The translations under genes were made by a program, and so were the position numbers. The notes below the pieces were generated by a model. It was not told where the DNA came from, made no database searches, and saw only the letters and a list, made by a program, of their open reading frames with translations. From contig JAKPQM010000085.1 in NCBI GenBank assembly GCA_029546925.1, positions 1 through 64,000 of the forward strand: DNA of 64,000 nt. The letters are read 5' to 3'. This DNA is from Actinomycetes bacterium. GTDB lineage: Bacteria; Actinomycetota; Coriobacteriia; Coriobacteriales; Atopobiaceae. This document shows, in pieces, positions 1 to 64,000 of this stretch (the stretch's first letter is position 1; each line of letters opens with the position of its first letter).

Positions 1-122
1 AGGGCTACGGGCTGGACTTCTCGGATGAGCGCCGCCACCACGAGATCTACCTCTCGGATGCGCGCCGCACCGCACCAGAGAAGCTCAAGACGGTCATCAG
101 GCATCCGGTGCGTTCCTGCTGA
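1..122 (+). CDS. GyrI-like domain protein, 3' fragment
   Basis: The reading frame enters from the left edge (first whole codon at base 3) and stops at TGA 120-122, giving 39 residues. The tail contains HHEIYLSDARRTAPEKLKT, a pattern I know from the C-terminus of GyrI-like small-molecule-binding domain proteins (AraC effector-binding fold), where a conserved HEIYL..P....PEKLKT segment ends the domain. Such proteins act as stand-alone ligand-binding or drug-sequestering proteins, or as the sensor half of regulators. The N-terminus is outside the window, so it cannot be told whether a DNA-binding domain is attached. It converges on the leftward operon ending at 294. Confidence 0.6.
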   Translation, partial: GYGLDFSDERRHHEIYLSDARRTAPEKLKTVIRHPVRSC

Positions 123-285
123 TGCGGGATATGCTCCCGCAAAGGCGATCCCTGCATATGCGGTAATCGCGATCCCCGCAGTTTTCCATGGCGAGAAAGA
201 CTGCGGTAATCGTGAACGCGCAGGTAGGAGGCGCGTCGGTTTCCAACGTCAAAGGCGGCAATTGCGGTGATCGCGAATACCGCAG
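123..285. repeat. Cluster of short dyad repeats between convergent genes
   Basis: Right after the first stop codon is a hairpin TGCGGGA-TATGC-TCCCGCA (123-141). Three related 22-23 base units follow at 159-181, 202-223 and 263-285. Each starts TGCGGTRATCGYGA and ends CGCAG, so each can fold on itself. Spacing is about 40-60 bases. No T-tract follows, so these are not ordinary intrinsic terminators, although the place, between two convergent genes, would suit bidirectional transcription termination or a REP-like role. Confidence 0.6.
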
Positions 286-293
286 AATCCCCA

Positions 294-1265
294 TCACGCT
301 GCTGAGGCGATCTTCTCCTGGTACCAGCTGTAGAGCTCTTCCCAGTTCTGATAACCGCTATCGCCGCGGTGGTCGACAAGGTCGAACGTGGCGGAGAGGT
401 ATTCGCCTACAAACGAGGTGACCTTTTGGGCGCCTGCGAGGTTGAGGTGGTCGCCGCCATCGAACGTCTCGGTCATCCAGTCGATCTCCACCTTGGCGGG
501 ACCTACATTCATATCGATGAACTCGACATCCAGCTCGATCGCGAGCTCTTGGATGGCATCATGGCGCTCGGATGTCCAGTTGATAGAGCTGGAAACGTTC
601 ATCAGGATGGGGGTTGCGCCGATGGAGCGGCAGTACTCGACCATCAGGCGCAGATAATATCTGGCGGTGGCGGGGAGATAATTTATCCGGTAATTACCGC
701 TGCCGGTTCTATGGGGATCGAACTCCTCCTCGATGCCCGTGTTGATACGGAAACCTTTCAAGTTGTCTGAACACGTGTAGCTCGGCTGCAGGAACAAGTC
801 GTCCTGCGTCAGGCTCTTCCAGCGGTCGTGGAACCTGAGCACGGGGAACAGTCCTTCAAGCTCCTTCGAGATCAAGTCGTTTATGGAGAACGCCGAGAAG
901 GCCATGTTGGTCTCGATGATGACGACGCGCGGTGCCTGGGAACGCGTCGCCCTGCGGAGCAGAGCGTTCGCGTAGGGGAGGCGCTGGCCTGAGGTGGCGC
1001 AGACATATGAGGTGATGCCGTGCTCCCCCCATATCTGCAGGGGCGAGAAGGCGCTGTATGCCTCGCTGTCGCCGATGAAGAGCACGTCGATGGTGTTCGC
1101 GGGCTCGCCGAGGATGCCGTTCGCCGCAGCATCGATCATCCCCGCTTCGTCGGAGCTGTCCTTGGGCTGGAAGATGGCCGAGAGGCCGAGCAGGAGCGCT
1201 ATCGTCACGCCGACGATGGCGAGGATGTTCCTGAGCGTTCGCAGCGTTTCGCCTCTCGATTCCAT
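294..1265 (-). CDS. Membrane-anchored SGNH/GDSL-family protein (DltD-like role)
   Basis: A 323-residue protein. One N-terminal membrane segment (about residues 12-32) is followed by an extracytoplasmic SGNH-type domain: block I appears as FIGDSEAYSAF and the C-terminal block as GGDHLNLAG, providing the Ser and Asp/His of a hydrolase or transferase triad. The start is ATG with AGGAGG upstream, and that site overlaps the end of the MBOAT gene, so the two are co-translated. In Dlt, alginate and PatA/PatB-type systems an SGNH partner works with the MBOAT protein to place an acyl group on an exported polymer. I infer that role here. It is the last gene of a four-gene operon. The true substrate is unknown. 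Confidence 0.7.
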   Translation of the reverse strand: MESRGETLRTLRNILAIVGVTIALLLGLSAIFQPKDSSDEAGMIDAAANGILGEPANTIDVLFIGDSEAYSAFSPLQIWGEHGITSYVCATSGQRLPYANALLRRATRSQAPRVVIIETNMAFSAFSINDLISKELEGLFPVLRFHDRWKSLTQDDLFLQPSYTCSDNLKGFRINTGIEEEFDPHRTGSGNYRINYLPATARYYLRLMVEYCRSIGATPILMNVSSSINWTSERHDAIQELAIELDVEFIDMNVGPAKVEIDWMTETFDGGDHLNLAGAQKVTSFVGEYLSATFDLVDHRGDSGYQNWEELYSWYQEKIASAA

Positions 1266-1273
1266 CCAACCTC

Positions 1274-2860
1274 CTAGAACTGCGCATAGAGGGGGTCAAC
1301 GGGGGCATACCCATACCCGTATGCGCCGAAGACGACGATGAGCAGGAAAAGACCGATCAGCACGCTCCATCTGGCGGGAATGGGCAAAGATGCAGCCGGT
1401 CTGCAGATGCCTTTACCGCATTCCCGGGCAATGCCGATAGCCAGCACGAGCACGAGCATGGCAGCCGAGATCAGCAAGTCGTGTCCGTCGAGGCCGAGGG
1501 CGAGGAACGTTCCGTCGGCGAACGATTCCAAGGAGAACGATCCGACCAGCGTGGAGAAGAGCTCTATGCCGCGCGGAAGCCCCTTGGCGCGGAAGAACAG
1601 CTCGCCAACGAAGATGACGACCAAGGTGCGCAGCGTCTGGAACACGCGGTAGGGTGCGTGGGCCCGGTCGATTCCCCAGCGCTCGGAAAGATCCTGCGCA
1701 ACCGGTTCGATAAGGCCGCCTGCCATGATTATCACGAAGTAGTACATGCCGAAGAACAGGTACTGCATACCCGCACCATGCCAGAGGCCGTTCAAGAACC
1801 ATACGCAGAACAGGGCGATCCCGCCTGAGAGGAGCGGGCCGTAGCGGTTGCCGCATGCCTTGCGCGCCGCCGAGGTGAGACGCTTGCATCCCTTCGATAG
1901 GGAGATGGGATAGTATACGTAGTCCTTGAACCAGGCGCCGAGCGTGATGTGCCAGCGCTGCCAGAACTCCGACGCCGTCCTCGAGAAGAAGGGCTGCCTG
2001 AAGTTCTCAGGCAGCCCGACATTGAAGATGCGCCCGACACCCAGCGCCACATCCATGGCACCCGAGAAATCGCAGTAGAGCTGGATCGTGTAGAGGATGG
2101 CGGCAAAGGCGATTATGCCGCCGTCGTAGGCAGCCTTTCCATCGAAGACGGTTTCGACGAGCAGGTTGAGGCGGTCGGCGATGATGATCTTCTTGGCCAT
2201 GCCGTAAAGGATCCGCAGCGCTCCCTCGTAGAGCCTGCCGCGCTTGATGGGCTCGCCTGCGTAGAGGGCTTCGGCGGTCTGGCCGTAGCGGCAGATGGGT
2301 CCTTCCATGATCTGCGGGAAGAAGCAGAGATAGAGCATCAGGCGACCGAGATGATGGTCGGCGGGAATGCTCTCGCGATAGACGTCCGAGAGGTAGGAGA
2401 TGGCCATCAGCGTGTAGAAGGAGATGCCGATGGGCGCCCTTATCGGGGGGATGCCGATAGGGGCATCGACCCCGAACGGCACCAGCACCGCCCTCGTTAT
2501 CTCGCAGAAGAATGCCAGGTATTTCGACAGGAAGAGCATGAGCAGGTTGGCGACGATTCCTGCGGCGAGTACGAGCCGCATGCGGCGTCTGCAGCTTGCG
2601 CGCGCCTCTTTCTTGGGCGTCCCCTCCACTATAAGCCGGTCCCGACGTGCGATGAGCGCCTCTATGCCCAAACCGCACGCATACACGACGAGGGCCGATG
2701 CGAGAAACATCAGCGTGAGCTGTCTGCTGAGGTGCCAGAGGAAGAGCAGGCTGGTGCCTAAGAGCGCCGCCCATCGGAAGCGCTTCGGCGCAACTGCATA
2801 GAGAAGGATCGATAGGGGGAGGAAGATGAACGAGAACGTTATGGTGAAATACGAGGTCAT
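1274..2860 (-). CDS. MBOAT family O-acyltransferase (AlgI/DltB-like)
   Basis: A 528-residue polytopic membrane protein with about ten or more hydrophobic segments. Hallmarks include FWQRWHITLGAWFKDYVYYP and the catalytic histidine motif NGLWHGAGMQY. YLCFFPQIMEGPI and YCDFSGAMDVALG are also typical of the AlgI/DltB branch. These proteins take an acyl group, often from a carrier-protein thioester, and pass it across the membrane for O-acylation of a polymer. It lies 7 bases after the acyl carrier protein gene and just before the SGNH gene, so carrier, MBOAT and SGNH form a Dlt-like relay. The length of about 500 residues is normal for the family. Confidence 0.9.
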   Translation of the reverse strand: MTSYFTITFSFIFLPLSILLYAVAPKRFRWAALLGTSLLFLWHLSRQLTLMFLASALVVYACGLGIEALIARRDRLIVEGTPKKEARASCRRRMRLVLAAGIVANLLMLFLSKYLAFFCEITRAVLVPFGVDAPIGIPPIRAPIGISFYTLMAISYLSDVYRESIPADHHLGRLMLYLCFFPQIMEGPICRYGQTAEALYAGEPIKRGRLYEGALRILYGMAKKIIIADRLNLLVETVFDGKAAYDGGIIAFAAILYTIQLYCDFSGAMDVALGVGRIFNVGLPENFRQPFFSRTASEFWQRWHITLGAWFKDYVYYPISLSKGCKRLTSAARKACGNRYGPLLSGGIALFCVWFLNGLWHGAGMQYLFFGMYYFVIIMAGGLIEPVAQDLSERWGIDRAHAPYRVFQTLRTLVVIFVGELFFRAKGLPRGIELFSTLVGSFSLESFADGTFLALGLDGHDLLISAAMLVLVLAIGIARECGKGICRPAASLPIPARWSVLIGLFLLIVVFGAYGYGYAPVDPLYAQF

Positions 2861-2867
2861 AGGCGGT

Positions 2868-3113
2868 CTAGTCGAGATCCTCCTCGACTAGGCGGTCGAT
2901 CATGCCCGCGATGGCCGCTGCCGAGTTGAAGTTGTCGGCTACGATCTCCACGGCGGGGATGTCGACCTCGAACTTATCCTCGAGATCGGCAACGAGCGCG
3001 ATCATGGTAAGCGAATCGATGCGGCGGTCGTCGATGAGTGTTGTGCAGCTCTTGAAATCTACGCCCGGGCAGAGATCCTCGAGCAATTCGATGATGGCAT
3101 CCTCGGTACTCAC
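2868..3113 (-). CDS. Acyl/aminoacyl carrier protein
   Basis: An 81-residue acidic protein of the phosphopantetheine carrier family. The attachment serine lies in RRIDSLTMIALV (DSL motif, near residue 34), followed by FEVDIPAVEI, as in ACP and DltC proteins. It would need a 4'-phosphopantetheinyl transferase encoded elsewhere. It sits between a PLP decarboxylase and an MBOAT acyltransferase, with a GGAAAGG ribosome site upstream. The context suggests it holds an amino acid or its decarboxylated product as a thioester rather than working in fatty acid synthesis. No adenylating ligase for loading it is seen nearby. Confidence 0.9.
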   Translation of the reverse strand: MSTEDAIIELLEDLCPGVDFKSCTTLIDDRRIDSLTMIALVADLEDKFEVDIPAVEIVADNFNSAAAIAGMIDRLVEEDLD

Positions 3114-3137
3114 GGCAATCCTTTCTCCGTTCGGCCT

Positions 3138-4352
3138 CTACTGGAAGGCGTTGATGGGGTCGGTGGGGATACGGTCGCGGATGAGGCGCATCTCTCCCGA
3201 TGCGTCGGTCAGGTAGATGCGCGGAAGATCGCGGCTGAGGAAAAGCGAGATGCCCTCGGTCATGCAGTATGCTCCCGCGTTTGGGAAGACCAGACGATCG
3301 CCTATCGCAAGATCGGATCCTCCGAACTGTTTGATGAGGATGTCGTTGGACGTGCAGAGCGATCCGCAGACAGTCCAGATAGCAGGCTCGGCGGCATGGC
3401 GCGTGGGTACGGCGTGGCATACGGGAGGTGTGAGGGCGAGCTCGTGCCCGTAATAGCTGATCTGGTGTCTTCCGCCATCGACGATGGCGTAGCTATGCCT
3501 GCGGTTGACCTTGGTGTCGATGACCGTGGTCACATAGGTTCCGCACGATGCGGCCATGGCGCGGCCCATCTCGAGGATGACCGTGCCGTTGAATCGCAGG
3601 GACGAGAGCGACGTTCTCAGGGCACCAAGATACTCGCGATCGCGGGCACTGCGGCGAGCGCCATCCTGCTCGCTGTAATCGACGGGGAGGCCCGGACCGT
3701 ACTCGAGCTCGAGCACCTCGGCCCCGCACTCCCTGCCGATGGACTCGATAAGCTTGTCGAGCTTTTCCAGCTCGCGGGTGATCCTGCTGGGCGAGCTCTT
3801 CTGGGTTCCCGAGAAGAACTGGATACCCCTGAAGTCGATATGCGGCTTGTTCCGATGCCCGCTCATGAGCTGCTTGGCCGCGGAAGCGTCCATGCCGAAC
3901 TGGTTCCCGCTGGTGATACGCAAAAGAACGGGGATCCGCACATCCATCTCCTGTGCCAGGGATTCGAGGAGTGCGAACTGCTCGGCCGATTCGACCGTGA
4001 AACGGTGGATTTTGGAAGGGGAGGAGATGAGCTCGCGCATGTGGGCGGGATCCTTGTTGATGCCCGAGATGGTGAGTCGTCCGTGGGGGATGCTGTTCTT
4101 CTGGCAGATACGGTACTCACCCGGTGAGCAGACTTCCAGAAACTCCGCTTCGCGGCAGGCCGCTTCGAGGATGAAAGGGTTCGCCTTCATGGCGTAGCAG
4201 AGGACGGTGTCTTCGGGAAGCGCTTCTCTGAGAGAGCGGATACGACGCCTGACCTCGCTCTCGTCGAATACGTAGAAGGGGGTCTCGCCTTGCCCGATCA
4301 TGCTCTGGTATCTCTGGCCGAGTACGATTATCACGTCCCTTGTCACGTGCAT
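3138..4352 (-). CDS. Fold-type III PLP-dependent decarboxylase (LysA/BtrK-like)
   Basis: A 404-residue protein of the alanine-racemase-fold decarboxylase family (diaminopimelate, ornithine and BtrK-type enzymes). The PLP lysine is in VLCYAMKANPF. The C-terminal half has GSLCTSNDIL and FPNAGAYCMT, the usual active-site pair (Cys and Tyr) of this family. It heads the operon with the acyl carrier protein. In butirosin synthesis the related BtrK decarboxylates a glutamyl group while it is bound to the carrier BtrI; this neighbourhood suggests the same chemistry. A free diaminopimelate decarboxylase is less likely because no lysine genes are near. The ATG start follows a hairpin with no clear ribosome site; residue 18 (Met) is an alternative start. 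Confidence 0.8.
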   Translation of the reverse strand: MHVTRDVIIVLGQRYQSMIGQGETPFYVFDESEVRRRIRSLREALPEDTVLCYAMKANPFILEAACREAEFLEVCSPGEYRICQKNSIPHGRLTISGINKDPAHMRELISSPSKIHRFTVESAEQFALLESLAQEMDVRIPVLLRITSGNQFGMDASAAKQLMSGHRNKPHIDFRGIQFFSGTQKSSPSRITRELEKLDKLIESIGRECGAEVLELEYGPGLPVDYSEQDGARRSARDREYLGALRTSLSSLRFNGTVILEMGRAMAASCGTYVTTVIDTKVNRRHSYAIVDGGRHQISYYGHELALTPPVCHAVPTRHAAEPAIWTVCGSLCTSNDILIKQFGGSDLAIGDRLVFPNAGAYCMTEGISLFLSRDLPRIYLTDASGEMRLIRDRIPTDPINAFQ

Positions 4353-4371
4353 GGGCGATGATGCATCGCCC
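4353..4371. repeat. Hairpin abutting the decarboxylase start codon
   Basis: GGGCGAT-GATGC-ATCGCCC forms a perfect 7-bp stem with a 5-base loop, touching the ATG of the leftward decarboxylase gene. It covers the place where a ribosome site should be, so it could restrict translation, or the real start could lie downstream. The rest of the divergent gap 4372-4634 shows no other clear gene or RNA. Confidence 0.45.
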
Positions 4372-4552
4372 TACATATGAAGCCGAAGCAGAAGATCGAA
4401 ACGCTTTTTCTGCATATCGTGGCCCGTTTCGCGCTTGCCATCCCACATATCCAGTATACGCAGACTTTGCTGAGCAGGTACATCTCGCAAATGATTCTGT
4501 GAAGATTCGCCTGCCATGAGGTGCGCCTCTTTCAAGCATCCCATGGTGCGTC

Positions 4553-4581
4553 TTGACAGGTGGCGCTCTGCGGCATACGAC
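4553..4581 (+). promoter_or_regulatory. Possible promoter for the TIGR04076 gene
   Basis: A perfect -35 TTGACA (4553-4558) is followed after 17 bases by a weak -10 candidate TACGAC (4576-4581). The gene starts 53 bases further on. Confidence 0.3.
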
Positions 4582-4634
4582 CAGAATGATGGATACTAGT
4601 GCATACTTGGATCCGCTAGGATGGGAGGCCCACC

Positions 4635-5087
4635 ATGCGCCATCGCGTGACCGTCACTGTCATCGGCAAGAAGCTCTTCCCGGATCTCCAAGAGGCCTAT
4701 CTTGCCGCCGTCCCCACGAGCGGTGCGTGCCCCTGCTTTACGGTGGGGCAGCAGTTCCATTTCTGGCGCGAAGGCGGGCGCGGCGACTTCTGGCGTTTCG
4801 GTCGCGGCGCGCTCGCGGGGGATTTCCCCTGTGCCGAGGCCTGGGACTGCATCAGCCGCCATATCTACACGGCCCTGCAGGGAGGCTCGCTCATGCACGG
4901 ATGGATCAACGACGACCGCATCATGATCGCCTGCTGCAATGACGGCACGCGGCCCGTGATCTTCAAGATCGAGCGCGAGGATATCCCCTGCTATCCCGCA
5001 CTCTGCCGCGCAGCGCATGTAGCCGGACTCCAAGCGATCGATGCCCGCGGGATCGATATCCCCCGAGAATGCCACACTTTCCCATAA
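4635..5087 (+). CDS. TIGR04076 family protein
   Basis: A 150-residue soluble protein. Features I associate with the TIGR04076 family are the VTVIGKKLFPDL opening, GACPCFTVGQQF, and the C-terminal GWINDDRIMIACCNDGTRPV with a Cys-Cys-Asn-Asp core before VIFKIER. Conserved cysteines (residues 34-36, and the CC pair at about 98) hint at metal or redox chemistry, but the family has no established function. These are small stand-alone proteins common in anaerobes. The start ATG follows GGGAGGCCCACC. It appears monocistronic, divergent from the acylation operon and followed by a strong hairpin. Confidence 0.75.
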   Translation: MRHRVTVTVIGKKLFPDLQEAYLAAVPTSGACPCFTVGQQFHFWREGGRGDFWRFGRGALAGDFPCAEAWDCISRHIYTALQGGSLMHGWINDDRIMIACCNDGTRPVIFKIEREDIPCYPALCRAAHVAGLQAIDARGIDIPRECHTFP

Positions 5088-5128
5088 GACAGGTGCTTAT
5101 CGAGCTTCTGATCTGGGGAAATAGGAAT

Positions 5129-5161
5129 CCCACCACATTTCGATCGGCAAAATGTGGTGGG
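5129..5161. repeat. Perfect 12-bp stem-loop downstream of TIGR04076 gene
   Basis: CCCACCACATTT (5129-5140) pairs perfectly with AAATGTGGTGGG (5150-5161) around a 9-base loop. There is no T-tract after it on either strand, so it is not a standard intrinsic terminator. The gap 5088-5414 otherwise holds only a GC-rich leader with partial dyads (around 5358-5385) before the ABC-F gene. Confidence 0.6.
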
Positions 5162-5414
5162 GTTGGGACAGCCTGATGCCAACACGGCTCCCGTCTTTCC
5201 CAGAGGGCAGAAAGTCCATCATCAACGTAATGCCCCAACGTGCTGAAATCGCCTATGATTGGAGAAGGATCCGCCGGAGCCCATATGCCAAGCCCCGGCA
5301 TGAGAAGGGATAGGTGCATGAGGGACTAGTCGATGCAATGATCACCCGCCCGTGTTCGCGGAAGGGCCGCCATGGCGGGCCCGCGATACGGGTGCGCATC
5401 GAAAGGATATCCCC

Positions 5415-6905
5415 ATGCAGCTCAATCTATCGAACATCGAATACTGCTATTCCCAAGCGGAGGAACCCATCCTGCGCGGTATCACGGCAACCTTTCCGCA
5501 GGCTTGGACCGGCATCGTGGGCGATAACGGCTGCGGTAAGACCACGCTCGCGCGCATCGCCTGCGGCCATATCGCACCCGATGCCGGCAGCGTGGGACCC
5601 GCGCTGGTATGCACCTACTGTCCGCAGGATGCGACGATCCCACCCGACGGTTTGGAGGACTTCGCCGCTGCCTATGACGGCAACGCGGTGCGCCTGCGCC
5701 GGGAGCTCGGTCTCGAGGACGACTGGCCATGGCGCTTCGGCACGCTCTCGGGAGGCCAGCAGAAGCGCCTGCAGATAGCCTGCGCCCTATGGTCGGAACC
5801 CGATGTGCTCGTCCTCGACGAACCCACCAATCACGTGGATGCCACCACACGTGCGGCGATCGCCCGCGCGCTCGAAGGCTTCGCGGGCATCGGCATCCTC
5901 ATCTCGCATGATCGCGAGCTGCTCGACCGCCTGTGCGCGCAATGCCTGTTCATGTCGGACGGAAGCGCCGTTATGAGGCCCGGCGGCTACACGCAGGCCT
6001 CTGATCAGGCAATGCTCGAGCGCATGAGCGACCTGCACGCACGCGAGGAGGCGCGGCGCGAGAAGAAGCGTATCGAATGCGAGGCGCGGCGCAGGCGCGA
6101 GGTGGCGGCGCGCAAAGAGGGCAAGAAGAGCCTGCGTGGCATCGACAAGCATGACAGCGATGCACGGGCCAAGAAACGGGCCGCCATCGTCTGGGGCACC
6201 GACGGCATCGCCGCCAAACAGTCGGGTCGCATGGGTGCGCGCCTCGAGCGGGCATCCGAGCGGCTCGACCAGATGCGTGTCGAGAAGCGCTACGATGCCG
6301 ATATCTGGCTCGATGCCACGCCGAGCCGGCGTCCCGTGTTGGTGAGATCGGAGGCCGCGGATCTTGCCCTCGGCGAGCAGATACACCTTGAGCTGCCGCC
6401 GCTCTACATCTCGCGCGACGACCATATCGGCCTTACGGGCGATAACGGCAGCGGGAAGACCACGCTCGTGAAGCATCTGGTCTCCCGTATCCCGGCGGGC
6501 GTACGCGTGCTCTACATCCCGCAGGAACCGAGCGCTGCACAGCAGCAGGAGACACGCGAACGCCTGCACACCCTATCGACCAGCGACCGGGGCCGCGTGC
6601 TCTCGATCGTCGCCCAGCTCAACTCCGAGCCGGAGCGCATCCTCGAAGGGGACGTGATCAGCCCAGGCGAGTTGCGCAAGCTCATGCTCGCCCTCGGCAT
6701 CCTCGATGGTCCTGAGCTCATCATCATGGACGAGCCCACCAACCATCTGGACCTCGGCTCGGTCGAGGCGCTCGAACGGGTGCTCGCCGCATACCCCGGT
6801 GCGCTGCTCGCGGTATCGCATGACGCGGCGCTTCTCTCCTCGACGACCGGCATCACCTGGTCGATCAGGCGGAGCGGTCCGGATGCATTCGTGTTGACAA
6901 TATGA
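5415..6905 (+). CDS. ABC-F family ATPase
   Basis: A 496-residue protein with two ABC ATPase domains on one chain and no membrane segments, which defines ABC-F. Domain 1 has Walker A GDNGCGKTT (about residue 36), signature LSGGQ (111) and Walker B VLVLDEPTNH (131). A long basic, arginine-rich linker follows. Domain 2 has GDNGSGKTT (about 342), a degenerate signature SPGEL (about 415) and LIIMDEPTNH (about 435). ABC-F proteins bind the ribosomal E site; some give antibiotic resistance, others aid translation, and sequence alone does not settle which. The start at 5415 is preferred over an upstream in-frame codon at 5352 because GAAAGGATA precedes it. Confidence 0.85.
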   Translation: MQLNLSNIEYCYSQAEEPILRGITATFPQAWTGIVGDNGCGKTTLARIACGHIAPDAGSVGPALVCTYCPQDATIPPDGLEDFAAAYDGNAVRLRRELGLEDDWPWRFGTLSGGQQKRLQIACALWSEPDVLVLDEPTNHVDATTRAAIARALEGFAGIGILISHDRELLDRLCAQCLFMSDGSAVMRPGGYTQASDQAMLERMSDLHAREEARREKKRIECEARRRREVAARKEGKKSLRGIDKHDSDARAKKRAAIVWGTDGIAAKQSGRMGARLERASERLDQMRVEKRYDADIWLDATPSRRPVLVRSEAADLALGEQIHLELPPLYISRDDHIGLTGDNGSGKTTLVKHLVSRIPAGVRVLYIPQEPSAAQQQETRERLHTLSTSDRGRVLSIVAQLNSEPERILEGDVISPGELRKLMLALGILDGPELIIMDEPTNHLDLGSVEALERVLAAYPGALLAVSHDAALLSSTTGITWSIRRSGPDAFVLTI

Positions 6906-7063
6906 GATGGTGCTCTTGGGATGCGGTGCGATGGCAGCGGCGATAGGGGCATGGTCGCAGCGGGATCGTTGGAGGATGCCCGCTTCATCCTAGCCGAGTT
7001 GCTCGGCGAGTCCGCAGCCTGCCCTGCTCCAAGGCCATTAATCCATGATTAGAGGATCGATTC

Positions 7064-7133
7064 TGCTATAACAATTGCCATAACAATGATTGATAGCTAA
7101 TATATTGTTTAATCACGTTAATAACAATGATTG
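7064..7133 (+). promoter_or_regulatory. AT-rich hipBA promoter/operator region
   Basis: An abrupt AT-rich island in GC-rich surroundings. It has an extended -10 (TGCTATAAC, 7064-7072) and repeated half-sites: ATAACAAT at 7068-7075 (as ATAACAATT), ATAACAATGATTG at 7080-7092 and again at 7121-7133, and the inverse ATTGTT at 7104-7109. Such repeated AT-rich half-sites are expected of an autoregulated HipB operator. The preceding part 6906-7063 shows no gene. Confidence 0.5.
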
Positions 7134-7140
7134 GATAAAC

Positions 7141-7488
7141 GTGCGGATAACCTTCCTCTCCTCAAACGAGCAGATATTGTCCGAGCTGGGCGACCGCATA
7201 CGAGCTGCACGCATCGATATGCCGCTCACGCAGGATGAGCTCGCTGCGCGGGCGGGTGTGTCGATCAGCACGGTCGCCAAAATCGAACGGGGCGAGGATG
7301 TGCGTTTCTCGAGCATGCTGGCTATTCTCCGCGCCTTGGGGATGCTTGCGAACGTCGATATTCTCGTGCCCGAGGAGCGTGTGCGCCCCTCCGATATCGC
7401 CCGTACAGGCCACAGCCGTAAACGCGCGTCATCTGCCCGCTCGGCGAGGGATGTCTCGTCCGCATGGACGTGGGGCGACGGCCGATGA
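7141..7488 (+). CDS. hipB: HipB-like XRE-family antitoxin/repressor
   Basis: A 115-residue protein with a Cro/C1-type helix-turn-helix: LGDRIRAARIDM, LTQDELAARAGVS, ISTVAKIERGED. It precedes hipA and overlaps it by four bases (ATGA), the usual HipBA order. HipB binds its operator, with HipA as corepressor, and neutralises the kinase. I chose the GTG at 7141; a TTG at 7090 is also open, but it would place the start inside the operator repeats. The C-terminal 35 residues are rich in Arg and Ser with no recognised fold and may be the flexible tail that contacts HipA. Confidence 0.75.
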   Translation: MRITFLSSNEQILSELGDRIRAARIDMPLTQDELAARAGVSISTVAKIERGEDVRFSSMLAILRALGMLANVDILVPEERVRPSDIARTGHSRKRASSARSARDVSSAWTWGDGR

Positions 7489-8771
7489 GCACCGTCGCCG
7501 AGGTCGGCTTGTGGGGCAGGCGGGTTGGCACGGTGGCCCTGCTCGATGGGGAATCGGTTGCGTCCTTCGAATACGATCGCGATTTTCTAGGCAGCGGTAT
7601 CCAGCTCTCTCCCATCGCGATGCCGCTTGCGGGGCGCGTCTTCTCGTTTCCCGAGCTGTCGGCAGCCTCGTTCCACGGCCTTCCCGGTCTTCTCGCGGAT
7701 TCTCTTCCGGATAAGTTCGGCAATGCGGTGATCGATAGGTGGCTCGAGTCGCAAGGACGCCCACGCGGCTCCATGAACGCAGTCGAGCGCCTCTGCTATA
7801 TGGGTACGCGGGGCATGGGCGCTCTCGAGTACGAGCCTGTGCTCGGCCCCGAGCCCTCCACGTCCGATAGGGTCGACCTTGCGCGGCTTACCCTGCTTGC
7901 GCAAGCTATCCTCGAGCGTCGCGAAAGCTTCCGCGTATCGGTCGATCCAGAGGGCATGGAGCAAATCATCCGCATGGGCACCTCGGCAGGAGGCGCCCGC
8001 GCCAAGGCGCTCGTCGCTTGGAACGAGGATACGGGGGATATCCGCTCCGGGCAGGTGGACGTAGGCCCGGGATATGGCTATTGGCTCCTCAAGTTCGATG
8101 GCGTGGCATCGAATGCCGACAAGGAGGGGTTCGATGTCCCATGCCATACGCGCATCGAGTACGCCTACCATCTCATGGCGTGCGCGGCGGGAATCGAGAT
8201 GTCGGAATGCCGGCTGCTCGAGGAAGGGGAGCACCGCCACTTCCTCACGCGCCGCTTCGATCGTACCGAGGATGGTGGCAAGCTGCACATGCAGACACTC
8301 GGTGCCCTTGCACACTTCGATTTCAACGTCGCGGGCGCCCACAGCTATGAGGAGGCGGTCGAGGTTATGAGGCGCATCGGGCTCGGGCAGGCCGAGGTCG
8401 CCCAGCTGTACCGCCGCATGGTGCTCAACGTTATGGCGCGCAATCATGACGACCACGTGAAAAACATCGCCTTCCTTATGGATCGACAGGGCATCTGGAC
8501 GCTCGCCCCTGCCTATGACGTAACCTATGCCTATAATCCCGACGGTGTTTGGACGGGTACCCACCAGATGAGCCTCAACGGCAAGCGGGATGGCATCACC
8601 GATGACGATCTCCTTGCCTGTGCGCGCCACATGAGCCTGCGTGCGCCCAAGGCGCGGTCGATCGTGTCCGAGGTGAGGGAGGCCGTGAGCGCGTGGATGA
8701 CGTTCGCCGAGGCTGCGGATGTGCCCGAGGATCAGGCGAGGTATCTGGAAAGCACCTTTTCGCTTTTGTGA
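7485..8771 (+). CDS. hipA: HipA-like serine/threonine kinase toxin
   Basis: A 428-residue kinase of the HipA family. Seen: an N-terminal small domain (GRRVGTVALLDGESVASFEY), the phosphate-binding loop GTSAGGARAKAL (around residue 165), the catalytic stretch NHDDHVKN (residues 320-327; Asp as base, Asn and Asp as metal ligands) and LAPAYDVTYAYN after it. Classic HipA phosphorylates glutamyl-tRNA synthetase and stalls growth; the target here is not shown. All kinase residues are present, so the toxin should be active. The start at 7485 overlaps the hipB stop. rarA follows after only 10 bases, suggesting one transcript. Confidence 0.88.
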   Translation: MSTVAEVGLWGRRVGTVALLDGESVASFEYDRDFLGSGIQLSPIAMPLAGRVFSFPELSAASFHGLPGLLADSLPDKFGNAVIDRWLESQGRPRGSMNAVERLCYMGTRGMGALEYEPVLGPEPSTSDRVDLARLTLLAQAILERRESFRVSVDPEGMEQIIRMGTSAGGARAKALVAWNEDTGDIRSGQVDVGPGYGYWLLKFDGVASNADKEGFDVPCHTRIEYAYHLMACAAGIEMSECRLLEEGEHRHFLTRRFDRTEDGGKLHMQTLGALAHFDFNVAGAHSYEEAVEVMRRIGLGQAEVAQLYRRMVLNVMARNHDDHVKNIAFLMDRQGIWTLAPAYDVTYAYNPDGVWTGTHQMSLNGKRDGITDDDLLACARHMSLRAPKARSIVSEVREAVSAWMTFAEAADVPEDQARYLESTFSLL

Positions 8772-8781
8772 GGGATGAAAG

Positions 8782-10167
8782 ATGGTGGATAGGGTAGATG
8801 GGCAAGGCCGGCTCTTCTCGATGGCCGATGAGGGTCTTCCTGCAGCGAGCTCGGCGGATGCGTTCGATCCCACGGCACCGCTCGCCGCACGCCTGCGCCC
8901 GCGCATGCTCGACGAGATGGTGGGCCAGCAAGCGCTCATCGGGCCGGGCAAGGTGCTGCGCCGCATGATCGAGGCGGATCAGGTGCCCTCGATGATATTC
9001 TGGGGGCCTCCCGGTGTGGGCAAGACCACGCTCGCGCGCGTGATCGCCCATCAGACACGTGCCGCCTTCATCGACTTCTCAGCGGTCACGAGCGGCATCA
9101 AGGAGATCCGCGAGGTCATGAAGCGTGCCGAGGCCGAGCGTGCCCTCGGCCGCACGACCATCCTCTTCGTGGACGAGATCCACCGCTTCAACAAGGCCCA
9201 GCAGGATGCCTTCCTGCCTTTCGTGGAGAAGGGCGCCATCACGCTTATCGGTGCTACGACCGAGAACCCCTCCTTCGAGGTGAACGGCGCCCTGCTCTCG
9301 CGCTGCAAGGTCTTCGTCCTGAAGGCGCTTACCGAGGGCGAGGTCGCGCAGCTCATGCGCCGTGCCCTCGACGATCCCCGCGGTTTCGGCGGGCAGGATG
9401 TGCGTATCGCCGACGACCTTCTCACCGCCATCGCCGCCTTCTCCAACGGCGACGCCCGCAGGGCGCTTTCCACGCTCGAGATGGTGGTGCTGAACGGGGA
9501 GGAGCAGGACGGCGCCATCATGGTCTCGCCCGAGACGGTTGCGCAGGTCACCAGCCAGCGGAGCCTCCTCTACGACAAGCTCGGCGACGAGCACTACAAC
9601 ATCATCTCGGCGCTGCACAAGTCCATGCGCAATTCAGATCCGGATGCTGCGGTCTACTGGCTTGCGCGCATGCTCGAGGCGGGGGAGGATCCGCTCTACG
9701 TGGCACGCCGCATCACGCGCTTCGCTGCGGAGGATGTGGGCCTCGCCGATACGGGCGCTCTCAACGTCGCCGTGAACGCCTTCCACGCCTGCCATTTCAT
9801 CGGGATGCCGGAGTGCGCGGTCCACCTTGCCGAAGCCGTGATCTACCTCTCGCTTGCGCCCAAGTCCAACAGCTCCTACCTTGCCTACGAGCACGCCAAG
9901 CGCGATGCACTCACCACGCTCGCAGAGCCGGTGCCGCTCGTTATCCGCAACGCGCCCACACGCCTCATGAAGGAGCTCGAATACGGGGCGGGCTACCGTT
10001 ATGCACATGACGAGGAGGAAAAGGTGGCGGCTGGCATGCAGTGCCTGCCCGATTCCCTTGCGGGGACCGAATACTACCAGCCCACCGAGGAGGGCCGTGA
10101 AGCAGCCTTCAAGGCTCGCCTCGAGCAGCTCAAAGCCCTGCGCGATGCAGCGTTGCATGGGGAATAG
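8782..10167 (+). CDS. rarA: Replication-associated recombination protein A (MgsA/RarA), AAA+ ATPase
   Basis: A 461-residue cytosolic AAA+ ATPase related to clamp loaders, acting at stalled replication forks. It shows the family opening LAARLRPRMLDEMVGQQ, Walker A GPPGVGKTT (about residue 75), Walker B ILFVDEIHRFNKAQQD, sensor 1 IGATTENPSFEV and the arginine finger region ALLSRCKVF. The C-terminal half has the tetramerisation region (GDEHYNIISALHKSMRNSDPD). Length and motifs match the family. The start ATG follows GAGGGATGAAAG. It sits 10 bases behind hipA. Confidence 0.93.
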   Translation: MVDRVDGQGRLFSMADEGLPAASSADAFDPTAPLAARLRPRMLDEMVGQQALIGPGKVLRRMIEADQVPSMIFWGPPGVGKTTLARVIAHQTRAAFIDFSAVTSGIKEIREVMKRAEAERALGRTTILFVDEIHRFNKAQQDAFLPFVEKGAITLIGATTENPSFEVNGALLSRCKVFVLKALTEGEVAQLMRRALDDPRGFGGQDVRIADDLLTAIAAFSNGDARRALSTLEMVVLNGEEQDGAIMVSPETVAQVTSQRSLLYDKLGDEHYNIISALHKSMRNSDPDAAVYWLARMLEAGEDPLYVARRITRFAAEDVGLADTGALNVAVNAFHACHFIGMPECAVHLAEAVIYLSLAPKSNSSYLAYEHAKRDALTTLAEPVPLVIRNAPTRLMKELEYGAGYRYAHDEEEKVAAGMQCLPDSLAGTEYYQPTEEGREAAFKARLEQLKALRDAALHGE

Positions 10168-10303
10168 GGGCTCTTTCCCCTAGCGGTTCTGCAAGAGCCG
10201 TGCCAGTCAGTGTCGCAGACCTGCCATACTATCGCACGCAGGAAAGCCGGATCTCGGCGCGAAAACCGAGCGGCTGCCCGCGTTGGACCGGACTAAACCC
10301 AAA

Positions 10304-10309
10304 TATACT
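10304..10309 (+). promoter_or_regulatory. Possible -10 box for arcC
   Basis: TATACT lies about 100 bases before arcC in the otherwise featureless gap 10168-10406. TTGGAC (10283-10288) stands upstream at a short 15-base spacing, so support is weak. Confidence 0.3.
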
Positions 10310-10406
10310 CGCCATCTGCTTGGCTGGAATCTACGCTTATGCTGTCAGGAGAAGCGGGCGCGCAGATGCGCCCGCTGCCCGTTTCGGCAAAGCGAAGGAG
10401 TGCACC

Positions 10407-11378
10407 ATGGCGTTCACGAAGGATCCCGGCAAACCCAAGCGCGTCGTCATCGCCCTTGGCGGAAATGCCCTCGGCGATACCCCCGAAGAGCAGATCGAGC
10501 GCGTCCGCCATGCTGCCCCTGTTCTGCTCGATGTCATCAAGGACAATAACGAGATCATCATCACCCACGGCAACGGTCCTCAGGTCGGTATGATCCAGAA
10601 GGCCTTCACCCTTGCCAACAAGGCCGACGCAAAGGTTCCCTTCATGGAGCTTCCCGAATGCGGTGCCATGAGCCAGGGGTATATCGGCTATCACCTGCAG
10701 CAGGCTATCGGCGCCGAGATGCACAGGACCGGCATGAGGTGGCACGTCGCCTCCGTCGTGACCCAGGTCGAGGTCGACGCCGATGACAAATCCTTCGATA
10801 ACCCCACCAAGCCCATCGGCGAGTTCATGACCAAAGAAGAGGCCGAGGCAAAGGCTGCCGCAGACCCCCTGTTCCACTATGTCGAGGACTCCGGCCGTGG
10901 CTATCGCCGCGTCGTCGCCTCACCCAAGCCCCGCAAGATCGTCGAGAACGAGTCGATCCTGAACCTCCTCGATAACGAGTTCATCGTCATCGCCTGCGGC
11001 GGCGGCGGTGTTCCCGTGATTCGCGATACCGATAACTACGGCTGCTACAAGGGCGTTCCCGCCGTCATCGACAAGGACATGGCCGGCGAGCTCCTGGCCG
11101 AGGACTGCGACGCCGACGTGCTCGTGCTGCTCACCGCTGTCGATCACGTTGCCATCAACTTCGGCAAGAAGAACCAGCGGGATCTCACCGACATCAGCGT
11201 TTCCGAAGCCGAGGATTATGCGGACGAGGGCCAGTTCGGCAAGGGCTCCATGGAGCCCAAGGTGCGCGCGGCCATCAAGTTCTGCAAGAGCCGTGCCAAC
11301 CGCATCGCCATCATCGGCTCGCTCGAGAAGGCCCCCGAGGCTGTCCGCGGCGAATCCGGCACCCGCATCCACTACTAG
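10407..11378 (+). CDS. arcC: Carbamate kinase
   Basis: A 323-residue enzyme that moves phosphate from carbamoyl phosphate to ADP, giving ATP, ammonia and CO2: the energy-yielding last step of agmatine or arginine catabolism. Family marks are VVIALGGNALGD near the start, ITHGNGPQVG, CGGGGVPV and GVPAVIDKD, then VDHVAINFGK. The start at 10407 is set by GCGAAGGAG seven bases upstream; an open frame continues to 10200 without a ribosome site. It lies upstream of the putrescine carbamoyltransferase but is separated from it by a palindromic element and a leftward regulator, so it is transcribed on its own. Confidence 0.95.
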   Translation: MAFTKDPGKPKRVVIALGGNALGDTPEEQIERVRHAAPVLLDVIKDNNEIIITHGNGPQVGMIQKAFTLANKADAKVPFMELPECGAMSQGYIGYHLQQAIGAEMHRTGMRWHVASVVTQVEVDADDKSFDNPTKPIGEFMTKEEAEAKAAADPLFHYVEDSGRGYRRVVASPKPRKIVENESILNLLDNEFIVIACGGGGVPVIRDTDNYGCYKGVPAVIDKDMAGELLAEDCDADVLVLLTAVDHVAINFGKKNQRDLTDISVSEAEDYADEGQFGKGSMEPKVRAAIKFCKSRANRIAIIGSLEKAPEAVRGESGTRIHY

Positions 11379-11388
11379 ACGAGGCTGC

Positions 11389-11584
11389 TGGCACGGAAAG
11401 AGCCCGGATCTGCCACGAAAGGCACTTATTCCGCAGTTTTTCAGTGTTGTTTGCCCATAGGGGTTAGACTCGGCTCTCGCTGAGCTGCGCAAACGCGAGT
11501 CGAATCTCCGCCCGATGGCGCTTCGACACCGAAAAACTGCGGAATAAGTGCCTTTCGTGGCAGATCCGGGCTCTTTCCGTGCCA
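11389..11584. repeat. Long perfect inverted repeat, family A copy 1
   Basis: Arms 11389-11442 and 11531-11584 are perfect 54-base reverse complements. They begin TGGCACGGAAAGAGCCCG and include GGCACTTATTCCGCAG. Weaker pairing continues inward (CAGTGTTG against CGACACCG), leaving an inner region of about 70-88 bases. It fills the space between arcC and the convergent LuxR gene. A second, diverged copy lies at 29022-29217. No open frame of note is inside. Confidence 0.9.
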
Positions 11585-11616
11585 GTGCCATGGGACGGGG
11601 GCTGGATGTTCCGATT

Positions 11617-12594
11617 CTATGCGCTCCAGAAGACCTTCTTGAGTTCGGGACGCGATTTGGTCGAGGTCTTGACCATGATGTTATGCACATGCGTCTTGAC
11701 CGTGCCCTCCGAGAGGAAGAGCTCCCCCGCGATGCTGCGGTTGTCCTTGCCCTCGATCACGTGGGCGAGGATCTCGCGCTCGCGCGCAGAGAGCCCGTGC
11801 TTGGCTGCGAAGATAGGCAGGATCTCGTCGATATGGGTGTGGAGCGTCTTTCGCTTGCGCTCGTCATCGCTCACGGCGGGGGGCTCGTTGAAGCGCAGCG
11901 AAAGCGATTTGAGCGATGATGTGATGACCTGATAGGCAATGAAGAGCATCGCGAAGTTCTCGGAGATGTTGCGCGAGGAGAGGTAGAGCGGCAAGGTATC
12001 GGCGGAGGTTGGCTCGGGCATGAGCAAGATGACCAAGACATCCTCGAGCGTGATGACGGCGATCAGGGCCCAGTACACCGGATAGATGCCCATATAGCGG
12101 GAAAGCCGTTGCAGATAGGCATCGTCAGAGGATGTGCGGAAGCGATGCAGCGCATACAGGAGCGCCCCCGCGAGGAAGACCTGGCGCAGCGTGTAGTAGA
12201 GCCACTGGCGGAACGCCCCGTAGGGGAAGATCTCGAGCACAAGCGCCGAGGCGACGATGTAGGCTGCTATGGGTGCGAGCTGCACGGCAACGCGGCGCTC
12301 GTCGAGGTAGTGAAGGATGATGAGCCAAAGGCAGAGCAGGATGGCCGCGCTCTCGAGGGTGCGGGCAAACGGCGTCTCCACGGCGTAGTAGTCGACCACA
12401 TCGATCGACAGATTCTGCATGAGCCACTCGGATTTGAAGATGCCGACCAGCTCGATGGTGTAGACCACGAAGAACGCCGCCTCAACGAGGCGCACGCTCC
12501 TGCGGGAGACCGCATATGATCCGAGGGCAAGCGCAGCCGCCGCGCTCGCCATGAGGATGAGGGCGATCGTATACGTGAAGAAAAAAGCGTTCAC
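11617..12594 (-). CDS. Membrane-anchored LuxR-type regulator
   Basis: A 325-residue protein: about seven hydrophobic segments fill residues 1-235, followed by a short linker and a C-terminal LuxR/GerE helix-turn-helix (LSAREREILAHVIEGKDN, FLSEGTVKTHVHNIM). A DNA-binding domain tethered to a multi-pass membrane sensor lacks any phosphoacceptor domain, so it probably senses a small molecule or transported substrate directly. I chose the GTG at 12594 because GGAGGAG lies just upstream; an upstream TTG at 12609 has none. It is divergent from the putrescine carbamoyltransferase gene and related in layout to the protein at 18728. It likely controls the agmatine genes (inference). Confidence 0.85.
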   Translation of the reverse strand: MNAFFFTYTIALILMASAAAALALGSYAVSRRSVRLVEAAFFVVYTIELVGIFKSEWLMQNLSIDVVDYYAVETPFARTLESAAILLCLWLIILHYLDERRVAVQLAPIAAYIVASALVLEIFPYGAFRQWLYYTLRQVFLAGALLYALHRFRTSSDDAYLQRLSRYMGIYPVYWALIAVITLEDVLVILLMPEPTSADTLPLYLSSRNISENFAMLFIAYQVITSSLKSLSLRFNEPPAVSDDERKRKTLHTHIDEILPIFAAKHGLSAREREILAHVIEGKDNRSIAGELFLSEGTVKTHVHNIMVKTSTKSRPELKKVFWSA

Positions 12595-12678
12595 AGCTCC
12601 TCCGAGCAATAAACCGATGAGCGAAAAACTAAACTCTCCTATTCATAGCACGATGATCCATGAATGGTAGAAATCCAT

Positions 12679-12743
12679 CTATAAACGGTATTTTTCCACT
12701 GTTTTATAGCTGATCTGCAGCCGGTTTATAGCGGGTTTATTCC
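12679..12743. promoter_or_regulatory. Repeated TTTATAGC-type motifs, putative regulator sites
   Basis: In the divergent gap between the LuxR gene and the carbamoyltransferase gene lie GTTTTATAGC (12701-12710), GGTTTATAGC (12723-12732) and GGGTTTATTC (12733-12742), plus an inverted CTATAAAC at 12679. Their spacing and AT content stand out from the GC-rich background and fit binding sites for the adjacent LuxR regulator. This is inference. Confidence 0.4.
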
Positions 12744-12876
12744 CACACGCGGAGAATAAACCTGTATGAACTCGACCTTTTCTCGACCCGGCGCGAAAGT
12801 AATGGTGAACAGGAAGTGCCACGAGGCACTGCTGTACGTCACACGATGCCGGAGCCGGCAGAGAAAGGAGCGCGTT

Positions 12877-13926
12877 ATGGCATTTCCCAAGGACTTCATC
12901 GACACCAATGAGCTCACCAAGGAGCAGATCCTCGCCATCGAGGAGCTGGCCATGGCCATGAAGGCAGCCATCAAGGAGGACGGCTACTACCCCCATCTTC
13001 TGCGCAACAAGAGCCTCGGCATGATCTTCCAGCAGGTTTCCACCCGCACCCGCATCTCCTTCGAGACGGCCATGACCGACCTCGGCGGCCACGCGCAGTT
13101 CTACGGTCCCGGCACCATCCAGCTCGGCGGCCACGAGTCGCTCGGCGATACCGCCCGCGTCATGGGCGATCTGCTCGACATCCTGATGGCGCGCGTGAAC
13201 CGCCACAAGGACGTCGTGGGTCTCGCCGCGGGCGCCGCCTGCCCGGTCCTCAACGGCATGTCCGAGTACAACCATCCCACCCAGGAGATGGGCGATCTGC
13301 TGACCATGCTCGAGAACCTCCCCGCGGGCAAGCGCATCGAGGATTGCACGCTCGCCTTCATCGGCGATGCCACGCAGGTCTGCGTCTCCCTTATGTTCAT
13401 GGCCTCCATCATCGGCATGAAGTTCGTGCAGTACGGTCCCAAGGGCCACCAGATCACCGACGGCGGCCTGCAGGTCGATTCCGATGTCGACCTCCTCGCC
13501 ATCGGCCTTGAGAACTGCAAGAAGTCCGGCGGCACCATCGAGATCTCCGACAACATCGAGTGCATCAAGGGGGCCGACTTCATCTACACCGACGTCTGGT
13601 ACGGCCTCTACGACGCCGAGATCGACGGCCCGTCCTACCTCGACGTCTTCATGCCCGACTACCAGGTCACCATGGACCTAATGGACTATGCCGGCCCGAA
13701 CTCCAAGTTCATGCACTGCCTGCCCGCCATCCGCGGCGAGGAGGTCACCGACGAGGTTGCCGACTCCGACCGCTCGCTCTGCTGGGCCGAGGCCGAGAAC
13801 CGCAAGCACTCCATCCGCGCCCTGCTCGCTACCTTCGGTCCCCGCACCCCGCTTTTCGACGAGGGTGTCGAGTACGCCAGCAAGGAGCGCCTGCACGCCG
13901 CGATCGCCGCTATCGAGGCTCTGTAA
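12877..13926 (+). CDS. ptcA: Putrescine carbamoyltransferase (ornithine/aspartate carbamoyltransferase family)
   Basis: A 349-residue transcarbamoylase. In the agmatine pathway it splits N-carbamoylputrescine with phosphate to putrescine and carbamoyl phosphate. Seen: the carbamoyl-phosphate loop STRTR (55-59), HPTQ (133-136), and HCLPA (from residue 280). Ornithine carbamoyltransferase shares these motifs. The adjacent agmatine deiminase and polyamine-type permease, and the YGLYDAEIDGP segment in place of the usual SMG-type ornithine loop, favour putrescine as substrate. GAGAAAGGAG sets the start at 12877 rather than the upstream in-frame codon. Confidence 0.88.
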   Translation: MAFPKDFIDTNELTKEQILAIEELAMAMKAAIKEDGYYPHLLRNKSLGMIFQQVSTRTRISFETAMTDLGGHAQFYGPGTIQLGGHESLGDTARVMGDLLDILMARVNRHKDVVGLAAGAACPVLNGMSEYNHPTQEMGDLLTMLENLPAGKRIEDCTLAFIGDATQVCVSLMFMASIIGMKFVQYGPKGHQITDGGLQVDSDVDLLAIGLENCKKSGGTIEISDNIECIKGADFIYTDVWYGLYDAEIDGPSYLDVFMPDYQVTMDLMDYAGPNSKFMHCLPAIRGEEVTDEVADSDRSLCWAEAENRKHSIRALLATFGPRTPLFDEGVEYASKERLHAAIAAIEAL

Positions 13927-13939
13927 TCCGCACCCTGAG

Positions 13940-13995
13940 CTAGTTGTCCGGTGGCGCGACCGCGCCACCGGGTTCTCGAACGTGCCCCCAACTAG
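13940..13995. repeat. Nested hairpin between carbamoyltransferase and permease genes
   Basis: CCGGTGGCGCG (13948-13958) pairs perfectly with CGCGCCACCGG (13961-13971). An outer stem CTAGTTG (13940-13946) with CAACTAG (13989-13995) encloses it. No T-tract follows. It may be an mRNA processing or stability element that sets different levels for the two genes, or a leaky terminator. Confidence 0.6.
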
Positions 13996-14010
13996 TAGTG
14001 AGGAGTACCA

Positions 14011-15447
14011 ATGGATAAGAAGGGTCTATCGTTCTTTACGATCATCTCCACGGTGATCTGCGTCGTCTTCGTCTGCGAGGCCGCCGCCCCCGCAGCCGCC
14101 ATCGGCAACCAGCAGTTCTTCTGGTGGATCTTCCTGATTATCACCTTCCTCGTGCCCTATGGCCTGGCCGTTGCCGAGCTCGGCACCGCCTATGAGAGCG
14201 ACGGCGGCATCATCGACTGGATCCGCGACGGCCTCGGCGACAAGTGGGCCGCCCGCGCCGCGTACTATTACTGGGTCAACTACCCGTTCTGGATCGCCTC
14301 GCTGGCCACCCTGTTCCCGACCATCCTCTCCTGGGTCTTCGGCGTCGATCTCGAATCGAATATCCTGATCGTCTTGGCTATCGAGTTGGCCTTCACTTGG
14401 ATCGTCACCTTCATGGCCTTCTCGCCGGTTTCAGACTCCGAGGCGGTCCTCAATGGCGGCGCCATCATCAAGGTCGCCGTCGCCGTGGTCGTGGGCTGCA
14501 TCGGCATCTGGTATGCAACCCAGAACGGCTTCGCCACCGACATGAGCCTCAACACCTTCCTGCCCGACCTCACCAGCACCTCTGCGCTCGGCTTCATCTC
14601 GATCATCATCTTCAACTTCATGGGCTTCGAGGTCATCTGCACCATGACCGGCGACATGAAAGATCCCAAGCGCGAGATTCCGCGCGCCATCATCATGGGC
14701 GGCGTGGCGATCGCCGCGATCTACCTGTTCGCCTCCTTCGGCATCGGCGCCGCCATCCCGGCCGACCAGATCGATCCCGACTTCGGCATGATCGTGGCCG
14801 TCCAGACCATGGTTGGCGACAGCATCCTGTTCAAGGCCATCTGCATCGCCTTCCTCGTGACCCTCTTCGCCAACATGGCGTCCTGGTCCTTCGGCGTCAA
14901 CTCCGTTGCCGCCTACGCCGCACAGACCGGCAACATGCCCAAGGTCTTCGGCAAGATGAATCCCAAGACCGGTATGCCCGACGGCGCCGCCATCACCAAT
15001 GGCGTCGTGACCTCGCTCATCCTCTGCATCCAGCTCATCCCCATCGAGGCCATCTCCAGCGGCGTCTTCTGGATGCTCTTCGGCATGTCCGTCGTCTTCC
15101 TGCTCCTCACCTACATCCCCATGTTCCCGGCGTTCATGAACCTGCGCAAGGTCGACCCCGATCGTCCGCGCATCTACGAGTTCCCCTTCAAGGGCACCAT
15201 GATGAAGGTCGCCCTGATCATCCCGGCTGTCGAGCTCGTCCTTGCCGTCATCGCAACCCTCGTGCCCCTCTCGGCCGATGAGATCGCCGATAAGGTCCCG
15301 ATGGTGATCGGTTTTGCAGCCCTGCTCGTCATCGGCGAGATCGTCCGCATCTGGAGCGCCCGCGGCCGCAAGGAAGAGTACAAGGGCCTCACCCCCGAGC
15401 TCGCCGTCCAGCGTCTCGCCGAGGAAGCTGCGGCCACCGAAGATTAA
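14011..15447 (+). CDS. APC-family amino acid/polyamine antiporter, probable agmatine/putrescine exchanger
   Basis: A 478-residue membrane protein with about twelve transmembrane segments, of the amino acid-polyamine-organocation superfamily. Typical parts are LSFFTIISTVICVVFVCEAA in the first helix, VPYGLAVAELGTAY in the second, and FNFMGFEVICTMTGDMKDPK with IPRAIIMGG, the helix 6 substrate region. Placed between the carbamoyltransferase and agmatine deiminase genes, it most likely imports agmatine in exchange for putrescine, as AguD does in other bacteria (inference from context). GTGAGGAGT precedes the ATG. Confidence 0.85.
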   Translation: MDKKGLSFFTIISTVICVVFVCEAAAPAAAIGNQQFFWWIFLIITFLVPYGLAVAELGTAYESDGGIIDWIRDGLGDKWAARAAYYYWVNYPFWIASLATLFPTILSWVFGVDLESNILIVLAIELAFTWIVTFMAFSPVSDSEAVLNGGAIIKVAVAVVVGCIGIWYATQNGFATDMSLNTFLPDLTSTSALGFISIIIFNFMGFEVICTMTGDMKDPKREIPRAIIMGGVAIAAIYLFASFGIGAAIPADQIDPDFGMIVAVQTMVGDSILFKAICIAFLVTLFANMASWSFGVNSVAAYAAQTGNMPKVFGKMNPKTGMPDGAAITNGVVTSLILCIQLIPIEAISSGVFWMLFGMSVVFLLLTYIPMFPAFMNLRKVDPDRPRIYEFPFKGTMMKVALIIPAVELVLAVIATLVPLSADEIADKVPMVIGFAALLVIGEIVRIWSARGRKEEYKGLTPELAVQRLAEEAAATED

Positions 15448-15611
15448 CCCGTGACAAGGGGACAGGTCACTTGTCACGCTCGCTTCCATCCCATCAGTTC
15501 GCGTGTTCTGCCGACAACGAGCCCGTGACAAGGGGACAGGTCACTTGTCACGCTCGCTGGTCACTTGTCACGCTCGCTTCCATCCCATCAGTTCGCGTGT
15601 TCTGCCGACAA
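15448..15611. repeat. Tandem copies of a palindrome-bearing 70-base repeat, family B
   Basis: Copy 1 is 15448-15517 and copy 2 is 15522-15611; the shared sequence appears identical. Each carries the dyad GTGACAAG ... CTTGTCAC around GGGACAGGTCA (15451-15477 and 15525-15551), then a tail ending CGTGTTCTGCCGACAA. Copy 2 has an extra internal 20-base duplication (15539-15558 repeated at 15559). The perfect identity indicates a recent duplication. It lies between the antiporter and agmatine deiminase genes. Confidence 0.9.
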
Positions 15612-15635
15612 GGTTTTCGTCAAGGAGGTTTTGTC

Positions 15636-16838
15636 ATGCGTACCATCTATGAGTCCGATTCAACCCCAAAGGCCGACGGCTACTTCATGCCCGCCGAGTT
15701 CGCGCCCCAGAAGCGCATTTGGATGGGCTGGCCCCATCGTACCGATACCTGGGCATTCGGCGCCAAGCCCGCTCAGGAGCAGTACGCCAGCATCGCCCGC
15801 GCAATCGCCGAGTTCACCCCAGTCTACATGTGCGCCAACCAAGTCGACTATGCCAACTGCAAGGCCGTTTTCGAGGATGACCCCGGCGTGCACGTCATCG
15901 AGATGACCACCGACGACGCATGGTTCCGCGATACCGGCGCCACCTACGTCATCGACGGCAAGGGCGGCAAGCGCGCCAACCATTGGCACTTCAACGCCTA
16001 CGGCGGCATGGTCGACGGCCTGTACTTCCCGTGGGACAAGGACGAGCAGATCGCCCTCAAGATGGCCGAGATCTCCGAGTGCGACCGCTACCGTCCCGAT
16101 GACATGATCCTCGAGGGCGGCTCCATCACCGTCGATGGCGAGGGCACCCTCGTCGTGACCGACCAGTGCCTGCTCTCGCCCGGACGCACCGCCTCTGCCG
16201 TGCGCGTCGAGGAGGACGAGGACGATATCTGGCCCACCTACGCCCTCAAGTTCCAGCCTTGGAGCGATGAGCTGCGCGCGTACATGACCGAGCACCTCAA
16301 GGACTACCTGGGTGTCGAGAAGGTCATCTGGGTCAAGGAGGGCATCGATCCCAGCGAGACCAACGGCCACATCGATGACGTCGCCACGTTCATCGCCCCC
16401 GGTGTCATGGCCTGCATCTGGACCGACGACCCCGAGTACCCGTTCTATCGTCAGTGCCATGAGGCTTACGAGACGCTCTCCAACGCGACCGACGCCAAGG
16501 GGCGCAAGCTCAAGGTCTACAAGCTCCCCATGCCGATCAAGCCCGTGTTCATGACCCAGGAGGCCTGCGACTCCATCGATATCGACGAGAACGCCGAGCC
16601 GCGCGTCTCCGACGAGCCGCTGATCGCCTCCTACATGAACTACCTCGTCACCAACAACGGCATCATCACCCCCCAATACGGTGACGAGAACGACGCACTG
16701 GCCCTCGAGACCCTCCAGAAGATCTACGACGAGACATGGGGGGAGGGCGTCTACAAGGTCGTGGGCGTCCAGTCCGAGCAGGTCGTCTACGGCGGCGGCA
16801 ATATCCACTGCATCACCCAGCAGGAGCCCGAGGCCTAG
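15636..16838 (+). CDS. aguA: Agmatine deiminase
   Basis: A 400-residue enzyme of the peptidyl-arginine-deiminase fold that converts agmatine to N-carbamoylputrescine and ammonia. Seen: opening MPAEFAPQKRIWMGWPHR, DDAWFRDTGATYV (Asp for guanidinium binding), EGGSITVDGEGT, ETNGHIDDVA (catalytic His/Asp) and C-terminal GGGNIHCITQQEP with the nucleophilic cysteine at 392. The start at 15636 has AAGGAGG nine bases upstream; the longer open frame runs through repeat DNA and is not coding. It supplies the substrate of the upstream carbamoyltransferase. Confidence 0.95.
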   Translation: MRTIYESDSTPKADGYFMPAEFAPQKRIWMGWPHRTDTWAFGAKPAQEQYASIARAIAEFTPVYMCANQVDYANCKAVFEDDPGVHVIEMTTDDAWFRDTGATYVIDGKGGKRANHWHFNAYGGMVDGLYFPWDKDEQIALKMAEISECDRYRPDDMILEGGSITVDGEGTLVVTDQCLLSPGRTASAVRVEEDEDDIWPTYALKFQPWSDELRAYMTEHLKDYLGVEKVIWVKEGIDPSETNGHIDDVATFIAPGVMACIWTDDPEYPFYRQCHEAYETLSNATDAKGRKLKVYKLPMPIKPVFMTQEACDSIDIDENAEPRVSDEPLIASYMNYLVTNNGIITPQYGDENDALALETLQKIYDETWGEGVYKVVGVQSEQVVYGGGNIHCITQQEPEA

Positions 16839-16867
16839 AAGGGCCGGCAGGCGCTTTCGTTCGCATC

Positions 16868-16904
16868 GTTCTCTCGGGCCGGTAAACATCCGGCCCGAGA
16901 GAAC
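16868..16904. repeat. Perfect 15-bp stem-loop after aguA
   Basis: GTTCTCTCGGGCCGG (16868-16882) pairs perfectly with CCGGCCCGAGAGAAC (16890-16904) around a 7-base loop. No T-run follows. It separates aguA from the NhaC-type gene and may act as an mRNA boundary or partial terminator. Confidence 0.65.
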
Positions 16905-16928
16905 TCGCATACAAGGGGAGGGGACCCT

Positions 16929-18473
16929 ATGGGCTCTCCATACGGTTGGTTGTCGCTCATACCGCCTGCTGTTGCCATCACGCTCGCCATCAAGACGCGC
17001 AGGCCCATTTCCTCGCTGCTCATGGGCGTGCTATCGGGCTTCTTCATCTATGTCGTCTTCGCGCCCGATCCGTCTGTCCTCGCGGTGCCCAATCCCATCC
17101 TCGGACCCTTCTACGAGACTATCCAGGCATTGATGGCCTCCTTCGCAGATCCCGAGAGCATCACGCTCTTCGCCTTCATCGCGATTCTCGGCGGTATCAT
17201 CGAGACCCTTATGGTAGCGGGCGGCTCCGAGGCATTCGCGCGGTGGTCGGAGCCGCATGTGAGAACCCGCAAGGGTGCCCTGCTCGGCGCATTCGGCCTC
17301 GGTGTCCTCATCTTCGTCGACGACTACTTCAACGCGCTCACGGTGGGCAACGTCATACGCCCCATCTCCGATCGCCTCAAGATCTCGCGCGCCAAACTCG
17401 CCTACGTCTGCGATGCGACTGCCGCCCCGGTTACCATCCTGGTGCCGCTCTCGAGCTGGGTGGCCACGGTCGTGCTGCTCATCACCCCCGAGCTCAACCG
17501 CTATGGTTTCCCAATCACGGGCTTCAAGGCCTTCCTCACGACGATCCCATACAACTACTATGCGTGGCTCGCGCTGCTCTGCGTGGTGCTGGCGGCTGTG
17601 TGGAACGTCAATATCGGTCCCATGAGACAGATCGAGGCGGATGCGGAAGCGGGCAACGACACCACGCGCCGCAGATCCGAGGATGCCGGGGCGCATGCGA
17701 TCGGCAAGGCGAAGGCGTCCGATCTCGTCATCCCCATGGTCTTCCTCGCGCTTGCCGCTGTTGCCTTCATGATGGGTACCGGTGGTGCCTTCGACGGCGT
17801 TCCACCAGTGGAAGCGCTGCAGGAGTCGGAGTCCACCATGTCGCTCGTCTATGCCGCCGTGGCGACGAGCATGCTTCTGTTCGTGATGTACATCCCGCGC
17901 CGCATCATCACGATCGACCAGTACTGCAAGGCATACCTTGACGGCACCAAGTCCATGGTCGATGCCATGTTGATGCTGCTTCTTGCCTGGACCGTCGCGC
18001 AGGTCATGGGCGACGACATCCTCGCAACCGGTCCCTTCGTGGCGAGCCTCGTGCCCGCCGATACCCCCGCCCTGCTCCTGCCGCTCGCGATGTTCATCTC
18101 CACAGGCGCCATAGCCTTCACCACAGGTGTTTCCTGGGGCGCCATGGCCATCATGATCCCGCCCGCCATCGCCATCTGCGCGAAGGTTGCGCCCGATACC
18201 ATCTCGCTCGTGCTCGGCGGCGTCCTTGCAGGCGTCATCTTCGGCGATCACTGCTCGCCGCTCTCCGATACCACGATCCTCTCGTCTACAGGGGCAGGTT
18301 GCAACCATATCGATCATGTGCGCTCGCAACTGCCCTATGCTTTCGTGGCCGCAGCGGCGAGCAGCGTCTCGTTCATTGTCGTGGGCGCTACGCGCAGTGC
18401 GCCCCTCTCGCTTGCCTTAGGCGCCGCTGCGACGGTAGCCGTGTTCTGGCTGCTCCGCAAGCGGTCGCGTTGA
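16929..18473 (+). CDS. NhaC-family Na+/H+ antiporter-type transporter
   Basis: A 514-residue membrane protein with about eleven hydrophobic segments. VFIL-type helices with FVDDYFNALTVGNV, DATAAPVTILVPLSSW and IFGDHCSPLSDTTILSS are hallmarks of the NhaC antiporter family, which also includes amino acid or organic acid exchangers. It follows aguA in the same direction after a hairpin, with AAGGGGAGGGGACCCT before the ATG. A role in pH or ion balance during agmatine breakdown, which releases ammonia, fits; an alternative is substrate/product exchange. Function is inferred from context. Confidence 0.8.
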   Translation: MGSPYGWLSLIPPAVAITLAIKTRRPISSLLMGVLSGFFIYVVFAPDPSVLAVPNPILGPFYETIQALMASFADPESITLFAFIAILGGIIETLMVAGGSEAFARWSEPHVRTRKGALLGAFGLGVLIFVDDYFNALTVGNVIRPISDRLKISRAKLAYVCDATAAPVTILVPLSSWVATVVLLITPELNRYGFPITGFKAFLTTIPYNYYAWLALLCVVLAAVWNVNIGPMRQIEADAEAGNDTTRRRSEDAGAHAIGKAKASDLVIPMVFLALAAVAFMMGTGGAFDGVPPVEALQESESTMSLVYAAVATSMLLFVMYIPRRIITIDQYCKAYLDGTKSMVDAMLMLLLAWTVAQVMGDDILATGPFVASLVPADTPALLLPLAMFISTGAIAFTTGVSWGAMAIMIPPAIAICAKVAPDTISLVLGGVLAGVIFGDHCSPLSDTTILSSTGAGCNHIDHVRSQLPYAFVAAAASSVSFIVVGATRSAPLSLALGAAATVAVFWLLRKRSR

Positions 18474-18546
18474 GCCGGGCTCGTAAGACGCGGGCGAAGT
18501 AGCATTGTCCTCTGGCCGATCGCGTTCCTGCAGCAAGGCTCCTATC

Positions 18547-18656
18547 GACTGTACAGTCACCGCTGACCTTGCTGGGAAAACATGCCGAGAAGGGCATGCG
18601 CGCAGGTCTTCCGGAGTGCATGTGCCCAGCAAGACCCCCAGTGACTGTACAGTCAC
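18547..18656. repeat. Imperfect inverted repeat with GTGACTGTACAGTCAC ends, family C
   Basis: Self-complementary ends GACTGTACAGTC (18547-18558) and GTGACTGTACAGTCAC (18641-18656) bracket an inner imperfect stem: CTTGCTGGG (left) with CCCAGCAAG (right), then ACATGC with GCATGT. The whole 110 bases can fold as one cruciform. It sits between the NhaC gene and the second LuxR gene. Confidence 0.75.
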
Positions 18657-18727
18657 CAGGAGTGCTGCTGGTGCTGCTCGTGCTGTAAGATGGGTTAGCT
18701 CTTGGGTTTTGCAACGGGGAGGCGCAC

Positions 18728-19717
18728 GTGAGCCTGATATGGTTCATCTACACGTTCGCGATCATCGTCATCGCCATCATGGCCTGCTCTACGAGCATGT
18801 CGCTCTGGGTGTTCACCGCCCGCAAGGATTGCATCGTGGCGGCAGTCGCCTTCGGCGCCTACATCCTCGATACCGCGATCATCTTCTTCGATGAGTACAC
18901 GCAAGGCAAAGCGGATCCGAGCACCTACTTCGATGCGGGTATCACCCACCCCCTCGTCACGACGGTTCTGGCGACGATCATCGTGGCTTCGGTTTGGGCG
19001 TGGACGCTCATGCGTCTCCGCATCAAGATCGACTGGCCGTGGTTTCTCATGGCGACCGCGGCCTTCTGCCTGCTCGAGTACTTCCTCTGCCCGGTGGCCG
19101 GCAGTGCCGGCCGCCCGCGTACCCTTCTCTATTGGGGCATCCGCGACCTTGCGCTCATCGGTACGCTGGTCTTCGGATTCTGGTACTGCCGCCACCGAGT
19201 CGAAGATATCGAGAAGCTCGGCCTTTCCCGGGCACGTATGTTCTATAGAGCGGTGTTCGTCCTCCTCTGCCTCATCCTCGTCGAGGACATCTGCAACATC
19301 ATGCTGTTCATCCCCGATATGGACGATCCGTTTTGGTATGGGTTCTGGTGGCATCTGCAACAACGCAACATAACCGAGAACATTACCATGGCGGTGCTCG
19401 CCGTGCGCAAGATGGTCTACGATCGCGATTCCATGCGCGTCTACGCCCGCCATCCTGCCGAGAGGGGAGCCCGGCTCGAGGATGAGCGCAGCGTGCATAA
19501 TTTCGAGGAACGGCTGCTGCGCTACTGCGATGCGCTGGGTATGAGCCCGCGTGAGCGCGAGGTTCTCGAGCTCGCCCTCAAGGGCAAGGACACGCAGGGC
19601 ATCGCTACCGAGCTCTACATCTCCACCGGCACCGTGAAAGCGCATATGCACCGCATCTACATCAAGGCCGGAGTGAACGGTCGACGCGATCTGGCAACGG
19701 CGTTCTGGAGGTTCTAG
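18728..19717 (+). CDS. Membrane-anchored LuxR-type regulator
   Basis: A 329-residue protein with about seven hydrophobic helices (residues 1-230) and a C-terminal LuxR/GerE domain: MSPREREVLELALKGKDT, YISTGTVKAHMHRIYIKAG. It shares layout and the segment ISENFAMLFIAYQ/ITENITMAVLAVR with the regulator at 11617, so the two are paralogues. There is no receiver domain. Start GTG with GGGGAGGCG upstream. It lies between the agmatine block and the MATE/amidohydrolase genes and could control either; the next gene is 195 bases downstream in the same direction. Confidence 0.85.
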   Translation: MSLIWFIYTFAIIVIAIMACSTSMSLWVFTARKDCIVAAVAFGAYILDTAIIFFDEYTQGKADPSTYFDAGITHPLVTTVLATIIVASVWAWTLMRLRIKIDWPWFLMATAAFCLLEYFLCPVAGSAGRPRTLLYWGIRDLALIGTLVFGFWYCRHRVEDIEKLGLSRARMFYRAVFVLLCLILVEDICNIMLFIPDMDDPFWYGFWWHLQQRNITENITMAVLAVRKMVYDRDSMRVYARHPAERGARLEDERSVHNFEERLLRYCDALGMSPREREVLELALKGKDTQGIATELYISTGTVKAHMHRIYIKAGVNGRRDLATAFWRF

Positions 19718-19781
19718 CTCCGGGAGGACAAGCGCTTCTACCGTCGAGCACAGCGCAGAATACCAGCTCGAAGCTCTGTAA

Positions 19782-19795
19782 CCGCTATTAAACCC
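19782..19795. promoter_or_regulatory. CCGCTATTAAACCC motif upstream of MATE gene
   Basis: CCGCTATTAAACCC resembles CCGCATTAAAACCC (27490-27503) upstream of the paralogous MATE gene and the reverse complement of the sites at 12723-12742. A shared operator is possible but unproven. Confidence 0.3.
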
Positions 19796-19912
19796 AACGC
19801 TGGACCCTCCTAATCCTCTTTGAGTCTCCTCAACTCCTGTGTATTCAGACAAAGTCTGTATAAGCAAGAAGGGCACCCGCCCCGTCCGCCACCTAATCTC
19901 TTGGAGGGGAAT

Positions 19913-21292
19913 ATGGCAGAAGCAGCAGCAGCTCAGACCGCAGAGGATCTCGAGCTCCTCACCGCGCCGGTCAAACCCACGTTCAACAAGTATGCCCTCG
20001 TCACCATGCAGGGCATGATCGCCCAGGTGATCATGGTCGTGCTCGAGGGCCTTGTCATGGGTCTCGGCCTCGGCGCCCACGGTCTGGCATGCGTCTCCAT
20101 CATCATGTCCGTCGAGTACATCAACCTCTCGTTCGGCAACTTGTTCGGCACCGGTGTTCCCACGGTCATGGGCAACCGCCTCGGCGCCGGCGACCGTGAA
20201 GGCGCCAAGCATGTCTTCGGCCAAGGCTTCTGGTTCACCACCTACGTGGCCATCATCGTCGCCGTCGTCTTCGAGGTCTTCGCCGAGCCCCTTGCGACCT
20301 TCTTCGGCGCCACCCCCGACATCCTCGCCGATTCCGCCGCCGGTATCCGCGTCTTCGGCATCTTCCTGGCCTTCACCATCATCGGCCAGATGCTCACCGG
20401 CGTCCTCCGCGTCATCGAGAAGCCGCAGGAGTCTGCCAACCTCATGACCGTCTCCGCCGTCATCGCCATCGCGTGGCTCGCCCTCGCCGTCCTCGTCCTC
20501 AACCTCGGCGTTCCCGGTGCCGGCGTGTATTACGGGCTTTCGATCGGCATCTGGGCTTTCGGCATCGTCTATTTCGTCGGCCCCAAGGCAGAGTTCAAGA
20601 TCACGGCCAAGGAGATGCTTCCCGATCTCGCCATCTGGAGCGAGATCGTCAAGATCGGCTTCCCGTTCTTCGTGACCCAGGCCGGCACTTTCGTGTACAA
20701 CACCGTTGCCAATAACCTGCTCGGCACTCTCGGCGGCGAGAACGGATCGCTCTACATCGGCGCTTTCGCCGTCATCAACGGCTACATCGTCTACATCATC
20801 ATGATGTTCAACAACGCTCTGTCCTATGGTCTCCAGCCGCTTGCCTCCGTCAACAACGGCGCCAAGAAGTACGACCGCCTGAAGGAGTCGCTTACCTGGT
20901 CGATCATCGTCCAGGTCATCGTCTCCATCGTCCTCACCGTTGCCGTCGTGCTCTTCGCGACCCCCATCTGCAACTTCTTCGACGGTGGCGATCCCGTGCT
21001 CACCGAGGCCGCATCGCATGCGGTCCGCATCATCTGCCTAGCCTCCGCCCTCGGCTTCATGGGTTCCATGGTCAGCTCCTACCTGCAGTCCGTCGAGAAG
21101 ATCGTCCTCGCCACGATCGTATCCCTGCTCCGCTACGTCATCCTCGCCTGCCCGCTCATGATCCTCGTCGGCAACATGATGGGCAACGTCGACGGCGTCT
21201 GGTACGGTTTGCTTGCGGCCGATATCCTTACCGGCGTCATCTGCCTCGCGCTCGTGGCCCGCGAGAACAAGCGCCTCTCCTCGCTCGCCTAG
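19913..21292 (+). CDS. MATE family efflux transporter
   Basis: A 459-residue protein with twelve predicted membrane helices in the two-bundle MATE pattern. Signs include QVIMVVLEGLVMGLGLGAHGLA, GTGVPTVMGNRLGAGDREGAK (the conserved loop after helix 2) and, in the second half, PFFVTQAGTFVYNTVANN. MATE proteins export cationic organic compounds by Na+ or H+ exchange. The gene at 27571 is a close paralogue with the same opening (FVKYALTSLAGMIAQIIMVV). The start at 19913 is set by TTGGAGGGG. An amidohydrolase follows. Confidence 0.9.
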   Translation: MAEAAAAQTAEDLELLTAPVKPTFNKYALVTMQGMIAQVIMVVLEGLVMGLGLGAHGLACVSIIMSVEYINLSFGNLFGTGVPTVMGNRLGAGDREGAKHVFGQGFWFTTYVAIIVAVVFEVFAEPLATFFGATPDILADSAAGIRVFGIFLAFTIIGQMLTGVLRVIEKPQESANLMTVSAVIAIAWLALAVLVLNLGVPGAGVYYGLSIGIWAFGIVYFVGPKAEFKITAKEMLPDLAIWSEIVKIGFPFFVTQAGTFVYNTVANNLLGTLGGENGSLYIGAFAVINGYIVYIIMMFNNALSYGLQPLASVNNGAKKYDRLKESLTWSIIVQVIVSIVLTVAVVLFATPICNFFDGGDPVLTEAASHAVRIICLASALGFMGSMVSSYLQSVEKIVLATIVSLLRYVILACPLMILVGNMMGNVDGVWYGLLAADILTGVICLALVARENKRLSSLA

Positions 21293-21306
21293 CCCGGTTT
21301 CTCCTT

Positions 21307-21348
21307 CTGGAGAGCCTGCGGCCAGGGGCACGGTCGCAGGCTCTCCAG
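21307..21348. repeat. Perfect 14-bp stem-loop between MATE and amidohydrolase genes
   Basis: CTGGAGAGCCTGCG (21307-21320) pairs with CGCAGGCTCTCCAG (21335-21348) around a 14-base loop; no T-tract follows. It resembles the other inter-cistronic hairpins at 13948 and 16868. Confidence 0.6.
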
Positions 21349-21392
21349 AGCGGAGTGGCAGGTCGCTCGTCCCACATATGAAAGGGGTCCGT

Positions 21393-23018
21393 ATGTTCGC
21401 AGATCTGGTCATCAAATCCAACGCCGTGTTCACGGGCGACGGCGCCCAGCCCTTTGCAGGCGGCGTGGCCATTGTCGGCGATACGATTCTCACCTGCGGC
21501 GATGAGCTCCATCTTGCCGCCTTCATCGGACCCGATACCGAGGTGCGCGACTACGGCGACAAGCTCGTCATGCCCGGCATCATCGACTCGCATACCCATT
21601 TCGCCCAGGGTGCCATGACAACCGATCCCGATTTCTGCGTCAACCTCATCGACTGCACGAGCTTCGAGCAGGCGATGGAGCGCGTCGTGTCCTTTGCGGA
21701 TGCCCATCCCGACAACGAGTGGATCCTCGGTGTCCAGGTCATCCAATTCCAGTGGGCCGTTCCCGAGATGCCCACGGCCGAGATGATCGACGCCTACATC
21801 TCCGACCGCCCCGTTCTTCTCCAGCAGGTCGACCTCCACACCTTCTCGGTTAACAGCTGTGCTCTGGAGAAGATGGGCGTCACCCGCGATGTCGAGGATC
21901 CGGCGGGAGGCAGGTTCCTCCGCGACGAGAACGGCGACCTTACGGGCGTCCTCTCCAACAATGCCTCCGCCATCTTCATGGAGTCGGTCTACAACCCGCC
22001 CATCGAGCGGGCCAAGGAGTCCTTTGCCAAGACCGCTGCCTATGCCAACAGCTGCGGCATCACCTCCGTGGGAGCCGTCAATCCCACCTTCGTGAGCTTG
22101 GAGAACCCCTATGCCGTCTTCGCCGAGATGAACCGAGCCGGACAGTTCCCCCTGCGCGTGTTCATGTACACCGACCTCTTCGACCTCGAGACCATGACGC
22201 CCGACGAGATCGAGGCGGAGTACGACTTCCCCGATAGCACGATCGAGTGGAACGGCCTCAAGCAGTTCCTCGATGGCGTGTGCTCCGACCACACCGCTTG
22301 GATGCTCGAGCCCTACGCCAACGCTCCCGAGACCTGCGGCGAGCCGGCCGAGGATCCGGAGCGTATCCGCGCAAGCATGCTCAAGGCCATCGAGAACGGC
22401 ATGGCCGTGCGCATCCACGCCATCGGAGATCGCTCCATCCGCTTCGTCCTCGATTGCTTCGAGGAGGGCGAGCGCCTGTACGGCAAGCAGGGCCTGCGTC
22501 ACTGCATCGAGCACAACGAGACCGTCCAGCCCGAAGATTTGCCGCGCTACGCCCGCATGGGCATCTCGCCTGCGATGCAGCCGTGGCACATGCTGCTCGA
22601 CATGGCCGATCTCGCCAAGGATGCCGCGGTGGGTCCCGAACGCGCCGCCCTCTCCTGGCCGCTCCATAGCCTGCAGACGAGCGGTGCCAACATCCATCTG
22701 GGGTCCGATTTCCCCGTGGTGGGCATCGATCCCATGGAGGAGGTCTACGGTGCCGTCTTCCGCATGCTCGAGGACCAGTCAAATCCCGAGGGGTGGTTCC
22801 CCGCGGAGCGCATCTCCATGGCCGAGGCCCTGCGCGCCTACACGCTGGGCTCCGCCTACGCCATGGGCATCGATGATCGTCTCGGCACGCTTTCCGCCGG
22901 CAAGGTCGCCGACATCTGCGTGCTCGACCGCAACCTCTTCGCCTGCTCGCCCGCCGAGGTCCTTGAGACCAAGTCCGTCCTTACCGTGCTTGGCGGCAGG
23001 GTCGTCTACGAGGCGTAG
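21393..23018 (+). CDS. YtcJ-like metal-dependent amidohydrolase
   Basis: A 541-residue member of the amidohydrolase_3 group. Metal-binding HTH appears in MPGIIDSHTHFAQG near residue 67; further ligands are RIHAIGDRSIR and HLGSDFPVVGIDP (Asp), with RHCIEHNETV between. Such enzymes hydrolyse amides, formamides or cyclic ureides, but YtcJ-type substrates are mostly unknown. AAAGGGG before the ATG supports the 21393 start; an in-frame ATG at 21378 is an alternative. It follows a MATE exporter and precedes a DeoR regulator, so it may belong to a small catabolic set with the glycyl radical enzyme. A second, diverged paralogue lies at 58995. Confidence 0.82.
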   Translation: MFADLVIKSNAVFTGDGAQPFAGGVAIVGDTILTCGDELHLAAFIGPDTEVRDYGDKLVMPGIIDSHTHFAQGAMTTDPDFCVNLIDCTSFEQAMERVVSFADAHPDNEWILGVQVIQFQWAVPEMPTAEMIDAYISDRPVLLQQVDLHTFSVNSCALEKMGVTRDVEDPAGGRFLRDENGDLTGVLSNNASAIFMESVYNPPIERAKESFAKTAAYANSCGITSVGAVNPTFVSLENPYAVFAEMNRAGQFPLRVFMYTDLFDLETMTPDEIEAEYDFPDSTIEWNGLKQFLDGVCSDHTAWMLEPYANAPETCGEPAEDPERIRASMLKAIENGMAVRIHAIGDRSIRFVLDCFEEGERLYGKQGLRHCIEHNETVQPEDLPRYARMGISPAMQPWHMLLDMADLAKDAAVGPERAALSWPLHSLQTSGANIHLGSDFPVVGIDPMEEVYGAVFRMLEDQSNPEGWFPAERISMAEALRAYTLGSAYAMGIDDRLGTLSAGKVADICVLDRNLFACSPAEVLETKSVLTVLGGRVVYEA

Positions 23019-23100
23019 CATCTGGATAGGGCGTCGCGTCTGGATAGGCGGTTCAAGACAGAATCGGCTCTGAAAATGTCTCGAAACCCATATCCAGACG
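23019..23100. repeat. Imperfect inverted repeat after amidohydrolase gene
   Basis: CGTCTGGATA (23037-23046) pairs with TATCCAGACG (23091-23100); inside, AAGACA meets TGTCT. A direct copy of TCTGGATAGG precedes at 23021. A further palindromic intergenic element, possibly a terminator without a T-tract. Confidence 0.55.
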
Positions 23101-23119
23101 GGTTCAACCTGCCGTTAGC

Positions 23120-23162
23120 TTGCTGAAACTACGAACGAAAGCTATATTCTGATAAACGAAAG
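23120..23162 (+). promoter_or_regulatory. deoR-family gene promoter with internal operators
   Basis: -35 TTGCTG (23120-23125), 17-base spacer, -10 TATATT (23143-23148). ACGAACGAAAG (23131-23141) lies in the spacer, and a second similar box AAACGAAAG (23154-23162) lies just downstream. The same 11-mer occurs at the glycyl radical enzyme promoter (24987-24997). This placement fits autorepression by the DeoR protein. Confidence 0.65.
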
Positions 23163-23186
23163 CAAAAACTAGCGACGGGAGCCGTT

Positions 23187-23930
23187 ATGTCCAAGCGCGC
23201 CTCGCAGATTCTGGAGATCTTGACCCAGGAGCACAAGGTGGAGGTGGCGATGCTTGCCGAGAAGCTCGACGTCTCGAGCGTCACCATGCGCAAGGACCTC
23301 GACGAGCTCCAGTCCAAGGGGTTCGTGCGACGCGAGCACGGCTATGCGCTGCTCGCCAATCCGAATGACGTGGCCGGGCGCCTCGCCTATCACTACGAGG
23401 AGAAGCTCCGCATCGCGTCCAAGGCCGCCGAACTCGTCCCGGACGGCGCGACCGTCATGGTGGAGAACGGCAGCTGCTGCGCATTGCTCGCGCGGAGGAT
23501 CGCCGACACGAGGGAAGATGTGACCATCGTCACCAACAGCGGCTTCATCGCAGACTACGTTCGCGATAGCCCGCATGTGAGCGTGACCCTGCTGGGCGGG
23601 AACGTCCAGCGCGACTCCCAGGTGACGGTCGGGCCGCTTGTCAGGGTCTGCGCCCAGGAGTTCTTGGTCGATAGGCTCTTCATCGGCGCCGACGGATGGG
23701 CGGATGGGGTCGGCTTCACCAATGCGGATCAGATGCGCGCCGAGGCTGTCCGCTCTATGGCGGAGTCCGCTTCCGAGGTGGTCGTGCTCACCGAGTCGGA
23801 GAAGTTCGGCAGGCGTGGCGCCGTGCCGATACGGGTCAAGAAGCCCATCACCGTGGTGACCGATGCCGATATCCCCGAGGAGGCGCGCGGAGGCATCGCG
23901 GAGCTTGGCATCCAGCTCATCATCGCGTAG
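23187..23930 (+). CDS. DeoR/GlpR-family transcriptional regulator
   Basis: A 247-residue repressor. The N-terminal DeoR helix-turn-helix is clear (ILEILTQEHKVEVAMLAEKL, VSSVTMRKDLDELQSKGFV), followed by the sugar-phosphate isomerase-like sensor domain (GATVMVENGSCCALLARRI, TIVTNSGFIADYV, IGADGWADGVGF). Members usually respond to a phosphorylated sugar or related metabolite. Shared ACGAACGAAAG boxes at its own promoter and at the divergent promoter region of the glycyl radical enzyme and activase point to these as its targets. It ends 21 bases before the convergent activase gene. Confidence 0.9.
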   Translation: MSKRASQILEILTQEHKVEVAMLAEKLDVSSVTMRKDLDELQSKGFVRREHGYALLANPNDVAGRLAYHYEEKLRIASKAAELVPDGATVMVENGSCCALLARRIADTREDVTIVTNSGFIADYVRDSPHVSVTLLGGNVQRDSQVTVGPLVRVCAQEFLVDRLFIGADGWADGVGFTNADQMRAEAVRSMAESASEVVVLTESEKFGRRGAVPIRVKKPITVVTDADIPEEARGGIAELGIQLIIA

Positions 23931-23950
23931 CCGAAGCGCTGGAGAGCACT

Positions 23951-24871
23951 TTAGAAGAACGCCTCCACACCCTCATCGATGAACACCTGGCGATACTGAT
24001 CGAGATCCTCGGGACGCAGGTCCTTGACGCCGCGCAGGGCGTAGTCCCTATCGAGCAGGGCATATTTGCTCTCCCCGAAGTTGTGGAAGGGGAGGAGCTG
24101 CACGCGTTCGGCGCCCAGCTCCCTGAGGCGGCGCGCCATCTGGCGGGCGTCCTCGGTAGAGTCGTTGAAATCGGGGACGACGGGCGTGCGTATGAGCACG
24201 TCCAATCCCGCCTCGATGGCCCAGCGCGTGTTAGCGCCGATGAGGTCGATGCCAACGCCCGTGGCCGCGCGGTGCTTTGCGGGGTCGGCATGCTTCATGT
24301 CGATGAGCAGGTGGTCGAGATGGGCCGCTACGGCTTGGAACACCCCTTGGGGCACGTAGGCCTCGGTCTCCATGCAGGTATCGATGCCTTCCTCATGAAG
24401 CCGGCTCAGAAGCTCGATGCAAAACTCCGGCCAGATCATGGCCTCTCCGCCCGAGAGCGTCACACCGCCCTGCGAGTCCTCGTAGAAGGGCTTGTCCTGC
24501 AGGCAGATCTCAAGGACCTCGCCGGCCGTCTTGGTCTCGCCCGTGCGCGTGATGGCGCGTCGAGGGCAGGCCGCAATCGCCGCCTCCGCCTCGGGGGAAG
24601 AAAAGCCTAGGTTGCGGATATCCACATGCCGCTTGCCCGCACGCTCCACTGCCCCTGCGGAAGGCGCTGCGGCACAACAGGCCCCGCAGCCGATGCAGGC
24701 GCTCTCCTTCCACTCCACCTGGGGATCTCGGCGCTGGCTCTCGGGGTTGGAGCACCAGACGCAGCGCAGCAGACAGCCCTTGAGGAAGACGACCGTGCGG
24801 ATGCCCGGACCATCGTCCAGGCTGAACTTCTGGATATTGAACACGGTTGCGGTCTGCACGATGCTCCCCAC
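23951..24871 (-). CDS. Glycyl radical enzyme activating enzyme (radical SAM, PflC-like)
   Basis: A 306-residue radical SAM enzyme that uses S-adenosylmethionine to make the glycyl radical on its partner. The opening SLDDGPGIRTVVFLKGC and cluster motif CLLRCVWC (CX3CX2C) are typical, as is LSGGEAMIWPEF. Between them is a ferredoxin-like insert with CIGCGACC and a later CP (AACPRRAI), so the insert may hold one auxiliary FeS cluster where many relatives show two full sets. Divergent from, and 163 bases away from, its likely substrate at 25035; DeoR-type boxes lie between. Confidence 0.92.
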   Translation of the reverse strand: MGSIVQTATVFNIQKFSLDDGPGIRTVVFLKGCLLRCVWCSNPESQRRDPQVEWKESACIGCGACCAAAPSAGAVERAGKRHVDIRNLGFSSPEAEAAIAACPRRAITRTGETKTAGEVLEICLQDKPFYEDSQGGVTLSGGEAMIWPEFCIELLSRLHEEGIDTCMETEAYVPQGVFQAVAAHLDHLLIDMKHADPAKHRAATGVGIDLIGANTRWAIEAGLDVLIRTPVVPDFNDSTEDARQMARRLRELGAERVQLLPFHNFGESKYALLDRDYALRGVKDLRPEDLDQYRQVFIDEGVEAFF

Positions 24872-24893
24872 TGCCGTCTCGCTAGATGCTATT

Positions 24894-24997
24894 TATGAAC
24901 GGAAGCCTAATAACTTACGAACAATACTTGTAGTATGCCACATAAATAAACGCTTGACGATACGACGGATCCAGATTACAATAATTACGAACGAAAG
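24894..24997. promoter_or_regulatory. Divergent promoter region with DeoR-type operator boxes
   Basis: Rightward promoter: -35 TTGACG (24954-24959), 17-base spacer, -10 TACAAT (24977-24982). Operator-like boxes: ACGAACGAAAG (24987-24997) over the likely transcription start, ACGAACA (24917-24923) and ATGAACGGAAG (24894-24904) towards the leftward activase gene. The region is strikingly AT-rich. Confidence 0.65.
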
Positions 24998-25034
24998 TAA
25001 AAATGGTTATTTACATAAATCAAGGAGCGCGAAC

Positions 25035-27449
25035 ATGGAGAACAGCAGGCATTTCGGCAGGCTGACGGAGAGGATGCAGGCGTTCCGCGACGAGGTTCTC
25101 GATGAAAAACCCTGCATCGATGCCGAGCGTGCAGTGCTCTGCACCGAGGCCTACAGGGAGAACCTCAGCCAGCCGCCCGTCATGAAGCGCGCCCTCATGC
25201 TCGAGAAGATCCTCGACAACATGAGCATCTATATCGAGGATAAGACATTGCTCTGCGGCAACCAGGCCACTAAGAACGGCAACGCCCCCGTCTTCCCCGA
25301 GTACACCCTCGGCTTCATCCTCGATGAGCTCGACACGTTCGACAAGCGCGACGGCGATGTCTTCTACATCACCGATGAGACCAAGCAGCAGCTGCGCGAC
25401 ATCTACCCGTTCTGGAAGGACAACACCCTGCGCGATAAGGGGATGGCGCTCCTGCCGCCCGAGGTCGGCGTTTTCATGGAGACGGGCCTCTTCGGCATGG
25501 AGGGCAAGCTCAATGCCGGCGATGCCCACCTCGCCATCAACCACTCCCGCGTGCTCAGAGAGGGCCTCGAAGGTTACTATCGGCGGGCAGAGGAGGCCCA
25601 GGCGGCGCTCGATCTCGCCGATCCGGAATCGATCGACAAGTACACCTTCTACAAAGCCGTCCTCATCGTCCTCGATGCCGTGCGCCGCTTCTCGCTGCGC
25701 TACTCCGAGCTCGCCATCGAGCTCGCCGGGAGGGAGGCCGATCCCAAGCGCAAGGCAGAGCTCGAGCGCATGGGCGCCATCTGCGCGAAGGTTCCTTGGG
25801 AGCCGGCAAGCAGCTTCTGGGAGGCAGTCCAGGTCGCCTGGTTCTTCCAGGTCGTCCTGCAGATCGAGTCGAATGGCCACTCGCTTTCCTTCGGTCGCTT
25901 CGACCAGTACCTGTACCCCTACTACATGGCCGATCTCGGCAGGGGCGCGATCACCGAGGAGGAGGCCCTCGAGATCCTCACGAATCTCTGGATCAAGACC
26001 CTCACCGTCCAGAAGATCCGCAGCCAGGCCCACACGCTCTCCTCGGCGGGAAGCCCGATGTACCAGAATGTGACCATCGGGGGCCAGACCGTCGATGGCA
26101 AGGATGCCGTGAACGAGCTCTCATTCCTCGTGCTGCGCTCGGTCGCGCAGACCCGCCTCACACAGCCCAACCTCACCGTGCGCTACCATGCGAACATCGA
26201 CCCGAGGTTTCTCGACGAGTGCATCGAGGTCATGAAGCTCGGCTTCGGCATGCCCGCCTTCAATAACGACGAGGTCATCATCCCGTCGTTCATCGCATGG
26301 GGCGTGGCTCCCGAGGACGCCTGCAACTACTCGGCCATCGGCTGCGTCGAGTGCGCCGTGCCCGGCAAGTGGGGCTACCGCTGCACGGGTATGAGCTATC
26401 TCAACTTCCCGCGCCTTCTGCTCGTCGCCATGAACGGCGGCGTCGACCTCACCACGGGCAAACGCTTCACCAAAGACTACGGCCGCTTCACCGAGATGGG
26501 CAGCTACGACGAGCTTTTTGCCGCATGGGACCAGACCATCCGCGAGATGACCCGCTACTCCGTCATCGTCGAGAACTTCATCGACAAGGCTTCCGAGCAA
26601 GATGTCCCCGACGTGCTGTGCTCCGCCCTCGTCGACGATTGCATCGGTCGCGGCAAGTCCATCAAGGAGGGGGGTGCCGAGTACGACTTCATCTCCGGCC
26701 TGCAGGTGGGCATCGCCAACATGGCAGATTCCCTTGCGGCCATCAAGAAGCTCGTGTTCGACGAGGGCAGGCTCACACCTGAGCAGCTCTGGGATGCCAT
26801 CCTCGACGATTTCCAGAGTCCCGAGAGCCAGCGTATCCAGCAGATGTTGATCGATGACGCCCCCAAGTACGGCAATGACGACGATTATGTCGACGGCCTC
26901 GTCGTCGAGGCCTACGAGCCCTACATCGACGAGATCGAGAACTATCCCAACACACGTCACGGTCGCGGTCCCATCGGCGGTATCCGCTATGCCGGCACGA
27001 GTTCGATTTCGGCCAACGTCGGACAGGGGATGGGCACCGTGGCCACGCCCGATGGACGCCGTGCCTACGAGCCGCTGGCAGAGGGCTGCAGCCCCGCGCA
27101 CAATTGCGACAGGCAGGGACCGACCGCCGTCTTCAAGTCCGTCTCCAAGCTTCCCACGGAGAAGATCACCGGCGGTGTTCTGCTCAACCAGAAGATGACC
27201 CCCCTGATGCTTTCCCGCGAGGAGAACAAGAAGAAGCTCGAGATGATGATAGGCACGTTCTTCAAGCGCCTGCACGGCTACCATGTCCAGTACAACATCG
27301 TGAGCCGCGATACCCTGATCGATGCCCAGAAACATCCCGAGGCGCACAAGGACCTGATCGTGCGCGTCGCCGGATACTCCGCCTTCTTCAACGTGCTCTC
27401 CAAGGCCACGCAGGACGACATCATCGATCGCACCGAGCAGGCGCTGTAG
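25035..27449 (+). CDS. Glycyl radical enzyme (PflD/YbiW-like, dehydratase-type active site)
   Basis: An 804-residue glycyl radical enzyme. The glycyl loop is RVAGYSAFF with the radical Gly at 780. The thiyl loop reads SAIGCVECAVPGKWGYR: Cys437 with Glu439, the Cys-x-Glu pattern of dehydratases, lyases and decarboxylases, not the double Cys of pyruvate formate-lyase. An extra Cys440 replaces the proline common at that place. I place it in the PflD/YbiW branch; the substrate cannot be read from sequence. GGAGCGCGAAC sets the start at 25035 and excludes the long upstream open frame. Activase is divergent; a MATE exporter follows. Expected to work only without oxygen. Confidence 0.88.
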   Translation: MENSRHFGRLTERMQAFRDEVLDEKPCIDAERAVLCTEAYRENLSQPPVMKRALMLEKILDNMSIYIEDKTLLCGNQATKNGNAPVFPEYTLGFILDELDTFDKRDGDVFYITDETKQQLRDIYPFWKDNTLRDKGMALLPPEVGVFMETGLFGMEGKLNAGDAHLAINHSRVLREGLEGYYRRAEEAQAALDLADPESIDKYTFYKAVLIVLDAVRRFSLRYSELAIELAGREADPKRKAELERMGAICAKVPWEPASSFWEAVQVAWFFQVVLQIESNGHSLSFGRFDQYLYPYYMADLGRGAITEEEALEILTNLWIKTLTVQKIRSQAHTLSSAGSPMYQNVTIGGQTVDGKDAVNELSFLVLRSVAQTRLTQPNLTVRYHANIDPRFLDECIEVMKLGFGMPAFNNDEVIIPSFIAWGVAPEDACNYSAIGCVECAVPGKWGYRCTGMSYLNFPRLLLVAMNGGVDLTTGKRFTKDYGRFTEMGSYDELFAAWDQTIREMTRYSVIVENFIDKASEQDVPDVLCSALVDDCIGRGKSIKEGGAEYDFISGLQVGIANMADSLAAIKKLVFDEGRLTPEQLWDAILDDFQSPESQRIQQMLIDDAPKYGNDDDYVDGLVVEAYEPYIDEIENYPNTRHGRGPIGGIRYAGTSSISANVGQGMGTVATPDGRRAYEPLAEGCSPAHNCDRQGPTAVFKSVSKLPTEKITGGVLLNQKMTPLMLSREENKKKLEMMIGTFFKRLHGYHVQYNIVSRDTLIDAQKHPEAHKDLIVRVAGYSAFFNVLSKATQDDIIDRTEQAL

Positions 27450-27489
27450 GACCGTCCGGCATCCGATACGCCCATCGGCCCCATCTAAT

Positions 27490-27503
27490 CCGCATTAAAA
27501 CCC
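27490..27503. promoter_or_regulatory. CCGCATTAAAACCC motif upstream of MATE gene
   Basis: Similar to the box at 19782-19795 upstream of the paralogous MATE gene; a possible shared regulator site. Confidence 0.3.
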
Positions 27504-27570
27504 GCAACGGCCTCGACCTTGCGTCACCATTGGTACTGGTAGCGCCTTAACAACTGCAAGAGGAGCGCCC

Positions 27571-28971
27571 ATGGCCGAGGAGATCACCCCGGAAGTCGTC
27601 CAAGAGGAACGCGAACTCGGCACCAAGCCGATAGGGCCGCTGTTCGTCAAATATGCGCTCACCAGCCTTGCGGGCATGATCGCCCAGATCATCATGGTCG
27701 TACTCGAAGGCATGGTCATGGGCAGAGGCCTCGGCGCGCATGGCCTCGCCTGCGTCTCGATCATCATCTCGGTCGAGCTCATCAACCTCGCCGTGGGCGG
27801 GGCGCTCGGCATCGGCGTATCGGCTGTGGTGGGCGCGAAGCTCGGCGCGGGCGATCACGATGGCGCGCAACGGGCGTTCGGCAAGGGATTCTGGCTCACC
27901 CTGTACGTCTCGGTGGCGCTGATGCTGCTCATCGAGCTCTTCGCGGGTCCGCTCGTCACCATACTCGGCGCGACACCCGACATCTATGTCGACGCCCTTA
28001 TCGGCGTGCGCATCTTCGTGGCGTTCTTCCCGCTCACCATTGTCGGCCAGATGCTTTGCGCCGTGCTGCGCGTCGACGAGAAGCCCAGGGTGGCGGCCGG
28101 CCTGCAGATCGCCTCGGCGATCATCGCAATCTCGTTTCTCGCATGTTCGACCTTCATCATGCAGTGGGGCGTTGCCGGTGCGGGCATCTACTTCGGTCTC
28201 ACCATCGCTGTGTGGGCTGGCGCGTTCTTCTGGTTCGTCGGCGAAGGCAAGGGCAAAGCGAGCCTCAAGATCCGCATGCAGGGCAGAGGGGTCGATCCCG
28301 CGCTTGCCAAGGAGTTCGTCAAGATCGGCTTCCCGTACTTCTGCCTGCAGGCGGCCAGCTCCATCTATACGGCGGTCATCAACAATCGCCTTGCCGCGCT
28401 TGGGAGCTCGATGGACCTCGCCGTCTTCGCCATCATCAACGGATACGTCATCTACGTGCTCATGCTTTTCGTCATGGCGCTGGGCTTTGCCTCGCAGGCA
28501 ATCGCCTCGTTCAACAACGGCGCGAGGAACTGGGGACGCCTGATCGAGCTCATGCGCGTCCAGCTGATATACGAGGTCGTGTTCATGGGAGCATGCTCGG
28601 CCATGGTATGCCTCTTCCCCGAAGCGTTCTGCTCGCTTTTCGCGGCGGGCGATGCCGAGCTGCTCGCAGCGGCTGCCCCTGCGGTCCGCATCGTGGTGGC
28701 GCTGTGCGCCCTCGGGTATACGGGCAGCGTCATGTCGAGTTACTTCGAGTGTGTGGAAAGGATCGGCGAGGCCATCGTCTGCGGCATCGCCCTCTACGTC
28801 ATCTTCACGATACCTCTGGTCTTCGCCTTCGGTGCCCTGATGGGCGTCGACGGCGTGTGGTGGGCGCAGCTCGTCGCCAACATCGGTGCAGGGGCGCTCT
28901 CGATCGTGCTTGCCATCCGGGAGGTGCGGCGCTTGCGTATCCTTGCCACCTCGGAATCAGAAGAAGGCTGA
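27571..28971 (+). CDS. MATE family efflux transporter
   Basis: A 466-residue, twelve-helix MATE protein and a paralogue of the one at 19913 (shared FVKYALTSLAGMIAQ opening, MGRGLGAHGLACVSIIIS, GIGVSAVVGAKLGAGDHDGA, IGFPYFCLQAASSIYTAVI). It follows the glycyl radical enzyme by 121 bases in the same direction and may export a product or a toxic analogue. GAGGAGCGCCC precedes the ATG. The repeated pairing of a catabolic enzyme with a MATE gene in this region is worth noting. Confidence 0.9.
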   Translation: MAEEITPEVVQEERELGTKPIGPLFVKYALTSLAGMIAQIIMVVLEGMVMGRGLGAHGLACVSIIISVELINLAVGGALGIGVSAVVGAKLGAGDHDGAQRAFGKGFWLTLYVSVALMLLIELFAGPLVTILGATPDIYVDALIGVRIFVAFFPLTIVGQMLCAVLRVDEKPRVAAGLQIASAIIAISFLACSTFIMQWGVAGAGIYFGLTIAVWAGAFFWFVGEGKGKASLKIRMQGRGVDPALAKEFVKIGFPYFCLQAASSIYTAVINNRLAALGSSMDLAVFAIINGYVIYVLMLFVMALGFASQAIASFNNGARNWGRLIELMRVQLIYEVVFMGACSAMVCLFPEAFCSLFAAGDAELLAAAAPAVRIVVALCALGYTGSVMSSYFECVERIGEAIVCGIALYVIFTIPLVFAFGALMGVDGVWWAQLVANIGAGALSIVLAIREVRRLRILATSESEEG

Positions 28972-29021
28972 CCTTACGAAGCGTCTCGAGACATCGCATA
29001 CGGCTTGCGAGTGAGGCAGCC

Positions 29022-29217
29022 TGGCACGGGAACCGCCCGAATTTGCCACGGAGGGCACTTATTCCGCAGCTTTTCGGTGCCGAATCGCCATCGGGCGGGG
29101 ACTAGGCCCGCGTTTGCCCAGCTCGGTGGAGGCTGTGTACGGCCTCGATGGGCAAACCACACCCAAATCTTGCGGAATAAGTGCCCTCCGTGGCAAATTC
29201 GGGCGGTTCCCGTGCCA
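29022..29217. repeat. Long perfect inverted repeat, family A copy 2
   Basis: Arms 29022-29068 and 29171-29217 are perfect 47-base reverse complements starting TGGCACGGGAACCGCCCG and ending GGCACTTATTCCGCA. It shares the outer and inner blocks with the copy at 11389-11584 but differs at several arm positions, always changed on both sides so that pairing stays perfect. The gap 28972-29422 holds this element plus the promoter of the next gene and nothing else clear. Confidence 0.9.
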
Positions 29218-29358
29218 ACACGCATCATGGGAGGAGAAGGAGTGCGCATGCCGCAGGTACACGCACTCTGCCGCGCCCTCCCTTGACGGGCTGGCAGGGG
29301 GCCGGCCGCAGTGCGTTGCCATCGTCCTAGTCGGCTGGAAAGCTGTGGAAACGCTGCG

Positions 29359-29388
29359 TAGACAGGCGATGATGGCATGCGCTAGTAT
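29359..29388 (+). promoter_or_regulatory. Promoter of the third MATE gene
   Basis: -35 TAGACA (29359-29364), 18-base spacer, -10 TAGTAT (29383-29388), about 35 bases before the ATG at 29423. Confidence 0.45.
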
Positions 29389-29422
29389 TATTCCTTCTGA
29401 CTATCTAAGTGCAGGTTATTAT

Positions 29423-30823
29423 ATGGAAACGAACGAGCCCGGCATGGACGGGCAGAAGACAGATGACGAGAGCATCCGCAAATCCGAGGAGCTCTTCGCG
29501 CATACACCCGTGAGGCGCCTCTTCCTGCGCGCCGCGATCCCCGGTGCCATGGGTATGCTCATCTCGTCTGTCTACGAGCTTGCCGATGCCATCCTCGTGG
29601 GCAACTTCCTCGGCGAGACGGCCTTCGCCGCCATCAACCTCGCGATACCCTTCGTCATCGTGGGCTTCGCGCTGGGCGATCTCATCGGCTCGGGTTCGGC
29701 CGTGCCCATCTCCATCAGCCTCGGCAAGGGCGACTACGATCACGCGAACGACGTCTTCTCGTATGCGTGCGTGCTCAACGTTGCGACGGGCGCGATCATG
29801 GGGCTCGCGCTCTTCTTCGGAGCACCGGTCATCATGGCGCTCATGGGCGCGAGCGGCGAGCTCGCCGCCCTGGCGACGACGTACCTCCAGGTCTATGCGG
29901 TCTTCCTCCCGTTGACCACCATCATGTACTCGGTCGATAACTTCATGCGCATCAGCGGCCATATCAGGCGCAGCTTCCTCGTGAACGCCTTCATGGCCAT
30001 ATTCGGCACCGTGCTCGAGATCGTCCTGCTCGGCGTGTTCCATCTCGGCGTGTGGGCGGCAGCACTTGCGTATTCCCTTGCCATGGTCGTCTCGATCGTC
30101 ATCGCGTTCCGGCCTTTCATCCAAGGCAGGATGACCCTCAGATTCGTGAGGCCCACCATCTCCTTCGAGACCACTCGGGAGATCGCCTCGTTCGGCATGC
30201 CCGTGTTCCTCGAGAATGCAGCAGGCAGGATCTTCTCGATCCTCATGAACATGGCCCTTCTGCGCCTGGGCGGGGAGACGGCCGTATCGGTATACGGCAT
30301 CATCATGTCCGTGCAGGCTGTCATCACCATGCTCATCTACGGCACCGTGGATGCGCTGCAGCCTGCCGTGGGCTACAACTGGGGAGCACACGACCTCTTC
30401 CGTGTCAAGGCGATCGAGATCCACTGCTTCGCCGCGAGCGCCGCCCTCGGCATCCTCGGATTCGCCCTCACGCGGCTTTTCCCCGAGCAGATGGTGCTCG
30501 TCTTCCTGCCGAATGCGGGTGCAGACTTCCTCGCGCTTGCCACGCATGCGCTCGGCCTCTATGCATTCTCATTCTTGGTGAAGTGGTTCTCGTTTGCGGC
30601 CCAGACCTTCATGATCGCGGTCGGCCAGATCAAGCTGGCGTCGTTCGTCTCCGTGGCCATGGTGCTCGTCTTCCCGGCGGCGGTGCTCTTCGCACTCTGG
30701 CCGCTGGGGCTCGACGGGCTCTGGCTCAACAGTCCGGTGACCCACGTGCTCTGCGCCATCTCCAGCGCACTCGTGCTCCTGCGCTTCCGCAAGACCGTGC
30801 GCGAGCGGGTGGAGCGCGCCTAG
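29423..30823 (+). CDS. MATE family efflux transporter (MepA-like)
   Basis: A 466-residue MATE protein not closely similar to the other two in this window. Its N-terminal FLRAAIPGAMGMLISSVYEL, LADAILVGNFLGETAFAAIN and SGSAVPISISLGKGD match the MepA-type multidrug branch; GMPVFLENAAGRIFSILMN and VGYNWGAHD mark the second bundle. The ATG at 29423 has only a weak ribosome site (GCAGG), so ATG 29444 is also possible. The long open frame upstream covers the palindrome and is not coding. It stands alone between the palindrome and the his operon. Confidence 0.85.
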   Translation: METNEPGMDGQKTDDESIRKSEELFAHTPVRRLFLRAAIPGAMGMLISSVYELADAILVGNFLGETAFAAINLAIPFVIVGFALGDLIGSGSAVPISISLGKGDYDHANDVFSYACVLNVATGAIMGLALFFGAPVIMALMGASGELAALATTYLQVYAVFLPLTTIMYSVDNFMRISGHIRRSFLVNAFMAIFGTVLEIVLLGVFHLGVWAAALAYSLAMVVSIVIAFRPFIQGRMTLRFVRPTISFETTREIASFGMPVFLENAAGRIFSILMNMALLRLGGETAVSVYGIIMSVQAVITMLIYGTVDALQPAVGYNWGAHDLFRVKAIEIHCFAASAALGILGFALTRLFPEQMVLVFLPNAGADFLALATHALGLYAFSFLVKWFSFAAQTFMIAVGQIKLASFVSVAMVLVFPAAVLFALWPLGLDGLWLNSPVTHVLCAISSALVLLRFRKTVRERVERA

Positions 30824-30847
30824 GGTTGGTTGCGCCCAAACACGTGC

Positions 30848-30890
30848 CCGATATCTGCCGCCCCGCATCCGTCGCATAGCGGCATATCGG
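30848..30890. repeat. Imperfect stem-loop before the his operon
   Basis: CCGATATCTGCCG (30848-30860) can pair with CGGCATATCGG (30880-30890). It may terminate the MATE transcript or lie in the his leader; no T-tract and no histidine-rich leader peptide was found. Confidence 0.35.
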
Positions 30891-30985
30891 TAATCGACGT
30901 GCATGTTACGACTTCATCCGCAGGAAAGTAAGCGCTTGCTGCCTGTGCTAAAGTGACTGAGTCAAAACACGAAGGGAGGCATGCT

Positions 30986-32629
30986 GTGGCGTTGACGACA
31001 CCATCGGGATTCAGGGACATCCTGCCCCATGAGGCGCTTGTCCGCGAGCGCATCTCGGGCACCATCCGAGACCGCTTCTCGGCCCACGGCTACCTGCCCG
31101 TCGAGACGCCCCTCCTCGAGATCCGCGAGGTGCTCGAGCAGGGGAGCTCCATCGACGACATGCCCTTCCAGCTCTTCGATTCCGATGGCGGCCTTTTGAT
31201 GCTGCGACCCGACAGCACGCTGCCCATAGCCCGCATGATCGCCGGGCGCATCGGCTGCGATGATCTGCCCCTGCGCCTGCGCTACCAAGCACCGGTGGTG
31301 CGGGAGGAGGCGGCTCTCGGCGGCCAGCCCCGCCAGTTCACCCAAGCGGGCATCGAGCTCGTCGGCGAGAAGGGCTCCGTTGCGGAGCTCGAGGCGGTCC
31401 GGCTCCTTGCCGAGGCCTTCGCGGCGCTCGAGGTTCCGGGCTGGCGGATCGTGCTCGGCTCGGTGGCGCCCCTCGAAGCGCTGCTCGCTGCCTGCGCACC
31501 CGACGATGCCTTCCGCAGGCAGGTGAGGCGTCTCGTCCACGGCTCCGACTTCGTCGGCCTCGACGAGCTCGTCGCGCAAACGGCCGCGCTCGCTCCGGAG
31601 GCCGCCCGCGCGCTCACGGGGATCGTCAGGCTCGCGGGGGGCGAGGAGTGCATCGCCACCCTCGACGAGCTGCTCGCGTCTGCCGGTGTCGCTGCGGGGG
31701 AGCGCGGGACCGGGGAGCTTGCAGAGCTCGCCCAAGGCGTCTCCGATCTCTTCGCGAGCGGTCGCGCGAGCTTCGATTTCTCGGTCATGAACTCGTTCGA
31801 CTACTACACGGGCCTCATCTTCAAAGGCTATTCCGGCGCCATCGCCGCAGCGCTCGCCACAGGCGGCCGCTACGACTCGGTGCTGCGCAATTTCGGCCGC
31901 GACGGCATCTCGGCCTGCGGTTTCGCGCTTTCGCTCGAACGCTTGCAGGAGGTGCTCGGAGAGCAGGGGGAGTCCGGTATCGTGACCTCCGGTGCCTCGG
32001 GATGTCCCCTGCGCATCGCGGTGCCCAAGGGTTCGCTCTTCTCCGGTGCCGTCGCCTCCCTCGAGGCCGCCGGCCTGCCCGTCGACGAGCTCGAGCACCC
32101 CGGGCGCAAGCTCGTCATCTCGGCAGGCGATGTGGAGTACGTCATCGTGCGCGCCATCGATGCGCCCACCTTCGTCGCCCATGGCGGTGCCGATTGCGGC
32201 ATCTGCGGAAGCGACGCCCTGCTCGAGGCCAACCTCGATCTCGTGCAGCTGCTCGATCTCGGGTTCGGGGGGTGCCGTCTCTGCGTCGCCGAGCCCGTCT
32301 CCGCCCACGGCGCCGTCGAGCGCGCGCAGGCTTGGAGGGGCACCGTGCGCGTCACGACCAAGTACCCGCACCTTACGCGCGCCTACTACGATCGCATCGG
32401 CCAGCAGGCCGACATCATCACCCTCCATGGCAACATCGAGCTGGGACCGCTCTTGGGCATGACCGACCGCATCGTCGACATCACGGCGACCGGTACGACC
32501 CTTGCCGAGAACGACTTGGCGATCGTCGATGAGGTCATGTCCTGCAGCGCCCGCTTCTTCGCGAGCCCTGCAGCGTATAGGTGTGACGGACGCATCCGCG
32601 CCCTTGCGGATCGCCTCGCCACCCGCTGA
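30986..32629 (+). CDS. hisZG: HisZ-HisG fusion: ATP phosphoribosyltransferase, regulatory and catalytic parts
   Basis: A 547-residue protein joining two normally separate subunits. Residues 1 to about 335 are HisZ, the histidyl-tRNA-synthetase-like regulatory subunit (TPSGFRDILPHEALVRERI, LRPDSTLPIARMIAGRI, FDYYTGLIFKGY). From about 342 the short-form HisG follows (LRIAVPKGSLF, GGADCGICGSDALLE, ITATGTTLAENDL), which catalyses the first step of histidine synthesis from ATP and PRPP. No stop or frameshift separates them. The GTG at 30986 has AGGGAGG upstream and is preferred over GTG 30953. It is the first gene of the his operon. Confidence 0.92.
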   Translation: MALTTPSGFRDILPHEALVRERISGTIRDRFSAHGYLPVETPLLEIREVLEQGSSIDDMPFQLFDSDGGLLMLRPDSTLPIARMIAGRIGCDDLPLRLRYQAPVVREEAALGGQPRQFTQAGIELVGEKGSVAELEAVRLLAEAFAALEVPGWRIVLGSVAPLEALLAACAPDDAFRRQVRRLVHGSDFVGLDELVAQTAALAPEAARALTGIVRLAGGEECIATLDELLASAGVAAGERGTGELAELAQGVSDLFASGRASFDFSVMNSFDYYTGLIFKGYSGAIAAALATGGRYDSVLRNFGRDGISACGFALSLERLQEVLGEQGESGIVTSGASGCPLRIAVPKGSLFSGAVASLEAAGLPVDELEHPGRKLVISAGDVEYVIVRAIDAPTFVAHGGADCGICGSDALLEANLDLVQLLDLGFGGCRLCVAEPVSAHGAVERAQAWRGTVRVTTKYPHLTRAYYDRIGQQADIITLHGNIELGPLLGMTDRIVDITATGTTLAENDLAIVDEVMSCSARFFASPAAYRCDGRIRALADRLATR

Positions 32630-32643
32630 GAGGAGCCCGGCTT

Positions 32644-33951
32644 ATGAGAATGCTCTACCTGAACGGCTCCGACCGTCTTTCCCGCTCCGACCTGCGCGCG
32701 CAGGGCACGCTTCCCGCCGATGTCTGCGCTGCTGCCGAAGCCATCGTCGCAGATGTGCGCGAGCGCGGCGACGAGGCGCTCCGTGCATACACGCTGCGCT
32801 TCGACGGATCCTGCCCCGATCGGTTCCGCGTTCCGGAGGAGATGGTGAGTGCCGCCTGCACCGCCGTCGACGAGGCCTTCCTTGCGGCGCTCCAGCATGC
32901 GGCCGCTCAGATCCGCGAATTCCACGAGCGCGAGCTCGAGCGCTCATGGTCCTATGAGCGGCCGAACGGCGTGCGCCTGGGCCTGCGCATCGCCCCGGTA
33001 TCCTCGGCAGCCCTCTACGTTCCCGGCGGCCGTGCGCAATATCCCTCGACGGTCCTCATGGATTGCATCCCCGCCAAGGTCGCGGGCGTCGAGCGCGTCA
33101 TCATGCTCACCCCGCCCCAGGCTGATGGCAGCATCTCGGCCTTCACGCTTGCCGCCGCCGCCGTCGCGGGCGTGGACGAGATCTACGCGGTGGGCGGTGC
33201 CCAGGCTATCGGAGCCGCCGCCTACGGCACCTCCTCCATCCCCGCCGTCGATAAGATCGTCGGCCCCGGCAACGCCTATGTGGCCGCCGCAAAACGCGCC
33301 GTCTCGGGCGACGTGGGTATCGATATGATCGCCGGGCCTTCCGAGGTGTGCGTCTTCGCCGATGCGGCGAGCGACCCCAGAATCGTCGCGGCGGACCTCA
33401 TGGCGCAGGCCGAGCACGACCCCATGGCCGCCTGCTATCTGGTCACGCTCGACCAAGCGCTTGCGACGGAGGTCCTCTCGGCGCTCGACGATCTGCTTGC
33501 CGAGAGCCCGCGCGCCGAGATCACCCGTGCCTCGCTCGGCGATAACGGCGTCTGCGTGATCTGCGACTCTTTCGATGCCGCCATCGATACCATGAACCTC
33601 ATCGCGCCCGAGCACCTCGAGCTGCACTGCGATAACGCGGAGGAGCTGCTGCCGCGTATCAAGAGCGCCGGCGCCATCTTCGTCGGCCCGTGGAGCTCCG
33701 AGCCGCTGGGCGATTATGTCGCCGGCCCCAACCACACGCTTCCCACCGGCGGTACCGCGCGCTTCTCGAGCGCGCTCGGCGTGTGGGACTTCGTCACCCG
33801 GACGAGCATCATCAGCTATTCGCCCGAAGGGGTGCTTGACGACGGCCCGTCCGTCGAGACGCTTGCAACTGCCGAGGGCCTGTGGGCGCACGCCCTCTCG
33901 GTCAGCCTGCGCTTGGAGCGCTTGCGCGGAGAGGCGGGCGACAATGCATGA
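32644..33951 (+). CDS. hisD: Histidinol dehydrogenase
   Basis: A 435-residue enzyme carrying out the last two oxidations from histidinol to histidine with NAD+ and zinc. Seen are IAPVSSAALYVPGGRAQYPS, KIVGPGNAYVAAAKR, the MAQAEHDPMA zinc/histidine region, IAPEHLELH (catalytic Glu-His) and GDYVAGPNHTLPTGGTAR. Full length. It starts 14 bases after hisZG with GAGGAG upstream and overlaps the start of hisC by eight bases. Confidence 0.96.
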   Translation: MRMLYLNGSDRLSRSDLRAQGTLPADVCAAAEAIVADVRERGDEALRAYTLRFDGSCPDRFRVPEEMVSAACTAVDEAFLAALQHAAAQIREFHERELERSWSYERPNGVRLGLRIAPVSSAALYVPGGRAQYPSTVLMDCIPAKVAGVERVIMLTPPQADGSISAFTLAAAAVAGVDEIYAVGGAQAIGAAAYGTSSIPAVDKIVGPGNAYVAAAKRAVSGDVGIDMIAGPSEVCVFADAASDPRIVAADLMAQAEHDPMAACYLVTLDQALATEVLSALDDLLAESPRAEITRASLGDNGVCVICDSFDAAIDTMNLIAPEHLELHCDNAEELLPRIKSAGAIFVGPWSSEPLGDYVAGPNHTLPTGGTARFSSALGVWDFVTRTSIISYSPEGVLDDGPSVETLATAEGLWAHALSVSLRLERLRGEAGDNA

Positions 33952-35023
33952 TCTCAAAGAGCTCATGAGGCCCGCTGCTGCGGTGCTCGAACCCTACGAT
34001 CCTGCGTTTGCCGCGGTCGAGGTCAACCTCTCTTCCAACGAGAACAGCTTCGGGGCACCGCCTGCCGTCTGCGATGCGATGGCGCACGCCCTCGCCCAGA
34101 CCGCTGCGAACCGCTACCCCGACCCGCTCGCGCCTGCGCTTCGCGCCGAGCTCGCGGTGTGGCATGGCATCGACCCGGAGCAGATCATCGTGGGCAATGG
34201 CGGCGATGAGCTCATCTTCAACCTCTTCCTCGCCTTCGGCGCCGCCGGGGCGAAGGTCGTGAACTGCCCGCCGACCTTCTCGATCTACAGGCTCTATGCC
34301 GAGCTTCTGGGCTGTATGGTCGCAGATGTCCCGCGCGACCCGAAGACCTTCGCGATCGATGAGGAGGCGCTGCTCGCCGAGGCGGCCAATGCGCGGATCA
34401 CCGTCATCACCACGCCCAACAACCCCACGGGCACCCTCGCCCCGCTCGCCTTGATCGAGCGGCTCTGCGCTGCGACGGAGGGGCTCGTGCTGGTCGATGA
34501 GGCGTATCTCGAGTTCGCGGACAGCCCGAGCTCCCTCGCGCTTCTCGGCACCCTTCCCAATCTCGTGGTGCTCCGCACGCTCTCGAAGGCCTTCGCGTTT
34601 GCGGGCGGCCGCATCGGCTATGCGCTTGCGGCCCCCGAAATCATCGCTGCGTTCGCCGCGGTTCGCCAGCCCTACTCCGTGAATGTCTTGTCCCAGGCGG
34701 CGGCGGCGGTTGCGGTGCGGGAGCGTGCAGCCTATGAAGGCATCCTCCGGTCGATCATCGAAGGGCGCGCGTGGCTGGCAGAAGAGCTCTCCAAGATCGA
34801 GGGCGTGCGCGTCTGGCCGAGCTCTGCCAACTTCCTGCTCGTGCGCTTGCCGGATGCCCACAGCATCTGGGAGCGCCTGCGCGACGAGCACTCGATCCTC
34901 GTGAGGGATTTCTCGCAGACGCCCGATCTCGAGGATTGCCTGCGCATCACGGTGGGCACACCGTGTGAGAACGAGCGCGTGGTCGCTGCCATCGCAGAGC
35001 TTCTGGGAAAGGATCCATCATGA
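33944..35023 (+). CDS. hisC: Histidinol-phosphate aminotransferase
   Basis: A 359-residue class I/II PLP aminotransferase converting imidazole-acetol phosphate to histidinol phosphate. Seen: VNLSSNENSFGAP, YPDP, the Asn/Asp motifs TTPNNPTG and LVDEAYLEF, and the PLP lysine in LRTLSKAFAFAGGRIGYA. The start ATG at 33944 lies inside the end of hisD with GGAGAGG upstream; a longer open frame exists but would overlap hisD deeply. The stop overlaps the hisB start as ATGA. Confidence 0.95.
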   Translation: MHDLKELMRPAAAVLEPYDPAFAAVEVNLSSNENSFGAPPAVCDAMAHALAQTAANRYPDPLAPALRAELAVWHGIDPEQIIVGNGGDELIFNLFLAFGAAGAKVVNCPPTFSIYRLYAELLGCMVADVPRDPKTFAIDEEALLAEAANARITVITTPNNPTGTLAPLALIERLCAATEGLVLVDEAYLEFADSPSSLALLGTLPNLVVLRTLSKAFAFAGGRIGYALAAPEIIAAFAAVRQPYSVNVLSQAAAAVAVRERAAYEGILRSIIEGRAWLAEELSKIEGVRVWPSSANFLLVRLPDAHSIWERLRDEHSILVRDFSQTPDLEDCLRITVGTPCENERVVAAIAELLGKDPS

Positions 35024-35607
35024 CGCGGAGCGCATCGATATCCCGTACAACCGGCGAGACCTCTATCGACCTTTCGGTCGATCTCGACGGTACGGGCTCC
35101 TACACCATCGCTACGGGCGTGGGCTTCTTCGACCACATGCTCACCGCGCTCGCGCGCCATGCGCTCATCGATATGGACATCCATGCCGAGGGCGACATCT
35201 GGGTCGACGACCACCACACGGTGGAGGATACGGGCATCGCGCTCGGACAGGCCCTGCATGCAGCGCTCGGCGATTGCGCGGGCATCCGCCGCTTCGGCCA
35301 TGCGATCGTGCCGCTCGATGAGGCGCTCGTCCTCGCATCCGTGGATATCTCGGGACGCGGGGCGCTTTTCTGGGATGTCCCTATCGAGCCCATGAAGGTC
35401 GGCACGTTCGATACCGAGCTCGCACAGGAGTTCTTCGCAGGCTTCGCGCGCGAGGCCGGTATCACCCTGCACTTGCGCAAGCTCGCCGGATCCAATGCCC
35501 ACCACATCATCGAGGCATGCTTCAAGTCCTGTGCACGTGCGCTCCGCGCCGCATGCGAGGAGGATCCGCGCGTAAGCGGCATCCCCTCCACGAAAGGCGT
35601 GCTCTGA
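35020..35607 (+). CDS. hisB: Imidazoleglycerol-phosphate dehydratase
   Basis: A 195-residue manganese enzyme, single-domain type without a fused histidinol phosphatase. Metal-binding motifs are GVGFFDHMLTALARHAL, DDHHTVEDTGIALGQAL and the second half pair GSNAHHIIEACFKSCARAL. Start overlaps the hisC stop (ATGA), end overlaps hisH by one base. No histidinol-phosphate phosphatase is fused or present elsewhere in the operon. Confidence 0.96.
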   Translation: MTRSASISRTTGETSIDLSVDLDGTGSYTIATGVGFFDHMLTALARHALIDMDIHAEGDIWVDDHHTVEDTGIALGQALHAALGDCAGIRRFGHAIVPLDEALVLASVDISGRGALFWDVPIEPMKVGTFDTELAQEFFAGFAREAGITLHLRKLAGSNAHHIIEACFKSCARALRAACEEDPRVSGIPSTKGVL

Positions 35608-36257
35608 TGGCCCCGCGCATCGTCCTCATCGACTATCACAAGGGCAACCTGCTCTCGGTCGCCCGCAGCCTCTCGGACGTGGGCGCCGAGATCACCATCA
35701 CGGACGAGCCCGATAAGATCAGGGCCGCCGCCGGTCTTGTGCTCCCCGGCGTGGGGAGCTTCGAAGACGCCATGGGCTTCCTGCATGAGTCCGGTGTCGC
35801 GGAGGCTCTCGCGGATGCGCTTGCGCGCAAGGTCCCGTTCCTCGGCATCTGCCTCGGCGAGCACCTCATCATGGAATACGGCGACGAGAGCGCGGGCGGT
35901 TACTGCGCGGGCATGGGCATGGTGAGGGGCTCGGTCCGCAAGCTGGACGGCAGCACGCTCAAGGTCCCGCATGTGGGTTGGAACCAGCTCGAGCTCACCG
36001 AGTCCGGGCGCCGCTGCCCGCTTTTCGCCGGAGTCGAGGACGGTGCGCACGTCTACTTCACGCACAGCCATGCCCTCGACGATGATGTGGACGAGGGCAT
36101 CGTAGCGGCATACACCAGCTATACCAGGCGGTTCGCGAGCGCTATCTGGGATGGATCCGCGCTCTTCGCGGTGCAGTTCCATCCCGAGAAGTCCTCCACC
36201 GTGGGCCTGCGCATCCTCAAGAACTTCGTCTCCCTCGTCCCGGGAGGCCGACCATGA
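35607..36257 (+). CDS. hisH: Imidazole glycerol phosphate synthase, glutaminase subunit HisH
   Basis: A 216-residue class I glutamine amidotransferase that feeds ammonia to HisF. The nucleophilic elbow is FLGICLGEHLIMEYGDE and the catalytic His-Glu pair is in AVQFHPEKS. The oxyanion strand has LPGVGSFEDAM. The two residues after the usual GICLG differ from the common GMQ form (E and H here), a small oddity. Start overlaps the hisB stop by one base and the stop overlaps the hisA start as ATGA, implying translational coupling. Confidence 0.94.
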   Translation: MAPRIVLIDYHKGNLLSVARSLSDVGAEITITDEPDKIRAAAGLVLPGVGSFEDAMGFLHESGVAEALADALARKVPFLGICLGEHLIMEYGDESAGGYCAGMGMVRGSVRKLDGSTLKVPHVGWNQLELTESGRRCPLFAGVEDGAHVYFTHSHALDDDVDEGIVAAYTSYTRRFASAIWDGSALFAVQFHPEKSSTVGLRILKNFVSLVPGGRP

Positions 36258-36997
36258 TCGTCTTTCCCGCAATCGACCTCATCGGCGGGAAGGTCGTGCG
36301 CCTCGAGCGCGGCGATCGCGCCCATATGAAGGTCTATTCCGATGATCCCGTGGCCGTTGCCGAGGATTTCCGCGATCGCGGTGCGCGGTGGGTGCATGTG
36401 GTCGACCTCTCTGCAGCGCTCGAGGAGGACGCTGCGGCTCAAGCTGCCAATGCGGCGGCCATCCGGGGTATTTGCGCCGTGCCGGGAATCCGGATCGATG
36501 CCGGGGGAGGGGTCCGCTCGCTCGCTGCGTTCGAGCGGCTGCTCGCCCTCGGCGCGAGGCGCGTCGCGGTGGGCACGGCCCTTGTCCGCGACACCGCGCT
36601 CGCCGCCCAGGTTGCCCGCAGCTTCGGCGACCATGCCGTCGCCGATGTCGCGGCGCATGGAGGGCGGGTGCGCGTGAACGGATGGCGTGAGACCGAGGAG
36701 CTCTCTGCCGATGAGCTCGTCTCGCGTCTCGCCGATTTGGGATTCAGGCACCTGGTCTTCACCGACGTCGCGCGCGACGGCATGCAGACCGGCATCGATA
36801 CGGACGCCTATGCCCATATCGCAAAAACAGCGGGTTTTCCCGTCGTGGCATCGGGCGGCATCGCGTCCGTCTCGGATATCGAGGCGCTTGCAAGCCTTGG
36901 CCCCCAGGTCATCGAAGGGGCCATCTGCGGGCGTGCGCTTCTCGAAGGAAGCCTTCTACTCGAGGATGTACTTGCTGCGGCAGAAAGGAAGGGCTGA
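36254..36997 (+). CDS. hisA: ProFAR isomerase HisA
   Basis: A 247-residue (beta/alpha)8 barrel that isomerises the ribonucleotide ProFAR to PRFAR. The catalytic aspartates are in [18 protein letters not shown] and [15 protein letters not shown]; phosphate loops are DAGGGVRS and ASGGIASV. Overlaps hisH (ATGA) and hisF (one base). A dual-function PriA, as found in many actinobacteria that lack trpF, cannot be ruled out from this sequence alone. Confidence 0.93.
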
Positions 36998-37764
36998 TGC
37001 TCACCAAACGTGTCATCGTCTGCATGGATGTGAACAACGGCCGTGTGGTCAAGGGCGTGAACTTCGTCGATTTGCGCGATGCGGGCGACCCGGTGGAGCT
37101 TGCCGAGGTCTACGATCGCGAGGGTGCCGACGAGGTCGTGTTCCTCGACATCACCGCCACGTCCGACGAGCGTGCGACCACGATCGATCTGGCCTCGCAC
37201 GCCGCCGAGCGCCTGCGCATCCCCTATACCGTGGGCGGCGGCTTCCACAGCATCGAAGGCGCGCGCGCCATGATCGCCGCAGGCGCCGACAAGATCTCCC
37301 TCTGCACGGCGGCTGTGCGCGACCCCGAGCTCATCACGCTCGCGAGCAAGGCGTTCGGCAGCCAGGCGGTCATCGTGGCCATCGATGCCAAGCGTACCGG
37401 TGCGGCTGATTCCTGGGAGGCCTACATCCGCGGCGGCCGCACCCCCACCGGGCTCGATGCGGTTGCGTGGGCGCAGGAGGCGGCCCGGCGCGGTGCCGGC
37501 GAGATCCTGCTCACGAGCATGGATCGCGATGGAACCCAGGATGGCTTCGATATCGCGCTCACCCGCGCGGTCGCGCGCGCGGTGCCCATTCCCGTCATCG
37601 CCTCGGGCGGTGTGGGAAAGCTCGAGCACTTCGCCGAGGGCATCATCGACGGCGAGGCCGATGCGGTGCTCGCGGCGAGCGTCTTCCATTTCGGCACCTT
37701 CAGCGTCCGCCAGGTCAAAGAATATATGGCGGGGCAGGGAATCCCCGTACGGCTCGATTTCTAG
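36997..37764 (+). CDS. hisF: Imidazole glycerol phosphate synthase, cyclase subunit HisF
   Basis: A 255-residue barrel that joins ammonia from HisH with PRFAR to give imidazole glycerol phosphate and AICAR. Catalytic Asp residues lie in [18 protein letters not shown] and [15 protein letters not shown]; phosphate loops are VGGGFHS and ASGGVG. Start overlaps the hisA stop by one base. Confidence 0.96.
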
Positions 37765-37772
37765 GAGGAAGC

Positions 37773-38108
37773 GTGGAGTCTGTTCGCACATCCGAGGGGC
37801 TTGCCTTCGACGAGCGGGGCCTGATTCCCGCCATCGTGCAGCAGGAGGGTACCGGCGAGGTGCTCATGCTCGCATGGATGAACGGGGAGTCGCTGCGGCT
37901 CAGCTTTGAGACGGGCACCGCCTGGTTCTGGTCGCGTTCGCGCCAGGAACTCTGGAATAAGGGATCTACCAGCGGAAATATGCAGGAGATCAAGCAGGTG
38001 CTCGTGGATTGCGACAAGGACTGCCTGCTTGTCGTGGTAGACTCGCCCGGTCCTGCCTGCCATACGGGCAACCGCAGCTGCTTCTACCGTGTGCTCGAGG
38101 AGGCATGA
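37773..38108 (+). CDS. hisI: Phosphoribosyl-AMP cyclohydrolase
   Basis: A 111-residue zinc enzyme opening the purine ring of PR-AMP. Motifs are [21 protein letters not shown] and the metal ligands in DCDKDCLL and [11 protein letters not shown] chose GTG 37773 because AGGAGGAA lies directly upstream; a longer frame is open but overlaps hisF. It is separate from hisE, unlike the fused HisIE of many bacteria. Confidence 0.94.
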
Positions 38109-38111
38109 GAG

Positions 38112-38429
38112 ATGGGCGAGAGAACGGCCGCCGTTGCAGACGGCGATATCGGGCGAACGCTTGAGGGATTGGCGCAGGTCATCGCTGCGCGCCGCAGCGC
38201 CTCGCCGGAGGATTCCTACACCGCCCGCCTGCTCCAGGGAAGCGAGGACAAGCTCCTGAAGAAGATCGTCGAGGAGGCGGGCGAAGTCGTCATGGCCGCC
38301 AAGGATCGCGATCATGACCATATCCGCTACGAGCTCGGCGATCTCCTCTACCACGCGCTCGTGCTCTGCGAACGCTACGGCATCACGCTCGGGGAGCTTG
38401 CCGGCGAGCTCGATGCGCGCAGGCGCTAG
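38112..38429 (+). CDS. hisE: Phosphoribosyl-ATP pyrophosphatase
   Basis: A 105-residue all-alpha MazG-like enzyme that removes pyrophosphate from PR-ATP. The metal-binding helices read LLKKIVEEAGEVVMAAKD and RYELGDLLYHALVLCERY. It begins three bases after hisI and ends the operon. The following 73 bases to the convergent HAD gene show no clear terminator. Confidence 0.95.
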   Translation: MGERTAAVADGDIGRTLEGLAQVIAARRSASPEDSYTARLLQGSEDKLLKKIVEEAGEVVMAAKDRDHDHIRYELGDLLYHALVLCERYGITLGELAGELDARRR

Positions 38430-38502
38430 GAAGCGCGCAGAACGATCGCCCGTGCAGGAGCGTTTGCCCGAGCGGCAAGCCGGCTCGTCTCCGCTCTAGC
38501 GC

Positions 38503-39186
38503 TTAGCGCGCTTCGATGAGGTCGTAGAGGTCGGCCGCATCGCGATAATCGATGATCACGTGGTCGACGCCGGGGAGATCGGCAAGGAAGGCGGGATCGA
38601 ACTCGGCGGCTACGGCCACGATACGGCCCGCTTTCGCGCGGCGGGCTGCCTCGAGGCCCGCAGGAGCGTCCTCGAAAACGGTGCAGTCGCGGGCGGGCAA
38701 GCCGATCCTGTCCATCGCACGCTCGAAGATGTCGGGCGCGGGCTTGCTGGGGAAGCTGCGGTCGTTATAGACGATCGTGTCGAGCGAGAACCAGCGCGCC
38801 AACCCCAGATGCTCGAAATGGAACTCCATGTTCACGAGGGGCGACGCCGTGGCGATGTTGATGCCGATGCCGCGCGCGACAAGCTCGTCGAGAAACTCCG
38901 GAAGGCCCGGGATCAGGTGGTATCCATCCGCATGCTCGAGGCAGAGATCGCGGTAGTGCTGCTCCCGCTCGGCCTCCGCCGCGTCGACCTCCTCGGAAGA
39001 GGGCCATCGTCCGGTCATGAACTCGAGCACCTCCGCGATGCTCACGCCGTGGATACGGTAGGTGAAATCCTCGTCGCTGAGCTCGAGGCCGAGGTTGTCG
39101 CGCGCCCAGGTTCGCCAGGCCTCCTCATGGAATGCGCCGTCGTAGATCATGGTCCCGTTGAAATCGAAGATAGCTCCGCGCCGCAT
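38503..39186 (-). CDS. HAD-superfamily hydrolase, beta-phosphoglucomutase-like, with DFNGT motif
   Basis: A 227-residue HAD subfamily IA protein with an alpha-helical cap. Motif I is IFDFNGTMI: the nucleophile Asp8 is kept but the second Asp of DxD, the usual general acid/base, is Asn. Other motifs are intact: NIATASPLVN (motif II), KPAPDIFERAM (motif III Lys) and VFEDAPAGLEAA (motif IV). A DxN form is known in a branch of HAD proteins and may lower or change activity. It converges on the his operon, which lacks a histidinol-phosphate phosphatase; a link is possible but unproven. Confidence 0.82.
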   Translation of the reverse strand: MRRGAIFDFNGTMIYDGAFHEEAWRTWARDNLGLELSDEDFTYRIHGVSIAEVLEFMTGRWPSSEEVDAAEAEREQHYRDLCLEHADGYHLIPGLPEFLDELVARGIGINIATASPLVNMEFHFEHLGLARWFSLDTIVYNDRSFPSKPAPDIFERAMDRIGLPARDCTVFEDAPAGLEAARRAKAGRIVAVAAEFDPAFLADLPGVDHVIIDYRDAADLYDLIEAR

Positions 39187-39205
39187 GGTAGGCTCCCATC
39201 ATATG

Positions 39206-39227
39206 AAAAGAGCCCCGGAAGGGGCTC
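39206..39227 (-). terminator. Intrinsic terminator of tRNA-Arg
   Basis: On the minus strand GAGCCCC-TTCC-GGGGCTC is a perfect 7-bp stem followed directly by TTTT. It lies just 3' of the tRNA-Arg gene and upstream of the HAD start. Confidence 0.8.
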
Positions 39228-39237
39228 GTGTATTCGG

Positions 39238-39314
39238 TGGTGCGGCGTGAGGGATTCGAACCCCCGACCTTTTGATTCGTAGTCAAACGCTCTATCCAGC
39301 TGAGCTAACACCGC
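39238..39314 (-). tRNA. tRNA-Arg (anticodon ACG)
   Basis: A 77-base cloverleaf on the minus strand. Acceptor GCGGTGT pairs with ACGCCGC; the D-arm has GCTC ... GAGC; the anticodon loop is CTACGAA with anticodon ACG, which A-to-I editing would make ICG to read CGN arginine codons; the T-loop is GGTTCGAATCC. The 3' CCA is encoded. A strong terminator follows. Confidence 0.95.
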
Positions 39315-39473
39315 GTGCACCTAACCATCCTGCTACGAGTGAGGCCGTGCGTCAAGTCAAAACTGCGAAAACCTCGGAAAATGAATGCAGCCCGCGAGCG
39401 CCGCCTACGCTCGGAGCCACTCCAATCCTGCTTGGCCGGAAGCAGTGCCTGCTCTATCTGAAACGGTTTTCCG

Positions 39474-40154
39474 CTAGCGCCGCCTACGTCCGGGGTTGCC
39501 CTCGGCGCTCCCGCAGCTGGGGCAGAGGTCGGCGAGCGGACAGCCCCCGCACTTCGGTGCGCGGGCCGTGCAGATATCGCGGCCGAAGTGGATCCACTGC
39601 TCGTTGACGGGCCCCCAGAGCTCTTTGGGCAGCAGGGCGAGCAGATCCTGCTCGCATGCGAGCGGGGTGGGGGCGTCCGAGAAGCGCAGCCGGCGCGAGA
39701 TGCGGAACACATGCGTGTCGACCGCGATGCCATCGACGATGTTGTAGGCCTTGTTGAGGACGATGTTGGCCGTCTTGCGGCCCACGCCCGGAAGCTTGGT
39801 GAGCTCTTCCATCGTGGCAGGCACCTCGCCGCCGAAGTCCGCGACGATCATCTGCGCGGACTCGACCGCATGGGCGGCTTTGGCGCGCCAGAACCCTATG
39901 GAGCGGATGACCTCGCCCACCTCGTCGGGATCTGCTGCTGCAAGCGAGGGCGCATCGGGCCAACGCCTGAAGAGCTCCGGCGTGACCTTGTTCACGGCTG
40001 CATCGGTGGTTTGGGCGGAAAGCAAGACGCATATGACCAATTCGAAGAAGTTGTCGAACCAAAGTGCGCTCTCTACCTGCGGATAGAGTTCGCCCATGCG
40101 ACGACATGTCTCGACGGCGCGTTCCCGCTTCGATCGTTTCGATTCACGTGGCAT
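39474..40154 (-). CDS. nth: Endonuclease III (base-excision repair DNA glycosylase/AP lyase)
   Basis: A 226-residue HhH-GPD DNA repair enzyme removing oxidised pyrimidines. The helix-hairpin-helix and catalytic lysine are in LPGVGRKTANIVLNKAY, the catalytic Asp in GIAVDTHVFRISRR, and a 4Fe-4S cluster loop is CTARAPKCGGCPLADLC (CX6CX2CX5). ELVICVLLSAQTTD is the usual N-terminal block. It is upstream of tRNA-Arg on the same strand and divergent from the glycogen operon. Confidence 0.95.
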   Translation of the reverse strand: MPRESKRSKRERAVETCRRMGELYPQVESALWFDNFFELVICVLLSAQTTDAAVNKVTPELFRRWPDAPSLAAADPDEVGEVIRSIGFWRAKAAHAVESAQMIVADFGGEVPATMEELTKLPGVGRKTANIVLNKAYNIVDGIAVDTHVFRISRRLRFSDAPTPLACEQDLLALLPKELWGPVNEQWIHFGRDICTARAPKCGGCPLADLCPSCGSAEGNPGRRRR

Positions 40155-40216
40155 TGCGGCCCCTTTCAGTCTACGATAAGGATACAGCCATTGCTGGCAT
40201 CTCTATCGGAGCGGAG

Positions 40217-40245
40217 CCGACATCGGTTAGAACTTTGGTTAGAAT
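40217..40245 (+). promoter_or_regulatory. Likely promoter of the glycogen operon
   Basis: -35 CCGACA (40217-40222), 17-base spacer, -10 TAGAAT (40240-40245), 44 bases before glgB. Confidence 0.4.
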
Positions 40246-40289
40246 AGGGGCATGCCGGAAACGACTCCCCGTCTAAGTAAGGAGCACAG

Positions 40290-42326
<2,037 letters not shown>

Positions 42327-42365
42327 GCGCCAGCGCGCAGGGCACCTGCGCCGGAGAGGAGACAT

Positions 42366-44837
42366 ATGGCACCGATATTCTTGGGCGAACGCCTTCAGAC
42401 GTTCGCGCGCAATTTCTCGTCGCGTAAGTTCTTTTCCAGCGAGGAGGAGCTCGAGGAGCTCTACCGCTCCACGTGCATCTCGAGCCTCGGCAAGACCTTC
42501 GAGGAATGCTCCGATCAGGAGCGCTTCGCCATCCTTGCCCGCCTCGTTGCCCATGCGGGACGCAACCTCGAGGTCGAGACCCACAAGCCCGGCGAGAAGA
42601 AGATCTACTACTTCTCGCTCGAGTTCCTGTTGGGACCGCTGCTCGACAACTACCTCATCAACCTCGATGAGCGCGAGATGGTGGAGAGCGTCCTCGAGAA
42701 GATGGGGACCTCGCTCGACACGCTGCTCGAGCAGGAGAAGGATCCCGGCCTCGGCAACGGCGGCCTGGGCCGCCTTGCGGCGTGCTTCCTCGACTCTATG
42801 GCCCATGAGGGCATCTCGGGCTATGGCAACGGCATGCGCTATCGCTACGGCCTGTTCCGCCAGGAGATCGAGGGCGGCTGCCAAGTCGAGAAGACCGATA
42901 ACTGGCTTGAGAACGGCTTCGCCTGGGAGAGCCAGAAGATCTCGTCCTCGGTCGTCGTCCAGTTCGGCGGCGAGGTCGTGCGCCACGAAGACGAGACGGG
43001 CCGTTTCTGGTTCACGCAGGAGGGCGGCGAGAAGGTCCTTGCCGTTCCCTACGACGTGCCCATCATCGGCTACGGCGGCAAGAAGGTGAACAAGCTCCGC
43101 CTGTGGTCGGTCAAGCCCTATGAGGCGGGCTTCGACCTCGATGCCTTCAACGCCGGAGACTATGCCGGCGCCAGCAAGTTCCGCTCCGATGTGGAGGCCA
43201 TCTCCACGATCCTCTACCCCAACGACTCGGGCGACCACGGCAAGCTTCTGCGCCTCAAGCAGGAATACCTGTTCGTATCGGCGGGCCTGCAGACGATACT
43301 GCGCAGCTACGAGCGCGAGTACGGTCAGGACTGGGAGCATCTGGCCGACCGCGTGTGCATCCACACCAACGACACCCATCCCGCGCTCTGCGGCCCCGAG
43401 CTCATGAGGCTCCTCGTCGACGAGAAGGGCGTGGACTTCGACCTCGCCTTCAAGATCTGCAACCAGACCCTTTCCTACACCAACCACACGGTCATGCCCG
43501 AGGCGCTCGAGCGCTGGCCCATCGCCATGTTCCGCTCGCTCATGCCGCGCACCTACATGTTCGTCGACGAGATCGACCGCCGCTACCGCGACTCCTTCCC
43601 GCACGATATCGAGAATTGGCAGGATCTGCTGCGCCAGACGACCATCCTCTGGGACGGCGAGGTGCGCATGGCCAACCTCTCCATCATCTTCAGCCATTCC
43701 GTGAACGGCGTCTCCGCGCTCCACACCTCCATCCTCGAGAAAACGGTCTTGAAGGCCTTCTTCGAGCTCGAGCCCGAGAAGTTCAACAACAAGACCAACG
43801 GCGTCACCCATCGCCGCTTCCTCGCCGAGGCCAACCCGCCCTACGCCAAGCTCATCACCGACGCCATCGGCAAGGGCTGGATGGACGACGCCTTCCAGCT
43901 CGAGAAGCTGCTCGCCTACCAAAACGACGCATCCTTCCTCCAGGGCATGGAGGAGGCGCGCCGCCAGGACAAGGAGCGCCTGGCCGCCTATATCGCCAAG
44001 ACGACCGGCGTTTCCCTCGATCCCTCCACGGTCTTCGACGTGCAGGTCAAGCGCTTCCACGCCTACAAGCGCCAGCTCCTGAACGTGATGAAGGTGCTCG
44101 ACCTCTATAACCGCATGCTCGCCGACCCCAGCTTCGAGCCCCAGCCCACCTCGTTCATCTTCTCGGGCAAGGCCGCCCAGAGCTACACCTTCGCCAAGGA
44201 GGTCATCCGCCTCATCAACTCGGTGGCCGATGTCATCAACAACGACGCGCGCGTGAGCGATCGCATCAAAGTCGCCTTCGTGCCCAACTTCGCGGTCTCG
44301 AACGCCCAGCTCATCTATCCTGCGACCGATATCTCCGAGCAGATCAGCATCGCCGGCGCCGAGGCGTCCGGCACCTCCAACATGAAGCTCATGATGAACG
44401 GTGCCATCACGCTCGGCACCTACGATGGCTCCAACGTGGAGATCGCCGACCTCGTGGGCGAGGAGCATATCCAGATCTTCGGCCTGCGCGCCGACGAGGT
44501 GGCGCAGCTCCAGGCCTCGGGCACCTATTGGGCCTGGGATATGTACCATGCCGACCGCAACCGCTTGGGCAGGTGCGTCGACATGCTCGTCGACGGCACC
44601 CTCGCGCGCCTCTCGGGCAACTTCGAGAGCATCCACGACGAGCTCATGGTCAACAACGATCCGAGCCTTGTGCTGCGCGACTTCCACGCCTATGCCGACG
44701 CATGGGAAGCCCTTACGGGGCGCTACCCCGACCGCAGGAAGTGGAACCGTTCGGCGCTTGTCAATACCGCCAAGGCGGGATACTTCTCTTCCGACCGAAC
44801 AATACGTGAATACGCCCGCGAGATTTGGCATATTTAG
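42366..44837 (+). CDS. glgP: Glycogen/maltodextrin phosphorylase
   Basis: An 823-residue GT35 phosphorylase releasing glucose-1-phosphate from glycogen. The PLP site is EASGTSNMKLMMNGAITLG with Lys674; other marks are DPGLGNGGLGRLAACFLDS, THRRFLAEANP and VKRFHAYKRQLLN. Length is normal for bacterial enzymes. Starts 39 bases after glgB with GAGAGGAGA. Confidence 0.96.
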   Translation: MAPIFLGERLQTFARNFSSRKFFSSEEELEELYRSTCISSLGKTFEECSDQERFAILARLVAHAGRNLEVETHKPGEKKIYYFSLEFLLGPLLDNYLINLDEREMVESVLEKMGTSLDTLLEQEKDPGLGNGGLGRLAACFLDSMAHEGISGYGNGMRYRYGLFRQEIEGGCQVEKTDNWLENGFAWESQKISSSVVVQFGGEVVRHEDETGRFWFTQEGGEKVLAVPYDVPIIGYGGKKVNKLRLWSVKPYEAGFDLDAFNAGDYAGASKFRSDVEAISTILYPNDSGDHGKLLRLKQEYLFVSAGLQTILRSYEREYGQDWEHLADRVCIHTNDTHPALCGPELMRLLVDEKGVDFDLAFKICNQTLSYTNHTVMPEALERWPIAMFRSLMPRTYMFVDEIDRRYRDSFPHDIENWQDLLRQTTILWDGEVRMANLSIIFSHSVNGVSALHTSILEKTVLKAFFELEPEKFNNKTNGVTHRRFLAEANPPYAKLITDAIGKGWMDDAFQLEKLLAYQNDASFLQGMEEARRQDKERLAAYIAKTTGVSLDPSTVFDVQVKRFHAYKRQLLNVMKVLDLYNRMLADPSFEPQPTSFIFSGKAAQSYTFAKEVIRLINSVADVINNDARVSDRIKVAFVPNFAVSNAQLIYPATDISEQISIAGAEASGTSNMKLMMNGAITLGTYDGSNVEIADLVGEEHIQIFGLRADEVAQLQASGTYWAWDMYHADRNRLGRCVDMLVDGTLARLSGNFESIHDELMVNNDPSLVLRDFHAYADAWEALTGRYPDRRKWNRSALVNTAKAGYFSSDRTIREYAREIWHI

Positions 44838-44873
44838 GGTGTGGGATTATCAGCTCTTCGAAAGGAGTGGAAC

Positions 44874-46019
44874 GTGGCCAAGAAGGAATGCATAGCGATG
44901 CTGCTTGCCGGCGGACAGGGCAGCAGGCTCGGCGCACTCACCAGCAATGTGGCGAAGCCCGCGGTGTCGTTCGGTGGCAAGTTCCGCATCATCGACTTCG
45001 CGCTCTCCAACTGCGCGAACTCAGACATCAGCACGGTGGGTGTGCTCACGCAGTACCGCCCCTACCTGCTCCACTCCTACATCGGGACCGGCGGTGCCTG
45101 GAATCTCGATGAGCAGGGCGGCGGTGTTTCCATCCTGCCCCCGTACGCCACCCAGACCGGTGGCGCCTGGTATGCCGGTACGGCCGATGCGGTCACGCAG
45201 AACCTCGGCTACATCGAGCAGAACGACCCCGAGTACGTGCTGATCCTCTCGGGAGACCAGCTCTACCGCATGGATTACCGGCTCATGCTCGAGAACCATA
45301 TCCGCCATGAGGCCGACCTCACCATCGCGGTCATGCCCGTGCCCTGGGAGGAGGCCTCGCGCTTCGGCATCATCACCCAGGACGACGATGAGCGCATCCT
45401 GAAGTTCAGCGAGAAGCCCAAGCAGCCCGATAGCAACCTCGCCTCCATGGGCATCTACATCTTCAACACCGCCCTGCTCGTCGAGAAGCTCAAGGAAGAT
45501 GCCATCGACCAGACGTCCACGCACGATTTCGGCAACGACATCATCCCGAAGCTGCTCGCCGAGAACAGGCGCCTCTACACCTACACGTTCGAGGGCTTCT
45601 GGCGCGACGTGGGCACCATCTCGAGCTACCACGAGACGAGCATGGATCTCCTCGGTCCCGAGCCCGCCTTCGACATCTTCTCCAGCAAGTTCCCCATCAT
45701 GAGCAATGCCTCCACGAGGCCGCCCGCCTATATCGGCCGCAACGGCAGCATCGACGACTGCCTCGTGGCCAACGGCTGCCAGATCTTCGGCACCGTGCGC
45801 CACTCCATCGTCTCCACCGACGCCTGCGTCGGCGAGCACGCGGTGGTCGAGGACTCGATCCTGCTGCCCGGTTCCCGCGTCAAAGACGGCGCCCACGTGG
45901 TGCGCGCCATCCTCGGCGAGAACTCCACGGTCGAGGAGAACGTCAACCTGGGCTCCGTGGACATGACCAAAGACACGGCCGTTGTCGGCAACGATGTCGT
46001 TGTGGGAAAGGGTGAGTAG
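44874..46019 (+). CDS. glgC: Glucose-1-phosphate adenylyltransferase, catalytic subunit
   Basis: A 381-residue ADP-glucose pyrophosphorylase. [14 protein letters not shown] is the nucleotide loop, [15 protein letters not shown] and the [21 protein letters not shown] strand give the metal Asp, and [18 protein letters not shown] is typical of the C-terminal part, which then has left-handed beta-helix repeats. I chose GTG 44874, with GAAAGGAG upstream, over GTG 44841. glgD follows after two bases, which suggests a GlgC-GlgD heteromer. Confidence 0.95.
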
Positions 46020-46021
46020 GA

Positions 46022-47116
46022 ATGCCTAAGGTTATCGGTCTTATCACCTGCAACTATTCCGTCAAGCATCCGGGCGTCCTCTGCGCGAGCCGCCCTGCCG
46101 CCTCCATGCCCTATCTCGGCAGGTACCGCCTCGTCGACTTCCCGCTGTCCAACATGGTCGATTGCGGTATCCGCACCATCGGCATGGTCATGCCGTTCAA
46201 CTACCGCTCCATCATCGACCACGTGGGCTCGGGCAAGGAGTGGAGCCTCGACCGCAAGAACGGGGGCCTGTTCTTCCTGCCGGGCTCGGCGTTCGGAACG
46301 TCGCGTGCCGGCGCCCGCTTCCTGCTGCGCGACCTCATCGCCAACAAGGTCTATTTCCAGCGCTCCTCGGCCGACTACGTGATCTTCTCCACGGCGAATT
46401 TCGTGTACAACCTCGATATGAGGCAGCTCATCGACGCGCATTGCAGCTCCGGCGCCGATATCACCGTGCTCGCGCGCCCCTCTGCGGGCACCGATGAGGA
46501 CATCGTGGGCCTCAAGATCGACGGCGAGCGCGTTGCGGGCACCTATCAGGGCGTCTCCTACGGCGATACGGAGTTCCTCGATTGCTTCATCGTCTCGAGG
46601 AGCCTCCTGCTCGATATGCTCGACTGGTACGCCGCCAACGATTACCTCGACCTCTTCGAGGCCATGGCCGACGACTTCGGCCGCGTCGACGTGCGCCCGC
46701 TCTTCTTCGAGGGCTACGTCAAGCCGGTCTTCAACCTGAGGAGCTACTTCGAGGGCAACATGGATCTGCTCGATCCCGCCGTGGCCGCCGAGCTCTTCCC
46801 CGAGGGCCGCGAGGTCAAGACCAAGGCGCACGACACCTCGCCTGCCAAGTACGAGGCGGGCAGCCGTGTGAGCAACAGCCTCGTCTCCGCAGGCTGCCGC
46901 ATCTTCGGCCAGGTCACCGACTCGGTTCTCGGCCGCAACGTCATCGTCGAGAGCGGTGCCACGGTGCGCAACTCCATCGTGATGCAGGCCTGCATCATCA
47001 AGAGCGGCGCGCGCATCGAGAACGCCATCATCGACCGCAACAACCTCATACCTGCAGGCACCGAATTCAGGGGCACCCCCGAGGAAGTGCTGGTCAAGGA
47101 AAAAGGCAGCAACTAG
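46022..47116 (+). CDS. glgD: GlgD-type subunit of glucose-1-phosphate adenylyltransferase
   Basis: A 364-residue relative of GlgC. The nucleotide loop is degenerate (SRPAASMPYLGRYRLVDF lacks the GGxGxRL form), as is normal for GlgD, which is thought to modulate GlgC rather than catalyse. The C-terminal half has beta-helix hexapeptides (GRNVIVESGATVRNSIV, CIIKSGARIENAII). Known mainly from Firmicutes and some Coriobacteriia; its pairing with glgC here is typical. Confidence 0.94.
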   Translation: MPKVIGLITCNYSVKHPGVLCASRPAASMPYLGRYRLVDFPLSNMVDCGIRTIGMVMPFNYRSIIDHVGSGKEWSLDRKNGGLFFLPGSAFGTSRAGARFLLRDLIANKVYFQRSSADYVIFSTANFVYNLDMRQLIDAHCSSGADITVLARPSAGTDEDIVGLKIDGERVAGTYQGVSYGDTEFLDCFIVSRSLLLDMLDWYAANDYLDLFEAMADDFGRVDVRPLFFEGYVKPVFNLRSYFEGNMDLLDPAVAAELFPEGREVKTKAHDTSPAKYEAGSRVSNSLVSAGCRIFGQVTDSVLGRNVIVESGATVRNSIVMQACIIKSGARIENAIIDRNNLIPAGTEFRGTPEEVLVKEKGSN

Positions 47117-47124
47117 GGGGTCCC

Positions 47125-48612
47125 ATGGCACACGCGACGAGAAGAAAGCTCCGGGTGCTCCTCGCAACCACGGAGGCCGTGCCCTTCGCCAAGACAGGCG
47201 GTCTCGGCGATGTCGTGGGCTCGCTTCCGCAGGCACTCATCGCCGAGGGCGCGAAGTGCGCGGTGATCATGCCCAAATACGCCACCATCCCCCAGGAATA
47301 CCTGGACGGCATGGAGCATCTCGGCGAGATGTACGTGCCGCTGGCATGGCGCAGCGTCTACTGCGGCGTCGAGCATCTCACCCATGACGGGGTGGACTTC
47401 TACTTCCTCGATAACGAGGACTACTTCAAGCGCGACGGCCTCTACGGCTACTTCGACGATGGCGAGCGCTTCGCGTTCTTCTCGAAGGCCATCTGCGAGG
47501 CCATCGAGCTCTTCCCCGAGCTGCAGTGCGATGTCGTGCAGTGCAACGATTGGCAGACGGCGCTCGTGCCGATATTCTTGCGCGAGCTCTATCGCGAGAG
47601 CGATGCCTGCAACAACGTGAAGTGCGTCTTCACGGTGCACAACGTCAAGTTCCAGGGCCAGTTCAGCGATGCGCTGCTCGACGACGTCCTCGGCGTGGGG
47701 CACATCCCCGCCGCCGCCGACCAGCTGCGCTGCGACGATCGCTCCATCAATTACATGAAGGGCGCGCTCTGCTACTCTGACCTGCTCACCACCGTGAGCC
47801 CGAGCTATGCCATCGAGCTGCAGATGCCGTTCTTCGGCGAGGGCCTCGACTACATGTTCCGCCGCCGCGCGTCCATCCTCTCCGGCATCTTGAACGGCAT
47901 CGATCAGGGCATCTGGAATCCCGAGACCGATCCGCTCATCGCCTTCCATTACAGCGCCGGCAACCTCGATGACAAGAAGGCTGCCAAGCGCGCGCTCCAA
48001 GAGGAGTGCGGCCTCTGGGAGGATGAGAACATCCCGCTCATCATCATGATCGGGCGCCTCACCAATCAGAAGGGCCTGAGCCTCGTGCGCTATGCCATGG
48101 GGCGCATCATGGCCGATGGGGCGCAGATGATCGTGCTCGGTACGGGCGACGCCGATCAGGAGGAGGCCTTCCGCTTCTTCGAGAGCTGCTATCCCGGTCA
48201 GATGTGCGCGCGCATCACCTTCGACAATGCGCTCTCCCACCGCATGTATGCAGGCGGCGACATCCTGCTCATGCCCTCCGAATTCGAGCCCTGCGGACTC
48301 TCCCAGATGATCGCCATGCGCTACGGCACGCTGCCCGTGGTCCGCGAGACGGGCGGTCTGCGCGATTCGGTCCAACCCTATAACCGATTCACGGGCGAGG
48401 GCACGGGCTTCTCGTTCGCGAACATGAATGCAGACGAGATGGCGGATTGCCTGCTCGGCGCCTGCCAGCTCTACCGCGACGACAAGGAAGCCTGGCGCGT
48501 CCTCCAGCAGCGCGGCATGACGACCGATTTCTCGTGGAGCCGTGCAGCTGTGGAGTACCTCGACCTCTTCCACTCGCTGCATCCTGAGATCATCCCCTGG
48601 AAGAAGAGGTAG
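47125..48612 (+). CDS. glgA: Glycogen synthase (ADP-glucose type, GT5)
   Basis: A 495-residue GT-B glycosyltransferase extending alpha-1,4-glucan from ADP-glucose. The KTGGLGDVVGSLP loop near the start binds the nucleotide sugar; HNVKFQGQF, NGIDQGIWNPETDPLI, IGRLTNQKGL and PSEFEPCGLSQMIAMRYGTLPVVRETGGL are family motifs. Starts nine bases after glgD with GGGGG upstream; a longer open frame overlaps glgD and is rejected. Confidence 0.96.
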   Translation: MAHATRRKLRVLLATTEAVPFAKTGGLGDVVGSLPQALIAEGAKCAVIMPKYATIPQEYLDGMEHLGEMYVPLAWRSVYCGVEHLTHDGVDFYFLDNEDYFKRDGLYGYFDDGERFAFFSKAICEAIELFPELQCDVVQCNDWQTALVPIFLRELYRESDACNNVKCVFTVHNVKFQGQFSDALLDDVLGVGHIPAAADQLRCDDRSINYMKGALCYSDLLTTVSPSYAIELQMPFFGEGLDYMFRRRASILSGILNGIDQGIWNPETDPLIAFHYSAGNLDDKKAAKRALQEECGLWEDENIPLIIMIGRLTNQKGLSLVRYAMGRIMADGAQMIVLGTGDADQEEAFRFFESCYPGQMCARITFDNALSHRMYAGGDILLMPSEFEPCGLSQMIAMRYGTLPVVRETGGLRDSVQPYNRFTGEGTGFSFANMNADEMADCLLGACQLYRDDKEAWRVLQQRGMTTDFSWSRAAVEYLDLFHSLHPEIIPWKKR

Positions 48613-48616
48613 TTTT

Positions 48617-51600
48617 TTGCACGCACGTCATATAACGTCGGATTCCGACTACAGAACCCCCTTCGGTGCCGTCCAGTTGGGCGGCACCGTCAAGCTGGCC
48701 ATCGATGTCTGGGACGAGGAGCCGCAAGGCGCCGAGCTGCGCCTGTGGATCGAGGGCAACGGCGAGGCCCTCATCCCCATGGAGGCCGAGGCGTGCGGCG
48801 ATGCCACGCGTTTCTCGGTCGATTTCATGCCCAGGTGTGCCGGCATCTTCTGGTATACGTTCAAGATCCGCGCCGCCGACGGCTCCGTCTGGAGCTATGG
48901 GGCACGCGAGGAGCACGCGGTGGGGGAGGGCGCCTTCCATTACGGCGAGACGCCCTCGTTCCAGATCACGGTGTACGTTCCGCGCAAGACCCAGCCCACA
49001 TGGTACCAGCAGGGCGTGGTCTACCAGATCTTCCCCGACCGCTTCTCCCGCGGGGATGACTGGCGCGAACGGGCGGAGACGCTCGAGATGCCGCGTGAGG
49101 GGCCGCAGCGGCGGCTCGTTGAGGATTGGGATACGCCGGTCTCCTACGAGCGTAGCGAGGGGGGCGGGATCGCCGCCTGGGACTTCTACGGCGGCACGCT
49201 CGAGGGCGTCCGCGAGAAGCTCGGCTACCTCGAGGCCCTGGGCATCACGGCGATCTATCTGAACCCGATCTTCGAGGCGGCGAGCAACCATCGCTACGAT
49301 ACGGCCGACTACACGCGCATCGATCCGCTGCTCGGAGACGAGGAGTCCTTCCGCGCCCTCTGCGCAGATGCCGAGGAGCATGGCATCTCCATCATCTTGG
49401 ACGGCGTCTTCAACCATACCGGGCGCGATTCGCGCTACTTCAACGCCTTCGGCAACTACCCCGATGTGGGTGCCGCCCAGAGCCCCGAATCCCCCTATCA
49501 CCTGTGGTACAAGATGGAGGAGGACGGCTCCTACAGCAGCTGGTGGGGCGTGGCCGATCTGCCCGATATCGACGAGTGCAATCCCGATTACCGTGCGTTC
49601 ATCTGCGGCGAGAACGGCATCGTGAGGAGGTGGCTGCGTGCCGGGGCGCGTGGATGGCGCCTCGACGTGGCCGACGAGCTGCCCGATCCCTTCATCGCCG
49701 AGATCAAGGCCGCAGCGCTTGCCGAGCGCGACGACGCCCTCGTCATCGGCGAGGTCTGGGAGGACGCGACCCACAAGGTCGCCTACAACGAGCTGCGCCG
49801 GTACTTCGAGGGCGAGGAGCTCGACGGCGTGATGAACTACCCGTTGCGCGCGGGCATCCTCCGCTACCTTACCGGCGAGGCCACGGCCACCGAGCTTGCC
49901 GATACCCTCGAGCAGCTGATTGAGAACTACCCGCCCGAGGCGCTGGCCAATTGCCTGAACGTGCTCGGCACCCATGACCGTATGCGCCTGTTCACCATCT
50001 TGGGCGGGGCCCCCGATAAGAGCGAGCTCACCGACGAGCAGCGCGCGGGCTACAGGCTCTCCGAGGGCCAGGCGAGCCTTGCGCGCTCACGGCTCTGGCT
50101 GGCGGCGCTCCTGCAGATGTCGCTTCCCGGCGTCCCCTGCATCTACTATGGCGACGAGCTGGGCCTCGAGGGCTACAACGACCCCTACAACCGCGCGCCC
50201 ATGCCCTGGGATGCGCCCGACCCGTATTGCCCGACCATCTACCGCAACGCCATCGGCCTGCGCAAGGCCCTTCCCGTGCTGGTCGACGGCAGCTGCGAGC
50301 CCTTTGCGGCAGGCGATGACGTCTTCGGGTTCTGGCGCCGCAGCGAGGCGGGATGCGTCTGCGTGCTCGTGAATGCGAGCCTCGAGGAGATCCACGAGGT
50401 CGAGCTGCCCATGGCGGCGCCCCAGGTGAGCGATGTCATCTCCGGCCGCGCGGTCGCGGTGGAGGACGGCGTATGCACGGTCACCCTCTGGCCTTTGGGA
50501 TCGAGCGTGCTGCACTTCCATGAGGAGGCGCGCCTGCAGAAGCCGCTCGGGGCGGGCGCGGGCGTGCTGGCCCATATCACGAGCGTGCCCAACGGCGGGC
50601 GCCCCGGCACGCTCGGCGAGCCGGCGATGCGCTTCCTCGAATGGCTGCATAAAGCGGGGGTGCGTTACTGGCAGATCCTGCCGGTGAACCCCACCGATGC
50701 CTACGGGTCGCCATATGCGGGCCTCTCGGCCTTCGCGGGCGATCCCGCGCTCCTGGAGCCCCGCACCGAGAGGGACTACCGCTTGGCCGAGAGGGACATC
50801 GCGCGCGGCTGCCGCTTCGCGGATGAAAACGCCTCTTGGCTCGAGCCCTACGCCCTCTTCCGCGCCCTCAAGGATGCGATGGGGGAGGAGCCGTGGTGGG
50901 AGTGGCCCGAGAAATACCGCAGCTTCGATCGCGCCCTCCTCGGCGAGCGGTCCTTGAGGCTGCGCGTGCGCCGCCACATGGCCGACCAGCTCCTCTTCGA
51001 GAGGGCGTGGGAGCGCATCCGCGCCTACGCCGCCGAGCGCGGCATCGCGATCATCGGCGATATGCCCATGTACGTGGCAGCCGATTCCGCCGATGTCTGG
51101 GCTCATCCCGGCATCTTCGATCCGGCGCTTCTCGCAGGCGCGCCCCCCGATCCGCTCGGCCCCCAAGGCCAGCTCTGGGGCAACCCCACCTTCCGCTGGG
51201 ACGTGCTCGGGGAAAGCGGCTACGCATGGTGGCTCGAGCGCTTCGGACGCATGTTCGCGCTCTACGATTATGTGCGCCTCGACCATTTCGTGGGCTTCTC
51301 GTCCTACTACGGCATACCTGCCGGCAAGACCGCCTTGGAGGGCGCCTGGCGCTTCGGACCGGGCAAGAAGCTCTTCACGGCCGCATACGACCGCTTCGGT
51401 CCGCTGCCGCTTCTGGCGGAGGATCTCGGCACCATCACCCCTGCCGTGCGCGCCCTGCTCGCCGAGGTGGGGGCGCCGGGCATGAGCGTGGCGCAGTTCG
51501 CGGACGAGGACGTGCTCGAGGGCTTCCACCCTGCGCCGGATACCGTCGCGTTCACGGGAACGCACGACACGACGACGATCCTTGCGTGGTGCGGGGATCG

Positions 51601-51832
51601 CGCCGCATCTGCCGAGGAGGCGCGTGAGCTCGCCGCCGAGCTCACGGAACGCGTGATGGGTGCCAAGGCCGATGTCGCCATCCTGCCGCTTCAGGACGTG
51701 CTGCTCCTCGGCGCCGAGAGCCGCATGAACGTGCCGGGCGTCGCCGAGGGCAACTGGAGCTGGCGTGCCGATGCCCAAGCGGTCATGGCCGCGGGCGATC
51801 GCCTCGCCAAGCTCGTCGGCATGCACGGATAG
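48617..51832 (+). CDS. Alpha-amylase-family glycosidase fused to 4-alpha-glucanotransferase (GH13-GH77)
   Basis: A 1071-residue two-enzyme protein. N-terminal part: beta-sandwich module (1-120), then a GH13 barrel with DGVFNHTG, GWRLDVADE (nucleophile Asp350), VIGEVWED (Glu379) and GTHDRM (Asp454). From about 640 a GH77 amylomaltase follows: DMPMYVAADSADVWAHP, VRLDHFVGF (Asp889), LLAEDLGTITP (Glu935), GTHDTTTILAW. It would shorten and rearrange maltodextrins released from glycogen. The likely start is TTG 48617 with GAAGAGG eight bases upstream; no nearby ATG is in frame. Ends the glycogen operon. Confidence 0.9.
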   Translation: MHARHITSDSDYRTPFGAVQLGGTVKLAIDVWDEEPQGAELRLWIEGNGEALIPMEAEACGDATRFSVDFMPRCAGIFWYTFKIRAADGSVWSYGAREEHAVGEGAFHYGETPSFQITVYVPRKTQPTWYQQGVVYQIFPDRFSRGDDWRERAETLEMPREGPQRRLVEDWDTPVSYERSEGGGIAAWDFYGGTLEGVREKLGYLEALGITAIYLNPIFEAASNHRYDTADYTRIDPLLGDEESFRALCADAEEHGISIILDGVFNHTGRDSRYFNAFGNYPDVGAAQSPESPYHLWYKMEEDGSYSSWWGVADLPDIDECNPDYRAFICGENGIVRRWLRAGARGWRLDVADELPDPFIAEIKAAALAERDDALVIGEVWEDATHKVAYNELRRYFEGEELDGVMNYPLRAGILRYLTGEATATELADTLEQLIENYPPEALANCLNVLGTHDRMRLFTILGGAPDKSELTDEQRAGYRLSEGQASLARSRLWLAALLQMSLPGVPCIYYGDELGLEGYNDPYNRAPMPWDAPDPYCPTIYRNAIGLRKALPVLVDGSCEPFAAGDDVFGFWRRSEAGCVCVLVNASLEEIHEVELPMAAPQVSDVISGRAVAVEDGVCTVTLWPLGSSVLHFHEEARLQKPLGAGAGVLAHITSVPNGGRPGTLGEPAMRFLEWLHKAGVRYWQILPVNPTDAYGSPYAGLSAFAGDPALLEPRTERDYRLAERDIARGCRFADENASWLEPYALFRALKDAMGEEPWWEWPEKYRSFDRALLGERSLRLRVRRHMADQLLFERAWERIRAYAAERGIAIIGDMPMYVAADSADVWAHPGIFDPALLAGAPPDPLGPQGQLWGNPTFRWDVLGESGYAWWLERFGRMFALYDYVRLDHFVGFSSYYGIPAGKTALEGAWRFGPGKKLFTAAYDRFGPLPLLAEDLGTITPAVRALLAEVGAPGMSVAQFADEDVLEGFHPAPDTVAFTGTHDTTTILAWCGDRAASAEEARELAAELTERVMGAKADVAILPLQDVLLLGAESRMNVPGVAEGNWSWRADAQAVMAAGDRLAKLVGMHG

Positions 51833-51974
51833 GCAGCCTATCGGCGATGCGCGCTGTCCGGGCGGGGCGATGGCCCTCCAGATATGGAGAGGCTATCGCC
51901 CGTGCGCCCGGCCACGCGTTTGGGCTATACTCATATGGACTGTGCCTACTCGTATCCTCGCAGGTTGCACGCCT

Positions 51975-54773
51975 ATGCTCGCTATTCCGTACAACGTCAT
52001 CGTCACGCCGCTCATCTACCTCATCGAGCTGGTCTACGCGGTGCTCAACCGCTTCTTCGTGAATCCGGGCTTCTCCATCATCGGCGTGAGCCTGGCCGTG
52101 AACTTCCTGGCGCTCCCGCTCTACCGGCGCGCCGACCTCATCCAAGAGGAGGAGCGCGACAAGCAGGCGTCCATGGCGCGCTGGGTCGATCACATCAAGG
52201 CGCATTTCAAGGGCGACGAGCAATACATGATGCTCTCGACCTACTATCGCCAGCAGGATTACAAGCCCACCCAAGCGCTCAGGAGCTCGTTGTCGCTGCT
52301 GCTCCAGATCCCCTTCTTCATGGCAGCCTACAGCTATCTCTCCAACCTCGGCGATCTCGAGGGGACGCGCTTCCTGTTCATCGACGATCTCTCGCAACCC
52401 GACCAGCTGATCTCGATAGGCGCCTTCGCGCTCAACGTCCTGCCCATCGCCATGACGCTCATCAACTGCCTCTCGACATCCATCTACACCAAGGGCCTGC
52501 CCCTGCGCGATAAGATCCAGGCGTATGGTTTGGCGGCGGCCTTCCTCGTGCTGCTCTATCAGAGTCCGGCGGGCCTCGTCTTCTACTGGACCTGCAACCA
52601 GATCTTCTCGCTGGCCAAGAACGTCTTCCTCAAGGTGCTCGAGAATCCGCGCAGGGTATTCGCCCTGCTCGTGCAGGCCCTGTTCGTGGTCGTGGGGATA
52701 TATCTGTTCCATGCGGGCCGCCTCGGCTCGCCGCGCCGCATGCTGGGCGCGTGCGCGTTCGTGGCGCTGGTGGAGGCCTTCCTCTTCCTTCCGTCTGTCT
52801 TGGAGGCCCGTAAGGGGGAAGATGGTGCGGAACAGCCCGGGGGACCTTCCCCGACGCGCTCGTTTCTGCTCGCCGCGGTGCTCATCACCGTCATCCTCGG
52901 CGTGCTCATCCCGTCCGCGCTCATCAGCGCCTCGCCCAAGGAGTTCATCGACGAGTATGCGGTGGCGAGCCCGCTGCGCCATATCGTCACCACGAGCTCC
53001 ATCATCGGCGGCCTCGTGATCTTCTGGGGCGGCGTCTTCTTCTACCTCGGCAACCTCAAAACCCGCCGCCTCATCGCGTGCGCCTACTGGCTCCTTGCGG
53101 GTGCCTGCCTCGTCGACTTCCTCTTCTTCGGGCAGCATCTCGGCACCATCACCAAGGATCTGGTATTCGAGGCCTATCCCTCCTACCCGCTCAGGGAGAA
53201 GCTCCTGAACCTCGCCGCGCTTGCCGGGCTCGCTGCGGCCATGCTCGTCCTGTGGCGCAGGAAGCGCGATCTCGTCAATGCGGCGCTCGGCATCCTCATC
53301 ATCGTGGCCGCAGCCGTGGCGGTGCCCAACCTCGTCTCCATCCAGACCGCAACCGCCGAGATGGAGGCGCACAGCGCCCAGATCGGCCAGGGCACGTCTG
53401 CGGGCCATGCCGACGGCGCGACTGCGCTCTTCGATGCCGATGGCAGCATCATCCCCCTCATCCACCTCTCGCGGGAGGGGAGGAATGTGGTGGTGCTCTT
53501 CATGGACCGCGCCATGGGCACGTACATGCCCTATATCCTGGCCGAGCGCCCCGAGCTCCGGGAGCAGTTCGACGGATTCGTCTACTATCCCAACACGCTC
53601 TCCTTCGGCTCCTGCACCGTCTATGGCGGCCCCCCGCTCTACGGCGGCTACGAGTACACGCCCACCGAGATGAACAAGCGCGATACCGAGCTGCTTTCCG
53701 AGAAGCACAACGAGGCCATCAAGGTCATGCCCACGCTCTTCACCGAGGCGGGCTTCTCGGCGGTGCAGTTCGATCCGCCGCTCGTCTCCTACACGTATGG
53801 CACGCGCGATTTCAGCATGTTCGATGCCATCGACGGCTTCTCCACCTATCGGGTCGAAGGTGCCTACAGCGCCTACTACCTCGAGGGCGGGCGCAGCCGC
53901 TCTGCGGAGAACCTCACGCGCAGCTTCGTGTTCTACAGCCTCTTCAAGGCTGCTCCCGTTGTGCTCCAGACGACCGTCTACGACCAGGGCAACTACTACT
54001 CGACGCTCGTCAGCCACGCCACCAACAGCGATTTCATCAACAACTACTCGGTGCTTGCCCTGTTGGGCGAGCTGACCTCGATCGAGAGCGGCGGCAGCGA
54101 CAACTTCGTGATCCTGCACAACGATGCGACGCACTCGCCGCAGATGCTCCAACTGCCCGATTACGAGTTCTCGGAGTTCGTCAACAACGAGGGCCTCGAG
54201 GATTACGGCCGCTTCACGATCGATGGCCGCACCATCGACATGGGCAACCCCACCTATCTGGCCAGCTACCACTCCAGCATGGCCACGTTCATCCAGCTGG
54301 GGACGTGGTTCGATCTCCTGCGCGAGAGCGGGGCCTACGACAACACGCGCATCATCATCGTCTCGGATCACGGCTATCCGTACGCTCAATTCCAAGATCT
54401 CCTCATCGACGGCGATCAGGATATCTGGAACTTCATCCGCATGAACGTCAACAGCGTCAACCCGCTGCTCATGGTCAAGGATTTCGACGCGCACGGCTTC
54501 GAGACCTCAGGCGAATTCATGACCAATGCCGATACGCCCCTCATCGCCATGGAGGGCATCATCGAGGATCCGGTGAACCCCTATACGGGCAAGCCCATGA
54601 CCGACGAGGAGAAACATGCCCACGATCAGCTCATCACCACCTCGTGGCACCACAACGTCGGCGACAACCACCACGGCACGGTGTTCGAGACCGGTGATGG
54701 CTACTGGTACAGCGTGCACGACGACATCTTCGATCCCGATAACTGGACGCTCGTCCAAGGTCCCACGGAGTAG
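51975..54773 (+). CDS. YidC/Oxa1-like membrane domain fused to sulfatase-fold (LtaS-like) domain
   Basis: A 932-residue membrane protein. Residues about 1-215 resemble YidC/Oxa1 insertases (SIIGVSLAVNFLALPLYRRA, LLLQIPFFMAAYSYL, SPAGLVFYWTCNQIFSLAKN). About seven more membrane helices follow to residue 460. The extracellular part is an alkaline phosphatase/sulfatase fold as in lipoteichoic acid synthase: VVVLFMDRAMG (Asp511), likely nucleophile region SFGSCTVYGGPPLYGG (Thr548), IIIVSDHGYP (Asp798, His799) and HHNVGDNHHG. It probably transfers a phospho-group to or from a surface polymer; what the YidC part does is unknown. The ATG at 51975 has a weak site (GCAGG). First gene of the surface-polymer cluster. 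Confidence 0.8.
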   Translation: MLAIPYNVIVTPLIYLIELVYAVLNRFFVNPGFSIIGVSLAVNFLALPLYRRADLIQEEERDKQASMARWVDHIKAHFKGDEQYMMLSTYYRQQDYKPTQALRSSLSLLLQIPFFMAAYSYLSNLGDLEGTRFLFIDDLSQPDQLISIGAFALNVLPIAMTLINCLSTSIYTKGLPLRDKIQAYGLAAAFLVLLYQSPAGLVFYWTCNQIFSLAKNVFLKVLENPRRVFALLVQALFVVVGIYLFHAGRLGSPRRMLGACAFVALVEAFLFLPSVLEARKGEDGAEQPGGPSPTRSFLLAAVLITVILGVLIPSALISASPKEFIDEYAVASPLRHIVTTSSIIGGLVIFWGGVFFYLGNLKTRRLIACAYWLLAGACLVDFLFFGQHLGTITKDLVFEAYPSYPLREKLLNLAALAGLAAAMLVLWRRKRDLVNAALGILIIVAAAVAVPNLVSIQTATAEMEAHSAQIGQGTSAGHADGATALFDADGSIIPLIHLSREGRNVVVLFMDRAMGTYMPYILAERPELREQFDGFVYYPNTLSFGSCTVYGGPPLYGGYEYTPTEMNKRDTELLSEKHNEAIKVMPTLFTEAGFSAVQFDPPLVSYTYGTRDFSMFDAIDGFSTYRVEGAYSAYYLEGGRSRSAENLTRSFVFYSLFKAAPVVLQTTVYDQGNYYSTLVSHATNSDFINNYSVLALLGELTSIESGGSDNFVILHNDATHSPQMLQLPDYEFSEFVNNEGLEDYGRFTIDGRTIDMGNPTYLASYHSSMATFIQLGTWFDLLRESGAYDNTRIIIVSDHGYPYAQFQDLLIDGDQDIWNFIRMNVNSVNPLLMVKDFDAHGFETSGEFMTNADTPLIAMEGIIEDPVNPYTGKPMTDEEKHAHDQLITTSWHHNVGDNHHGTVFETGDGYWYSVHDDIFDPDNWTLVQGPTE

Positions 54774-54783
54774 GTGAGCGACC

Positions 54784-56031
54784 ATGATATCCGCCCACCT
54801 TTCCCACTACATCGACCCCGGCACGGGCAGCATGCTCTTCACGCTGCTCATCGGTTTGGTGACCACGGGCTTCTTCTTCCTCCGCAAGGTGCTCATCAAC
54901 GTCCGCGTCGTGCTGTCGGGGGGCACTGCCAAGCCGGTGGACGGGGGGAAGCTCCCGTACGTGATCTTTGCGGATCACAAGCGCTACTGGAACATCTTCA
55001 AGCCTATCTGCGATGAGTTCGAGCGGCGCGGCGTGGAGCTCCACTACTGGACGGCATCGCCCGACGACCCCGCGCTCGATGAGGGCTACGAGCACGTGGT
55101 GCGCGAGTTCATCGGCGAGGGCAACAAGGCCTTCGCACGCCTCAACATGATGAGCGCGAACGTGGTGCTCTCGACCACGCCCGGCCTCGACGTGCTCCAA
55201 TGGAAGCGCTCCAAGGATGCGGACTGCTACGTGCATGTCCTCCACGCCCTGGGAACCGCCGCCGGCTACCGCATGTTCGGCCTCGACTACTACGATGCGG
55301 TCCTGCTCTCATGCGATCTCCAGGCCGATGAGATCCGCACGCTCGAGGAGCTCCGCAAGCTTCCCCCCAAGGAGCTCGAGATCGTCGGCTGCACCTATCT
55401 CGACATCATGGCCGAGCGCGCCAAAACCCTCGCGCCTGCTCGCAACGAGCCTCCCTGCGTTTTGCTCGCCCCATCGTGGGGCGAGAGCGCCATCCTCTCC
55501 GTCTATGGCAAGGAGATCATCGACGCCCTGCTCGATACCGGCTACGAGATCGTCATCCGCCCGCACCCGCAGTCCATGACTGCGGAGAAGAAGCTGCTCG
55601 ATTCCCTCATGGCCGCATACCCCGACGGCGAGGCCCTTAACTGGAACTTCGACAACGACAACTTCGATATCCTCAATCGCGCCGACATCATGATCAGCGA
55701 CTTCTCGGGCGTCGTTCTAGACTACGCCCTCATCTTCGACAAGCCCGTCATCTCCACGCAGAGCACCTTGGATGAGGCGGTCTACGATTCCGCATGGCTC
55801 GACGGGCCGCTCTGGACGTCCGCCATCTATTCCTCGCTCGGCCCCGAGCTCTCGAAGGACCAGTTCCCGAGGATGCGCGAGGTCATCGACGAGGTCGTCG
55901 CAGACACCACGCTGGCAGAGGGCAGGGATCGTGCCCGCCGGCAGACATGGGCCTTCCAGGGCGAGAGCGTTGCGCGCACGGTTGACTATCTCATCGAGAA
56001 GCACGACGAGCTGGTGAATCCATCCGAATAG
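54784..56031 (+). CDS. CDP-glycerol glycerophosphotransferase-family (TagF-like) enzyme
   Basis: A 415-residue protein. The N-terminus has IDPGTGSMLFTLLIGLVTT and one membrane helix, a leader often seen on these proteins, then a GT-B-like glycerophosphotransferase domain with IRPHPQS, NADIMISDFSGVVLDYAL-like core (NRADIMISDFSGVV) and FDKPVIS. Such enzymes polymerise or prime poly(glycerol phosphate) or related teichoic acids at the inner membrane face from CDP-activated donors. It starts ten bases after the fusion gene. Confidence 0.88.
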   Translation: MISAHLSHYIDPGTGSMLFTLLIGLVTTGFFFLRKVLINVRVVLSGGTAKPVDGGKLPYVIFADHKRYWNIFKPICDEFERRGVELHYWTASPDDPALDEGYEHVVREFIGEGNKAFARLNMMSANVVLSTTPGLDVLQWKRSKDADCYVHVLHALGTAAGYRMFGLDYYDAVLLSCDLQADEIRTLEELRKLPPKELEIVGCTYLDIMAERAKTLAPARNEPPCVLLAPSWGESAILSVYGKEIIDALLDTGYEIVIRPHPQSMTAEKKLLDSLMAAYPDGEALNWNFDNDNFDILNRADIMISDFSGVVLDYALIFDKPVISTQSTLDEAVYDSAWLDGPLWTSAIYSSLGPELSKDQFPRMREVIDEVVADTTLAEGRDRARRQTWAFQGESVARTVDYLIEKHDELVNPSE

Positions 56032-56049
56032 AGAGCACAGGGGAGACAG

Positions 56050-57867
56050 ATGCAGGCTATCATCCTCGCGGCGGGCATGGGCAAGCGGCTTAAGACGCTT
56101 ACCGCCGACAACACCAAATGCATGATCGAGGTCAATGGCGTGACCCTCATCGAGCGTGTCCTTTCGCAGCTCGATGAGCTGAGCCTCGATCGCATCGTCA
56201 TCGTCGACGGCTACCAGTCGCAGAAGCTACGCGACTATGTTGCCACGCTCGATGTGGAGACGCCCATCGAATGGCGCCTCAACCCGTTCTTCGACAAGAC
56301 CAACAACATCTACTCGCTCTCGCTCGCCATGGGCGACCTCGAGGAGGACGATACCCTGCTGCTCGAGAGCGACATCATCTTCGAGGAGGGGATCTTGCGC
56401 GAGCTCGTCGAGGATCCCCGCCCCACGCTCGCCCTCGTGGACAAGTACGAGAGCTGGATGGACGGCACCGTCGTCAAGGTGGACGAGAACGACGAGATCG
56501 TCGCCTTCGTTCCCGGCAAGAAGTTCAAGTTCCAAGATATCGGCGAGTACTACAAGACCGTGAACATCTACAAGTTCTCGAAGGAGTTCTCGCGCACCCA
56601 CTACGTTCCTTTCCTCGAGGCCTACGTCAAGGCGCTCGGCAACAACGAGTATTACGAGCAGGTGCTCCGCGTCATCATGCACCTCGACGACTCCGAGCTC
56701 AAGGCCAAGCGGCTCAGCGGCCAGCTCTGGTACGAGATCGACGATCTCCAGGATCTCGATATCGCCGAGTCCATGTTCTCGCCCGACGAAGACGAGCGGC
56801 TCAGCATGCTCGAGGGCCGCTATGGCGGCTACTGGCGCTATCCCGGACTCATCGACTTCTGCTATCTCGTGAACCCCTACTTCCCGCCCCAGCGCCTGCT
56901 CGACGAGATGCGTGCGAGCTTCGATGCGCTGGTCACCCAGTACCCTTCGGGTATGCGCGTGAACGCGCTGCTGGCCGCCAAGACCTTCGGCGTGGGGCAG
57001 GACCGCATCGTGGTGGGCAACGGCGCCGCAGAGCTCATCAAGGCCCTCCTCGAGCGCTTCGCGGGCAACGTCGGCTTCATCCGCCCCACCTTCGAGGAAT
57101 ATCCCAACCGCTATCCCGAGGAGCGCTCGGTCGTCTTCGTCCCCACGCGCGAGGACTTCTCCTATACCGCCGACGAGCTCACGGCCTTCTTCGCCGGCAA
57201 GGGCCTCGAGGCCCTCGTGCTCATCAATCCCGATAACCCCACCGGCTCCTACATGCCCAAAGCCGACGTCGCGCGTCTGGCCGCATGGTGCGAGGAGCAG
57301 GGCATCCGCCTCGTGTACGACGAGTCGTTCTCCGATTTCTCCGACGAGCCCGCCAATACCTTCCTCGACGACGGGCTGCTCGGACGCTATCCGCACCTCG
57401 TGGTGGTGAAGAGCATCTCCAAGTCCTACGGTGTGCCGGGCGTGCGCCTCGGCGTCGTCGCCTCCGCCGATGCCGCGCTCATCGATGCGATCAAGCGCGC
57501 GGTGTCGATCTGGAACATCAACTCCTTCGGCGAGTTCTTCCTCCAGATCGCCGAGAAGTACCAAGGCGATTACCGAAGCGCCCTCGTCGGCCTGCGCGAG
57601 GCCCGCGCCGCGCTGGCCGATGACCTAGCTCAGATCGAGGGGGTGCGTCCGCTGCCCTCCCAGGCGAACTACCTCATGGTCGAGCTGACGGACCCCGTGG
57701 GATCGCGCGAGCTCGCGCGGAGGCTCTTGACGAGCCATCGGATCCTCATCAAGGACCTCTCCGGGAAGATCAGGTGCGGTGAGCGGCAGTTCGTGCGCGT
57801 GGCCGTGCGCGGCGCTGCGGATAACGCCCGTTTGGTCGCGGCCCTGAGATCTGTGCTGTGTCGATAG
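56050..57867 (+). CDS. Bifunctional LicC-like cytidylyltransferase / class I-II PLP enzyme
   Basis: A 605-residue fusion. Residues 1-240 are a sugar-nucleotidyltransferase fold of the phosphocholine cytidylyltransferase type (IILAAGMGKRLKTLTADNTK, LLLESDIIFEEGIL). Residues about 250-605 are a fold-type I PLP enzyme close to HisC/CobD (INPDNPTGSYMP, YDESFSDF, PLP lysine 458 in VVKSISKSYGVPGVRLG). CobD relatives in Campylobacter capsule loci decarboxylate serine phosphate to ethanolamine phosphate. A fusion with a cytidylyltransferase could make CDP-ethanolamine from serine phosphate in one protein (inference). An aminotransferase forming another CDP-linked amine is the alternative. Downstream of the TagF-like gene by 18 bases. 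Confidence 0.82.
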   Translation: MQAIILAAGMGKRLKTLTADNTKCMIEVNGVTLIERVLSQLDELSLDRIVIVDGYQSQKLRDYVATLDVETPIEWRLNPFFDKTNNIYSLSLAMGDLEEDDTLLLESDIIFEEGILRELVEDPRPTLALVDKYESWMDGTVVKVDENDEIVAFVPGKKFKFQDIGEYYKTVNIYKFSKEFSRTHYVPFLEAYVKALGNNEYYEQVLRVIMHLDDSELKAKRLSGQLWYEIDDLQDLDIAESMFSPDEDERLSMLEGRYGGYWRYPGLIDFCYLVNPYFPPQRLLDEMRASFDALVTQYPSGMRVNALLAAKTFGVGQDRIVVGNGAAELIKALLERFAGNVGFIRPTFEEYPNRYPEERSVVFVPTREDFSYTADELTAFFAGKGLEALVLINPDNPTGSYMPKADVARLAAWCEEQGIRLVYDESFSDFSDEPANTFLDDGLLGRYPHLVVVKSISKSYGVPGVRLGVVASADAALIDAIKRAVSIWNINSFGEFFLQIAEKYQGDYRSALVGLREARAALADDLAQIEGVRPLPSQANYLMVELTDPVGSRELARRLLTSHRILIKDLSGKIRCGERQFVRVAVRGAADNARLVAALRSVLCR

Positions 57868-57884
57868 GGATCCGGGGGGCGACT

Positions 57885-58964
57885 ATGGAAATCGCTGTCA
57901 TCGGCGGGGGGAATATAGGCACGCTCATCGCAGCGGAGTTCGCCGCGTGTGGACATGCCGTGCGTCTGCGTGCATCGGAGCCGCAGATATTCTCCAAGAC
58001 GATAGGCGTGTTCGATACCGACGATGGGCTGATCCTGCAGGGAACGCCTTCTTGCATCACCGACGACCTAGCCGTTGCCGTCGACGGTGCGGAGATGATC
58101 TGCATAACCTACCCGACGTTCATGTTCCGTGATCTCGGGGAGAAGCTGGCGGCTTGCATCGAAGCCGGTCAGACGATCTGCGTGATGCCCGGTGCGGCCG
58201 CCGAATTCTTCTTCGGCGCCTGCATCGATAAGGGGGCTGTCCTTCTCGGCCTCCAGCGCGTCCACTGCGTGGCGCGTTTGAAGGAGCGCGGGAAGAGCGT
58301 GTACATGCTCGGACGCAAGGCGGAGCTCCAGCTTGCATCGGTGCCCGTCCGGATCGCGCAGGATCGCGCTCCTGTAGTCGCCGAGCTCTTCGAGATGCCC
58401 GTCCGGGTCCTGCCGAACTACCTTGTCGAGACGCTCACCCCGTCGAACCCGATCCTGCACACCACGCGCCTTTGCTCGATGTTCTCATCGTGGGAACCCG
58501 GCATCGTGTATCCCGCCAATATCCTGTTCTACGAGAGCTGGGATGATGCCAGCTCTGAGCTGCTGATCGCCTGCGATGACGAGCTGCAGCAGGTCTGCCG
58601 CGCTCTTGAGAGGATGCTCGATATCGATTTGTCGGAGGTCCGGTCGCTCAAAGCGCATTACGAAAGTCCCGATGCTGCGGCAATGACCGCGAAGATAGCG
58701 CATATCCCCGCTTTCAAGGGTTTGACCTCCCCCATGAGGCAGGTCGCACCCGGGCAGTGGACGCCTGATTTCACTTCAAGGTATTTCCGAGCCGACTTCC
58801 CCTACGGTCTCAAGATAATCAAGGATTTCGCCGCGTTCGCTGGGATCGGGACGCCGCATATCGACCATGTGTGGGAATGGTATCTCGGCGTTTCCGCTGC
58901 CCGTGAGTTCTTCGAGGATATCCCTGCGGATATCGAGGGGCTCAAGGCGCTCTACCATCTGTAA
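57885..58964 (+). CDS. NAD/NADP octopine/nopaline dehydrogenase family protein
   Basis: A 359-residue opine dehydrogenase-type protein. The N-terminal Rossmann domain begins IAVIGGGNIGTLIAAEFAA; the C-terminal octopine dehydrogenase domain has SNPILHTTRLCSMFS, with the probable catalytic His192. Opine enzymes reductively join an amino acid and a 2-oxo acid. In a polymer cluster this could supply an N-(carboxyalkyl) amino acid as a decoration, or make a metallophore-like compound. The ATG at 57885 has GGGGGG upstream; a GTG at 57858 would overlap the previous gene. Confidence 0.8.
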   Translation: MEIAVIGGGNIGTLIAAEFAACGHAVRLRASEPQIFSKTIGVFDTDDGLILQGTPSCITDDLAVAVDGAEMICITYPTFMFRDLGEKLAACIEAGQTICVMPGAAAEFFFGACIDKGAVLLGLQRVHCVARLKERGKSVYMLGRKAELQLASVPVRIAQDRAPVVAELFEMPVRVLPNYLVETLTPSNPILHTTRLCSMFSSWEPGIVYPANILFYESWDDASSELLIACDDELQQVCRALERMLDIDLSEVRSLKAHYESPDAAAMTAKIAHIPAFKGLTSPMRQVAPGQWTPDFTSRYFRADFPYGLKIIKDFAAFAGIGTPHIDHVWEWYLGVSAAREFFEDIPADIEGLKALYHL

Positions 58965-58994
58965 CCAAGTCCGCACTATCTCTGCGAGGCGCAC

Positions 58995-60560
58995 ATGAAC
59001 GTCTACGAAGGTTCCGTTTTAACCGTCAACGCGCAGGATGAGGTCTTCCGCTATCTCGTGGAGGATCGGGGGCGCATCGTATTCGTGGGAGACGAGCTCC
59101 CGCCCGCATACGCCGGCCAGCCCGTCATCAGCTTGGGCACCCGCGCGCTCGCGCCCAGCTTCGTGGACACCCACGAGCACTTCGCGAGCTTCGCCACGTT
59201 CAACGCAGGCCTCAACGTCATGGATGCGCGCTCCAACAGGGAGATCATGCAGATGGCCTCCGATTTCGCGAAGCGCTCCAAGGCCAAGATCCTCATCGCC
59301 TTCGGGGCCTCGCCCTATTCGGTGGCCGAGGGGCGCCTGCTCTCCCGCGAGGAGCTCGACGCGGCCTGCCCCGGCAAGCCGTTCATGATGGGCAAGTACG
59401 ACGGCCATGCCTGCGTGGTCAACAGCAAGCTCCTCGAGCTCGTGGACGATACGGTCAGGGACCTCCGCGGCTACCATCCCGATACGGGCGAGATGAACCA
59501 GGAGGCGTTCTTCGCCGTCTCGGACTTCATCACCGCATCGCTCTCCATCCCCGAGCTCATCTCCAATATGCTGCATGCCATGGACTACCTCGCGTCCAAG
59601 GGCATCGGCATGGTCCACACGGTGTCGGGCATCGGCTTTGCCGGCGACCTCGACATCACGCTCGAGAAGATCGTGGGCAGGGGAGCCCAGCATGGCTTCC
59701 AGATGCGCGTGTTCCCGCAGTCCCTGGACGTCACGGTCGCGACCTCCCGCAAGCTCCCGCGCATCGGCGGCTGCTTCGCCTGCGCCCTCGACGGCTGCTT
59801 CGGCTCCGCCGATGCCGCCCTCATCGAGCCCTATGCCGCAAGCGGGGGCTGCGGCGTGCTCTACTACACCGACGAGCAGATCATCGACTTCTGCAAGCAG
59901 GCCGACGGCCTCGGCCTCCAGATCGAGATGCACGCCATCGGCGATGCGGCCTTCGCGCAGGCCGCCCGCTGCCTCAAGGCCGCGCTCGACGCCACGGCGC
60001 GCGCGGATCACCGCCACGGCATCATCCACGGCTGCCTGCCCACCGCAGAGGGCATCGAGATCTGCGCCGAGCACGGCATCCAGATGCCCATGCAGACCTC
60101 CTTCATCGATTGGCCGCAGGAACCCGACAGCTACCTCGAGTCGCTGCTCGGCCCCGCGCGGGCCGCCCGCCTCAATCCCATCCGCACCCTCTGGGACAGG
60201 GGCATCGTCATCTCCGCAGGCTCCGATGCGCCGTGCACCGACCCCGATCCCATCATGTGGATGGACAAGGCGGTCAACAACCCCAACGAGGACGAGCGCC
60301 TCACGCGCCGGGAGGCCCTGCGCATGTGCACCTACAACGGGGCGTGGACCAGCTTCGACGAGCGCGAGCGCGGCTCGCTCGAGGCGGGCAAGATCGCCGA
60401 CATGGTGGTGCTCTCCGCCAATCCCTACGAGGTTCCCGCCGCCGATCTCGGCGCCGTCGAGGTCGAGCGCCTGATCCTATCGGGCAAGCCCTACCGGCCC
60501 CAGTCAAAGAACATCGCCGCCGCCCTCATCCGCGGCCTTGCAAGCAAGGCGAAGATCTAG
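58995..60560 (+). CDS. YtcJ-like metal-dependent amidohydrolase
   Basis: A 521-residue amidohydrolase_3 family protein. Seen: LAPSFVDTHEHFASFA (HxH metal site, with Glu between the histidines), EMHAIGDAAFAQAA, DHRHGIIHGCLP and SAGSDAPCTDPDPIMWMDKA (metal Asp). It is a diverged paralogue of the protein at 21393. It ends one base before the LicC-LicA fusion, so it belongs to the polymer operon, where an amidohydrolase is unexpected. It may free an amine precursor such as choline or ethanolamine from an amide (speculative). Function unknown. Confidence 0.8.
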   Translation: MNVYEGSVLTVNAQDEVFRYLVEDRGRIVFVGDELPPAYAGQPVISLGTRALAPSFVDTHEHFASFATFNAGLNVMDARSNREIMQMASDFAKRSKAKILIAFGASPYSVAEGRLLSREELDAACPGKPFMMGKYDGHACVVNSKLLELVDDTVRDLRGYHPDTGEMNQEAFFAVSDFITASLSIPELISNMLHAMDYLASKGIGMVHTVSGIGFAGDLDITLEKIVGRGAQHGFQMRVFPQSLDVTVATSRKLPRIGGCFACALDGCFGSADAALIEPYAASGGCGVLYYTDEQIIDFCKQADGLGLQIEMHAIGDAAFAQAARCLKAALDATARADHRHGIIHGCLPTAEGIEICAEHGIQMPMQTSFIDWPQEPDSYLESLLGPARAARLNPIRTLWDRGIVISAGSDAPCTDPDPIMWMDKAVNNPNEDERLTRREALRMCTYNGAWTSFDERERGSLEAGKIADMVVLSANPYEVPAADLGAVEVERLILSGKPYRPQSKNIAAALIRGLASKAKI

Positions 60561-62144
60561 ATGGCGAAACGCGCGATCATCCTTGCGGCGGGGGCGGGCA
60601 AGCGCATGGCCCCCCTCTCCTACGAGCTGCCCAAAGCCCTTTTGACCGTGCGCGGCGAGGTGCTCATCGAGCGGCTCATCCGCCAGCTCCATGAGGCGGG
60701 CGCAGACGATATCGTCCTCGTCGTGGGCTATATGAAGGAGTCGCTCTTCTACCTCGAGGATGCCTTCGGCGCGCGCATCCGCATCAACGCAGACTATGCC
60801 GATACGGGCAGCGCGGCATCCCTGTTCCTCGCACGTGATATGCTTCCCGGTGCCTGGGTGTGCTCGTCCGACCAGTATTTTCCCGAGAATCCCTTCGTGG
60901 ATGCCGAAGACGGCTCGCTCGCCACGCTCATCGAGCGCGAGGGTTCCAAACGTGAGCCTCGGGCCGAGGTCGATGGCGACGGGATGATCCGCGCGCTCTC
61001 AACGCAGATCCCGAGCGGCCTCATCTTCCAAGGCCCCGCCTTCTTCTCGGTAGAGGACGGCGCGGCGTTCGCGGGCATCCTCGAGCGCGAGAGCCATGCG
61101 CCCCTTTTTGCCTCCCTGCTCTGGGACCAGATCTTTGTCCAGCACGCAGACGAGATCAGCATGCGCGCGCGGGTGCTTCCCGAAGATGCCGTGCGAGAGT
61201 TCAAGAGCTTCAACGATCTTGTCGCCTACGACCGCGATTTCGTGGAGAACGTCGATCTTGCCATCTTGGATAACATCTGCGCCACGCTGGCATGCGAGCG
61301 GCGCGATATCACGGATGTCACCCCCATCAAGCAGGGCCTCACCAACCTCTCGTTCCGCTTCGACTGCAAGGGCACGGCGTACGTGTACCGCCATCCCGGT
61401 GCGGGGACCGATGAGATCATCAACCGCGCCGCCGAGGCGCATGCCCTGCATATCGCTCGCGAGCTGGGGCTCGACGAGACCTTCGTGTACGAGGACCCCG
61501 ATGAGGGATGGAAGCTCTCGCGCTTCATCGATGGCTGCGAGCCGTTCGACTACGGCAAGCGCGATCACGTGAAGCGCGCGCTCTCGCTTGCGCGGCGCCT
61601 GCACGAGAGCGGGGAGATCTCTCCCTGGTCGTTCGACTACCGAGCCGAGGCCGAGAAGATCGCCGGCATCCTGCGCGCCATGCACTATCCGCTCCCCCGC
61701 GATTTCTCCGAGCTCGCGAAGCGGATGGGAAGGCTCGCGGATCACCTTGCCGCCGATGGGGGAGAGCCGGTGCTCTGCCACAATGACTTCTACGGCCCCA
61801 ACCTGCTCGTGCACGGCGATGATATGTGGCTCATCGACTGGGAATACTCCGCCATGGGCGATTACGCGTGCGATCTCGGCAACTTCGTCGCGCAGGGTTC
61901 CAACTACCCGCCCGATGAGACCCTCGAGGTCATCGACCTCTACTATGGGCGGAAGGCTACCGCCGCCGAGCAGCGCCACTGCCTCGCGGCGGTTGCGCTC
62001 GTGGGCTGGTACTGGTATGTATGGGCGATCTACAAGGGGGCGAAGGGCAGCCCGGTGGGCGAGTGGCTCTACGTCTGGTACCGCGCCGCGCAAACCTACT
62101 GCGATGCCGCCATGCCCCTGTACGAGGAGGATATGCATGGGTGA
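60561..62144 (+). CDS. Bifunctional phosphocholine cytidylyltransferase / choline kinase (LicC-LicA fusion)
   Basis: A 527-residue fusion. Residues 1-235 are a LicC-type nucleotidyltransferase (IILAAGAGKRMAPLSYELPK, NADYADTGSAASLFLAR). Residues about 240-527 are a choline/ethanolamine kinase-type fold (LTNLSFRFDCKGTAYVYRHPG, catalytic LCHNDFYGPNLLV, metal LIDWEYSAMGDYACDLG). Together they would phosphorylate choline and activate it as CDP-choline for transfer to a teichoic acid or other surface glycan. The start is directly after the amidohydrolase stop. No choline transporter is seen in the window. Confidence 0.88.
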   Translation: MAKRAIILAAGAGKRMAPLSYELPKALLTVRGEVLIERLIRQLHEAGADDIVLVVGYMKESLFYLEDAFGARIRINADYADTGSAASLFLARDMLPGAWVCSSDQYFPENPFVDAEDGSLATLIEREGSKREPRAEVDGDGMIRALSTQIPSGLIFQGPAFFSVEDGAAFAGILERESHAPLFASLLWDQIFVQHADEISMRARVLPEDAVREFKSFNDLVAYDRDFVENVDLAILDNICATLACERRDITDVTPIKQGLTNLSFRFDCKGTAYVYRHPGAGTDEIINRAAEAHALHIARELGLDETFVYEDPDEGWKLSRFIDGCEPFDYGKRDHVKRALSLARRLHESGEISPWSFDYRAEAEKIAGILRAMHYPLPRDFSELAKRMGRLADHLAADGGEPVLCHNDFYGPNLLVHGDDMWLIDWEYSAMGDYACDLGNFVAQGSNYPPDETLEVIDLYYGRKATAAEQRHCLAAVALVGWYWYVWAIYKGAKGSPVGEWLYVWYRAAQTYCDAAMPLYEEDMHG

Positions 62145-62931
62145 GCTGACGCGCGCGGAATTCGACCGCTTGGCTGCGCGGGTGCATGAGGGTGCCGCTA
62201 CCGCCGAAGAGCTCGATCTTCTCGAGCCGTATCGCGCGAGGCGCGCCGTCATGCTCGCATCAGGCTTCGGTGCGCGGATGATGCCCGTCACGAAGGCCTG
62301 CCCCAAGCCGCTGGTGAGGATCCACGGCGTGCGCATCATCGATTCGCTCCTCGACGCTCTTGTCGACGCTGGCATCGAGGAGATCTATCTCGTGCGCGGC
62401 TACCTTGCCGAGCGTTTCGACGAGCTGCTCGGGAAGTATCCTTCGCTCCGCTTCATCGACAACCCCGACTATGCCTCGACGAACAACATCTCGTCGGCCG
62501 TGCTCGCTGCGGCCCATTTCGAGAACGCCTACGTATTCGAGTCCGACCTCTTCCTCAAAAACCCCGCGCTCATCACGCGCTACCAGTACCAGTCGAACTA
62601 TCTGGGAGTTCCCGTGGAGCATACCGACGACTGGTGTTTTACGACCGAGGGCGGCGTCATCCGCGATCTCAAGAAGGGCGGGGACTGCTGCCATCATATG
62701 TACGGGATCTCCTACTGGAGCGCCGAGGACGGCCGCCGGCTCGCCGATGATCTGCCCCGCGCGTTCGAAGACGGGCCGACCAAGCAGCGCTTCTGGGACG
62801 ACGTGCCCTGCGTCATATGCCGCGAGAACTACGAGGTCGTCATCCGTGCGTGCAGCTTCGACGACATCGATGAGATCGATTCCTTCGAGGAGCTGTGCGC
62901 AATCGACGAGAGCTATAGGGGCTGGGAATAG
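62137..62931 (+). CDS. LicC-type phosphocholine cytidylyltransferase-like protein
   Basis: A 264-residue nucleotidyltransferase with a 30-residue N-terminal extension before the nucleotide loop (AVMLASGFGARMMPVTK; PKPLVRIHGVRIIDSLLDAL; ASTNNISSAVLAA; VFESDLFLKNP). It is the third LicC-type domain in the cluster. It overlaps the LicC-LicA gene by eight bases, and GGAGG precedes the ATG at 62137. Three cytidylyltransferase domains suggest at least two different CDP-activated decorations, or one paralogue with a changed substrate. Last gene of the cluster. Confidence 0.85.
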   Translation: MGELTRAEFDRLAARVHEGAATAEELDLLEPYRARRAVMLASGFGARMMPVTKACPKPLVRIHGVRIIDSLLDALVDAGIEEIYLVRGYLAERFDELLGKYPSLRFIDNPDYASTNNISSAVLAAAHFENAYVFESDLFLKNPALITRYQYQSNYLGVPVEHTDDWCFTTEGGVIRDLKKGGDCCHHMYGISYWSAEDGRRLADDLPRAFEDGPTKQRFWDDVPCVICRENYEVVIRACSFDDIDEIDSFEELCAIDESYRGWE

Positions 62932-62999
62932 GGTTCCGTTTCGGCCGAGGTGCCTTCCGGTGGCCCGGCCTGCGAGACGCAGGCCCTTGGCGACTGTTC

Positions 63000-63083
63000 G
63001 GTTGCACGCTGGCGGTTGCACGCTGGGGACGGTCCTCCCTGTGCATTAAAATGCACAGGGAGGACCGTCCCCAGCGTGCAACC
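63000..63083. repeat. Long perfect palindrome, family D
   Basis: Arms 63014-63047 and 63050-63083 are perfect 34-base reverse complements with almost no loop (two A bases). The arm starts GGTTGCACGCTGGGGACGGT and ends TGTGCATT. A direct copy of GGTTGCACGCTGG (63000-63012) precedes it. It lies between two convergent genes. The remainder of 62932-63189 shows no gene. Confidence 0.9.
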
Positions 63084-63189
63084 GAACCACCCCGGCTCGG
63101 GCTTCTCGGCCGGCGCTCCGTTTCGCGCGGCGCCATCGGACCACCCGCAGGGCAGGTGGTCCGACCGATCAAGGTGCGTGCCTATGGAG

Positions 63190-63873
63190 CTAGGGAAGCT
63201 GGTAACCGCAAACCCCGCAGAACTTGGAGCCGGGTGCGACGGCCGCGCCGCACGCGGGGCACGCAATAGGCTGCTGCGGCGCAGGCTGGACGGCAGCAGG
63301 ATCCGGGGTGGGAGCCGGAGCGGGCTGGGGAGCGGGAGCAGCCGCATAGGTCGTATAGGTAACGGGCGCAGCAGGATCCGTCTGGAACGTGTTGGCGGGT
63401 GCGGAGGGGCTCGGGCTGGAGATGCCATCGGCATCGGCCGCCTCCCCGCCGCATACCGTGCGCTTGATCTCGCTCGTGTTGCGGGCGATGATGACGGTAA
63501 GCATGACGAGCTCATAGCCCACGCGCAGGATAAGCTCGAAGACTACCAGCGAGATCGCGCCGGAGATGAGCGCAACGAGGAAGACCCTGATACCGCCGAA
63601 CAGCGAGGCGATGGCACCGGAGACGAAGGCCAGCGCGACGAAGATGGCGAGGAAGAGGTAGAGCACCTTCATGATCTTGTCGATGATCAGCGTGTCGAAA
63701 CGCAGGAAGGGACCCCAGGCGGCCTTGTCTTGCGGCTTGAAGCGCGGGGCGCTTCCGTCGCGTAGGTAGCGTTTGTAGCCCATGACCGTGAGCACGATCG
63801 AGGCGATGAACGAGGCCAGGATGAGCGCTCCGAAGAACGCGCTGCCTTCATAACCGTAACCGTAGTACGACAT
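63190..63873 (-). CDS. DUF4282 membrane protein with C-terminal zinc ribbon
   Basis: A 227-residue protein. Residues about 10-30 and 70-130 hold three hydrophobic segments with the DUF4282 pattern (FLRFDTLIIDKIMKVLYLF, FELILRVGYELVMLTVIIAR, NTSEI). A Pro/Ala-rich low-complexity linker (about 150-200) leads to a zinc ribbon, CPACGAAVAPGSKFCGVCG. The family has no known function. Stand-alone gene convergent with the polymer cluster; AGGAAAG precedes the ATG. Confidence 0.82.
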   Translation of the reverse strand: MSYYGYGYEGSAFFGALILASFIASIVLTVMGYKRYLRDGSAPRFKPQDKAAWGPFLRFDTLIIDKIMKVLYLFLAIFVALAFVSGAIASLFGGIRVFLVALISGAISLVVFELILRVGYELVMLTVIIARNTSEIKRTVCGGEAADADGISSPSPSAPANTFQTDPAAPVTYTTYAAAPAPQPAPAPTPDPAAVQPAPQQPIACPACGAAVAPGSKFCGVCGYQLP

Positions 63874-64000
63874 CTTTCCTCCAAACGATCCAGGATGCGC
63901 GAACGACTATAACGATACCGTAAATGCGGTGGCGCGTCGGCTGGAATAGCGATGTTGCGAGCATCTGATAGCATGGTGGATATGGGGCGGAGATGCCGCG
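63874..64000. other. Right-edge intergenic DNA, no gene assigned
   Basis: Upstream region of the DUF4282 gene. An ATG at 63974 opens a rightward frame to the window edge, too short to judge. No clear promoter or RNA was seen. Confidence 0.3.

Follow-up and report, generated by a model that had tools for sequence, protein, structure and literature searches.

How does an operon that resembles the Dlt system of teichoic acid D-alanylation load its carrier protein when it holds a decarboxylase and no ligase, and which acyl group would it deliver to the cell surface? In Gram-positive bacteria both surface charge and resistance to cationic peptides are set by D-alanylation; Dlt is also a target for drugs. 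The window analysed here, that is the whole stretch of 64,000 bases, corresponds to bases 1-64000 of contig C31 in a genome of 2.4 Mb and 142 contigs. The operon within it comprises four intact ORFs, all on the minus strand and separated by intergenic gaps of only 7-24 bases:

294..1265, minus strand: membrane-anchored SGNH/DltD-like transferase, 323 aa (AlphaFold model and Foldseek)
1274..2860, minus strand: MBOAT acyltransferase, 528 aa (Pfam MBOAT over cut-off; matches DltB structures 6bug and 8jem)
2868..3113, minus strand: acyl carrier protein, 81 aa (Pfam PP-binding over cut-off)
3138..4352, minus strand: fold-type III PLP decarboxylase, BtrK-like, 404 aa (Pfam Orn_Arg_deC_N/Orn_DAP_Arg_deC over cut-off)

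The original prediction had grouped these genes into one operon, and they do form such a unit, being intact and abutting, with Pfam assignments for three of them and a structural model for the SGNH protein. It had further proposed that the decarboxylase replaces the ligase of Dlt and that the ligase loading the carrier is encoded elsewhere, two claims that fared differently when related loci were collected. The decarboxylase was searched for in 101 related genomes, being present in 23, and its alignment was used to scan 84,980 species genomes, which yielded at least 552 stretches encoding relatives; the locus counts are taken from the best 80 of these, and the other 472 among those listed may include more distant enzymes. 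Among the best 80 of the at least 552 loci, 78 have the ligase as the immediate upstream neighbour of the decarboxylase; the other two, of which one is from G002, the nearest species to have the operon, open at the edge of a contig, and carrier, MBOAT or SGNH is absent only where the contig ends. Judging by their titles, these 80 loci belong to Clostridia, Coriobacteriia, Erysipelotrichia-type genera, one strain labelled Streptococcus suis and Acetobacterium. Since ligase and decarboxylase occur together in 78/80, the decarboxylase is no substitute for the ligase, and the idea of the one instead of the other was rejected. The survey of gene neighbourhoods that had been proposed as a check found the operon co-conserved in dozens of genomes, so that it is a widespread, apparently undescribed family and not an oddity; in the open-access literature we found no description of MBOAT/DltB, SGNH, decarboxylase and carrier joined in one system, which is weak evidence of novelty.

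Two layouts are found among the relatives. In layout A the order is ligase, decarboxylase, carrier, MBOAT and SGNH, often preceded by a two-component system (response regulator, kinase), and in layout B it is MBOAT, SGNH, ligase, decarboxylase and carrier. The window operon is layout A minus the ligase: both the ligase and the two-component genes are absent beside it, and a search of the adjoining DNA gave only weak, chance-level matches to ligase remnants. The window operon has lost its ligase gene, and the expectation that the ligase must lie elsewhere was borne out on contig C71 of the same genome, where a second locus (L037) without a decarboxylase reads:

C71, 11745-10171: MBOAT
C71, 10184-8823: SGNH
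C71, 8813-7308: ligase, the sole one of such kind in the window genome
C71, 7295-7053: carrier

The C71 ligase shares 60-63% identity with its nearest layout-B counterparts and has the same pocket as the operon ligases of the relatives; the carriers of the window operon and of C71 differ from each other. The same split is found in G002: its four-gene operon begins ~240 bases past a tRNA-Lys gene, the space between the two holds no ligase, and a C71-like locus is present at another site; in G099, too, decarboxylase and ligase are on different contigs, both of them short. Most simply, the C71 ligase would serve the window operon in trans.

The substrate was approached through the ligase pocket, by aligning 106 ligases to DltA of Bacillus cereus (its sequence checked against 3fcc). 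Asp197 (DltA numbering) is kept, whereas Met201 is replaced by Lys in 106/106, Cys269 by Ser in 105/106 and Val301-Ala302 by Cys-Asn in 106/106; as judged from these residues, the ligase is DltA-like, yet its pocket is not that of DltA. In surfactin synthetase a Lys at the place equivalent to Met201 reads the Glu side chain, and the change K239E shifts the choice to Gln (PMC11355689), while in VinN a Ser at the position of Cys269 is among the determinants for the activation of 3-methylaspartate as a beta-amino acid (PMC11253843). Together, the Lys and Ser changes make an acidic amino acid the likely substrate. The marks of VinN-type enzymes are Ser at the A301 position, a bulkier residue at A236 and a shortened beta13-beta14 loop (PMC11253843): the ligases have the Ser in 105/106 and Val in 102/106, and the shortened loop, which is characteristic of beta-amino acid activation, was not seen in their alignment. 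Which of the two carboxylates is activated we infer from the partner enzyme, because the decarboxylase needs the alpha-carboxylate left free.

A comparison of the pocket with decarboxylase presence found no difference, the pocket being identical in both cases, and G003, G031, G052 and G056 have this same pocket and no such decarboxylase. Hence, either the ligase product is usable undecarboxylated or the pocket has another meaning, and the pocket alone is no proof of a decarboxylation step. In the ligase tree the decarboxylase-less genomes are nested among decarboxylase-bearing clusters, which suggests that the decarboxylase was lost repeatedly; these genomes may use the undecarboxylated amino acid.

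The decarboxylase itself has its PLP Lys at position 56 and a Cys333-Thr334-x-x-Asp337 motif. Its closest solved relative by sequence is BtrK (PDB 2j66/7ru7), which supports the prediction of a BtrK-like enzyme within a Dlt-like acylation system, and by fold it stands among DAP decarboxylases, BtrK and SbnH; it scores 156 bits against a cut-off of 297.9 for the DAP decarboxylase model TIGR01048, and 160.3 bits against 478.45 for TIGR03099. Two marks of the BtrK/VinO type are found: a neutral residue after the catalytic Cys (Thr in 95 and Ser in 6 of 101 aligned relatives, in place of the Glu of DAP decarboxylase), and a flanking ligase and carrier in 78 of the best 80 among the at least 552 loci. 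VinO decarboxylates its substrate only once this is loaded on the carrier (PMC11284099), and the enzyme name of BtrK in the PDB likewise specifies a carrier-bound substrate. By analogy with these enzymes, loading would precede decarboxylation in the window system. The reverse order, in which a free amino acid would be produced by the decarboxylase and then loaded by the ligase, has a precedent in the pair IdnL3/IdnL1, of which IdnL3 acts on free beta-glutamate to give 3-aminobutyrate (PMC11284099), and the order is not readable from gene content alone; it is nevertheless unlikely, as the invariant pocket Lys suggests that the second carboxylate is still there when the substrate binds the ligase, BtrK is the nearest relative, and several genomes retain the ligase without the decarboxylase.

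Load-then-decarboxylate chemistry could in principle also start from DAP, which has a free second carboxylate: the ligase would activate one end, the decarboxylase would remove the other carboxylate, and lysine, a product that is likewise cationic, would be esterified to the polymer. Membership of the decarboxylase in the DAP decarboxylase superfamily agrees with such lysinylation, which we consider quite improbable given that none of the aligned relatives (n=101) has the residues that bind the distal end of DAP (Arg in IRPxxY and Glu in CExxD), whereas the LysA of the window genome, adjoining dapA on C57, keeps both. A housekeeping LysA was rejected as the identity of the window gene on the same grounds, the true LysA being that on C57 and the DAP-binding residues being absent from the window gene. 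In line with the original prediction, the decarboxylase thus appears not to be an enzyme of free DAP or ornithine.

In the transfer half of the system, the carrier has its phosphopantetheine site at Ser34 in a DSL motif, and its best NCBIfam model is DltC, below the cut-off (29.1 of 68 bits). The MBOAT protein keeps the MBOAT fold and the catalytic His361 (LWHG), with 132 bits against a cut-off of 375 for the DltB equivalog TIGR04091, and ends in a C-terminal acyl-shuttle motif, PLYAQF, that includes Tyr525; among 103 full-length relatives the C-terminus reads xxYxxF in 100 and xxYANY in 3. The mark of the MBOAT-SGNH class (FXYXXF, a His and an SGNH partner) is thus present, with Pro in the place of the first Phe. 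In PatA the acyl group reaches the SGNH partner by way of such a C-terminal tyrosine; in Dlt this motif is on the separate microprotein DltX, and carrier-fed Dlt has been described with DltX and CoA-fed systems with the fused motif (PMC12148441). As far as the motifs tell, the window family departs from this split, combining carrier feeding with a fused shuttle motif. The gaps of the window operon leave no room for a separate DltX gene, and DltX would not be needed because the MBOAT has its own shuttle tyrosine. For the SGNH protein the sequence match was weak (E 0.009), and therefore the structure was predicted. The AlphaFold model (pLDDT 91.8) resembles TesA-type SGNH hydrolases in Foldseek, and its matches include DltD (6pfx, 6o93 and 3bma), which, at E 2.7e-5 and TM 0.41, is not the top match. 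Its predicted active-site residues are Ser67 (GDS), Asp269/Asp272 and His273, with G65-D66-S67, D269 and H273 invariant in 22 relatives.

Taken together, we consider it fairly probable that the window operon belongs to an envelope-acylation family, has itself lost its ligase, is served by the C71 ligase in trans and performs a decarboxylating pathway in four steps. In the first, the C71 ligase would adenylate an acidic amino acid, the likeliest choice being Asp or Glu via the side-chain carboxylate, and load it on Ser34 of the carrier. To judge by family and residues, a BtrK/VinO-type decarboxylase would then act on the residue bound to the carrier and take off its free alpha-carboxylate; the product would be an omega-aminoacyl thioester, beta-alanyl or 4-aminobutyryl, whose net charge is positive. 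In the third step the MBOAT would pass this group across the membrane to its own Tyr525, acting as a stand-in for DltX, as the conserved motif and its published function suggest. Finally, Ser67 of the SGNH protein would take the group and esterify a surface polymer, for which an LtaS-type teichoic acid is the most plausible candidate. The group on the surface polymer is probably an omega-amino acyl ester of beta-alanyl or GABA type. An LtaS-like enzyme is encoded in the window genome on contig C122, and a poly-glycerophosphate transferase-like gene lies at the far end of the window; because of these two genes, phosphate polymers are plausible acceptors.

That the window operon is instead a decaying remnant, idle without its ligase while C71 performs the surface acylation, agrees with the missing ligase and two-component genes and with G003, a genome of the same genus that has a C71-like locus only, and is very unlikely in view of the four frames intact in two species (the window genome and G002), the active-site residues kept, and a dN/dS of 0.22-0.36 at dS 0.7-1.1 in all four genes against G002, from which it follows that they are under purifying selection.

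Compared with known systems, the four-step pathway combines features that are otherwise found apart. Dlt shares with it the ligase, the small carrier, the MBOAT and the SGNH/DltD-like transferase in one Gram-positive operon; the window system differs from Dlt in the added decarboxylase, the altered ligase pocket, the fusion of the shuttle Tyr to the MBOAT and scores far below the Dlt equivalog cut-offs (for the C71 ligase, 237.5 bits against 559.85 for the DltA model TIGR01734). The VinN/VinO/VinL proteins of vicenistatin and FlvN-type macrolactam modules share an AMP ligase, a PLP decarboxylase and a stand-alone carrier that give a decarboxylated aminoacyl carrier, which there feeds a polyketide synthase and not an MBOAT-SGNH pair. 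By the features tested, the window system is outside the Dlt family and acts like Dlt plus a VinN/VinO/VinL-type module. In butirosin synthesis (BtrJ/BtrK/BtrI) the decarboxylase BtrK has the Cys-Thr motif in common with the window enzyme, and the product is an antibiotic side chain, unlike that proposed here; to our knowledge, BtrJ is not a DltA-like ligase. The TIGR03098/TIGR03099 pair of exopolysaccharide (exosortase A) loci shows the same order of ligase, decarboxylase and carrier, for example in a Sinorhizobium meliloti locus (L206), where, unlike in the window operon, no MBOAT or SGNH is annotated within 8 kb. Finally, PatA/PatB and AlgI-type acetylation share the MBOAT-borne C-terminal shuttle motif and the SGNH partner, and use acetyl-CoA without carrier, ligase or decarboxylase.

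More tentatively, it is possible that in many gut Clostridia and Coriobacteriia D-alanylation has been replaced by a pathway in which beta-alanine or GABA is made in situ on the carrier, by decarboxylation, and then esterified to a teichoic acid-like polymer. If so, the surface chemistry and immune signals of dozens of Firmicutes and Actinobacteria associated with the gut, most of them lacking canonical DltA, are being misread; furthermore, a single machine, open to reconstitution in vitro, would unite MBOAT-SGNH export with the decarboxylation of an amino acid bound to its carrier. Many of the genes involved are probably annotated as DltA, DltB or LysA. A ligase over the DltA cut-off is absent in 22/23 genomes tested, and in Streptococcus a true DltA and the operon-type ligase are both present, about 27 kb apart, which argues that the system takes the place of Dlt in the majority of these genomes and is non-redundant with it in one.

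Three related genomes (loci L098 in G056, L099 in G053 and L100 in G032) carry MBOAT-SGNH-carrier operons without a decarboxylase. In their ligases, numbered as in Bacillus cereus DltA, the amine-binding Asp197 and also Lys201 are replaced by Ser, and positions 301-303 read Asp-Ile-Cys; these enzymes possibly represent a further variant, loading a substrate without an alpha-amine.

The full operon, RR-HK-LIG-DEC-CAR-MBOAT-SGNH (response regulator, kinase, ligase, decarboxylase, carrier, MBOAT, SGNH protein), is found in the Streptococcus suis-labelled strain SSHP-D, with a canonical DltA about 27 kb away in the same genome. On a Sinorhizobium meliloti plasmid (CP050561.1), a ligase-decarboxylase-carrier cassette lies in an exopolysaccharide-type locus with glycosyltransferases, among whose annotated genes there is no MBOAT.

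The third MBOAT of the window's own genome, ending in NPFIYFQF, probably forms with its neighbour a separate O-acetylation pair (contig C15):
7305-8723, -, AlgI-type MBOAT
5910-7295, -, adjoining gene (461 aa)

At the far end of the window, a gene cluster looks like a system for surface polymer decoration with phosphocholine or phosphonate:
within 51765-62144, +, glycerophosphotransferase-like protein
within 51765-62144, +, PntC-like nucleotidyltransferase-aminotransferase fusion
within 51765-62144, +, octopine dehydrogenase-like protein
within 51765-62144, +, amidohydrolase
within 51765-62144, +, nucleotidyltransferase-choline kinase-like fusion

Directly 3' of the window operon, at the end of the contig, are repeats:
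159-276, three 14-base repeats, TGCGGTAATCGCGA and variants

Follow-up and report, generated by a model that had tools for sequence, protein, structure and literature searches.

A decarboxylase–carrier–MBOAT–SGNH operon, probably the carrier, decarboxylase and export portion of a Dlt-like system for envelope acylation

The stretch of DNA analysed here—hereafter called the window—corresponds to bases 1–64,000 of contig C31, part of a 2.4 Mb genome most closely related to Coriobacteriia from the rumen and gut. Near the start of the window, four genes on the minus strand follow one another in the order PLP decarboxylase, carrier, MBOAT and SGNH, with intergenic gaps of 24, 7 and 8 bases:

3138..4352, minus strand: PLP-dependent fold-III (alanine-racemase-fold) decarboxylase, 404 aa; PLP lysine K56
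2868..3113, minus strand: acyl/aminoacyl carrier protein, 81 aa, GTG start; phosphopantetheine Ser34 (codon 3014-3012)
1274..2860, minus strand: DltB-like membrane-bound O-acyltransferase (MBOAT), 528 aa; catalytic His pair H304 and H361
294..1265, minus strand: SGNH protein of 323 aa, putatively DltD-like and single-pass; GDS block (65-67) and D269/D272-H273 block

The initial annotation had described a four-gene operon, and we confirmed all four genes at these positions, closely packed. The window starts at the contig edge, beyond which the region 3′ of the SGNH gene falls. On the other side, a divergent 150-aa ORF with no Pfam match lies upstream of the decarboxylase (window 4635-5087, plus strand).

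The domain assignments agree with this description. Pfam detects Orn_Arg_deC_N and Orn_DAP_Arg_deC in the decarboxylase, PP-binding in the carrier (25.4 bits) and PF03062 in the MBOAT (51.7 bits). Ser34 of the carrier is invariant in 79/79 sequences, and the H304/H361 pair of the MBOAT in 74/74. We take this pair as the counterpart of His289/His336 in DltB (PMC11035591). Pfam does not match the SGNH protein, but its AF2 model (pLDDT 91.9) shows an SGNH-hydrolase fold and a helix at the N terminus, and superposes on E. coli TesA (1ivn) with a Z of 14.6 and an rmsd of 2.8 over 163 aligned residues. The fold matches listed for the model are SGNH hydrolases, DltD itself not being among them, and the GDS and DxxDH blocks are conserved in the alignment.

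How widely is this arrangement conserved? Searching species genomes with the window decarboxylase yielded 380 relatives. We analysed the best 80 of these loci, which come from Coriobacteriia and Clostridia (Coriobacteriia, Oscillospiraceae, Lachnospiraceae, Clostridium and others), by clustering their neighbouring genes and counting only loci with enough contig. Among these best 80 of 380 relatives—picked by similarity to the window decarboxylase (41–71% identity), and hence non-independent—the carrier follows the decarboxylase in 77/77 loci, the MBOAT is present in 73/73 and the SGNH gene in 63/64. Moreover, an NRPS-type amino-acid ligase lies directly upstream of the decarboxylase in 74/74 of these best 80 of 380, contig permitting. 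The neighbourhood survey suggested in the initial annotation thus reveals strict co-conservation of the operon, and the opposite pattern, an operon that is not co-conserved, disagrees with these counts. The same survey overturns the initial view that the decarboxylase replaces the ligase: in the relatives, the two enzymes occur together. Within the window's family, the decarboxylase is present in 36 of 140 genomes and the ligase accompanies it in 35 of the 36, the single genome with the former and without the latter being 73% complete.

Where, then, is the ligase in the window genome? Neither a ligase nor a ligase remnant lies upstream of the decarboxylase in the window operon. The same is true of G079, a genome of the same genus, where a tRNA-like sequence precedes the decarboxylase by about 200 bases. 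The window genome contains eight AMP-binding matches, of which only one is of the right kind. It is located on contig C71, in an MBOAT–SGNH–ligase–carrier operon that lacks a decarboxylase. The C71 ligase shares 51–54% identity with the decarboxylase-linked ligases, and in other genera of the family its close relatives adjoin a decarboxylase. Since it is present in all five searched genomes of the window's genus, it is not a contaminant. A motif-based reading of the NRPS code positions gives its pocket as D-V-K-x-M-S-L-C-N-K, which matches the D-V-K-x-L/M-S-L-C-N-K of nearly all decarboxylase-linked ligases. Many class-A operons share this ligase pocket, with Lys239, with the C71 operon and belong to genomes that lack the decarboxylase altogether (e.g., G078). 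The initial annotation had placed the loading ligase elsewhere in the genome, and the shared pocket residues make the C71 enzyme a candidate. We infer that it loads both the C71 carrier and the window carrier, the latter in trans.

In NRPS codes, acidic or iso-linked substrates carry Lys or Arg at position 239, a rule for which our literature search returned no match. Lys239 therefore suggests, by analogy, that the substrate bears a second carboxylate at activation and, if so, that loading would precede decarboxylation.

The properties of the decarboxylase bear on the same question. Its best PDB sequence match is BtrK (2j66, E 1.1e-23), and its model matches DAPDC and BtrK equally well (Z 36–37), with BtrK among the top identities there (27%). 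BtrK decarboxylates BtrI-S-glutamate, and BtrK and DAPDC share one clade (PMC7857480). Lys56 is invariant (81/81). The two features by which LysA recognizes DAP, the RPALY Arg and a Glu following the catalytic Cys, occur in none of the 81 decarboxylases, nor in BtrK; the motif reads CT, as in BtrK, instead of CE. The PLP-facing (stacking) His is replaced by Gln in 80/81 window-type decarboxylases, while it is His in the class-A relatives and BtrK. The window enzyme scores 156.2 bits against LysA TIGR01048, below the cut-off of 297.9, while a separate lysA candidate on C57 reaches 277 bits, slightly under the same cut-off. The top NCBIfam match, TIGR03099 (160.3 bits), is likewise under its cut-off of 478.45.

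These observations disfavour action on free diaminopimelate only, an outcome that would speak against the initial proposal, because the DAP-recognition residues are absent and a separate lysA is present. They also bear on the broader alternative that the substrate of the decarboxylase is a free amino acid (DAP, lysine, ornithine, aspartate or glutamate) and that the ligase then activates the free product. The nearest housekeeping relatives, LysA and ODC, do use free amino acids, and the fold does not separate BtrK from DAPDC. However, the decarboxylase gene occurs with the carrier gene in all 77 loci with enough contig among the best 80 of 380 relatives, and Lys239 of the ligase would have no role with a product that lacks a second carboxylate. 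Together with the missing LysA residues and the separate lysA, this makes a free substrate unlikely.

We next compare the cassette with known systems. With Dlt (DltA-DltC-DltB-DltD), the family shares a ligase, a small carrier, a His-pair MBOAT and a putatively single-pass SGNH protein encoded in one operon, as well as the logic of passing a thioester to membrane acyl transfer. In contrast to Dlt, the cassette includes a PLP decarboxylase, and its ligase is an NRPS-type adenylation enzyme that lies above the cut-off of TIGR01733 (amino-acid adenylation) and far under that of DltA: against TIGR01734 (cut-off 559.85), the C71 ligase scores 238.4 bits and a decarboxylase-linked ligase 257.4. The ligase pocket also differs from what we take to be the DltA pocket. 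The carrier and the MBOAT behave similarly, with 28 bits against DltC PRK05087 (cut-off 68) and 132 bits against DltB TIGR04091 (cut-off 375). The system is probably Dlt-like in its working, but lies outside Dlt by curated cut-offs.

The combination of a stand-alone adenylation enzyme, an ACP and a PLP decarboxylase is also known from natural-product pathways, namely VinN/VinL/VinO (vicenistatin) and FlvN (fluvirucin). An adenylation enzyme, a carrier and a PLP decarboxylase likewise stand together in the relatives, while the ligase of the window genome is encoded on a separate contig. The presumed specificity residues of VinN appear to be absent from the cassette ligase. In the vicenistatin system, decarboxylation takes place only once the thioester has formed (PMC11284099). 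The amine unit of vicenistatin and fluvirucin passes to a polyketide synthase, whereas the partners in the present cassette are an MBOAT and an SGNH protein. The butirosin system BtrK/BtrI/BtrJ is similar in that BtrK, the best PDB match, acts on a glutamyl carrier protein; it differs in that its product becomes an aminoglycoside side chain, while we propose an envelope modification here. The ligase of the butirosin pathway is of the ATP-grasp type. Finally, the cassette ligase and decarboxylase match the exosortase-A-associated families TIGR03098 and TIGR03099, far below both cut-offs. A true TIGR03099 member, L196, has the ligase, decarboxylase and carrier in tandem, and such triads occur in three Actinomycetota loci besides the cassette (L196, L197 and L199, the last from a large-genome actinomycete); at these three loci, we detected no MBOAT or SGNH relative. 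In a phylum-wide search with TIGR03099, LysA-like matches dominate. The new element is thus the joining of the ligase/decarboxylase/carrier triad to a DltB/DltD-like pair. Our literature search, with most subscription journals outside its coverage, returned no description of this gene combination, and the cassette, widespread in gut bacteria, is apparently undescribed.

The window therefore probably encodes one half of a Dlt-like machinery for acylating the envelope, namely the carrier, the decarboxylase and the export proteins, with the ligase most likely supplied in trans from C71. Of the initial proposal of Dlt-like acylation, the BtrK-like decarboxylase in a co-conserved operon stands, and the decarboxylase as a ligase substitute does not. 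We infer the following scheme, from the trans-loading and the order of the steps to the substrate, product, acceptor and physiological role. First, a stand-alone NRPS-type ligase, for which the C71 paralogue is the likeliest candidate in the window's genus, acting in trans, would activate an amino acid with an extra carboxylate and attach it to the carrier's phosphopantetheine arm. Second, the decarboxylase would strip the free alpha-carboxylate from the carrier-bound group, in the manner of BtrK and VinO, leaving an amine-terminated acyl thioester. The product would be a beta-alanyl group from side-chain-activated aspartate, or a gamma-aminobutyryl group from glutamate. Finally, the MBOAT would move the acyl group through the membrane and act together with the SGNH protein to esterify an extracellular polymer (e.g., a teichoic-acid-like one), adding positive charge. 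GABA thioesters are prone to cyclise, and this speaks against GABA in the absence of rapid transfer; we thus place aspartate to beta-alanyl first and glutamate to GABA second.

An alternative is that the operon is decaying in the window's genus, the ligase being gone, and is either non-functional or bypassed, with only the undecarboxylated pathway in use. The operon ligase is indeed missing in both genus genomes that have the operon, and the decarboxylase is absent from three other genus genomes, two of which are incomplete. Nevertheless, all four window genes are intact with all their catalytic residues, the G079 decarboxylase orthologue is likewise intact at 71% identity, and a ligase with the same pocket is still encoded in the genome. 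We accordingly regard decay as quite unlikely, and trans-loading from C71 as the better reading. Least probable of all is that the ligase loads diaminopimelate by one carboxyl and that decarboxylation of its free end gives a lysyl-carrier, and so lysine on the polymer: loaded DAP would retain a free amino-acid end, and the common BtrK–DAPDC clade implies shared ancestry (PMC7857480), but lysine could be loaded directly, which would make the decarboxylase pointless, and the residues for DAP recognition are lacking.

The decarboxylase-free operons add a further aspect to the scheme. Among those inspected, no other decarboxylase lies between the ligase and the carrier. Since these operons keep the same pocket, decarboxylation would be optional, and the undecarboxylated group would also be usable. 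Tentatively, the decarboxylase may therefore be an optional module, without which a zwitterionic aminoacyl group would be transferred and with which a cationic beta-alanyl or GABA group would be; in the window's genus, one ligase and two carriers could then give both products. As to the source of the substrate, an aminotransferase is the sole nearby substrate-supply gene, in seven loci, which is too weak for a substrate to be deduced.

What could the acceptor be? The window genome encodes LytR-CpsA-Psr proteins. In addition, the plus strand of the window at 51765-62144 encodes a TagF-like glycerophosphotransferase, a nucleotidyltransferase–aminotransferase fusion, an octopine-dehydrogenase-like protein, an amidohydrolase, an ORF with a YidC-like (60KD_IMP) start and a sulfatase-like end, and a nucleotidyltransferase–choline-kinase-like fusion. 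This region is possibly a locus for a teichoic-acid-like or phospho-head-group polymer. The LytR-CpsA-Psr proteins and the TagF-like locus thus make a phosphate-rich surface polymer plausible as the acceptor. D-alanylation is the textbook route by which Gram-positive bacteria tune their envelope charge and resist cationic peptides. If our reading is true, the cassette would be a parallel system that uses an amine group more stable to hydrolysis, is common in gut anaerobes and often lies near a two-component system. It would couple a natural-product cassette (ligase, carrier and decarboxylase) to an envelope acyltransferase, and genome-based predictions of envelope charge would have to be made differently.

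Several features of individual loci complete the picture. In 35 of the 68 loci with room for them (L043-L122), genes for a response regulator and for a large histidine kinase adjoin the operon, which suggests its induction by an envelope signal. At L156 (G114), a single ligase–decarboxylase–carrier set has two MBOAT and three SGNH genes at its flanks, as might be expected if one carrier supplied two exporters. The window and C71 carriers are 47% identical, as against 38–51% for other decarboxylase-linked carriers, giving no signal of convergence of the former on the latter as a mark of shared loading; the modest identity of the pair speaks against trans-loading. Between the ligase and the carrier, the place of the decarboxylase is taken by a GNAT-like gene in two of the operons that lack it (L173:5646-6497 and L174:6991-7854); the Pfam match is from the L174 copy, the one compared with Pfam. 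These GNAT-bearing operons are a third variant of the cassette.

Follow-up and report, generated by a model that had tools for sequence, protein, structure and literature searches.

A YidC-like domain fused to a sulfatase-fold enzyme and its probable place in an envelope phospho-polymer system

LtaS and EptA transfer a phospho-group from phospholipids, and in sulfatases the position of the catalytic nucleophile is occupied by Cys or Ser. The YidC insertases are described in PMC8920935 as having a "strictly conserved", positively charged groove residue, and according to the same source the E. coli variant R366N is functional if residue 517 is aromatic or hydrophilic. Oxa1-family proteins were reported to scramble lipids in vitro, E. 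coli YidC doing so in proteoliposomes (PMC10491306). Among the titles and abstract openings listed in a search of open-licence literature, none dealt with a YidC-sulfatase/LtaS-type fusion. To our knowledge, lipid scrambling is not established as the physiological job of any Oxa1-family protein.

Such a fusion is encoded in a 64,000-nucleotide stretch of an Atopobiaceae genome (assembly GCA_029546925.1, contig JAKPQM010000085.1), the whole of which we call the window. The data favour a role of this protein in a CDP-alcohol/Glyphos_transf surface-polymer system, in which its YidC domain may act in transport.

The fusion gene and its relatives

The gene, which we call type A, has the following features.

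51975..54773, + strand: YidC-like/sulfatase-fold fusion gene, 932 aa (Pfam, alignment, AF2)
51975..52649, + strand: YidC/Oxa1-fold domain, residues 1-225, a five-helix core with a cytosolic helical hairpin (PF02096, AF2, structure match)
52101..52103, + strand: codon of N43, which a profile alignment pairs with R366 of E. coli YidC, the groove arginine of insertases
52650..53459, + strand: second bundle of transmembrane helices, residues 226-495, evolving rapidly (AF2, transmembrane prediction)
53460..54770, + strand: external alkaline-phosphatase-superfamily (sulfatase/phosphotransferase) domain, residues 496-932 (PF00884, structure match)
53505..53507, + strand: codon of D511, presumably a metal ligand
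53616..53618, + strand: codon of T548, which we take to be the candidate catalytic nucleophile
54132..54134, + strand: codon of H720
54366..54371, + strand: codons of D798-H799 in an SDHG motif, presumably metal-binding

One uninterrupted frame of 932 codons plus stop begins with an ATG at 51975 and closes at 54773. The first-pass annotation had read it as an Oxa1/YidC-like part and a sulfatase-fold enzyme joined in a single chain, and Pfam, AF2 (pLDDT of the whole-protein model 85.3) and structure matches bore out both the domain assignment and the coordinates. Its two points of doubt, namely that the N-terminus might match no YidC profile and that a frameshift separating two genes might have been missed, were both settled in favour of the fusion. 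The fusion is not an assembly artefact, for 51 homologues found in other assemblies could be aligned with it over the full length (matches not spanning the query were excluded). A frameshift or a chimeric assembly was ruled out by the single open frame, the full-length homologues and the long frames seen in two surveys (96/107 and 27/27 YidC matches in frames of 840 aa or longer).

Conservation of the fusion protein is highest in its YidC part: mean pairwise identity amounts to 56.5% in it, 38.8% in the sulfatase domain and 26% in the transmembrane bundle, and 30 of the 49 invariant columns fall within it. Coriobacteriia, Clostridia and Spirochaetota all have representatives with the fusion. 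That gut bacteria and spirochaetes, which are only distantly related, share the pairing suggests that the YidC fold was recruited to surface-polymer building.

Neighbouring genes and alternative fusions

The fusion gene is followed by six genes on the same strand.

54784..56031, + strand: partner gene, one N-terminal transmembrane segment with a YIDPGTG motif plus a Glyphos_transf (TagF-like) domain (PF04464, transmembrane prediction)
56050..57867, + strand: nucleotidyltransferase fused to a CobD-like PLP enzyme (Pfam/NCBIfam, PDB matches)
57888..58964, + strand: octopine/opine-dehydrogenase-like gene (PF02317, E 3.6e-28)
58995..60560, + strand: amidohydrolase (PF07969, E 5.1e-55)
60561..62144, + strand: LicC-like cytidylyltransferase fused to a choline-kinase-like domain (PDB 1jyk, LicC, E 2e-26; 3dxq, choline/ethanolamine kinase, E 8.7e-31)
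62128..62931, + strand: third nucleotidyltransferase, start codon not settled (PF00483/PF12804)

The partner matches PF04464 with E 3.4e-8 (33.3 bits against a cut-off of 22.1) and contains the RxHP motif; YIDPGTG, RPHPQ, H154, D306 and S308 are invariant (28/28). A Glyphos_transf partner lies within 5 kb of the fusion gene in 29 of 42 loci, counted on stop-to-stop ORFs after L008, L048 and L051, which have no A gene longer than 700 aa, were taken from the initial 45; in 28 of these 29 loci the nearest partner shares the strand of the fusion gene. Several of the 13 loci without a partner inside 5 kb end near the gene. Among 247 Spirochaetota genomes, 47 contain both genes, three only the fusion, two only the partner and 195 neither. 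A substitute partner was sought in partner-less spirochaete loci among 10 of 21 listed neighbour proteins, from seven loci; apart from two glycosyltransferases (L023, L042), nothing recurrent was found.

The same modules are also joined in other ways. In relatives of this genome with what we call the B architecture, a Lys-bearing YidC is fused to Glyphos_transf, and the sulfatase-fold genes are separate; PF04464 was found in the C-terminal parts of all three YidC-Glyphos relatives tested. In an all-in-one architecture, YidC, Glyphos_transf and sulfatase modules follow each other in a single 1372-aa chain. A tblastn search of plasmids with this three-module protein gave canonical-YidC or partial matches only, all below 60% identity, in 14 records. 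The first-pass annotation had stated that insertases and teichoic acid enzymes have no known need to be linked, which is countered by three alternative fusions among the same three modules; the polymer genes that it had proposed to look for beside homologues are indeed nearby, as the linkage to Glyphos_transf and the co-occurrence with it confirm. Because of this linkage, the co-occurrence and the alternative fusions, we regard the YidC-like, Glyphos_transf and sulfatase-fold modules as probable components of a single envelope phospho-polymer system.

The remaining neighbours point to the supply of donors. The product of 56050..57867 matches 6oux in its C-terminal part (E 2.8e-43) and 6pd1 (PntC) and 1jyk (LicC) at its N-terminus. 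No PEP mutase was found in a search of the genome (the control was positive in 11 of 14 genomes), which argues against a phosphonate (AEP) pathway and makes the cytidylyltransferase/PLP fusion more likely a CDP-amino-alcohol enzyme; its product is probably a CDP-amino-alcohol, and the 60561..62144 protein probably supplies CDP-choline. However, CDP-choline might in fact be consumed by the product of a LicD gene located elsewhere in the genome, in which case the Glyphos_transf partner would have another donor. A nucleotidyltransferase is found near the fusion in 29/42 loci, which is weaker evidence of a link, as the family is common.

The YidC-like and external domains

The Pfam model 60KD_IMP (YidC; PF02096) matches residues 32-219 (E 2.2e-20) and was found in 52/52 family members. 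Residues 1-225, modelled alone with AF2 (pLDDT 85), resemble solved YidC structures with Z 17.7-18.1 across 199-207 residues (6al2, 18.1; 3wo7, 17.7). The NCBIfam YidC models also match, all of them below their cut-offs; TIGR03592 (yidC_oxa1_cterm) gives 79.3 bits, under the curated 84.3.

A check of the groove arginine, which the first-pass annotation had called for, had a clear outcome: in 102 non-identical rows the position is occupied by N (36), S (32), T (31), Q (2) or a gap (1), and neither Arg nor Lys is present in any of the 101 rows with a residue. The arginine is kept in 4/4 canonical YidCs of this genome and its relatives, and the residue remains positive, as Lys, in the Glyphos-fused relatives, which weighs against the conduit reading given below. 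The canonical YidC of this genome is encoded elsewhere, has the groove Arg and adjoins ORFs that we take, from their translations, to be jag- and rsmG-like; the fusion is therefore not the plain canonical YidC. In a 64-row tree (28 of the 102 A rows drawn at random, plus the window protein) the B-type YidC domains stand beside canonical YidCs (95/49), and in a reduced 47-row tree (13 A rows drawn, plus the window protein; the odd or duplicate rows L136, L077 and L006 removed) A and B are weakly joined (63/49). The trees are compatible with one origin of the A-type and B-type domains as well as with two.

We propose that the YidC-like domain has ceased to serve as a general insertase. A second general-purpose insertase, fused by chance and lacking any functional link, would agree with the Pfam homology and with the sub-cut-off NCBIfam matches, but the fusion recurs in three lineages, the same partners are united by three alternative fusions, the groove charge is lost and a separate canonical YidC is available, so this explanation is very improbable.

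Loss of the groove Arg is, by itself, compatible with insertase function, since E. coli R366N is tolerated with an aromatic residue 517 (PMC8920935), and its counterpart W205 is invariant in the fusion family. The YidC part, whose fold is complete, might accordingly still be an insertase devoted to its own polytopic enzyme or to a cluster partner. However, in the B architecture YidC is attached to a cytosolic enzyme and the exported enzyme is a separate gene, so exported clients are not generally joined covalently to YidC. Moreover, the last core helix (199-220) of the AF2 model runs directly into the next (225-246), so that no tail is free at the C-terminus, and the LtaS-type enzyme of this genome lacks a YidC domain. 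A dedicated insertase thus seems improbable to us.

The main rival to our reading, in which the YidC fold might be the membrane conduit or scramblase of the system, is docking: the domain would transport nothing, and its conserved hairpin would hold Glyphos_transf beside the external phosphotransferase, coupling the inside and outside steps. The cytosolic hairpin does contain six (F78, G80, D81, M85, Y91, Y96) of the domain's 30 invariant residues, the partner is genetically linked, and a direct YidC-Glyphos_transf fusion would make a dock in trans unnecessary. On the other hand, the polar or aromatic residues T161, N164, Y195, Y204, W205 and N208, invariant in the membrane helices, are more than a dock requires, and some genomes have several fusions per partner gene. 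We consider a pure scaffold unlikely.

The external domain matches Pfam Sulfatase (PF00884) at residues 503-805 with E 1.5e-5 and 24.9 bits, 0.1 short of the cut-off of 25; the genome scan gave 27.1 bits, and 38/52 members match at E 0.001. The model of residues 501-932 resembles alkaline-phosphatase-superfamily enzymes (about 260-340 aligned residues, Z 18-21), among which phosphonate monoester hydrolases, choline sulfatase, EptC, MCR-1 and LtaS are tied. Five expected catalytic and metal positions (D511, T548, H720, D798, H799), with roles that we presume from superfamily knowledge, are invariant in 52/52 members. The description of the domain as LtaS-like, given in the first-pass annotation, holds at the superfamily level, where the fold ties include LtaS, but not in the sense of a close relative: the family profile aligns with LtaS (4uoo) over 72 positions only (E 7.2e-5), and with the LtaS-type protein of this genome over 28 columns (probability 6.4%), which cover only the surroundings of the DHG motif.

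Phosphonate monoester hydrolases and choline sulfatase are among the top structural neighbours (Z 20-21), and the nearby cytidylyltransferases could salvage a released product, which would suit a phosphodiesterase or a phosphonate/choline-ester hydrolase trimming or recycling surface substituents. Nevertheless, the nucleophile position is occupied by Thr in 52/52 members and not by the sulfatase-type Cys/Ser, and the tight Glyphos_transf linkage, together with the all-in-one fusion, points to synthesis; a hydrolase is therefore a poor candidate. The external enzyme probably decorates cell-surface polymers.

A tentative route and its place among known systems

We tentatively propose, giving it somewhat less than an even chance, that the fusion spans the membrane as the transferase of a system that makes either an envelope phospho-polymer (teichoic-acid-like) or phospho-substituents of the surface, with the YidC domain moving lipid. 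In the cytosol, cytidylyltransferases would turn choline or an amino-alcohol into an activated CDP-alcohol, from which the membrane-anchored Glyphos_transf enzyme would load a lipid or a lipid-linked chain. The neutral hydrophilic groove (N/S/T43, invariant W205, N164, N208) may then allow this lipid, or its head group, to cross from the inner leaflet to the outer one, where the external domain (T548 as nucleophile, D511/D798/H799 as metal site), as a putative transferase rather than a hydrolase, would hand the phospho-group of this presumed substrate to a surface polymer, in the manner of LtaS and EptA.

In evolutionary terms it is possible, if somewhat doubtful, that the Oxa1/YidC fold gave rise, on one or two occasions, to a flippase/scramblase dedicated to phospho-lipid or lipid-linked intermediates of polymers and covalently built into a synthase machine of YidC, Glyphos_transf and sulfatase-fold parts. 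Such a machine could replace ABC (TarGH) or Wzx-type exporters, and the vanished groove charge would be the signature of a change of cargo, with lipid head groups taking the place of protein tails. If true, anaerobic members of the Actinobacteria, the Clostridia and the spirochaetes would have an undescribed route of envelope-polymer assembly. Because the family has lost the insertase hallmark, has its strongest constraint on the fold and has partners from lipid or polymer metabolism, it would make physiological scrambling testable in one purified protein. The automatic name "membrane protein insertase YidC" may be misleading for such genes.

The neighbouring cytidylyltransferase-kinase and cytidylyltransferase-PLP fusions resemble the lic and Pnt (PntC) tailoring systems, although, with no PEP mutase found in this genome, the substituent is probably not a phosphonate. 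Such tailoring was reported from similar hosts, i.e. Atopobium, Olsenella and Treponema (PMC6697681), in a paper whose main text does not mention YidC, insertase or sulfatase. The partner gene belongs to the family of TagF/TagB-type CDP-glycerol glycerophosphotransferases (PF04464), of which it is a short, single-transmembrane YIDPGTG form that may use CDP-choline or a CDP-amino-alcohol instead of CDP-glycerol. LtaS/LtaP and EptA/EptC/MCR-1 share with the fusion a helix bundle followed by an external alkaline-phosphatase-superfamily domain (Z about 18) and the positions of the Thr and the metal ligands; the fusion differs in the additional YidC domain at its front, and the sequence similarity is distant only. 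Finally, the five-helix core and the cytosolic hairpin are those of the YidC/Oxa1/Alb3 insertases (E. coli YidC, B. halodurans YidC2), from which the fusion is set apart by the absent groove Arg, the attached enzyme, the TIGR03592 score below the cut-off and the linkage to polymer genes.

Architecture and predicted folds of the fusion

The fusion protein, referred to here as A-type, combines a YidC-like domain (residues 1-225), a transmembrane (TM) bundle (226-495) and an external sulfatase-fold domain (496-932). It is encoded in the window with the following genes:

51975-54773, + strand: YidC-like/sulfatase-fold fusion, single reading frame, 932 aa
54784-56031, + strand: partner, 415 aa, starting 10 bases past the fusion stop; one TM helix, a YIDPGTG motif and a Glyphos_transf (TagF-like) domain
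56050-57867: fusion of a LicC/PntC-like cytidylyltransferase with a CobD-like PLP enzyme
57888-60560: opine-dehydrogenase-like gene, then an amidohydrolase, inside the polymer cluster
downstream of the amidohydrolase: LicC and choline-kinase fusion
last of the cluster genes listed: a third nucleotidyltransferase

The upstream genes (42366-51832), judged by their translations, resemble those of glycogen metabolism: a phosphorylase, GlgC/GlgD-like and glycogen synthase-like genes, and a 1096-aa amylase and glucanotransferase-like frame.

In Pfam, residues 32-219 score as 60KD_IMP (YidC; E 2.2e-20) and residues 503-805 as Sulfatase (E 1.5e-5, 24.9 bits versus a cut-off of 25); the NCBIfam model yidC_oxa1_cterm scored 79.3, below its cut-off of 84.3. 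AlphaFold2 modelling gave a pLDDT of 85.3 for the full-length protein (52 sequences) and 85.0 for residues 1-225 alone. The latter model matched E. coli YidC (6al2; Z 18.1, 3.2 Å over 199 residues) and YidC2 of B. halodurans (3wo7; Z 17.7 over 207). Beyond the YidC/Oxa1 group, the best match reached only Z 6.3.

The model of residues 501-932 matched phosphonate monoester hydrolase (4uph, Z 20.6), choline sulfatase (6g5z, 20.6), EptC (6a82, 18.7), LtaP (4uop, 18.7), LtaS (2w5q, 18.3) and MCR-1 (5lrm, 18.2). On this predicted structure the matches (Z 18.2-20.6) are near-ties, and a reading of the external domain as a hydrolase is a rival to one as a phosphotransferase. PbgA (6xlp) matched residues 289-932 with Z 19.6, yet with an rmsd of 18.6; the helix bundles of the two proteins are therefore placed differently. 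D511, T548, H720, D798 and H799 are invariant (52/52 sequences); by analogy with the superfamily they are the putative metal ligands and Thr nucleophile. LtaS and EptA use a Thr nucleophile, and sulfatases Cys or Ser. Judged from these residues, the external domain looks catalytically active. The same genome also encodes a YidC-less LtaS-type enzyme (C122, 710 aa; LtaS 4uoo, E 8.8e-14).

A neutral groove in a strongly constrained YidC domain

Profile alignment placed residue 43 at E. coli R366, the groove Arg that is a hallmark of insertases. Among 102 non-identical rows, which include at least one truncated copy of the window gene (L006), this residue is N in 36, S in 32, T in 31, Q in 2 and a gap in 1, and never Arg or Lys. 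The Arg is kept in all four canonical YidCs from this genome, which encodes a separate one, and its relatives. Lys occupies the position in 18 Glyphos_transf-fused rows, representing 15 distinct genes, two of which (L068 and L077) are of unsettled architecture; two further rows grouped with this type in the count are A-type.

In one study (PMC8920935), a positive groove residue is called "strictly conserved" across all homologues, and E. coli R366N and R366A are functional when residue 517 is aromatic or hydrophilic. Its counterpart here, W205, is invariant in 52 sequences. The Arg loss thus breaks the described family rule, but alone it is no proof of lost insertase activity.

Mean pairwise identity in the 52 sequences is 56.5% for the YidC part, 26% for the TM bundle and 38.8% for the external domain, and the first 225 residues hold 30 of the 49 invariant columns. 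The YidC part is thus the most strongly constrained of the three. Its identity between the window and spirochaete copies is 55% (13 rows), versus 29% for canonical YidCs of Treponema and the window's relatives (28 pairs), which suggests that the cassette, besides being constrained, has spread horizontally.

Distribution, partner genes and alternative fusions

One scan of genome contigs (84,980 species per the database description) yielded 45 loci in Coriobacteriia, Lachnospiraceae and other Clostridia, and Treponema and other spirochaetes, with provisional taxon labels, as many are metagenome bins. The 45 also include two bins, labelled Myxococcales (L035) and Proteobacteria (L049), that carry the fusion with a Glyphos_transf partner, reflecting either wide transfer or mislabelling. 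End-to-end alignment with the window protein was obtained for 51 query-spanning homologues. In wider surveys with the YidC-domain profile A2 (E <= 1e-40), matches occurred in 50/247 Spirochaetota genomes and in 12/391 genomes from the class to which one Lachnospiraceae member belongs. The open frame around the match was at least 840 aa long in 96 of the 107 Spirochaetota matches (11 being shorter) and in 27 of 27 in the second survey, and therefore the A-type YidC is almost always fused. In 60 genomes related to that of the window, nine matches reached E < 1e-90; they fall in eight genomes, and their frames measure 863-1165 aa in eight cases and 462 aa in one (G047). The remaining matches, to canonical YidCs and to those fused to Glyphos_transf, lay above 1e-17, except for a fragment of 53 residues with which a contig of G005 begins (E 1.2e-23, 742-aa frame). 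The fusion is a gene family, not an accident. Interrupted or short fusion frames occur as well.

Multiple copies per genome are frequent, with six (E < 1e-90) in Treponema ruminis (L024, G060). Several copies share a locus in L024, L026, L038, L045 and L014, some head to tail and some beside their own nucleotidyltransferase gene, which suggests a different substrate for each copy.

A relative of the partner is found no more than 5 kb from the fusion in 29/42 loci, and in 28 of these the nearest one is on the same strand; given 58 family matches across 49 spirochaete genomes (1-5 Mb), we estimate that chance would account for well under one such locus. Both genes are present in 47 of the 247 Spirochaetota genomes, the fusion alone in 3, the partner alone in 2 and neither in 195 (Fisher p 2e-44, kinship ignored). 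A nucleotidyltransferase is likewise within 5 kb in 29/42 loci, a weaker link because that family is common. The cytidylyltransferase/CobD-like fusion could use a phospho-amino-acid to make a CDP-amino-alcohol of the ethanolamine or aminopropanol type; PEP mutase was not found in this genome. A LicD-family gene of the same genome, away from the cluster (L150, contig C57; E 1.1e-27), is a possible rival user of CDP-choline that the LicC/choline-kinase fusion may supply.

The same three modules are joined in three ways. Besides the A-type, eight relatives (G009, G010, G015, G021, G025, G027, G033, G051) encode a 650-735-aa YidC-Glyphos_transf protein (B-type), followed 3' by at least one gene matching the TM-sulfatase part; stops interrupt some frames at these loci (G009, G015, G021). 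Pfam found YidC and Glyphos_transf above cut-offs in 3/3 B-type proteins tested and Sulfatase in 1/2 tested 3' genes. The third form unites all modules in one chain in the window's own genome:

L052:8660-12778 (contig C25): three-module protein, 1372 aa; Lys-type YidC, Glyphos_transf-like and sulfatase

Its YidC spans 23-209, its partner-like middle about 270-630, followed by TM helices, and its sulfatase 1151-1293. The middle, which received no Pfam Glyphos_transf call, was assigned by alignment with partners; a relative (L010) scored below cut-off (16.7 versus 22.1). Long three-module frames occur in G000, G002, G003 and G018, and G004 matched in two pieces; G023 and G048 are ambiguous. A further rival reading, in which the domain is an insertase acting in cis, is weakened by the B-type, as YidC is there joined to a cytosolic enzyme.

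A possible role in lipid transfer

The modules are individually of known kinds; within the open-licence literature searched we found no description of a YidC-sulfatase or YidC-Glyphos_transf fusion, and the combination and the Arg-less YidC branch appear undescribed. The arrangement would place CDP-alcohol supply and Glyphos_transf inside, a phosphotransferase outside, and the YidC fold between, joined to either or both. The YidC-like domain could be a dock, as a rival reading has it. The simplest reading is a relay, in which a lipid would be loaded inside the cell, cross via the neutral hydrophilic groove, and have its phospho-group transferred outside; the substrate and the passage across the membrane are our inference. 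For such a crossing there is a parallel: lipids are scrambled in liposomes by Oxa1 proteins, E. coli YidC included (PMC10491306).
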